Of a stretch of DNA of 27,528 bases, positions 1 to 27,528 are shown piece by piece. Source of the stretch: a virus; IMG/VR virus record IMGVR_UViG_3300007539_000155, positions 1-27,528 of that record. One strand, 5' to 3'. The stretch's first letter is position 1. Every line of letters starts with the position of its first letter. The notes under the pieces are model-generated. The model searched no databases. It saw only the letters and a program-made list of their open reading frames with translations, and was not told the origin of the DNA. A program made the position numbers and the translations under genes.

Positions 1-1
1 C

Positions 2-3000
2 GGCGTCGTCGATGATCCGCCGTCTTCGGGCAGCTACAAGATCACATACAAGACTGACACGACGATCGTGCTGGACTACGATTCGACTGCTGCGCAGATT
101 CAGAACGCGCTGAACGATGCGTCGATGACTGACTTGCTTGCTGATTCGCCGTCAGGCGTCACTGTCACAGGCACGTTCGAAACAGGCTATCGCATCACGT
201 GGGCAGTCACTGGCGCTGTCGACGACTTCGGCAGCGACGAAGTCAATCTGCTGCCTGAATCAGTCGTCGCGTTCACGACAGAACGTGACGGCGACACGGG
301 CATCAAAGAAGTCGTCATGCTTCGACTGATGAAGAAGCAAGCAGGGCTGACGACTTCTGCTTCGACGATTCCGACAGGCATCATGGCTGTCAACGAAATC
401 ACTTCTGGTTCGCGCAAGACGCGTGAAATCTTCGACATCACATGCATCGCTGACACTGCGCCTGTCGCGCAGCGCGAAGAAGCAACTGCTGTCGCTGTCG
501 GCGGCGCGTATCACGTCGCAACGCTGACGACTGTCGCAGACGTCGCTGACAGTCTTGATGGCACATACTTCGTGCTGTATGACGATGAAGGCAGTGTTGC
601 CTTCTGGATCGACACTGACAACAGCGGCACGACAATCCCGACTGCTGCTGCGCTTCTTGATCGCAGTGTCGAAATCACGACGATCACGACTGGCGACAGC
701 GACGGCGTCGTCGCGGATCTGATTGCGGCAGCGATCAACAACGACAGCAAGTTCAGCGCGACGCATGACGGCAACATCGTGACGATCACGTATTCGACAA
801 TCGGCGCGCACGGCGCTGCTGCTGCTGGCACTTCTGGCTTCACTGCTGCGACTTCGACGACAGGCGCATCGACCGATAACTACGACGGCACGTATTTCTA
901 TCTGACAGCGCTGAACGCTGACGGCGAAGAAGAAGTTCACGCGTGGTATTTTTCGCAAGACGGCACGACAGACCCGCCGTCTGCTGCGCTTGCGCTTGAC
1001 AGTGATCTGACTGAAATCACCTACGGCACGACTGACACTGCGCAAGAAATGGCATCGACGATCGCGACTGCGATCAACACGAACGCTGCGTTCAGTGCTG
1101 TCGCAAGCGGCACAGAAGTTCACATCGTTCACGCTGTCGCAGGCGACGTCAGCGACATGAACGTGGGCGATTCGCCGCTGACGAATCTGTCAGTCACTGA
1201 AAACGGCAGCGATTCGTCACTGGACGGAAAGCACTTCATCGCATACGAAACTGACGGCGAAGGCGGCGAACAGTCGCGCGCATTCTGGTTCAACGTCAGC
1301 GGCAACGCTTCCCCGTCAGGCACTGCACTGACTGCTGATCGCACGACTGAAATCACGACGATCGACAGTGGCGCGAAAGCACACGAAGTCGCATCTGCTG
1401 TCGCATCTGCTGTCGATGCACTCGACACGTTCACTGCTGTCGCGAAAGGCACGAAAGTCAATTTCGAAACGTCTGAAGGATACGCATTCACTGATGCGAC
1501 TGCTGAAACGTCTGGTTTCACGATGACGAAAGTTCAAGACGGCGGCACGGGTAGCGACGCTTCTGAACTTGTCGAAGTCACGTTCAGCGAACAAGCGATC
1601 GGCGGCGTCTTCACACTTGCTGTCGACACTGGCGGCGGCGCACAGACGACAGCAGGCATTTCATGGGATGCGACGCCTGAAGAAATCGTCGCAGAACTTG
1701 AAGAACTGCCGAACGTCGCAGTCGATGACGTCACTGTCGAAGGCGGTCTTGGCGGCGACATTCGCATCGGCTTCAGAAACAATCTGTCAGACACTGCGAT
1801 CACAGTCACTGTCGACTACGACGGCATCAAGTGGATCGAAGGCAAGCGATTCACGCTTGATCTGAACACGACGTCAGCCTTTTCGCTGCTTTACGGTCTG
1901 GACGAACTTGACTGCATTCTTGAAGTCGAAGCAACGCAGGGCAGCGCATACACAGTCAAGCTTGTTCACGCGCAAGTCACGCTGAAGAACGGCTTGATCG
2001 ACTCGACTGCGTTGTCGCCGTCGCCGCAGCTTTCGTGGTATACGCAAGCAGAAGTCGACGCACTGATCATTCATCACGAAAAGACTATCACGTCGCTGAC
2101 TGGCGGCACATCGTCTGATCTTGACAGCATCACGACGACTTCGATCACGCCTGAACGCGCTGTGTTCTTCTACGACAACGACAACAGCGAATATGTGATC
2201 TATGTGCTGAAAGCAGGCACTGAAGCAGAGTCTTCGCCTGACATCATCCGTCCAGACGACTTCGCTTCGTCGACGAATGAGAAATACTGGGAACGCGTCG
2301 ACATTCAGCCGACTGTCATCACTGATCATGGCGCGCTGAATGGACTTGGCGACGACGATCACACGCAGTATCTACTTGTCGACGGCAGTCGCGCGGGGAC
2401 AGGCATGCAAGAACTGCTTGGCTTGAATCTGACTGACTTCGCGATCGCGACCCTGTCGTCTGGCATTGCTACGCTTTCGCAGACGCTGACGATTCTTGCG
2501 GCAGAGTCTGGAACGTCAGACGACTGCGCGACGTTCAGCGCGGCGAAGGGGCATGGCGATCTTCTTGTCGTGCAAGCTGACAGCGGCGACACGATCACGA
2601 TCAAGCACGGCACGGGCAACATCAGCACGACAAGCGGCGAAGACTTGACGCTATCAGGCAGTGATCTGCTGATGTTCGTCTACGACGGCACGAACTGGTG
2701 CGAAAGCGGTGATTCAAACGCAAGTGTCACTGACTACATTCACAGCGACGTCACGATCACTGGACTTGTCGGCGGCACTTCTTCTGATCTTGATTCGATT
2801 GCGACGACTTCGAAGTCTGCTGGCTATCGTCAAGCGGTCGTCGGCACTGACGGTCGACTTTACACATACGAACTGCAAGCGTCGCCGACACTCCCGACGA
2901 CGACGATCACAAGTGTCAGCACGGGCAGCGATACTGTCGATGTCGGTTCGACGACTGAACCGATTCCCGGACAGCGTTTCTTGCTGTCGACGACGAACAC

Positions 3001-3637
3001 GCTTCCCGCTGGAACGAATGATTCGACGCTGTATTTCGTGAAGTCGTTCAACCCTGTCGGGAACGACATGTCGTTCAGCACTACGCGCGGCGGCAGTGCA
3101 GTGAACATCACTTCAAGCGGAACAGGGACGCACACAATCACATGGATCGACACGCCGTTCACTGTGCTTCCCGCAGACTATGACAGCGGCACGAACGACA
3201 AAGCGTGGGTGCTTGTTTCTCCCGTCTTCAACATGTCGTTCGAAATCATCGGGCCGACGACTGATCATTCGACTGGATACTTCGTCATGCCGGGAACGTG
3301 CAATCATCTGAAGATCGACGACGTGCAGATGTATGTTCAGAGTCTGCCAAGCGGCAGCGGCAGCGGAACGCTGACATGGGACATGCGATCGAATTCAGAA
3401 GAAAACGTCGCAGGCAGCAATCACAGTCGACTGTTCAGTTCGACTGTCGCGCAGTCGTCACTGATTCGTCGTGCAGTGCGCGACGATAGCGAATCGTTTC
3501 GTGCTTCGAACAGATTCATCCCGCGACAGAACGTGCTTGATCTGTATATTTCAAGCACTGGCGCGGGCGTCAGCGGCACGACTGCTGGCAGAGGCGCGAT
3601 CATCACTGTCACTGGATGGGAATGTGATCTTGAATAA
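2..3637 (+). CDS. Tail-fibre-like structural protein, 5' end outside window
   Basis: Partial gene: the frame is open to the left edge, so the true start lies upstream; 1211 residues are visible. It is very rich in Thr, Ser, Gly and Asp with no enzyme motif. Three tandem modules of about 110 residues begin with DGTYF- or DGKHF-like motifs (bases 551-1551). A second module type, with a GGxFTL...ATPEEIVAEL core, is seen at 1570-1830 and again at the left edge. Further on is a short HGALNGLGDDDHTQYLL motif (about 2327-2380), which I know from many phage tail fibres, then a beta-rich stretch ending YDGTNW, typical of fibre or receptor-binding regions. A TSLTGGTSSDLDSI-type segment occurs twice (about 2090 and 2755). 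Downstream lie carbohydrate-modifying genes and then lysis genes, as expected for the end of a late structural operon. The structural role is well supported; the exact position in the virion is not. Confidence 0.7.
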   Translation, partial: GVVDDPPSSGSYKITYKTDTTIVLDYDSTAAQIQNALNDASMTDLLADSPSGVTVTGTFETGYRITWAVTGAVDDFGSDEVNLLPESVVAFTTERDGDTGIKEVVMLRLMKKQAGLTTSASTIPTGIMAVNEITSGSRKTREIFDITCIADTAPVAQREEATAVAVGGAYHVATLTTVADVADSLDGTYFVLYDDEGSVAFWIDTDNSGTTIPTAAALLDRSVEITTITTGDSDGVVADLIAAAINNDSKFSATHDGNIVTITYSTIGAHGAAAAGTSGFTAATSTTGASTDNYDGTYFYLTALNADGEEEVHAWYFSQDGTTDPPSAALALDSDLTEITYGTTDTAQEMASTIATAINTNAAFSAVASGTEVHIVHAVAGDVSDMNVGDSPLTNLSVTENGSDSSLDGKHFIAYETDGEGGEQSRAFWFNVSGNASPSGTALTADRTTEITTIDSGAKAHEVASAVASAVDALDTFTAVAKGTKVNFETSEGYAFTDATAETSGFTMTKVQDGGTGSDASELVEVTFSEQAIGGVFTLAVDTGGGAQTTAGISWDATPEEIVAELEELPNVAVDDVTVEGGLGGDIRIGFRNNLSDTAITVTVDYDGIKWIEGKRFTLDLNTTSAFSLLYGLDELDCILEVEATQGSAYTVKLVHAQVTLKNGLIDSTALSPSPQLSWYTQAEVDALIIHHEKTITSLTGGTSSDLDSITTTSITPERAVFFYDNDNSEYVIYVLKAGTEAESSPDIIRPDDFASSTNEKYWERVDIQPTVITDHGALNGLGDDDHTQYLLVDGSRAGTGMQELLGLNLTDFAIATLSSGIATLSQTLTILAAESGTSDDCATFSAAKGHGDLLVVQADSGDTITIKHGTGNISTTSGEDLTLSGSDLLMFVYDGTNWCESGDSNASVTDYIHSDVTITGLVGGTSSDLDSIATTSKSAGYRQAVVGTDGRLYTYELQASPTLPTTTITSVSTGSDTVDVGSTTEPIPGQRFLLSTTNTLPAGTNDSTLYFVKSFNPVGNDMSFSTTRGGSAVNITSSGTGTHTITWIDTPFTVLPADYDSGTNDKAWVLVSPVFNMSFEIIGPTTDHSTGYFVMPGTCNHLKIDDVQMYVQSLPSGSGSGTLTWDMRSNSEENVAGSNHSRLFSSTVAQSSLIRRAVRDDSESFRASNRFIPRQNVLDLYISSTGAGVSGTTAGRGAIITVTGWECDLE
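551..1551 (+). repeat. Three tandem ~110-residue protein modules in the fibre gene
   Basis: The modules start near 551, 881 and 1217. Each opens with a DGTYF- or DGKHF-like motif, continues with a W-F segment (AFWID, AWYFS, AFWFN), then a Leu-Asp or Asp-Arg turn with an EIT strand, an alanine-rich helix (VVADLIAAAIN, EMASTIATAIN, EVASAVASAVD) and an F-A/S-A strand. The protein repeat is clear while the DNA has diverged, so these are old duplications, not a recent array. Confidence 0.7.
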
Positions 3638-3645
3638 ATGAATCG

Positions 3646-4566
3646 ATGACGGACATTCTTCGCAATATGGGACGACGCGACGAAGCTGACACAGCAAAAG
3701 ACAGATTCGAAAGACCGAAGAAGATGCCGCTGACGGATTGGCTTCCGTATCGCGGCGTCAATCTTCACAAGTCGTGGCAGGGGCCAGACAAAGTGAAGCC
3801 GTGGCATCGACAAGTCACGATTGCGATTCCGTTTCTCGACACTAGCGAAACACTCGACACGCTGATCGAATCGTGGCTTCTTCAGACAATCGATGCGAAC
3901 ATCGTCATCATCGACACGGGTTCGTCTTCGCGTCACATGGGTCTGCTTGACGAATACGAACGCACTGATCCGCGAATCGAAGTTCATCGTCTGCGATTCA
4001 AAGCAGTGAAGCATCCGTCTGATCCCGTCGCGATTGCGATGGACTTGGCATTCTCGCTATGTTCGACCGACTATCTGTTCGCGACGCACGCTGACTGCTT
4101 TCCAGCACGACGCAATCTGATCGAAGACATGATTCAGATTCGTCACGACACGAACGCGCCTGTCGTCGGCTACCAGATCACAGATCGCGAAAGCATCGCT
4201 ACGAAGGGATGGGTCGGACACACAGCGACACTGTTCGACATGCAGCAATCTGATCTTCTGAATCTTGCATGGTCGCAACGCAGATACTGTCATCTGACGG
4301 GAATGGATCACTTCGGCAACAACAGATGCAACGGCTATCCCGACACAGAATTCTTGATCAACGAACAGCTTGATCGTGCGAACGTGAAACGCGCAATCAT
4401 CGGCTACGAATCGAACTACGTAACAACAGACGACGACAACATTCTTCACGTGCGCAGCTACGGTTCTTCGAAGCTGTATTCAAAACAACACTTTCAACGT
4501 GCGAACGGTGACATGACTGATGCATTGCGCGTGACGCAGCAGAGAATCAAAGAATGGACATCATGA
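3646..4566 (+). CDS. Glycosyltransferase, GT-A fold (family 2-like)
   Basis: 306 residues. It likely transfers a sugar from a nucleotide-sugar donor. Visible features are a Rossmann-type opening strand VTIAIPFLDTSETL (residues about 57-70), the pattern ESWLLQTIDANIVIIDTGSSS that matches the nucleotide-binding start of family 2 enzymes, and THADCFP near residue 147 in the place of the metal-binding DxD. After it comes a GMDHFGNN...YPDTEF stretch that could hold the catalytic acid. There is no membrane segment, so it should be cytoplasmic. It starts 8 bases after the fibre gene and overlaps the next gene by 4 bases, so it is probably co-expressed with the fibre and the sulfotransferases. The target could be the fibre, the phage DNA or a host surface polymer; the sequence does not decide. 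Confidence 0.6.
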   Translation: MTDILRNMGRRDEADTAKDRFERPKKMPLTDWLPYRGVNLHKSWQGPDKVKPWHRQVTIAIPFLDTSETLDTLIESWLLQTIDANIVIIDTGSSSRHMGLLDEYERTDPRIEVHRLRFKAVKHPSDPVAIAMDLAFSLCSTDYLFATHADCFPARRNLIEDMIQIRHDTNAPVVGYQITDRESIATKGWVGHTATLFDMQQSDLLNLAWSQRRYCHLTGMDHFGNNRCNGYPDTEFLINEQLDRANVKRAIIGYESNYVTTDDDNILHVRSYGSSKLYSKQHFQRANGDMTDALRVTQQRIKEWTS

Positions 4567-5309
4567 AGCACGGAGAAGAAACAGCAGAAGAAATCGAAGC
4601 AGCATTCGTCGGCGTGAACAACGGCGTCAGCATGATCAGCAAGTTCAGAAGACGTCAGCCGACAGTCATCTGCGGGACTGGGCGCAGCGGCACGACTGCA
4701 CTTGCGCGCTGCTTCTTGAATAGCGACGACGTCAAGTTCGTCACGCAAGACGAAACTGACGGCAGCAATCTTGAAGTCATCGCGATGAACAAAGCGACTG
4801 TCGAATGTGACGCTGAAGCGTGGCGTGCGTTCAAAGAAGAACACGCTGTCGACGATTCTGAATTCGTCTGCAAACAACCGCGATTCGAAGAATTCATTGT
4901 GAAAGATGAAGACTTCAAATCTGTTTGGACTGGCGCGAACATCATCGTGATGACACGCGATCCGCATCTTGTCGCAACGCGGCAATGGTCGATCAACATG
5001 CATCAGTCAGGCAAGACGTTTACGGAACACGTCGCGTCATGTTTCGCTATCGCAAGACGATCGATCATGTGCGCAGCAGAAATGTCAGAACTGTGCGGCG
5101 TGCTTTTCGTTTCGTATGAAAAGCTGATCACGCAACCGCAGCAAGTCGCTGACGAAGTCAACGCGTGGTTCGGTCGCGAACGTCTGATGAAGAAAGCGAT
5201 GGCGAAATCGATCATGCCGAATAATCCGTATTATCTGGAACGTCAGACGCTTGGCTGGATGCGTCAGATGAAAGACATGAAAGAACGTCGCGCGCGCGGC
5301 GAACGCTGA
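4563..5309 (+). CDS. Sulfotransferase-like P-loop protein 1
   Basis: About 248 residues. Sulfotransferases move sulfate from PAPS to a hydroxyl or amine of a sugar, lipid or protein. The N-terminal PTVICGTGRSGTTALARCF fits the 5'-phosphosulfate-binding loop of the family. IIVMTRDPHLVATRQWS in the middle fits the 3'-phosphate-binding strand and helix, with Arg and Ser in the expected places. LFVSYEKLITQPQQV is the usual later strand and helix. I chose the ATG at 4563, which gives an ATGA overlap with the glycosyltransferase and is preceded by ACATC like many other starts here; an ATG at 4554 would add three residues. The next gene is a shorter relative. The acceptor is unknown, and PAPS would have to come from the host because no PAPS-making gene is visible. 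Confidence 0.65.
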   Translation: MKHGEETAEEIEAAFVGVNNGVSMISKFRRRQPTVICGTGRSGTTALARCFLNSDDVKFVTQDETDGSNLEVIAMNKATVECDAEAWRAFKEEHAVDDSEFVCKQPRFEEFIVKDEDFKSVWTGANIIVMTRDPHLVATRQWSINMHQSGKTFTEHVASCFAIARRSIMCAAEMSELCGVLFVSYEKLITQPQQVADEVNAWFGRERLMKKAMAKSIMPNNPYYLERQTLGWMRQMKDMKERRARGER

Positions 5310-5899
5310 TGTCATTCATCGTGAACAGCGACGTGCTTGTGATGGACGTGCCGAAGCGTGGCACATCTTCACTGATCGAAGCGATCACGCGCAAGCGCAT
5401 GTCGCTTGTTCATCTAGGTCAGCATCTGCCTGTCGACTGCAAGACGTGCAAGCACGCGATCGTTCTGCATCGTCATCCTGCTGCGTGGCTTCGTTCGCTG
5501 TGGTGCTATCGTCGCAGCAAAGCCTTCAACTGGCGGAGCGAATGGCACGTCGAACACGAACTGATCGAATGCTTCGGGCGCGAACGTCTTCAGTCGTTCG
5601 ACTTCTTCTGCGAAGCTGTCACGTATCGCGAACAGTGGGCTGACGACTTCGATCGTTCATTCACTGGCGCGATCAGATCAGATGCACACGTCGTCAGAAC
5701 TGAATCGCTGATCGATGACTTCGAAGCTGCGCTTCGCGCGTGCGGCTACGCTGACACGTTTGAACGATTACCTGCTGCGAATGTATCGCGCGATGTGCCT
5801 GACTTTCCTGACGGCTTCGAAGAAGCGCTGCATGCGCTGAATCGCGATCTGTATCATCGCATGAACTATGATGTGAAAGTGACTGGACAGATCGAATGA
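5309..5899 (+). CDS. Sulfotransferase-like P-loop protein 2
   Basis: 196 residues, starting at a TGATG overlap with the preceding gene. It has the same plan as its neighbour but is shorter and more diverged. VMDVPKRGTSSLIEAI near the N-terminus fits a PAPS-binding loop, and AIVLHRHPAAWLRSLWCYR fits the 3'-phosphate-binding strand and helix, where an Arg and a Ser are conserved in sulfotransferases. HVVRTESLIDDFEAAL resembles the late strand and helix (compare VSYEKLITQPQQV in the neighbour). The two are most likely distant paralogues rather than a fresh duplication, because identity is low outside the motifs. They may have different acceptors, or one may have lost activity. Confidence 0.55.
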   Translation: MSFIVNSDVLVMDVPKRGTSSLIEAITRKRMSLVHLGQHLPVDCKTCKHAIVLHRHPAAWLRSLWCYRRSKAFNWRSEWHVEHELIECFGRERLQSFDFFCEAVTYREQWADDFDRSFTGAIRSDAHVVRTESLIDDFEAALRACGYADTFERLPAANVSRDVPDFPDGFEEALHALNRDLYHRMNYDVKVTGQIE

Positions 5900-5918
5900 T
5901 TCGTCGCAGAATGTCAGC

Positions 5919-6209
5919 ATGGCTGATCAAACTGATTCGATCTTCACGATGTCTGACGCGACCGCGCACACATGGCGACCGAAACGCGCTGGCTTCTATC
6001 TGATTCTTGTTGGCGTCGGCGGCAGTCCGAACTTCAACGGGCAATCTGTCAGCGTCACGCAGCACGGCATCGCTGCAAGCAGCACACTGACTTCGATCAA
6101 CAGCGCTGTGCGCGATCGTGTCTACCTGCTAGGCGGCGAACCTGTCACGTTCACGCCGTCTGGCGCAGTGACTTCTGTGCAAGTCGGAATCGCAAACGCT
6201 GACGACTGA
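5919..6209 (+). CDS. Small unknown protein before holin
   Basis: 96 residues, product not recognised. It is rich in Ser, Thr, Val and Gly, with alternating hydrophobic residues (FYLILVGVGG, VSVTQHGI, SVQVGIANA) that suggest a beta-sandwich. There is no signal peptide or convincing membrane helix. Small beta-rich proteins between fibre and lysis genes are often minor virion proteins, but here that is inference from position only. An out-of-frame ATG at 5911 is ignored. The start at 5919 leaves a 19-base gap after the sulfotransferase, and the stop overlaps the next start as TGATG. Confidence 0.55.
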   Translation: MADQTDSIFTMSDATAHTWRPKRAGFYLILVGVGGSPNFNGQSVSVTQHGIAASSTLTSINSAVRDRVYLLGGEPVTFTPSGAVTSVQVGIANADD

Positions 6210-6589
6210 TGCTGAAGGATTTTCTACAGTCGCACGAAAGCAAGAACGACACGCAGCGAAGCATCGCAGACGCGCGCGGCGTCACGACTTCTGAATTCTG
6301 GATCGTGATCGTCATGCTGATCGCGTCTGTCTTCGGAGAAGCTGAAGGACTTTTCGGCGACAGTCACATCTTCGCGATCGCTGCTGTCACTGCTGCGCTG
6401 ATCTATAAGATCGGGCGCTTCGTGCTGAAATACAATCGAAGCAAGCACATCGACGACGTCGACACGCTGTCGCGCGAAATCGCTGAAACTGTCGACGATC
6501 TTGAAGCGACGATCGAAGACCTTCGCGCAGAAAATCTGCGCTTGATTCAAGAACGCAAAGAAGAAAGAACGACACATGAAGCGACTTGA
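6209..6589 (+). CDS. Holin candidate with two membrane segments
   Basis: 126 residues. Two hydrophobic stretches of roughly 15 to 20 residues, FWIVIVMLIASVFG (about 30-43) and FAIAAVTAALIYKIGRFVL (about 55-73), are separated by a short acidic turn. They are followed by a long charged C-terminal region with heptad-like spacing (ETVDDLEATIEDLRAENLRLIQE), probably a coiled coil. Holins form holes in the inner membrane at lysis. The call rests on the two membrane segments, the small size, the charged tail and the position directly before, and overlapping by 14 bases, the endolysin gene. Holins share little sequence, so another small membrane protein is possible. Confidence 0.6.
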   Translation: MLKDFLQSHESKNDTQRSIADARGVTTSEFWIVIVMLIASVFGEAEGLFGDSHIFAIAAVTAALIYKIGRFVLKYNRSKHIDDVDTLSREIAETVDDLEATIEDLRAENLRLIQERKEERTTHEAT

Positions 6590-7259
6590 TCTGTCGACAC
6601 TTGCTGTGCCTGACGCGAAGCTGATTCAGCACGGGCTGAAGGCGATGGGATACTACGACGGCACGACGCGCGGTCTGCCGGGACCGAAGACGAATGCTGC
6701 CTATGACAAGTTTCTTGAAGACATGTGGGAAGACGAAAGCGGCAGCGCGCCTGTCATCGTTCCCGATGTCGATGACAGCGGTCAGTCGATTCCCGATTTG
6801 ATGGCGTCGATCGCGCGAAGCAAAGTCGGTGTGCGCGAAGTGCCGAAGAATTCGAATCGCGGTCCTGACGTCGAAGAATTCCAGCGCGCGACGTGGCTTG
6901 ACGGCAGCGGCTGGGCATGGTGCGCAGCGTTCGTGTGCTGGGTCGTGAAGCAGATTCAAGATCGCGGCGTCGATCTGAAGTTCAAACGACCGCTGACTGC
7001 TGGCGCATGGGACTTCGAACGATGGGCGCGCGAACAGACGCTTCCCGTGAAACTGCACAAGCCGCGCACGAAGATCAAGAAAGGCGACATCGTCGTCTTC
7101 ACGTTCAGTCACATCGGCATCGCAGTCGAAGACGAAGCGAACGGCTACGTCAAGACTGTCGAAGGCAACACTGACAGCAGCGGCACACGCGAGGGCGGCG
7201 GCGTCTACGAACAGAAGCGCAAGACGTCGCTTGTCAGATCGAATATTCGTCTGATCTGA
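6576..7259 (+). CDS. Endolysin with CHAP amidase/peptidase domain
   Basis: 227 residues. It cuts peptidoglycan peptide or amide bonds at lysis. The first 50 or so residues (LIQHGLKAMGYYDG...GPKTNAAYDKF) resemble a peptidoglycan-binding type 1 helix repeat. A linker rich in Asp, Pro and Val follows, then a CHAP domain from about residue 72. Its catalytic triad can be placed: Cys116 in WAWCAAFV, His179 in FSHIGIAVE and Asn198 in VEGNTD. There is no signal peptide, so release through a holin is expected, in line with the preceding gene. The start overlaps the holin gene by 14 bases. This is the last gene of the structural/lysis block and is followed by a regulatory gap. Confidence 0.85.
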   Translation: MKRLDLSTLAVPDAKLIQHGLKAMGYYDGTTRGLPGPKTNAAYDKFLEDMWEDESGSAPVIVPDVDDSGQSIPDLMASIARSKVGVREVPKNSNRGPDVEEFQRATWLDGSGWAWCAAFVCWVVKQIQDRGVDLKFKRPLTAGAWDFERWAREQTLPVKLHKPRTKIKKGDIVVFTFSHIGIAVEDEANGYVKTVEGNTDSSGTREGGGVYEQKRKTSLVRSNIRLI

Positions 7260-7271
7260 CGCTTTTCAGCG

Positions 7272-7287
7272 TTGAAAATTTTTTCAA
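7272..7287. promoter_or_regulatory. Palindrome copy 1, TTGAAAATTTTTTCAA
   Basis: Seven-base arms TTGAAAA and TTTTCAA around TT, 12 bases after the endolysin stop and before the first early-type gene. It is one of six copies of the same motif in the window. It may be a protein-binding site or a weak RNA hairpin. Confidence 0.5.
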
Positions 7288-7302
7288 AAATCGTCGATTT
7301 CG

Positions 7303-7337
7303 TTCTTGTGCAGAACAAGAAAGTGCTGTTTTATAGT
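7303..7337 (+). promoter_or_regulatory. Candidate promoter with inverted repeat before SNF2 gene
   Basis: TTGTGC (7306-7311) and TTTTAT (7329-7334) are 17 bases apart; TATAGT at 7332-7337 is an alternative -10. The -35 overlaps an inverted repeat TTCTTGT / ACAAGAA (7303-7309 and 7315-7321), a possible operator. Just downstream, AGCGCATGAAGCGC (7343-7356) can fold into a small hairpin and matches the site after the 18973 promoter in 13 of 14 bases, which supports the call. Confidence 0.45.
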
Positions 7338-7378
7338 GACGCAGCGCATGAAGCGCGCACCGAAAAACATCACATCAC

Positions 7379-9097
7379 ATGAAAATCGATCTGAACAACA
7401 TCGCAAACTGGGGACAAGGCAAAGCAGTCACGACGCGCAACGGCAAGCGCGTTCTTCACACTGCGCCTGCAACGCAAGACTTCTGGTCTGTCTGGCGTGA
7501 TCACAAGAACGAACTGAAAGCTGCTGGCATTTCGTGCAGCAAAGATCGCAACACTGGCGAATGGCAAGCTTGCTGGTGGAAGCAAGACGTCGACGCTGCT
7601 GAAGCACGCGTTCAGTCACGCGCAGCAGTCGCTGACGACTTCTGCTTCCCGACTCCCGAAGGTCTGAACGCTTTCGACTATCAGAAAGCGGGCGTGCGAT
7701 ATGCACTGAATCACGACAGCGTGATGATCGCTGATGAAATGGGACTGGGAAAAACGATTCAAGCGATCGGTATCATCAACGCTGACGAATCGATCAAGCG
7801 CGCGCTGATCATCTGCCCTGCTTCGCTGAAGCTGAACTGGAAGAAAGAAATCAGCAAGTGGATGACGCGCGACATGACTGTCGCGATCGCGAACGGTGCT
7901 GACTTCCCTGAAGCTGACATCGTGATCATGAACTACGACATCGCTTCGAAGAACTTCGACGCGACGCACGCTGTTCAGTGGGATGCGCTGATTCTTGACG
8001 AAGCACACATGATCAAGAACGCGAAAGCGAAGCGCACGCAAGCGATCATCGGCAAGTGGGATCGCGACGAAGCGAAGAAGATTCCCGCGATCAGCGCACG
8101 TCGCAAGATCGTGCTGACTGGCACACCGATTCCCAATCGCCCGATCGAAGCTTTCACGATCTTGAACTACATCGCGCCCGACACGTTTCGCGGCGTGATC
8201 AGCTACGGCAAGAAGTTCTGCGGTGGGTTTCAAGGTGATCACGGATGGGACTTCAGCGGCGCTTCGAATCTTGAACAGCTTCAAGACTTGCTTCGCGAGA
8301 CGTGCATGGTGCGTCGTCTGAAAGCTGACGTGCTGACTGAACTTCCCGCGAAGACGCGCAGCACGATCGCACTTGATGGGTTCGACAAGTTCGTGAAGCG
8401 CGAACAGAAGATCATGAACGAATACGGAATCGAAAGCGTCGAAGACGCACGCAGCAACAGCGTCGCGTTCGAAGAACTTTCGAAAGTTCGTCACGAACTT
8501 GCAGTCGCGAAGATTCCCGCAGTGATCAAGCACGTCGAAGCGACGCTTGAAGGCACGAACAAAGTGATCGTGTTCGCACATCATCGCGACGTCGTCGACG
8601 GTCTGATGGACGCGTTCGGTGACGCTGCTGTGAAAGTCGTCGGTGGCATGTCTGCTGAAGACAAGAACGAAAGCGTCGAACGCTTTCAGAACGACGACAG
8701 CGTTCGCGTCTTCGTCGGAAACTTCATCGCTGCTGGCACTGGACTGACGCTGACTGCATCTTCGACTGTGATCATGGCTGAACTTGACTGGGTTCCCGGC
8801 AACGTCGCACAAGCTGAAGATCGCGCGCATCGCATCGGTCAGACTGACTGCGTGACTGTTCAGTATCTTGTCGCTGAAGGTTCGCTTGATCAGCGCATGG
8901 CTGACGTGCTTGCTTCGAAGCGCGAAGTGCAGCGCGCAGCGCTTGACGCTGGTTCGCTTCAGAACGAACAGCAGCGCGCGACTGATGCAGCAGCGAAGAA
9001 CGTGACTTCGATCGAAGTCAACGCTGTCACGAAGAAGACTGTCGACAATCGTCAGACTGTCGTGATCGATCTTGACAGCGCTGTCTGCCCTTTCTGA
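7379..9097 (+). CDS. SNF2-family DNA helicase/translocase
   Basis: 572 residues. An ATP-driven superfamily 2 enzyme that translocates on duplex DNA and may remodel forks or branched DNA. Motif I is DEMGLGKT (119-126), motif II is DEAH (207-210), motif III is LTGTPIPNRP, and motif VI is RAHRIGQ (482-488) after WVPGNVAQAED, the pattern typical of the SNF2 and SMARCAL1-like group. The first 75 residues form a small separate region with several Trp (FWSVWRDHKNELKAAGI, WQACWW) that may bind DNA. The C-terminal 70 residues are low complexity. It is the first gene after the lysis block, with its own candidate promoter, so it likely opens the replication region. The start ATG is preceded by CATCAC. 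A separate UvsW-like helicase is encoded at 22214. Confidence 0.85.
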   Translation: MKIDLNNIANWGQGKAVTTRNGKRVLHTAPATQDFWSVWRDHKNELKAAGISCSKDRNTGEWQACWWKQDVDAAEARVQSRAAVADDFCFPTPEGLNAFDYQKAGVRYALNHDSVMIADEMGLGKTIQAIGIINADESIKRALIICPASLKLNWKKEISKWMTRDMTVAIANGADFPEADIVIMNYDIASKNFDATHAVQWDALILDEAHMIKNAKAKRTQAIIGKWDRDEAKKIPAISARRKIVLTGTPIPNRPIEAFTILNYIAPDTFRGVISYGKKFCGGFQGDHGWDFSGASNLEQLQDLLRETCMVRRLKADVLTELPAKTRSTIALDGFDKFVKREQKIMNEYGIESVEDARSNSVAFEELSKVRHELAVAKIPAVIKHVEATLEGTNKVIVFAHHRDVVDGLMDAFGDAAVKVVGGMSAEDKNESVERFQNDDSVRVFVGNFIAAGTGLTLTASSTVIMAELDWVPGNVAQAEDRAHRIGQTDCVTVQYLVAEGSLDQRMADVLASKREVQRAALDAGSLQNEQQRATDAAAKNVTSIEVNAVTKKTVDNRQTVVIDLDSAVCPF

Positions 9098-9119
9098 TCG
9101 ACAAGCGACAAGAATCGAC

Positions 9120-9159
9120 GACATTTCAATCAGCGCGCGTCAGCAAGTCTGACGCGCGC
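9120..9159 (+). promoter_or_regulatory. Promoter-like GACATT box followed by strong hairpin
   Basis: GACATT at 9120-9125 is followed by TCAATCAG, like the boxes of the promoter family at 11514, 18996 and 21162, but no TTG lies 17 bases upstream (TTGACA at 9072 is too far for this box). At 9133-9159 a perfect 11-base inverted repeat GCGCGCGTCAG / CTGACGCGCGC with loop CAAGT would sit at the RNA 5' end. No U-run follows, so it is not a terminator. It may be an RNA-stability or translation-control element for the Ycf46-like gene. Confidence 0.4.
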
Positions 9160-9189
9160 ATCATCAACAACAGAACAACAGAACGACAC

Positions 9190-10863
9190 ATGACTGAAGA
9201 AACAAACAATCGCGCGAAGTTCATGCGCGAACTTGAAATCTTGCACTACGCTGGAATCGGCGTCGTGCTGGTAAGAACACGCGAAGAAGCACGCGCACTG
9301 ACAGCGATCGAAGATTTCGCTTTCGAACACGGGCTTCACTTTCGTCACTGGAACACGCGCGATGGCTGGACATACTACGACAACGAAATCGCGAAGTCTG
9401 ACGGTCAGATCGACCCGATCGGCGCGCTGAACGGTGTGCTTGACGTAGGCACTGAAGAACAGCAGCGCAAGCCGATGCCTGAAGGCGTCTACGTGATGAA
9501 CGATGCTCACTACATTCTGGGCAAGAATCCGATGCTGATTCGCGGCATCAAAGAATATTCGAAAGTCTTTTCGAACAACGAATATCGTCTGATCATCACA
9601 GTGCCTGAAGGGTTCGAATGTCCTGAAATGCTTGCGACTGACGTGTCGATCATCGACTTCGATCTGCCTTCGCGAAACGAACTTGCTGACACGCTGGACA
9701 AAGCGATTCGCAGCAGCTTCGTCGACGACAACGGTCAGCCGATGGCATACGAAGAACCGTATGACGAAGATGAACGTGCGCGCATTCTGAATGCAGCGAT
9801 CGGCATGACAGCGATCGAAGCTGAAAGCGCGATGGCGCGCAGCATCGTTCAGAACGAAGCGACGTGGCCCGACACACCTGTCGAAGACTTCATGCGTGTG
9901 ATCATGTCGACGAAAGTCGAAGTCATCAAACGCAGCAACGTGCTTGAACTGCACAGCACGCTTGATCCGTGGAAGCTTGGCGGATTCGATCGTCTGAAAG
10001 AATGGGTGATGAAGCGAAAGAAGACGTTCACGCCCGAAGCGCTTGAATTCGGTGCGCGTGCGCCGAAAGGCATCGGACTGTTCGGCGTGCCGGGAACGGG
10101 CAAGTCGCTTGCTGCAAAGATCGTCGCGCATCTTCTTGGCATGCCGCTGATTCGATTCGACGTCAGTCGCGTCTTCAGTTCGCTTGTCGGCAGCACTGAA
10201 CAGCGCGTGCGTGCTGCGCTGAAGATGATCGAAGCGATGTCGCCTTGCGTCGTGTGGGTCGATGAAGTCGACAAAGCAGGGCTTGATCAGAACGGCAGCG
10301 GCGGCGACAGCGGCGTCAGCGATCGCGTTCTTCAGTCGCTGCTGACGCACATGGCGGAATCACAGAAGCAGACGTTCTGGATTTTCACAGCGAACAGAAC
10401 TGCGAAGCTTCCGCCTGAAATGCTGCGCAAGGGACGACTTGAACAGCTTTTCAACGTCGCGCCGCCGAATCGAATCGAACGTCGTGAAATCATCGACATT
10501 CATCTGAAGCTTCGCAATCACAGCATCGACGACATCGACGACATCGACAGCGTCGTCGACGGCAGCGTCGGCTACGTCGGCGCAGAACTTGAAGCTGCTG
10601 TGAACAGCGCGATCACGATTGCGTTCAGTGACGATGTCGACGTGACAGGCGAACTGCTTCTTGAACAGCTTCGTGAATCTGTCCCGATTCGTGAAGCATT
10701 CGCTGAAGATTTCGAAGCAATGCGCGACTGGGCTGACAAGAATGCTGCGCCTGTGTCGACGCCTGATCCTGACGACACTGAAGATGTCGGCGCGAAGAAG
10801 ATCACAAACAAAAGCGGCAAGCGACGCGTGCGTCGTTCGCGCGCTGTAACTATGGAAGGCTGA
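9190..10863 (+). CDS. Ycf46-like AAA+ ATPase
   Basis: 557 residues. The N-terminal 250 or so residues are a non-catalytic domain (IGVVLVRTREEARALTAI near 23-40). The AAA+ module follows, opened by LGGFDRLKEWVMKRK (263-277) and KGIGLFGVPGTGKS (Walker A 299-306). SPCVVWVDEVDKAG holds Walker B (354-361), and MLRKGRLEQLF (411-421) holds the arginine-finger region. This order and the spelling of the motifs match Ycf46, an AAA+ family of cyanobacteria and red-algal plastids whose function is not settled. The C-terminal 80 residues are acidic, then basic. The gene is followed within 3 bases by an unknown gene and then by DUF1257 and DUF2997 genes, a grouping I recall from cyanobacterial neighbourhoods. 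It could remodel a protein complex with those partners. It does not look like a DNA-helicase loader. Confidence 0.75.
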   Translation: MTEETNNRAKFMRELEILHYAGIGVVLVRTREEARALTAIEDFAFEHGLHFRHWNTRDGWTYYDNEIAKSDGQIDPIGALNGVLDVGTEEQQRKPMPEGVYVMNDAHYILGKNPMLIRGIKEYSKVFSNNEYRLIITVPEGFECPEMLATDVSIIDFDLPSRNELADTLDKAIRSSFVDDNGQPMAYEEPYDEDERARILNAAIGMTAIEAESAMARSIVQNEATWPDTPVEDFMRVIMSTKVEVIKRSNVLELHSTLDPWKLGGFDRLKEWVMKRKKTFTPEALEFGARAPKGIGLFGVPGTGKSLAAKIVAHLLGMPLIRFDVSRVFSSLVGSTEQRVRAALKMIEAMSPCVVWVDEVDKAGLDQNGSGGDSGVSDRVLQSLLTHMAESQKQTFWIFTANRTAKLPPEMLRKGRLEQLFNVAPPNRIERREIIDIHLKLRNHSIDDIDDIDSVVDGSVGYVGAELEAAVNSAITIAFSDDVDVTGELLLEQLRESVPIREAFAEDFEAMRDWADKNAAPVSTPDPDDTEDVGAKKITNKSGKRRVRRSRAVTMEG

Positions 10864-10866
10864 ACT

Positions 10867-11502
10867 ATGATCAGACTGCAATACGGCACAGAAAACAACA
10901 TCAGCAGCGAAGCGAAAGCACACTTCTTCGTGTGGAACGGCATCGCTGAAAAACAGATCGGCGTCGCGACGCGTGACGAATCATTCCCTGTGTCGCTTGT
11001 GGCGGGACAGTATGCGAAGAACCCTGCGTGCAAAGACATGACTGCTGAAGTCGGCGGCTGCATCGTCAGCGCAGCGTTCGACGTGAAAGAAGGCACGCTG
11101 TTCAAGCTGCATGCGAACGTGAAGAAGTATCAAGGTCTGCCGAAGTGCGCGTCAGTCATGCTGCGCGCACGTGCTGACGGGCCGCTGACTGAACTTCGTC
11201 TGAAGCTGATCGATGCACCGAATTCGAACTTCACTGAACTTGTCAGTCAAGGTCGCTTCGAACGCATCACGCTTGATGAAGCGAAAGCGTTCGGCTACAG
11301 ATGCGCGCCAGCGTTTGAAAAATTTTTCAACGAAGACGCGATCGACGACTGCTTCGACTTCAAAGTGATCGACGCAGGCAAGCCGAAAGCTGAACTGACG
11401 TTCGAAGAATACGAAGACACGCAGACAGGCGAAAAGATCATTCGCACGAAAGCTGTCGAACGTCGTCGAATCATCCTTCGCAGAAAGCCTTTGAAGCGCT
11501 GA
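10867..11502 (+). CDS. Unknown protein in the Ycf46/DUF1257 cassette
   Basis: 211 residues, not recognised. The N-terminal half is beta-rich with small residues (EVGGCIVSAAFDVKEGTLFKLHANV). The C-terminal half is helical and charged, ending in a basic tail RRRIILRRKPLKR. Four Cys are scattered without zinc-finger spacing. There is no membrane segment or signal peptide. It starts 3 bases after the ATPase gene, so the two are surely co-transcribed and may interact. An exact palindrome TTGAAAAATTTTTCAA (11315-11330) is embedded in the codons for FEKFF. A candidate promoter for the next gene overlaps the stop codon region. Confidence 0.6.
   Translation: MIRLQYGTENNISSEAKAHFFVWNGIAEKQIGVATRDESFPVSLVAGQYAKNPACKDMTAEVGGCIVSAAFDVKEGTLFKLHANVKKYQGLPKCASVMLRARADGPLTELRLKLIDAPNSNFTELVSQGRFERITLDEAKAFGYRCAPAFEKFFNEDAIDDCFDFKVIDAGKPKAELTFEEYEDTQTGEKIIRTKAVERRRIILRRKPLKR
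11315..11330. promoter_or_regulatory. Palindrome copy 2, perfect 16 bases, inside a gene
   Basis: TTGAAAAATTTTTCAA is an exact palindrome within the 211-residue gene. It is the same motif as the copies at 7272, 13349, 15967, 18933 and 24040. Being in coding sequence, it argues against a pure terminator role. Confidence 0.45.
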
Positions 11503-11528
11503 CAAAGAAGCGCGATATTCAGATTCAC
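11491..11528 (+). promoter_or_regulatory. Candidate promoter for the DUF1257 gene
   Basis: TTGAAG (11491-11496), a 17-base spacer containing GACAAAGAAGC, and GATATT (11514-11519), followed by CAGATTCAC. The 28 bases at 11501-11528 match those at 18983-19010 in 23 positions, including the spacer and the tail, and both copies carry TTG at the same distance. The predicted RNA start is near 11526, about 29 bases before the ATG. Confidence 0.5.
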
Positions 11529-11554
11529 CCTGAACCCAAAAGAAAGAAGACATC

Positions 11555-12112
11555 ATGTCACACACAGCAACAGTGAAGACTGCACAGTTCAAAGATGCGC
11601 AAGACATCGTGAACGCGTGCAAAGAACTACAGAAAGACGGCGTCAACTGCTACGTCGAATTCAACGCAGTCCCGCGAATGTGGACTGAAAATCAGATCGG
11701 TCGTGATCTTGGCTACGACAAGCATCCGACTGACGAATGTGAAGTCGTCGTGCGAATCCCTGATGCGTTCTATGACGTCGGCTTCATTCGAACTGAAGAA
11801 GGCAATCTGATGCCCGTGTTCGACGACTACAACGGACAAGCGATGATGCGTCACGACAACATGGGCAGCAAGCCTGTGCGTGATGTTCTTGGTGCGAAGT
11901 TCGAAGGTCGCATCGAACACTGGAACGGACTTCGCGAAGAAAGCGAAGACAACGAAGGCAGTCAGCAGCTTCGTCACAGCATCGGTCGTCTGATGCAGGG
12001 CATTCACAAGTCGCAAGCGATTCGTCGTGCGCAAGCGATGGGACACTACGTCATGGGAAGCACGACTGACGAAAACGGTCACGTGCATGTCAAGGTCGGC
12101 ATCCCTGACTGA
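11555..12112 (+). CDS. DUF1257 (Ycf35-like) protein
   Basis: 185 residues. The opening MSHTATVKTAQFKDAQDIVNA is the hallmark of DUF1257, known as Ycf35 in plastids and cyanobacteria, followed by the usual cysteine-bearing CKELQKDGVNCYVEF region. A predicted alpha/beta fold with VVVRIPDAFYDVGFIRTEEGNLMPVFDDY continues the match. The C-terminal helix with KSQAIRRAQAMGH and a final strand TDENGHVHVKVGI also fit. The molecular role of the family is unknown. It sits between the unknown protein of the Ycf46 cassette and a DUF2997 gene, and appears to have its own promoter. The start is preceded by AAGACATC, a leader seen at other starts in the window, with only a weak purine stretch (AAAGAAAGAAG) in place of a ribosome-binding site. 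Confidence 0.75.
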   Translation: MSHTATVKTAQFKDAQDIVNACKELQKDGVNCYVEFNAVPRMWTENQIGRDLGYDKHPTDECEVVVRIPDAFYDVGFIRTEEGNLMPVFDDYNGQAMMRHDNMGSKPVRDVLGAKFEGRIEHWNGLREESEDNEGSQQLRHSIGRLMQGIHKSQAIRRAQAMGHYVMGSTTDENGHVHVKVGIPD

Positions 12113-12145
12113 TCGAACTGAACGACAACTGCGAACAACACTATC

Positions 12146-12361
12146 ATGAAGACAATCACAATTCACATTTCCCCGATCGGCGACGTCGACATCGAAGCTG
12201 ACGGCTTCAACGGTGTCGGCTGCAAAGACGCGACGAAAGGCTACGAAGAAGAATTCGGCGGCGACACTGTTTCGAAAGCGAAGCCTGAATTGCACAACAC
12301 GATCGACACTGAAAACGAACGTCACCTGAACGCAGGCGGCGGCATCACTTCAATCGACTGA
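12146..12361 (+). CDS. DUF2997 small protein
   Basis: 71 residues. MKTITIHISPIGDVDIEADG, then FNGVGCKDATKGYEEEFGG, matches the DUF2997 pattern: a short strand, a Pro-x-Gly turn, a GFxGxxC motif and a helix ending in GG. Members are small proteins of unknown function, found next to DUF1257/Ycf35 genes in cyanobacteria as I recall. The single Cys in VGCKDAT is the conserved one. The tail after residue 50 is low complexity and poorly ordered. It lies 33 bases after the DUF1257 gene and is almost certainly in the same transcript. Confidence 0.7.
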   Translation: MKTITIHISPIGDVDIEADGFNGVGCKDATKGYEEEFGGDTVSKAKPELHNTIDTENERHLNAGGGITSID

Positions 12362-12470
12362 ATCGACGCACGTGCTGCGCGCTGCTGCGCGATCTACGCT
12401 TCAAACGCGTGACGACAGCAGCGACGCAGACGACGCGTCAGAACGCAAACCAGAAGCAAGACATCACATC

Positions 12471-12863
12471 ATGAAAGAACAGATCATCAGCATCGCGCCA
12501 GACGGCACGATCTACGGACTAGACTTCAAGTCGAAGGGCGTGTCACTGCGCGACTTCGGCGAATGTGAAATCGAACGCGTGACGTCGATCGAATGGAACG
12601 CTGAACGACAGAAGTGGTTCATCAAGTGGACGTGTGCGCGACACATCGTCGATCGCGACGAAGAAGTCATCTGGACTGACAAGACGTTCAGCGACGCTGG
12701 CTTCATCGACGTCACTGAATTCGACGGCAACATCGATCACGATGAAAGCTGCGAACGTATGGCAGAACACGACGTCATCTTCTTCGAACACTACGAAGAC
12801 GCGAACGCTGCTGAAGTCGCTGTCATTCAGTCGCTGCGCTTGCACGGCAAGCTTGCTGCGTGA
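12471..12863 (+). CDS. Conserved small phage-type protein
   Basis: 130 residues. The frame is open back to 12372, but the ATG at 12471 is preferred: the upstream part is low complexity and CATCACATC directly precedes the ATG, as at other starts here. IISIAPDGTIYGLDF followed by LRDFGECEIERVTSIEWN and WFIKW resembles a small protein family I have seen in phages and bacteria (PDGT near the start, an IxRVTxIE strand, a WF pair, then a helix of the VIFFEHYEDANAAEVAVI type). Function is unknown. The middle holds acidic residues and two Cys. It closes the Ycf46 cassette and precedes the structured leader of the replication initiator. The gap 12362-12470 holds GC-rich short repeats and nothing else that I can name. 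Confidence 0.6.
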   Translation: MKEQIISIAPDGTIYGLDFKSKGVSLRDFGECEIERVTSIEWNAERQKWFIKWTCARHIVDRDEEVIWTDKTFSDAGFIDVTEFDGNIDHDESCERMAEHDVIFFEHYEDANAAEVAVIQSLRLHGKLAA

Positions 12864-12868
12864 ACCTT
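12840..12868 (+). promoter_or_regulatory. Weak promoter candidate for the replication initiator
   Basis: TTGCAC (12840-12845) and AACCTT (12863-12868) are 17 bases apart, and the second box matches the local GAYMTT consensus in five of six positions. The spacer does not resemble the other family members. The predicted RNA start near 12875 would fall in the first hairpin of the leader. Confidence 0.25.
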
Positions 12869-12869
12869 A

Positions 12870-12960
12870 TCTGCGCCAAACAACAACAACTGCCGCCCCG
12901 TTCGCGATGGCGCAGAAAAAAGCCGCACTGTCTTTCGTAGCGAACGATCGACAGTGCGGC
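12870..12960. promoter_or_regulatory. Two-hairpin leader between genes
   Basis: Hairpin 1 has arms TCTGCGCC (12870-12877) and GGCGCAGA (12909-12916) around a loop rich in CAACAACAAC. Hairpin 2 has perfect arms GCCGCACTGTC (12922-12932) and GACAGTGCGGC (12950-12960), with a small inner TTCG/CGAA pair in the loop. Between them is a run of six A. On the + strand no U-run follows, so it looks like a structured 5' leader of the initiator gene. Confidence 0.5.
12916..12960 (-). terminator. Terminator-like signal for the opposite strand
   Basis: Read on the minus strand, the perfect 11-base stem GCCGCACTGTC / GACAGTGCGGC is followed directly by six T (12921 down to 12916), the layout of an intrinsic terminator. 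No minus-strand gene is visible, so it would stop antisense transcription or end a small antisense RNA. Confidence 0.45.
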
Positions 12961-12988
12961 TGAATTCAACAACAGGAACAACAACAAC

Positions 12989-14164
12989 ATGCCATCCGAC
13001 AGGAATGACGTCAACCCCGCTGACATAGTTTTTCAACGCGACTTCACACGACACTTGCTTCGACACTGGCTGAAGCATCTGACAGGCTGCGAAGCTGCGT
13101 GCGTCTTGTTCATCTTTGATCGCACGATTCAGTGGGGCAAGATGCACGAACGAATCCCGATCAGACACTTCACTGACGGCATCGTCAGTCGTGATCTGAA
13201 AGTTCACAGCGAAGGCGTCAACTACAGCAGACGACAAGTCATGAACGCGCTTGCTGCACTTGAAGCAGGCGGCTTGATCGAAGTGTCTTCGACATCAGCG
13301 ACTGCACCGAAGCTGTTCGGTCTTCGCGTCGAAGCGAACGAAGACGAATTGAAAAATTTTTCAAACATGAAGAAGATCATCACACCGAAGCGACTGAAGA
13401 ACGCTGCACCAACTGGTGCAGAAACTGCACAAGTGAAGCACGAAACTGGTGCAGAAACTGCACCAACTGGTGCAGAAACTGCACCACATAAGAGAAGAAA
13501 AGAAAAGAAGACGAAAACTTCAAAAGAAAAGAAACTGGGTTCGCCTGACGGCGAACAGACGCTGTCTTCTGTCGAAGAACGAATCGCAGCACGACAGTCA
13601 GAACGTGAAGCAAAGCGTCAGCAGTATCTGAAGCAGAACAGAACACTGCTGAAGAAAGAACTGTCGCGCTTCTGGTCAGACACGATCGCGAACTATCATG
13701 CAGACATGCGTTCGCTTCGACTGAACATCGCACAGACGTCTGCGCTTTACGGCAAGCAGAAGAAGTTCGTCGTCGCGATGCATGAAGAATCATTCACTGC
13801 GTTCATCGACTTCAGCATCGCGCACTGGCACAACATCGTCGCAAGCACGTTTCACTGGATGACTGACGCACCGCAGCTTGTCGACGCGTGGTTCTTCTTG
13901 AAGCATTTCGACAAGTTCTTCGCAGTCTACGAAAAGCGCGATCGTCTTCTGAACGAATGGCAGAATGCTGTCGACGCGCCGACGAAAGACGAAGTCGAAT
14001 CAGAAGCTGTGCGTCGCGAACGTCAGAAGCTTGAACGCGAACGTCAGAAGCTTGAAATCGAACGACAGAAAGGAAGACGTGTTGCTAGTGTAGCAAAGAA
14101 GCGCGATCTTTCGAAATCACTGAACGACGGTGAATTCAAATTCAACGAAGACGACGACGAATGA
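12989..14164 (+). CDS. Replication initiator, phage O-like winged-helix protein
   Basis: 391 residues. The N-terminal 110 residues form a winged helix like phage replication protein O: FTRHLLRHWLKHLTG, RTIQWGKMHERIPIRHFTDG, then YSRRQVMNALAALEAGGLIEV as recognition helix and wing. A linker with PTGAETA repeats and a very basic stretch HKRRKEKKTKTSKEKK follows. A helical C-terminal region (about 200-330, Trp-rich IAHWHNIVASTFHWM) ends in a coiled coil with ERQKLERERQKLEIERQK. O-type proteins bind iterons at the origin and recruit the helicase. The next genes are a loader candidate and a DnaB-like helicase, which supports the call. The DNA of the linker contains iteron-like repeats, as in the lambda O gene. 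The start follows CAACAACAAC with AGGA 14 bases upstream; the stop overlaps the next gene as ATGA. Confidence 0.65.
   Translation: MPSDRNDVNPADIVFQRDFTRHLLRHWLKHLTGCEAACVLFIFDRTIQWGKMHERIPIRHFTDGIVSRDLKVHSEGVNYSRRQVMNALAALEAGGLIEVSSTSATAPKLFGLRVEANEDELKNFSNMKKIITPKRLKNAAPTGAETAQVKHETGAETAPTGAETAPHKRRKEKKTKTSKEKKLGSPDGEQTLSSVEERIAARQSEREAKRQQYLKQNRTLLKKELSRFWSDTIANYHADMRSLRLNIAQTSALYGKQKKFVVAMHEESFTAFIDFSIAHWHNIVASTFHWMTDAPQLVDAWFFLKHFDKFFAVYEKRDRLLNEWQNAVDAPTKDEVESEAVRRERQKLERERQKLEIERQKGRRVASVAKKRDLSKSLNDGEFKFNEDDDE
13349..13364. promoter_or_regulatory. Palindrome copy 3, next to the iteron-like repeats
   Basis: TTGAAAAATTTTTCAA, an exact 16-base palindrome inside the initiator gene, 46 bases before the first iteron-like repeat. 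Its A/T content stands out from the surrounding sequence. Confidence 0.45.
13411..13484 (+). repeat. Three iteron-like 20-base repeats, candidate origin
   Basis: AACTGGTGCAGAAACTGCAC occurs exactly at 13411-13430, 13444-13463 and 13465-13484, with starts 33 and 21 bases apart. Each unit contains the inverted repeat TGCAG/CTGCA, and copies 1 and 3 also form GCACCA/TGGTGC. An A-rich tract (13486-13540) follows directly. Repeats inside an initiator gene next to an A/T-rich stretch are the layout of the lambda origin. Confidence 0.5.
14082..14120 (+). promoter_or_regulatory. Candidate internal promoter before the loader gene
   Basis: TTGCTA (14082-14087), 17 bases, GATCTT (14105-14110), with CAAAGAAGC in the spacer as at 11491 and 18973. 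It lies in the last codons of the initiator gene, where AKKRDL codons could produce part of the match by chance. Confidence 0.3.
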
Positions 14165-14709
14165 ACGACACAGAATTCGAAGAAGCGATGAAGCGCGCAG
14201 GCGTGCGGCACTTCTATCGCGATCGCGACAAGCGACTGTCGCACTATCTTGACAGCGAAGATCATGAATTGATGAAGTTCATGAAGAAGAAAGCGAACGT
14301 GATCGACGCGATTCGCGAACACAATCAGCACATCGTCATCGTCGATCATGATGGCAACGGTCAGCACGTGACGAACATGCTAGTGCGCGGCTTGCTGCTG
14401 TATTCGATTTCGACTTCGCTGACTTCACTGCCGAAGTTGATCGACATCGTCAGCGACTACGAACGACGCGCGCACGTGATGGAAGAAATCGAAGACACTG
14501 AAGTCTTCGCTGTGCTGATGGCACACACGAAGCACGTCGTCGATGCATCGCGCGTCGAATCACTACTGCGTGAAGCAATCGCTGACGGCGCTGTGCTGCT
14601 GCTTCACGTCGAACTGCCGATCGAATCTTGCGACACATTCAGTCAGTCGTTCAGACAGATGATCGCTTCGAACTGTCATCAATTCTTTCTGGAAAAATCA
14701 TGTCACTAG
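14161..14709 (+). CDS. Candidate helicase loader with eroded P-loop
   Basis: 182 residues. Not clearly recognised by sequence. The order initiator, this gene, DnaB-like helicase is that of a DnaC-type loader. IVIVDHDGNGQHVTNMLVRGLLLYSIS (about 58-84) looks like a strand, loop and helix of a P-loop ATPase in which the GKT is lost. HVMEEIEDTEVFAVLMAHTKH could be the Walker B strand region without the usual acidic pair in place, and MIASNCHQFF resembles the sensor strand near the end. If so it is a loader that no longer binds ATP itself. It begins at an ATGA overlap and its stop lies 10 bases into the helicase gene. Alternative: an unrelated replication accessory protein. Confidence 0.4.
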   Translation: MNDTEFEEAMKRAGVRHFYRDRDKRLSHYLDSEDHELMKFMKKKANVIDAIREHNQHIVIVDHDGNGQHVTNMLVRGLLLYSISTSLTSLPKLIDIVSDYERRAHVMEEIEDTEVFAVLMAHTKHVVDASRVESLLREAIADGAVLLLHVELPIESCDTFSQSFRQMIASNCHQFFLEKSCH

Positions 14710-15956
14710 GCACACAATTCATTCGCGCATGTCTTCGTGACAACAACACAGGTCTTCTTCGTGAAGCGAAGAAGAAGCTTTTCATCGGCGACGACGAAGA
14801 ACACTGCTTCGACTTCGTCACGTCGCATCTGTCTGACTACGGCACACTGCCTGACAAGCAAGTGATCGAAGAAGCAGGCGTGCCGATCGCACGTCGCGCG
14901 AAACAACCCGCGCAGTTCTATCTTGATCGACTGCGCAAGCGATTCGTCTTCGCACAGATCAATTCTGAAATGCCCGACTTCCGCGCAGCGATGGAAAGTG
15001 AAGACGTCGAATCAGCAGTGCAGCACATGCGCACGATGATCGCAGGCGCGACAGAACAGCTTCAGCCGAATTCATTCGCTACGCTTGACACGCTTGCTGA
15101 AGAAGTGCGTGCAGACTACGAACACGCGAAGCTTCATCCGGGTCTGCGCGGCATCACGCTAGGCTGGCCGACACTTGATGCGCTGACACTTGGCGCGCAA
15201 GGCGGCGACTTGATCGTCGTCGCTGGAAGGACGGGCATGGGCAAGTCATGGGTGCTGTCGAAGATGGCGCACGAATCATGGCTGTCAGGTCACAGCATTC
15301 TGTTCGTGTCGATGGAAATGTCGCTTGTGCCGATCGCGCGTCGCTTCGTCGGTCTGCACAGCGGCATCAATCCGAACTATATTCGCGCAGGGCATCTGTC
15401 GTCGCAGGGTGAACAGAAGCTGCTTCAAGAACTCGAAGACATCACAGCGACAGGCGCGAACGCATTCTTCTTGTCGGGCGACTTCAAAAAAGAAGTCAGC
15501 GCGATCGAAGAAATGGTCAGCGAATTCGACTGTGAAATCATCTACATCGACGCAGCGTATCTGTTGAGTCCGACAGCGAAGCGCGGCGGCAGCATCACAC
15601 GATGGGAACAGATTGCGACAGTCGTTCAAGAACTGAAGCAGCTTGCGCTGAAAACGAACAAGCCGATCGTCATCAGCGTGCAGATGAATCGCAACGTGAA
15701 GAAGCGTTCGACGAAGTCACTGGACACGGGCGACATCGCAGGCAGTGACAGCATCCCGCAAGACGCGTCGATCGTCTTCGGTCTGCGACAAGGACCGTCG
15801 CCTTTTGAGAAGACGCGACGCATCGGCGAACTGATGAAGAATCGCGAAGGCGAAGAAGCGCGCATCGACTTCAACTTCAAGTTCGCGCCAGTCGACATGT
15901 CAGAAGCGCCGATCGTCGAAGAAAAAGAAATGAACGATGTGAACTACATGCTTTGA
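14700..15956 (+). CDS. dnaB: DnaB-like replicative helicase
   Basis: 418 residues. A hexameric 5'-3' helicase that opens the fork. The N-terminal 120 residues are helical and would bind primase or loader. The RecA-like core holds VVAGRTGMGKSWVLSKMA (Walker A 176-183), ILFVSMEMSL (the SxEM motif of the DnaB family) and EIIYIDAAYLLSP (Walker B). VISVQMNRNVKKRSTKS leads into GSDSIPQDASIVFGLRQ, the DNA-binding loop and sensor region. The frame is open upstream to 14628, but the ATG at 14700 is preferred: it follows AAAATC, begins MSLGTQFIRACL like phage DnaB proteins, and overlaps the previous gene by only 10 bases. Walker B reads YIDAA rather than the usual acidic-rich form. Confidence 0.85.
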   Translation: MSLGTQFIRACLRDNNTGLLREAKKKLFIGDDEEHCFDFVTSHLSDYGTLPDKQVIEEAGVPIARRAKQPAQFYLDRLRKRFVFAQINSEMPDFRAAMESEDVESAVQHMRTMIAGATEQLQPNSFATLDTLAEEVRADYEHAKLHPGLRGITLGWPTLDALTLGAQGGDLIVVAGRTGMGKSWVLSKMAHESWLSGHSILFVSMEMSLVPIARRFVGLHSGINPNYIRAGHLSSQGEQKLLQELEDITATGANAFFLSGDFKKEVSAIEEMVSEFDCEIIYIDAAYLLSPTAKRGGSITRWEQIATVVQELKQLALKTNKPIVISVQMNRNVKKRSTKSLDTGDIAGSDSIPQDASIVFGLRQGPSPFEKTRRIGELMKNREGEEARIDFNFKFAPVDMSEAPIVEEKEMNDVNYML

Positions 15957-15966
15957 TCGACTATCT

Positions 15967-15982
15967 TTGAAACAATTTTCAA
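15967..15982. promoter_or_regulatory. Palindrome copy 4, imperfect, before the polymerase
   Basis: TTGAAACAATTTTCAA lies between the helicase stop and the polymerase ATG at 15987. Outer arms TTGAAA and TTTCAA are kept, with one mismatch inside. It would cover the ribosome-binding region of the polymerase gene. Confidence 0.4.
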
Positions 15983-15986
15983 CAAC

Positions 15987-18932
15987 ATGAACGAAGAAGA
16001 AGAAGAAATCGAAGACATCATCGTCAAGGGAAGTGACGATGCAGAACTGATCGTGCTGACAGATGCGCCACTGCGCACAAGCTTCGATCAAGGCAAAGTG
16101 ATGACGAAGCACGAACTTGCGCTGTTCGGTGAACACGCGAAACGAAACGGCTTTAATCCGAAGAAGACAGCGTTCATCACGCCTTGTGCGCCGATCCCGA
16201 AAGCAGCGCAGTCGACTGAAAAGAAAGTCGGCGACTTCTTGGCGAAGTATCACGACGCAGTGCATGAAGCGATCGCACGCTTCACTGAAGCGAAGCTGAT
16301 GATCTACTTCGGCAAAGACGCAGGCAGACAGTTCACAGGCAGACCCGTCAGGATCACGCAAGCGTGCGGCAGTCTTGATCATCCGAAGAACTACGACTTC
16401 GCTGTGCTGCCTATGCTGTCGCCGCGAAACGTGCTGCGACGTCCGCATCTGAAGCAGCAGTTCGAAACTGACTTCTTGATTGCTGGCACGTATCGCGAAA
16501 GCGACTGGGAAGATGACGTGTTCGAAGGCGCGTCGCGTGAAGCGAACTACGAATGGCGCGACGATCTTCAGTTCTTGATCGACATGAAACCGAAGAAGCT
16601 TGTCGTCGACACAGAAACTGTCGGCTTGAAGTGGTTCGCAGATCAGCGCGTGCTGTGCGTTCAATTCTGCTGGGCGAAAGGCAAAGCGTGCGCTGTGCCA
16701 TTCGATGTCGACTACGGCAAGAAAGTCTTTGGCGACGACTTCAATCAAGACGATGTCGACAGACTTGTGAAGCAGACGAAGAAGATTCTGTCTCGCAAGT
16801 CGACGGGCGTCGTCGGTCACAATTTCAAGTTCGATCTTCATGCACTGAAGAACTTCGACATCGATGTCGCGAACTTCGCGCATGAAACGATTCAGCTTGC
16901 ATACACTGCTGACGACAACATGGAATCGAAGTCGCTTGATCACTGCGTTCGTCGATGGGTTCCCGAAATGGCTGGCTATGCTGACGAATTCAACAAGTCG
17001 CCCGTTCACAAGAAGAAGTCGCGCATGGATCTTGTCGCGCCCGACGACATGCTGTTCTACGGCTGCGGCGACGTCGACGCCACGTTCAGACTTTGCACGA
17101 ATCTTCTGCGTGTCTGTCGCGAAGATACGAAGAACTTCAACGTGTATCAGCGCGTCAAGATGCCAGCGATCCGCAAGACGTTCTTCGAATGCGAACGCAA
17201 CGGCTATCACGTCGATCGTGATGCGCTGATGAAGATGCGTGACTTCGTGTTCGAAGAAGAAGAACGACTGTATCACGAACTGATTCAAGACGTGCCAGCA
17301 GCAGTGAAGCGTCGATGGCTGAACAAGCCGAAAGAACAGAAGAAGTCGCCGCGCGAAGTGCTGTCGTTCACACGCGATGCATTCACTGTCGACGTGCTAT
17401 TCAGCGAAGACGGATTCGGTCTGACGCCTGTCGTGTTCACTGACAGCACGAAGAATCTTGAACCATACGAAGACGAAGCAGGCAACTGGGTCGACCCGCG
17501 CGTGCCTTCTGCTTCGATCAAGACACACTTGCCGCTGTTCGATCACGACTTCGTGACGACGCTGATCGACTACAAGAAGATTCTGAAATACATCAGCACG
17601 TATGTCGGTAGTCCGCAGACAGCAGAGAAAGAAACTGTGAAGCTGCTGAAGTCGCGAAAGTATCCGAAAGCGATTCAAGACATCTTCGCGAACGCAGACG
17701 TCGAACTGCCCGTGATCCCGAAGAAGAACGAAGTGACGCGCTTCATCAGATTGCCGAAAGACGTCGTGCCGAAGCCAGTCAACATCATCATCGGAATCCC
17801 GAAAGATGAAGACGGCAGTCGCATCGACTACGCGCGCATGTCGAACGACACTATCATGCGCAGAATCGTCACGCCCGACAGCGGATTCTTCAAACATCTG
17901 ACGCCTGACGGTGACATGATTCACCCGTCGCTTCATCTTCATCGCACAGTGACAGGCAGAACATCGTCGTCTGATCCGAACGCGCAGAACTTCCCGAAGC
18001 GTGGCGAAATGGCGAAGCTGTTTCGATCTGTCTTCAAGCCGAAGCCGGGATGGGTGATGCTTGAATGTGACTTGTCGCAGATCGAACTGCGCATCGCTGC
18101 GTGGATGGCGCATGAAACGACGATGCTGCAAATCTATCAAGACGGCGGCGACATTCACGCATATACAGGCGCGAACGTCGCAGGCATCGATCGCGACTTC
18201 TTCTTGTCACTAGCAGGCAGCGAAGATGAATTCGACGCACACGCTGTCGGCTACGAAGGCAGAAAGCTTGATGGCGTCAAGACGATGGGCGACTTCTTCG
18301 ATCGCTTCAGATACTACGCGAAAGCTGTGAACTTCGGGTTCATTTACGGCATGTGGTGGGTGAAGTTCAAAGACTACGCGAAGACTGACTACGGCATCGA
18401 ACTGACAGATCGCGAAGCTGAACGCATGCGTGAATCGTTTTTCGAAACGTATCCCGGCTTGAACGACTGGCACTGGAACATGAAGAACTTCGCTGAAGCG
18501 AACGGCTACGTGCGCAGCTTGCATGGCGGTCTTCGCAGACTGCCCGACATCTACAGCAACGACGAAGCTGTGCAAGGCGAAGCGAAGCGTCAGGCGATCA
18601 ACGCGCCAGTGCAGCACTTCGCTTCTGATCTTGGCGTCATGGGCTTGAATCGATTCACGCGCGACTGCCCGAAAGAAGTGATTCAGCCGATCGGCTTCGT
18701 TCACGATGCAGGCTACATTCAAGCGCGCGAAGACTATGCACTTGAAGCAGCAGGCGCGATCAAGTTCTACATGCAGACGAACCCGCTTCAAGCGTGGTTC
18801 AATCTGAACCCGCCGATCCCGCTGACTGCTGACGTGTCTGGCCCTGCTGACAACATGGCAGACATGAAAGAAATGAAAGGGCTTGAAGCGTTTCAGCCTG
18901 ACTGGTATCGCGCTGATCTTGATGCAGCGTGA
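15987..18932 (+). CDS. Family A DNA polymerase with UDG-like N-terminal domain
   Basis: 981 residues, the main replicative polymerase. Residues about 18-165 resemble the uracil-DNA-glycosylase superfamily (ELIVLTDAP, NPKKTAFITPCAPIP, LMIYFGKDAG), but the usual His of the HP motif is Ser145 in LSPRNVLRRP, so cleavage is doubtful. A 3'-5' exonuclease follows: Asp208 and Glu210 in VVDTET, GHNFKFDLH, and YGCGDVDATF. Polymerase motif A is DLSQIELR starting at Asp695. Motif B is RYYAKAVNFGFIYG (Arg775, Lys779, Phe783, Tyr787), where Phe783 matches E. coli Phe762. Motif C is FVHDAGY with Asp907, in which the common Glu is Ala908. There is an insertion before the palm (PREVLSFTRDAF to VDPRVPSASI). 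All main catalytic residues are present. It lies between two copies of the TTGAAAA palindrome. Confidence 0.9.
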   Translation: MNEEEEEIEDIIVKGSDDAELIVLTDAPLRTSFDQGKVMTKHELALFGEHAKRNGFNPKKTAFITPCAPIPKAAQSTEKKVGDFLAKYHDAVHEAIARFTEAKLMIYFGKDAGRQFTGRPVRITQACGSLDHPKNYDFAVLPMLSPRNVLRRPHLKQQFETDFLIAGTYRESDWEDDVFEGASREANYEWRDDLQFLIDMKPKKLVVDTETVGLKWFADQRVLCVQFCWAKGKACAVPFDVDYGKKVFGDDFNQDDVDRLVKQTKKILSRKSTGVVGHNFKFDLHALKNFDIDVANFAHETIQLAYTADDNMESKSLDHCVRRWVPEMAGYADEFNKSPVHKKKSRMDLVAPDDMLFYGCGDVDATFRLCTNLLRVCREDTKNFNVYQRVKMPAIRKTFFECERNGYHVDRDALMKMRDFVFEEEERLYHELIQDVPAAVKRRWLNKPKEQKKSPREVLSFTRDAFTVDVLFSEDGFGLTPVVFTDSTKNLEPYEDEAGNWVDPRVPSASIKTHLPLFDHDFVTTLIDYKKILKYISTYVGSPQTAEKETVKLLKSRKYPKAIQDIFANADVELPVIPKKNEVTRFIRLPKDVVPKPVNIIIGIPKDEDGSRIDYARMSNDTIMRRIVTPDSGFFKHLTPDGDMIHPSLHLHRTVTGRTSSSDPNAQNFPKRGEMAKLFRSVFKPKPGWVMLECDLSQIELRIAAWMAHETTMLQIYQDGGDIHAYTGANVAGIDRDFFLSLAGSEDEFDAHAVGYEGRKLDGVKTMGDFFDRFRYYAKAVNFGFIYGMWWVKFKDYAKTDYGIELTDREAERMRESFFETYPGLNDWHWNMKNFAEANGYVRSLHGGLRRLPDIYSNDEAVQGEAKRQAINAPVQHFASDLGVMGLNRFTRDCPKEVIQPIGFVHDAGYIQAREDYALEAAGAIKFYMQTNPLQAWFNLNPPIPLTADVSGPADNMADMKEMKGLEAFQPDWYRADLDAA

Positions 18933-18950
18933 TTTGAAAATTTTTTCAAA
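18933..18950. promoter_or_regulatory. Palindrome copy 5, directly after the polymerase stop
   Basis: TTTGAAAATTTTTTCAAA has eight-base arms around TT and starts at the base after the polymerase stop codon. It is the longest perfect-arm copy. As RNA it could fold into an A/U stem with a U-rich 3' side, so a weak terminator or 3'-end hairpin is possible. Confidence 0.5.
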
Positions 18951-18972
18951 CAAGAAAGCGAAAAGAATCGAC

Positions 18973-19024
18973 TTGCGCGCGTGACAAAGAAGCACGATCT
19001 TTTCATTCACAGCGCAAGAAGCGC
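18973..19024 (+). promoter_or_regulatory. Candidate promoter and 5' hairpin before the coiled-coil gene
   Basis: TTGCGC (18973-18978), a 17-base spacer with GACAAAGAAGC, and GATCTT (18996-19001) followed by TTCATTCAC. The spacer, box and tail repeat those at 11491-11528. AGCGCAAGAAGCGC (19011-19024) can form a small hairpin near the predicted RNA start and matches the site at 7343 in 13 of 14 bases. Confidence 0.5.
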
Positions 19025-19048
19025 ATCAACAGCAGAACAAACAACATC

Positions 19049-19471
19049 ATGGCAACAGCACAGCACACACGCAAGATCGGTCGCAACACACTTCGACAAG
19101 CGTCCGAAGAACTGAAGTCGAAGGCGAAAGAAGTCTTCAAGCTGAACAACGAGAAGAACAAGTTCGATCGTCAGTTCAGCAAAGCGCGACGCGAACTGTT
19201 CGCAGCGCAAGAAGAAGCAGGCGTCACGTCGTTCACTTGCGACGCGATCATCGACGGCAAGAAGGTGACGATCGAATCGAAGATCGAAACGCCGCAGCGA
19301 CAAGTCGTCGACATCGAACTGCTTCGCGGACTTGTCGACGAAGACACGTTCTTGAAGATCGTCAGCGCGACGCAGAAGTCTGTCGTCGACAACGCAGGCA
19401 AAGCGATCTTCGATCGCTGCGCGAAGACTGTTGACGGAACGCGCGCCGTCAACGTGAAGGCAGCGAAGTAA
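19049..19471 (+). CDS. Unknown coiled-coil protein
   Basis: 140 residues, not recognised. The first 60 residues are strongly helical and charged with heptad spacing (LRQASEELKSKAKEVFKLNNEKNKF...KARRELFAAQEEAG), probably a coiled coil. A small beta region (FTCDAIIDGKKVTIESKIET) and helices (IELLRGLVDEDTFLKIV) follow. This layout recalls small phage proteins found near polymerase or RecA genes, but I cannot assign a function. It has its own candidate promoter upstream and an intrinsic terminator right after it, so it may be a single-gene transcript made in quantity. The start follows AACAAACAACATC. Confidence 0.6.
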   Translation: MATAQHTRKIGRNTLRQASEELKSKAKEVFKLNNEKNKFDRQFSKARRELFAAQEEAGVTSFTCDAIIDGKKVTIESKIETPQRQVVDIELLRGLVDEDTFLKIVSATQKSVVDNAGKAIFDRCAKTVDGTRAVNVKAAK

Positions 19472-19496
19472 CTTTCGCACAAACGACACATCGAAT

Positions 19497-19534
19497 GCGC
19501 CGTCGTCTTCACAGGCGGCGGCGCTTTCTTTTCT
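19497..19534 (+). terminator. Intrinsic terminator after the coiled-coil gene
   Basis: Stem arms GCGCCGTCGTC (19497-19507) and GGCGGCGGCGC (19514-19524) pair over 11 bases with two G-U pairs. The loop is TTCACA, and TTTCTTTTCT follows. It is the only clear + strand intrinsic terminator in the window. The next start codon is at 19539, only five bases beyond. Confidence 0.75.
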
Positions 19535-19538
19535 GATC

Positions 19539-20147
19539 ATGACACTTTCACCGTTTCAGAAGTTCGATGAATCAACGAATCAGACTTCGTTCAGCAGCAT
19601 CTATCTGATGCAGCGTGTCGCGTCGACGTGGCCGCTTCTTCCGATGCAGCACGAAACAGATCACGGCTTCGATCACTGGGAACGCGTTCACACGAACGCG
19701 CGACATCTTGCAGAACTTGAAGGCTACGAAGGCGACAAGTATGTGTTCGAAGCAGTCGAACTGTTCGCGCTGTTTCACGACAGTCAGCGAATCAACGAAG
19801 ACACAGATGACAAGCACGGTCTGCGCGCAGCAGAAGTGATGATGCGCTTTCTGAAGAATGACCTGCTGCACTACTACAGCATGAACGCGATCTTCGCAGC
19901 GATGCGCGCGTGCGCACTTCACACTGAAATCAACCCGCGCGTAGTTCATGGTCGACATGACGTGCCGAATCACTTCCCGCTGCACAAAGAAAACATCGAC
20001 GATCACATCATGATGATCTGTCTTGATGCTGATCGACTTGATCGCACGCGCTTCGAAGGCGAAGACGTGAAGACGAAGTATCTGTTCACTGAATCTGCTG
20101 CTGAACTTGTCGTGAACGGCGAACACTGGAACGCATCTGAAGCATGA
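19539..20147 (+). CDS. HD-domain phosphohydrolase
   Basis: 202 residues. A metal-dependent phosphohydrolase, probably acting on a nucleotide. HGFDHWERVHTNARHLA carries the first metal His region (His46), LFALFHDSQR the HD pair (His80, Asp81), ALHTE the following His128, and MICLDADRLDR the late Asp (163 or 165). The order is that of the HD superfamily. No second domain such as RelA or a helicase is attached. The gene is coupled by ATGA to the primase gene, which hints at a role in nucleotide pools or signals around replication. The start lies five bases after a terminator, leaving no room for a promoter; a later start at 19608 (MQRVAST) would still keep the whole HD core. Confidence 0.75.
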   Translation: MTLSPFQKFDESTNQTSFSSIYLMQRVASTWPLLPMQHETDHGFDHWERVHTNARHLAELEGYEGDKYVFEAVELFALFHDSQRINEDTDDKHGLRAAEVMMRFLKNDLLHYYSMNAIFAAMRACALHTEINPRVVHGRHDVPNHFPLHKENIDDHIMMICLDADRLDRTRFEGEDVKTKYLFTESAAELVVNGEHWNASEA

Positions 20148-21160
20148 ACGCACCGAATCTGATCAAGCATCTTGAACGACTTGAAGTCGAAGTCATCGGT
20201 GAATCGCGCGGCTGGATCAGCGCACGATGCCCGTTCGCCGAATTCTATCACACGCGCGGCTACGACAAGCGACCGTCGTTCTTCGCGCACATCAACGACA
20301 CAGGCATCAGCGGCTTCAACTGCTTCACATGCGGTCAGAAAGGCGCGATCGTCACGCTATACAAGAAGCTTGGCGAACTGCGTGAAGAAAACTACATGCG
20401 CGACATCATCGAAGCTGAATTCGATGAAGTGCCTGAAGACTTCGGCACGTTCGGTCAGCGACGCTTGCAGATCGAAGAAGCGAAAGCAGTCGACGAAGCG
20501 ATCTTCGTCGGCATGTATCCGTCAGCATGGGACGTCGCAGATGCGCGCGACTATCTGATCAAGCGCAAGATCAACGAACGCGCAGCGCAGCAGCTTGATT
20601 TGCTGTTCGACCCTGACGAAAAACGAATCTTGTTCCCTGTGCGTGACATCGACTTTGATCTGTTCGGCTTCACAGGCAGAACGATTCTTGAAGCGCACGA
20701 CTACCCGTATCCCGACTTCCCGAAAGTGCGCGACTACGCAGGGCTGAAGAAAGAACAGCTTCTGCTGAACGAACAGAACTTCAGTTCGAACAAGCCGACG
20801 ATCATCGTCGAAGGTCTGTTCGCGACAGCGCGTGCAGTCAGTGAACGTGCTGACAAGATCGCGAACATCATGGCGACGATGGGCGCGCACATGTCTGACT
20901 TTCAAGCTGAACGTCTGATCGATCACGGCAAGCCAGTTTATCTGCTGTATGACGACGACGAAGCAGGCGACGTCGGGCTATACGGCAAGCGCGATCATGA
21001 AGGCAAGCACGAAGGTGACGGCGCGATCGACAAGCTGAAGACTGACGTGCGCACATTCGTCGCTGCGTTCCCTGAAGATCGCGACGATGTAGATGACTTC
21101 GATCTTGATGACTATCGCTTCGCAATCGAAGAAGCTGATTGCGTTTCGATCGATGTTTGA
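20144..21160 (+). CDS. DnaG-like DNA primase
   Basis: 338 residues. It makes RNA primers for the lagging strand. An N-terminal zinc-binding region uses Cys29, His36, Cys60 and Cys63 (ARCPFAEFYH and FNCFTCGQKG) with the conserved PSF between them. The middle (RILFPVRDIDFDLFGFTGRT) fits the DnaG catalytic fold. The Toprim part shows IIVEGLFATAR (Glu223) and VYLLYDDDEAG (Asp270, Asp272). It is shorter than bacterial DnaG and lacks a C-terminal helicase-binding domain, as is usual in phages with a separate helicase. It starts at an ATGA overlap with the HD gene. The C-terminal 60 residues are rich in Asp. Confidence 0.85.
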   Translation: MNAPNLIKHLERLEVEVIGESRGWISARCPFAEFYHTRGYDKRPSFFAHINDTGISGFNCFTCGQKGAIVTLYKKLGELREENYMRDIIEAEFDEVPEDFGTFGQRRLQIEEAKAVDEAIFVGMYPSAWDVADARDYLIKRKINERAAQQLDLLFDPDEKRILFPVRDIDFDLFGFTGRTILEAHDYPYPDFPKVRDYAGLKKEQLLLNEQNFSSNKPTIIVEGLFATARAVSERADKIANIMATMGAHMSDFQAERLIDHGKPVYLLYDDDEAGDVGLYGKRDHEGKHEGDGAIDKLKTDVRTFVAAFPEDRDDVDDFDLDDYRFAIEEADCVSIDV

Positions 21161-21192
21161 CGACATTCTGATTCACGTCGCTGACAAGCGAC
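21139..21192 (+). promoter_or_regulatory. Candidate promoter and 5' hairpin before the ssDNA-binding gene
   Basis: TTGCGT (21139-21144), a 17-base spacer and GACATT (21162-21167) followed by CTGATTCAC, which repeats the tail of the 11514 site (CAGATTCAC). GTCGC / GCGAC (21177-21181 and 21188-21192) can pair right at the predicted RNA start. The -35 lies in the primase gene. The RNA leader would be about 43 bases, rich in A and C. Confidence 0.5.
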
Positions 21193-21216
21193 ACAACAAA
21201 AAAACAAACCAAAGAC

Positions 21217-22224
21217 ATGGCAAAAAAACGTAGATCACTAGCAGCAACAGGCGACGCAATGGACGACGCCTTTCAGCACGAAGAAGAACGTCAAGAACAG
21301 CGTGCAAGCGAACGCGCGCAGGGACTTGATCGCATCTTCAGATTCGGCATCAAGCCGGGAGAAGAAGCAGAAATCATTCTGCTTGATGACGACTATCACG
21401 ACGGCGTCGCGTTCTATGAACATCACATGCGCGACAGTCAGGGACGCTGGACGGTCTTTCGTCCGTGTGTCAGTGAAGTCGCTTCTTGTCCCGTGTGCGA
21501 AGGAACTGAATCGAAGCCCTATTTCGTGATGTATCTGTCAGCGCTTCATCTGAACGCGTATCAAGACAAGAAGACGAAAGAATGGCGTCACAGTCGCGTG
21601 CTTCTTGGCATCAAGTCGATCAGCATCCCGACATTCAAGAAGGTGATGTCTGCTGCGATGAAGAAGCACGGCACGCTTCGCGGCGTCTGTTTGAATCTTG
21701 AACGTCCGAAAGGCGCGACGACTTCGTCAACGCGTATCGGCGAACCCGTCGAATACGAAGACACTGGCACACGCTTCGACTTCGTCGACGATCTTGAAAA
21801 AGAATTTGGACACGACGCGATCAAAGCGAAAGACGGCACTGTCTTTAAAGAAGCGAACGTCGACATCACGCCGTATGACTACGAAGCGCTGTTTCCGTTG
21901 ACGTTTGATGTCGACAAAGCGATCGAGTCGCTGACGAAAGAATTCGGCGGCAAAGGTCATCAGTCTGCTGACGAAGTCGCGAAAGAATGGGACAGCGACG
22001 ATGACACTGACGATCACGATGACGATGACGCTGATGCGAAGCCAGCACGTGCGTCGTCGCGCAAGAAGCGTCGCAAAGTCGCTGACGTCGAAGAAGACGG
22101 TGACGACATCGACATGTCGCCACCGAAGCGCAAGTCGAAAGCAACTGCGAAGAAGACGCGCAGTCGCAAAGTCGAAGTCGAAGACGACGACAGCGAAGCT
22201 GACGACAGCGGCGATGAATGGTGA
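21217..22224 (+). CDS. Single-stranded DNA-binding-like protein
   Basis: 335 residues. The core, from about 38 to 230, matches a family of phage proteins usually named ssDNA-binding: LDRIFRFGIKPGEEAEIILLDD, then FYEHHM...RWTVFRPCVS and SCPVCEGTESKPYFVMYLSALHLNAY, with a CPxC pair that may hold part of a zinc site. The C-terminal 90 residues are disordered and alternate acidic (DSDDDTDDHDDDDAD) and basic (RKKRRK, KRKSKATAKKTRSRK) blocks, ending SGDEW. Acidic tails of such proteins recruit partners. It has its own predicted promoter, as expected for an abundant protein, and the next gene is a UvsW-like helicase. The start follows CAAAGAC. Confidence 0.6.
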   Translation: MAKKRRSLAATGDAMDDAFQHEEERQEQRASERAQGLDRIFRFGIKPGEEAEIILLDDDYHDGVAFYEHHMRDSQGRWTVFRPCVSEVASCPVCEGTESKPYFVMYLSALHLNAYQDKKTKEWRHSRVLLGIKSISIPTFKKVMSAAMKKHGTLRGVCLNLERPKGATTSSTRIGEPVEYEDTGTRFDFVDDLEKEFGHDAIKAKDGTVFKEANVDITPYDYEALFPLTFDVDKAIESLTKEFGGKGHQSADEVAKEWDSDDDTDDHDDDDADAKPARASSRKKRRKVADVEEDGDDIDMSPPKRKSKATAKKTRSRKVEVEDDDSEADDSGDEW

Positions 22225-23608
22225 TGTCATCATCGATTCGCTTGTGTGGTTTTCTCGCGATCATTTCGATCGCGGGGAAGCTGCCCAGCATCGCAAGAAA
22301 CTGATCGTGCAGCCGCGCGGCTACGGTGACGACACACCTGCGCCGATCAAGTGCTACGCAACGACAGACACGCACGTCGGCTTCCCGATCGCATACGGTC
22401 TGCGCGAACATCGCAAGTCGTCTGTGCGCGAACACATCGACGGCACGACAGCAGGCGATGCGATCACAATCACGAAGACGCCTGTCGCACGAAACGAAGA
22501 ACAGTGTCGCGTCTGGTTGTCGATGCGCATCTACTTCAAGCGCAGCAACGACAACATCGCAGGCATCATCGAAGCGCCGACAGGGTTCGGCAAGACAGTC
22601 ACTGCATGCAGACTGATCGCAGAAAAGAAGCGTGCGACTGCGATCGTCGTCACGACGAAGACACTTGCGAAGCAGTGGCGCGACGAAGTGAAGAAGCATC
22701 TTGGCATCAACGCAGCGATCGTCGGCGGCAAGCACGTCGGCGACAAGATGAACGCGTCTGTCGTGATCATCATCGTGCATCAGCTATGCATGAAGCGCGA
22801 ACACAGCGCTGCGTTCTACGATCGATTCGGCGTCGTCGTATGGGATGAAGTGCATCGAATGGGCGCGCGTGAATTCAGCGAATCGCTGACGAAGTTCAAA
22901 GCACGCACACGACTTGGACTGTCAGCAACGCCCGACAGAAAAGACAACTGCGAACGCGTCTTCTTGAACTACTTCGGCAATCCGTTCGTCGTCGCAAAGC
23001 AGCAGACGATGCCTTGCGATGTGTGGATTCTTCCCTTTCAAGTGCCGCCTTCAACTGCGCGCCTTCATCGTGCATCGAACGGCAACACAGCACAGCTTCT
23101 GACACAAGTGTCGAAATGTGATCGACGGAATGAAATGATCGCAGCACACACAAAAAAGGTGTATAATAAGGGCCGCACGATCTTGATACTGTCAGACAGA
23201 ATCGAACAGCTTGGCGTGCTGAAACATTTACTGATCAACGAACATGACATCGAAGAAGAAATCATCGGCACTATTGCAGGCGACATCTACGACGTGCAAA
23301 GCGGCACGCGACGCAAGCTGTCAGATGATGAAATCGATTTCGCGAAGAATCACGCGCGCATCATTCTTGCAACGTATGGCATGGCGAAAGAAGGTCTGGA
23401 CATTCCGCGTCTTGATACAGGGCTTGATGCAACGCCGCGCGCAGACGGAACACAAGCGATCGGGCGAATACGTCGTGCCTGTGAAGGTAAGAAGCGCCCT
23501 GTGTGGTTCACGATCCACGACACGAACATCAACATCTTTTCGAAATACTTTCACGCACGAATGCGAGAATACGAACGGGCAGGCGCAACACTGAAGAACT
23601 ATGGCTGA
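22214..23608 (+). CDS. uvsW: UvsW-like superfamily 2 helicase
   Basis: 464 residues. It likely unwinds branched DNA and R-loops and promotes branch migration. Walker A is APTGFGKT (121-128), motif Ia VVTTKTLAKQWRDE, the Walker B box WDEVH (210-214), motif III GLSATPDRKD, motif V ATYGMAKEGLDIPRLD and motif VI QAIGRIRRA. GRTILILSDRIEQL gives motif IV. The order matches phage T4 UvsW and related helicases. The first 110 residues are a small N-terminal domain. The frame is open upstream to 22001 in the shadow of the ssDNA-binding gene, but the ATG at 22214 is preferred, with an 11-base overlap. The next gene overlaps its end by 8 bases. Confidence 0.8.
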   Translation: MNGDVIIDSLVWFSRDHFDRGEAAQHRKKLIVQPRGYGDDTPAPIKCYATTDTHVGFPIAYGLREHRKSSVREHIDGTTAGDAITITKTPVARNEEQCRVWLSMRIYFKRSNDNIAGIIEAPTGFGKTVTACRLIAEKKRATAIVVTTKTLAKQWRDEVKKHLGINAAIVGGKHVGDKMNASVVIIIVHQLCMKREHSAAFYDRFGVVVWDEVHRMGAREFSESLTKFKARTRLGLSATPDRKDNCERVFLNYFGNPFVVAKQQTMPCDVWILPFQVPPSTARLHRASNGNTAQLLTQVSKCDRRNEMIAAHTKKVYNKGRTILILSDRIEQLGVLKHLLINEHDIEEEIIGTIAGDIYDVQSGTRRKLSDDEIDFAKNHARIILATYGMAKEGLDIPRLDTGLDATPRADGTQAIGRIRRACEGKKRPVWFTIHDTNINIFSKYFHARMREYERAGATLKNYG

Positions 23609-24044
23609 CAAACAGAAGAAACGCGAACGCTACGCGAACGACACAGAATTCCGAGAACATCTGAAAGACTACGAACGCACACGCTATCGAAAACAGAAAG
23701 CAGTGCATGTGCGTGACTGTTCGTCGAAGCTTGGCAAACTGAATGACTTCGGAGAAAAACGAACAGTCATCGACGACGGCAAGCGAAAGACGATCCTGAC
23801 TTTCAGCACAGAAGAAGTCGCTGAAGCGATCGAATATCATCCGACGCGCGTGCGTCAGTGGCAAGGCGCAGGGAAGTTTCCGAAGCCAGCGCTGCAAGTC
23901 GAAGGGTCGAAGCTGTGCGTCTACACGCTGAAGCAAGCACGCATGATCGTCGCGACGATGGCACGTCATCAAGAAGTGAATCAATATTTGCGTGACGATC
24001 ACACTGAAACGATCGCGCTTCTGCATCGCGCAATGCATCTTTGA
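23601..24044 (+). CDS. Small HTH DNA-binding protein (MerR/excisionase-like)
   Basis: 147 residues. The N-terminal part RERYANDTEFREHLKDYERTRYRKQK is a basic helix of a kind seen next to HNH and DNA-binding domains in phages. Residues about 68-115 (FSTEEVAEAIEYHPTRVRQWQGAGKFPKP, then GSKLCVYTLKQARMIV) fit a MerR or excisionase-type helix-turn-helix, with the wing at SKLCVY. It may be a phage transcription regulator, and so is the only visible candidate to bind the recurrent palindrome; a copy of that palindrome overlaps its own stop codon (24040-24057), which would suit self-control. That link is inference. It overlaps the UvsW-like gene by 8 bases. Confidence 0.55.
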   Translation: MADKQKKRERYANDTEFREHLKDYERTRYRKQKAVHVRDCSSKLGKLNDFGEKRTVIDDGKRKTILTFSTEEVAEAIEYHPTRVRQWQGAGKFPKPALQVEGSKLCVYTLKQARMIVATMARHQEVNQYLRDDHTETIALLHRAMHL

Positions 24045-24057
24045 AAAAAGTTTCAAA
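24040..24057. promoter_or_regulatory. Palindrome copy 6, over the stop codon of the HTH gene
   Basis: TTTGAAAAAAGTTTCAAA has seven-base arms TTTGAAA / TTTCAAA around AAAG. The TGA stop of the HTH gene lies inside the left arm. Confidence 0.45.
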
Positions 24058-24075
24058 CTACAACAACAGGAACAC

Positions 24076-24414
24076 ATGAAGAAGAACACACGACGTCGTC
24101 TTGTGAAGCTTGAAGGCGACGTTCACGACACAGTCGAAGAACGCGTCAGCGGCGAAAAGACACAGACAGCAGAATCGTCTGAACGAATCGAAACTGATGA
24201 AGCGATCGAAGTCGGCGACGACGATCAGTTCGCTGAAGTCGGCGCTGAATTCAGTCAAACGATCAACACTGGCGACTTCACGTCTGTCAGAATCAGCAGC
24301 TACGTTCGCGTCTGCTGCAAGAACAAACCCGATGCGATCAAGAAGCGTGCGCAGTGGTGCGAAGACTTCGTCATTCATCGTGTCAGTCTGAACACTGAAC
24401 CATATATTCAATAA
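24076..24414 (+). CDS. Small unknown protein before RecA-like gene
   Basis: 112 residues. The ATG at 24076 (after CAACAACAGGAACAC, which has an AGGA about 8 bases upstream) is chosen over upstream starts that lie inside the previous gene. The N-terminus is basic (MKKNTRRRLVKLEG), the middle acidic. The C-terminal half (TGDFTSVRISSYVRVCCKNKPDAIKKRAQWCEDFV) resembles small proteins that precede recombinase genes in other phages, with a strand-strand-helix pattern. Function is unknown. Three Cys near the end could bind a metal but lack a known spacing. It lies 3 bases before the RecA-like gene. Confidence 0.55.
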   Translation: MKKNTRRRLVKLEGDVHDTVEERVSGEKTQTAESSERIETDEAIEVGDDDQFAEVGAEFSQTINTGDFTSVRISSYVRVCCKNKPDAIKKRAQWCEDFVIHRVSLNTEPYIQ

Positions 24415-24417
24415 ACC

Positions 24418-25653
24418 ATGTCACGATCACTGAAGCTTGAAGAAGGCGCTGCACCGAAGAAGAAAGCAGCAAAGAAGAAGACAGCAGCACGCAGAACGAA
24501 GAAGAAAGAAGAAGTCGAACCGAAATCAGAAATCGAAGCGATCGACATGTCGATCGTGAAAGAACGCGGCGAAGGTCGCTTTCACTTGGCGAACACGCTG
24601 CCGCACACGAAATACATTCCGACAGGCGTCTTCTTGATCGACTTCGCACTGCTTGGCGGCTTCGCTGACGGTCGCGCTGGACTGATTTACGGCGTCGAAG
24701 GCAGCAGCAAGTCAACGCTGTGGCTTCTGACGTGCGCGCAGTTTCACAAGAAGTATTCCGACAAGCACGCGATTCTTGCAGACGTCGAACACATGTTCGA
24801 TCGCAACTGGGCTGAAATCGTCGGCGTCGATCTTGAACGTCTGCGTCTGCTTCAGCCTGATCACGGGCAAGAAGCTGCTGACATGGTCATCGCATACATG
24901 TCAGCGATCGAAGTCGGGCTTGTCGGCATCGACACGCTTGCTTCGCTTGTGCCGATGCAGATCGATGAACGATCAGTCGAAGACTACGGCGTCGGCGAAC
25001 GTGCGAAGATCATCGGTGACTTCTGTGCGAAAGCGCTGAACACGTGGTCGCGCGAACGTCGTCGTGATCACGATGTCACAGTGCTGAATGTGAATCAGTT
25101 TCGGGACAAGAAGAACGCGGCGAAGTTCGAAGACCCGAAGAAACCTCCCGGCGGCTGGCAAGCGAACTACTTCCCGAAGATCAAGATTCAGATGAAGCAG
25201 CGCAAGATCGCGCCTGATCGTGGCCCGAACAAAGGCATCCCGATTCACAATCTTTGCACGTTTCGAATCGCGAAAGAAAAAGGCGGCACGCTTCAGTCAG
25301 GTGAATTCATGATCAACTTGAATGAAGATCATGAATTCGGTTTGCCGATCGGCGCAGTCGACGACTATCTGACAGTCGCGACATACGCGAAGCGCGAAGG
25401 CTTGATCACTGGTGGCGGCGCGTCATGGTATGTCAACGGCATCGACACGAAGTTCAGAAAGCGTGACGACATCATCGCGATGCTTGTCGAAGAAGATGAA
25501 CAGTTCATCAGACTGAAGCAGAAGATACTGATCAGAAAGCGCGTCGAACTGAACATGCCAGCGTTGCCGCCTGACGGCTATCTTCTTGGCGATTGCGATC
25601 AGTCGACAGTCGACGAAGCGCTTGAAGCAGTATCAGTCAAAGATGATGAATGA
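24418..25653 (+). CDS. recA: RecA/UvsX-like recombinase with variant P-loop
   Basis: 411 residues. A strand-exchange ATPase. The first 35 residues are a lysine/alanine tail (APKKKAAKKKTAARRTKKKEE) like a histone H1 tail. The core begins IPTGVFLIDFALLGGFADGRAGLIYG. The P-loop is GVEGSSKS (92-99), where RecA has GPESSGKT: Lys98 and Ser99 are kept but the Gly before Lys is Ser. ADVEHMFDRNWAEIVGVDLERL matches the RecA pattern with its catalytic Glu124. VGIDTLASLVP is Walker B (Asp172), and VLNVNQFRDK covers loop L1/L2 entry with a Gln. The end is acidic (SVKDDE). The gene sits among HNH, resolvase and Cas4-like genes. The start comes 3 bases after the previous gene. Confidence 0.8.
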   Translation: MSRSLKLEEGAAPKKKAAKKKTAARRTKKKEEVEPKSEIEAIDMSIVKERGEGRFHLANTLPHTKYIPTGVFLIDFALLGGFADGRAGLIYGVEGSSKSTLWLLTCAQFHKKYSDKHAILADVEHMFDRNWAEIVGVDLERLRLLQPDHGQEAADMVIAYMSAIEVGLVGIDTLASLVPMQIDERSVEDYGVGERAKIIGDFCAKALNTWSRERRRDHDVTVLNVNQFRDKKNAAKFEDPKKPPGGWQANYFPKIKIQMKQRKIAPDRGPNKGIPIHNLCTFRIAKEKGGTLQSGEFMINLNEDHEFGLPIGAVDDYLTVATYAKREGLITGGGASWYVNGIDTKFRKRDDIIAMLVEEDEQFIRLKQKILIRKRVELNMPALPPDGYLLGDCDQSTVDEALEAVSVKDDE

Positions 25654-26186
25654 TGGCAAGCGTCGACGAATTCTTCGACACAGTGAAGAAAGGCACGAAG
25701 AATTCGTCGCTGTGCTGCGTCAGGTTCTGTCGATCAAGACGCGCAGGCAGACATCGTCTGTGCAACGGGCATCGCATGGCGAAGTGGCGCGCAGAAAACC
25801 CGATCAAGTCACAGTTCAACACGCTGCGCGACAGCGCACGAAAACGACGCATCGAATTCAGTCTGACGTTCGAACAGTTCAAGTCGCTGTGCGAAGCGAC
25901 GAACTATCACGAACAAGCAGGCTGCGAAGCGCACTGTCTTCAAGTCGATCGAATCAACGCAGCGAAAGGCTACAGCATCGACAACGTCGAAGTCATCACA
26001 TGCAGCGAGAACACAGCGAAGGGCAATCGCGAACGAACACAGCGCGAATATCAGCGCGCGCTGCTTCGACGCAAAGGGCTGACAGAAGAACAGATCAACG
26101 AAATCGTGCCGTCAGATGAAGATGACTGGATCGATCCTGATTCTGTCGAATATGTCGAATCAGACGACGATGATCTGCCGTTCTGA
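25650..26186 (+). CDS. HNH endonuclease with SSB-like acidic tail
   Basis: 178 residues. Likely cuts DNA, possibly branched DNA or during packaging. An N-terminal Cys-rich part (CCVRFCRSR, RLCNGH) may bind zinc. A helical region (SQFNTLRDSARKRRIEFSLTFEQF) follows, then the beta-beta-alpha core CLQVDRINAAKGYSIDNVEVI and CSENTAKGN (residues 96-126), the typical signature of phage HNH nucleases. The C-terminus is strongly acidic and ends DDDDLPF (172-178), very close to the tip of bacterial SSB proteins. The start at 25650 gives an ATGA overlap with the RecA-like gene; the adjacent ATG at 25653 is equally possible. Confidence 0.7.
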   Translation: MMASVDEFFDTVKKGTKNSSLCCVRFCRSRRAGRHRLCNGHRMAKWRAENPIKSQFNTLRDSARKRRIEFSLTFEQFKSLCEATNYHEQAGCEAHCLQVDRINAAKGYSIDNVEVITCSENTAKGNRERTQREYQRALLRRKGLTEEQINEIVPSDEDDWIDPDSVEYVESDDDDLPF

Positions 26187-26229
26187 TTCATTGCTGTGAA
26201 CACATTCGAATTCATTGCTGTGAACACAT
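26186..26229 (+). repeat. Tandem 20-base direct repeat over a start codon
   Basis: ATTCATTGCTGTGAACACAT occurs at 26186-26205 and 26210-26229, separated by TCGA (24-base period). The second copy contains the AT of the ATG of the next gene, and the first is the same sequence without a G after CAT. It may be an operator pair or a duplicated initiation region. Confidence 0.6.
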
Positions 26230-26584
26230 GGGAATCGCGAGACGAAAGAAAGATCGAAAGTGCAGCACGTCGCACGTGCGATCGCCGAAAGCAGAACGCG
26301 AACGCGCGAAGCTGATCGGCGGTGAAGTCGTGCGCGGCAGCGGCAGCGGCAAGTGGGAGAAAGGCGACGTGCGCAAGCGCGGCGTGCTTCGACTTGAACA
26401 CAAGACGACTGACAAGCAGTCGTTCAGTGTGACGCGAAAGATGATTCGAAAGATTGAAGCTGCTGCACTGTCAGGTGACGAAATGCCCGTGATCGAAATC
26501 GAATTCAACGACGACGGCAAGAAAGTGATGTCAGTGTGCGTCGTCCCGACTTATGTTCTCGAAATGATGGGAATGATCGAATGA
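26228..26584 (+). CDS. PD-(D/E)XK nuclease, Holliday-junction-resolvase-like
   Basis: 118 residues. SPKAERERAKLIGGEVVRGSGSGKWEKGDVRKRG, then RLEHKTTDKQSFSV, matches a family of phage nucleases with a PD-(D/E)XK fold: Asp47 in KGD, Glu57 and Lys59 in LEHK. MIRKIEAAALSGDEMPVIEIEF gives the following helix and strand. Such proteins resemble archaeal Hjc resolvases and would cut four-way junctions made by the RecA and UvsW homologues. It is small and intact. The start overlaps a 20-base direct repeat, and its stop overlaps the next start as ATGA. Confidence 0.6.
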   Translation: MGIARRKKDRKCSTSHVRSPKAERERAKLIGGEVVRGSGSGKWEKGDVRKRGVLRLEHKTTDKQSFSVTRKMIRKIEAAALSGDEMPVIEIEFNDDGKKVMSVCVVPTYVLEMMGMIE

Positions 26585-27441
26585 AGAACTTCAAAAGCAG
26601 ACGCAGCATCAAGATCGACTTCGCGCAGATCGACGATCATCAAGATCACAGCGCGATCAATCTTGTCGACATCATCAAAAGCGCAGACGCTGCGCCTGAC
26701 GAAGCACGTGCAGGCGGCGATCTGATTCACGTGTCTTCGATCATCAACGACTTCTGTCCGCGTCGTGAATGGCTGAAGCGTGAAATCGGCTACAGCGTGC
26801 CGCGCTTCGTGAACGGCGCACTGCGCGTCGTCTGGAAGCTTGGCAGAAGTGCTGAAGAACATGTGCGCGATCAGCTACTGACGACGATGCGCGGCAACGC
26901 ATTCGGCAGATGGGCATGCGATCGATGCGACGCAGTCGAAGAAGAAGCGCGTCAGTATTTTTTCAAGCAGTGCGAATGCGGCGGCAAGTTCGATCGCTAC
27001 GTCGAAGCACAGATCGTCGACGAAGAAGCAGGCGTGACAGGCAGTGTCGACTTCGTCTGGATTCATCGCGGCTTCTTCAACATCGTCGAAATCAAATCGA
27101 TGAACAAACGTGACTTCGAAGCGCTGACGAAGTGCAAAGCAGATCACATGAATCAAGCTGAATACTATCGCTGGCTGTATCATCAGAACGGCTTCAAAGT
27201 GAATCGTGCTGAAGTCATCGTCGTCGCGAAAGACTACGTCGTCGGGTCGATCTACAAATCATTCGCAAGCGAACGCGTGACGACTGCGCGTCCGCTGATC
27301 GTCAGTGCGACGAAAGACGATGTCGAACTTGCGCGCGGTGATGAATTGCCGCCGCGCATTTCGCAGTGCAGTTCACCGTCGTCGCCGCGTGCGAAAGTGT
27401 GCGACGGGTGCAGTCTTTGCTTCAGCATGCCTTCAGACTGA
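26581..27441 (+). CDS. Cas4/RecB-like PD-(D/E)XK exonuclease
   Basis: 286 residues, from the ATG at 26581 in an ATGA overlap; the frame is open a little further upstream. HVSSIINDFCPRREWL holds Cys59, the first iron-sulfur ligand position of the Cas4 group. A zinc-like knuckle WACDRC...CECGG (113-133) is inserted. GSVDFVWI holds Asp157, and NIVEIKS holds Glu170 and Lys172. QAEYYRWLY is the typical motif IV (Gln, Tyr). C-terminal CSS...KVCDGCSLC has Cys263, 274, 277 and 280, so a 4Fe-4S cluster is likely. The protein is probably a 5' end-processing exonuclease. No CRISPR array or cas1 gene is near, so it serves recombination or replication here. Confidence 0.7.
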   Translation: MKNFKSRRSIKIDFAQIDDHQDHSAINLVDIIKSADAAPDEARAGGDLIHVSSIINDFCPRREWLKREIGYSVPRFVNGALRVVWKLGRSAEEHVRDQLLTTMRGNAFGRWACDRCDAVEEEARQYFFKQCECGGKFDRYVEAQIVDEEAGVTGSVDFVWIHRGFFNIVEIKSMNKRDFEALTKCKADHMNQAEYYRWLYHQNGFKVNRAEVIVVAKDYVVGSIYKSFASERVTTARPLIVSATKDDVELARGDELPPRISQCSSPSSPRAKVCDGCSLCFSMPSD

Positions 27442-27528
27442 TGACGCCGACGAATCGCACAGTGCAGTTCTTAGCTGATCGCGGCGTGCGCTGCGGCAAC
27501 GTCGAACGATACGTTCACCAAGTTCGCA
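27441..27528 (+). CDS. Start of a further gene, nuclease-like, cut by window end
   Basis: Only 29 residues are visible, beginning MTPTNRTVQFLADRG and continuing NVERYVHQVR. The start is a TGATG overlap with the Cas4-like gene. The pattern recalls small phage proteins of a PD-(D/E)XK or VRR-NUC-like type (N-terminal LRxxG then VVE), but too little is seen for a real call. Confidence 0.4.
   Translation, partial: MTPTNRTVQFLADRGVRCGNVERYVHQVR

Follow-up and report, generated by a model that had tools for sequence, protein, structure and literature searches.

The five-gene cassette at 9190 to 12863 of the window most plausibly encodes the phage form of an AAA+ complex that remodels proteins, a complex that is widespread but undescribed. 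In it, a threading ring would act through a DUF1257-DUF2997 adaptor and a targeting subunit, here called X; we consider this reading somewhat probable. By the window we mean the whole 27,528-nt stretch analysed, a fragment whose source is a 27.5-kb IMG/VR virus record (IMGVR_UViG_3300007539_000155). We regard the DUF1257, DUF2997 and AAA genes as a functional unit because their order is conserved in phages, because they are co-located in bacteria and on plasmids, and because the two DUFs are fused in a Nostoc protein; an earlier, sequence-only reading of this DNA had proposed a unit kept by selection, and these observations bear it out. The case is firmest for the module and its intact motor, less firm for remodelling, and least firm for a phage role beside replication, which is suggested by position.

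A five-gene cassette between lysis and replication genes

All five ORFs of the proposed cassette were recovered on the plus strand with short gaps (Table 1), and each was preferred by a codon-usage gene call. The placement between lysis and replication genes was likewise correct: a CHAP lysin (at 6576) and a SNF2-type helicase lie upstream, and a DnaB-like gene and a Pol I gene lie downstream. The promoter predicted at 11491 was not recovered, as a consensus scan of 7200-15000 returned no sigma-70-like site (0 vs. 2.8 in shuffles).

Table 1. Features of the cassette, in window coordinates.
Feature	Position	Strand	Evidence
AAA ATPase, 557 aa	9190..10863	+	Pfam AAA 3e-29; phrog_8638 3e-139
ATPase residues 1-245, AAA-like domain without P-loop	9190..9924	+	profile-profile match of N half and C half
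X, 211 aa, no known family	10867..11502	+	all-beta prediction; phage homologues
Divergent DUF1257 (Ycf35-type) protein, 185 aa, MSH start	11555..12112	+	homology to RHph_I4 DUF1257
DUF2997 protein, 71 aa, conserved GxxC	12146..12361	+	Pfam DUF2997 9.4e-8, above cut-off
Fifth protein (G5), ~130 aa	12471..12863	+	phrog_38408 1e-12; likely start ATG 12471, not GTG 12372

An ATPase with one active-type AAA domain

The ATPase consists of a degenerate AAA-like N half followed by an active-type classic AAA domain that carries Walker A (GVPGTGKS), Walker B (DEVDK), sensor 1 (N402), Arg fingers (R413/R416) and the pore loop SLVG, and so has the Walker A/B, sensor-1 and Arg-finger residues by which classic AAA domains are recognised. 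These catalytic residues are kept in 103-106 of 106 aligned relatives, with the Walker A Lys, the Walker B Glu, the sensor-1 Asn and Arg416 present in all 106; judged by its residues, the active site for ATP hydrolysis is intact. The N half aligns to the protein's own C half (hhalign E 1.1e-6, prob 91) and, in the relatives as well, has no Walker A, which by sequence comparison makes it an inactive AAA-like domain. Such a degenerate N half is the defining trait of Ycf46, and by the hhalign result the window ATPase shares it. A MoxR/CobS-type identity was considered and rejected, as the vWA partner that it requires is not among the cassette proteins (no vWA family in a Pfam search of them).

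The best PDB sequence matches of the ATPase were Cdc48/p97 and FtsH, and a homologue on a cyanobacterial plasmid matched it at 31.7% over 92%. Across relatives the pore loop is mostly [K/S/G]-[L/F/Y/W]-V-G, with Leu, not an aromatic residue, at the pore position of the window protein. Pore loops of this type are established in Cdc48 and Vps4 as the elements that thread polypeptides, and by this analogy the phage ATPase may thread as well. Of the ATP-driven remodelling first suggested for the cassette, the ATP-hydrolysing site is borne out, and remodelling itself is probably right. No case of the ATPase fused to any partner was found.

A divergent DUF1257 protein and a DUF2997 protein

Profile searches, suggested earlier as a check on all five proteins, identified the AAA protein and placed the DUF2997 protein above its cut-off; the DUF1257 protein fell below on its own (13.4 vs. 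22.2 bits for Pfam PF06868) and was recovered through its relatives. Its match to the DUF1257 protein annotated in Rhizobium phage RHph_I4 reached 4e-17 over 98%, five of its seven aligned relatives matched Pfam DUF1257 (best 3.9e-9), and the copy in the X cassette of Paracoccus sp. MKU1 passed the cut-off with 26.3 bits. The window protein has an M-S-H start, as do 32 of 38 DUF1257 proteins. On the strength of full-length homology to model-matching proteins and this shared start, we assign the third cassette protein as a divergent DUF1257. Its predicted structure (pLDDT 87) had no PDB match in Foldseek.

The window DUF2997 protein scored 32.3 bits against PF11211 (cut-off 24.1). G23 and C26 of its GxxC motif are invariant in 32 aligned sequences, and there are divergent DUF2997 relatives without the Cys. 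Searches with sequence profiles of X, DUF1257 and DUF2997 turned up no credible relative of solved structure; one match of DUF2997 to a surface protein, at 0.006, was judged to be chance.

Gene order and alternative partners among phages

The order AAA-X-DUF1257-DUF2997-fifth gene is kept in Rhizobium phages RHph_I4 and L338C and in Aeromonas phage HJ05, as well as in Pseudomonas phage SM1 with one gene inserted, and these conserved cassettes are flanked by tail/lysis genes on one side and by DnaB/Pol I genes on the other. Rhodobacter phage RcKickapoo and Agrobacterium phage JP1 carry AAA-X-DUF1257-DUF2997 with an extra gene before DUF1257 and with the fifth gene displaced further downstream. 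The DUF1257 and DUF2997 proteins of RHph_I4 are already named in GenBank, without a function.

Counts of gene neighbourhoods across phages and bacteria were another check proposed for this cassette. For the viral count we used 89 loci (the window, eight annotated phage loci and 80 viral contigs gathered through the ATPase alone) and scored partners within 8 kb, divergent DUF relatives included; the DUF1257 alignment was too divergent for scanning viral contigs, as was the first AAA alignment for genome contigs. DUF1257 and DUF2997 were both present in 41/89 loci, in 35 of the 41 within ~2 kb and on the same strand. Other families took their place in 36/89, namely the 'STIRPG' protein of ~290 residues and/or the 'MPCDT' protein of ~114; the two partner sets were mutually exclusive (together in 0/89), and eight loci had neither. 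In some phage and bacterial AAA loci, DUF3150 takes the third position in place of X. Profile comparisons detected no kinship of MPCDT with DUF1257 (prob 0.5%) or of STIRPG with DUF3150 (prob 2%) or with X (0.1%), and a candidate fusion in one locus (L143) proved to be a frame-shifted assembly and was left out of the counts.

In a tree of the AAA proteins, a single well-supported clade took in all the X loci and, besides them, L022, a locus where no X was detected; the STIRPG/MPCDT loci formed one clade, while the DUF1257/DUF2997 loci were spread over the rest. This distribution suggests that DUF1257 and DUF2997 are the older partners of the ATPase, in a tree whose root is not known.

Co-location in bacterial chromosomes and plasmids

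For a sample independent of the ATPase, we scanned genomes of four phyla with nothing but the DUF1257 model. DUF1257 is rare (18/199, 6/145, 1/349 and 0/199 genomes, counts that include three reference genomes chosen by their AAA gene); leaving out these three gave 24 new bacterial loci. DUF2997 lay within 3.3 kb of DUF1257 in 24/24. For the ATPase, the same distance took in 18/24 loci and a distance of ~5 kb took in 21/24; among the three loci without it in that range, one is cut by a contig end. DUF3150 was present in several of the remaining DUF1257-found loci. Co-occurrence of the cassette families is far above chance. The families had been taken to be mainly cyanobacterial and plastid, a view that these data do not support: the operon occurs in Planctomycetota, Verrucomicrobiota and Pseudomonadota, and also on plasmids of Bacillota and Actinomycetota.

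Plasmids carrying the trio with annotated DUF1257 and DUF2997 genes come from Pseudanabaena, Geminocystis, Planktothrix, Paenibacillus and Bacillus. The trio is also carried by plasmids of Rhodococcus and Paenarthrobacter and by IncC plasmids, in which a DUF1257-like gene without annotation was detected by profile (weakly in Rhodococcus). Of 5426 complete E. coli genomes, 59 contain the IncC region. A Nostoc plasmid encodes a DUF1257-DUF2997 fusion protein, both parts above their Pfam cut-offs, upstream of the ATPase gene with one small gene between. On the Pseudanabaena plasmid the arrangement is GrpE-Hsp70-DUF1257-DUF2997-AAA, and two further genes separate the DUFs. GrpE-Hsp70 genes also lie near a related ATPase in Ferrigenium.

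X, the fifth protein and a C-terminal tail

X gave no family above threshold in Pfam/PHROGs-type searches, and its viral matches are phage homologues. AlphaFold2 (pLDDT 85) predicts an all-beta domain over residues 1-170 followed by a low-confidence basic C-terminal tail, a fold with no PDB match in Foldseek. X was found in 17 viral loci, and DUF1257, DUF2997 and the fifth gene accompany it in 17/17. It is limited to one phage clade, and its position in the cassette suggests a targeting subunit. The fifth gene also lies 3' of DUF2997 in Verrucomicrobia loci.

The ATPase and X both end in basic tails. A C-terminal motif, [RK]x0-1[LIVM]x[LIVMF], ends 58/118 AAA, 9/14 X, 5/13 DUF3150 and 7/28 STIRPG proteins vs. 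46/985 other genes, a motif defined after looking, with a significance inflated by homology among the AAA rows. The window's own X lies outside the strict pattern, and in a held-out set of six plasmid loci the motif was only suggestive. We treat the tail as a lead towards a docking site shared by the ATPase and its unrelated third subunits.

A candidate remodelling complex and its alternatives

In the reading that we favour, the ATPase would assemble into a ring and draw polypeptide through its pore, DUF1257 and DUF2997 would together be a single, constant adaptor coupling ring and clients, and X would serve this phage lineage as a client-specific or targeting subunit. The complex is probably produced along with the phage replication genes, and its target during infection is probably a protein complex of the phage or of the host, which it would remodel. 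Protein remodelling would agree with the GrpE-Hsp70 genes that adjoin the trio on the cyanobacterial plasmid and lie close to the related ATPase in Ferrigenium.

We reasoned that the module might instead maintain or activate a redox or metal enzyme (radical-SAM/4Fe-4S or ferredoxin-linked), with the DUF2997 Cys and the DUF1257 N-terminal His as metal or thiol ligands. Radical-SAM activase genes adjoin the trio in Paenibacillus, Rhodococcus, Paenarthrobacter, Accumulibacter, Nitrosomonadales, Verrucomicrobia and several large phages, the cyanobacterial cluster described below includes a ferredoxin gene, and both Cys26 and the MSH start are well kept. However, PF13353 matched in none of six complete X-cassette phage records, no radical SAM or ferredoxin gene was found among the genes searched in the window fragment, and the Cys is absent from the divergent DUF2997 relatives. 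We consider this reading unlikely.

We give the same low weight to a conflict module that blocks host defence or excludes rival phages or plasmids. Carriage on mobile elements, phages and conjugative plasmids among them, would fit it, as would bacterial kinase-AAA and FGE neighbours, which look like conflict neighbourhoods. On the other hand, PADLOC matched only the generic AAA part (IetA, 73 bits) with no protease partner annotated nearby, and the cassette keeps a fixed site beside replication genes across the phage clade, unlike typical swapped defence genes. The IetAS system itself was rejected: no subtilase-type partner IetS was detected, and no protease family matched in the window proteins scanned. 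Other defence-partner families had no match among seven proteins scanned.

Less likely again is a role as a helper dedicated to the phage replisome or to recombination, one that loads or unloads a helicase or disassembles protein-DNA complexes. In phages the cassette lies directly upstream of genes for a putative initiator, DnaB and Pol I, SSB and other mobile-element genes lie near the Verrucomicrobia trio, and the tails of X and the ATPase are basic; the trio, however, also adjoins T4SS, Hsp70 or T2SSE genes at sites where replication genes are absent, and DUF1257 and Ycf46 are present in plastids. As neighbours vary so widely (replication, radical SAM, T4SS, Hsp70), context favours no single client. 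Finally, a chance neighbourhood of unrelated genes in one phage lineage, conceivable in that close phages inherit gene order, is highly improbable and is already refuted for the DUF1257-DUF2997-AAA trio by the fusion and by co-location across phyla in DUF1257-only sampling, a refutation that does not extend to the fifth gene.

Beyond the protein-remodelling complex proposed for this phage, a wider reading is possible, and we advance it tentatively: the Ycf46-type ATPase, Ycf35 (DUF1257) and DUF2997 may be one ancient AAA+ complex of phages, conjugative plasmids, bacteria and plastids, with a constant two-protein adaptor and interchangeable client subunits that dock through a C-terminal tail motif also found on the motor. 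The roles of ycf35, of DUF2997 and largely of ycf46 are still open in cyanobacteria and plastids, hence the value of phage systems: the mobile module occurs in culturable Pseudomonas aeruginosa and Rhodobacter capsulatus phages, in which simple genetics could address the role of the complex. The analysis also flags an uncharacterised backbone module of IncC resistance plasmids.

Comparison with known systems

As first supposed, the system appears to be undescribed: no paper describing an ATPase-DUF1257-DUF2997 module was found in the open-access literature searched, which mostly leaves out subscription journals. Its nearest known relatives each share a part of it. The phage ATPase belongs to the same annotated superfamily (SpoVK/Ycf46/Vps4-type AAA) as Ycf46 (Slr0374), but has the phage-specific partner X and no photosynthesis context. 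In Synechocystis, knockout of slr0374 lowers the activity of EcaB, a carbonic anhydrase, as PMC7496141 relates, citing Jiang 2015, and plastids of freshwater red algae tend to miss ycf35 and ycf46 along with other genes (PMC5940233). In the cyanobacterial cluster DUF2997-ycf35-fed7 (PMC4284462), DUF1257 and DUF2997 are adjacent as in the phage; that cluster has the ferredoxin fed7 and no AAA gene, whereas the phage has AAA, X and the fifth gene and no ferredoxin.

The AAA-ATPase of mycobacteriophage Corndog (cluster O), from which few peptides were seen by mass spectrometry (PMC4351075), is of the same family (in cluster O phages the match covers 69% of the window protein, at 29% identity), but its partners are STIRPG/MPCDT, with no DUF1257 or DUF2997. 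In the DUF3150 AAA loci of phages and bacteria, an ATPase of this family is likewise accompanied by DUF1257 and DUF2997 or divergent relatives of them; these loci differ in having DUF3150 at the third position where the phage cassette has X. With threading AAAs of the Cdc48/p97, FtsH and Vps4 types, the phage ATPase has in common a classic AAA domain, Arg fingers and a pore loop; it differs from them in its single active AAA domain, its N half without a P-loop and its other accessory proteins.

Partner sets and divergent copies of the module

In three viral loci of the comparison set (L008, L053 and L083) and 33 others, the ATPase is accompanied by STIRPG and MPCDT; this partner set is mutually exclusive with DUF1257/DUF2997 and goes with one clade of the same ATPase, relatives of mycobacteriophage Corndog included. 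In the divergent module copy of IncC plasmid pBK13048-1, the DUF1257-like protein is unannotated (a 'MSHIVKGK' protein) and T4SS genes lie directly downstream. A search of 5426 complete E. coli genomes found this copy in 59. The IncC plasmids that bear it are resistance plasmids. Two Planctomycetota loci (L164 and L165) have DUF1257 variants with a hydrophobic N-terminus that probably spans the membrane, in an operon that also has zinc-ribbon-like, TPR-like and T2SSE-type ATPase genes.

We noticed post hoc that the AAA, X (in the window cassette a 211-aa protein predicted to be all-beta), DUF3150 and STIRPG proteins, which are unrelated, have similar C-termini: each type can end in a short tail of the pattern R-x-hydrophobic-x-hydrophobic. 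This tail may be a shared docking peptide.

Features discussed, with location or length
Feature	Location	Details
Family-2 glycosyltransferase, sulfotransferase, one further gene	window 3646-5899	after tail protein gene
Pol I	window 15987-18932	
Open frames, minus strand	window 9130-10350, 15900-17288	examples
STIRPG		~290 aa
MPCDT		~114 aa; HSHDGG close to its end
Divergent module copy	L150:5980-8568	IncC plasmid pBK13048-1; AAA, 109-aa protein, DUF1257-like, DUF2997
DUF1257 + DUF2997 in one protein	L170:7074-7640	188 aa; Nostoc sp. C052 plasmid; AAA gene nearby
C-terminal tail motif	L169:3504-5629, L166:4252-7381	examples

Other genes of the window

Long open frames on the minus strand face real genes; these are probably a codon-usage artefact and could misdirect gene finders. 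The tail protein preceding the glycosyltransferase group has a phage depolymerase C-terminal domain, and the third gene of that group, with no family match, looks sulfotransferase-like by eye. The N-terminal part of Pol I weakly matches family-4 uracil-DNA glycosylase (UDG; E 0.006), and the record of the Pol I of Pseudomonas phage SM1 lists the same domain.
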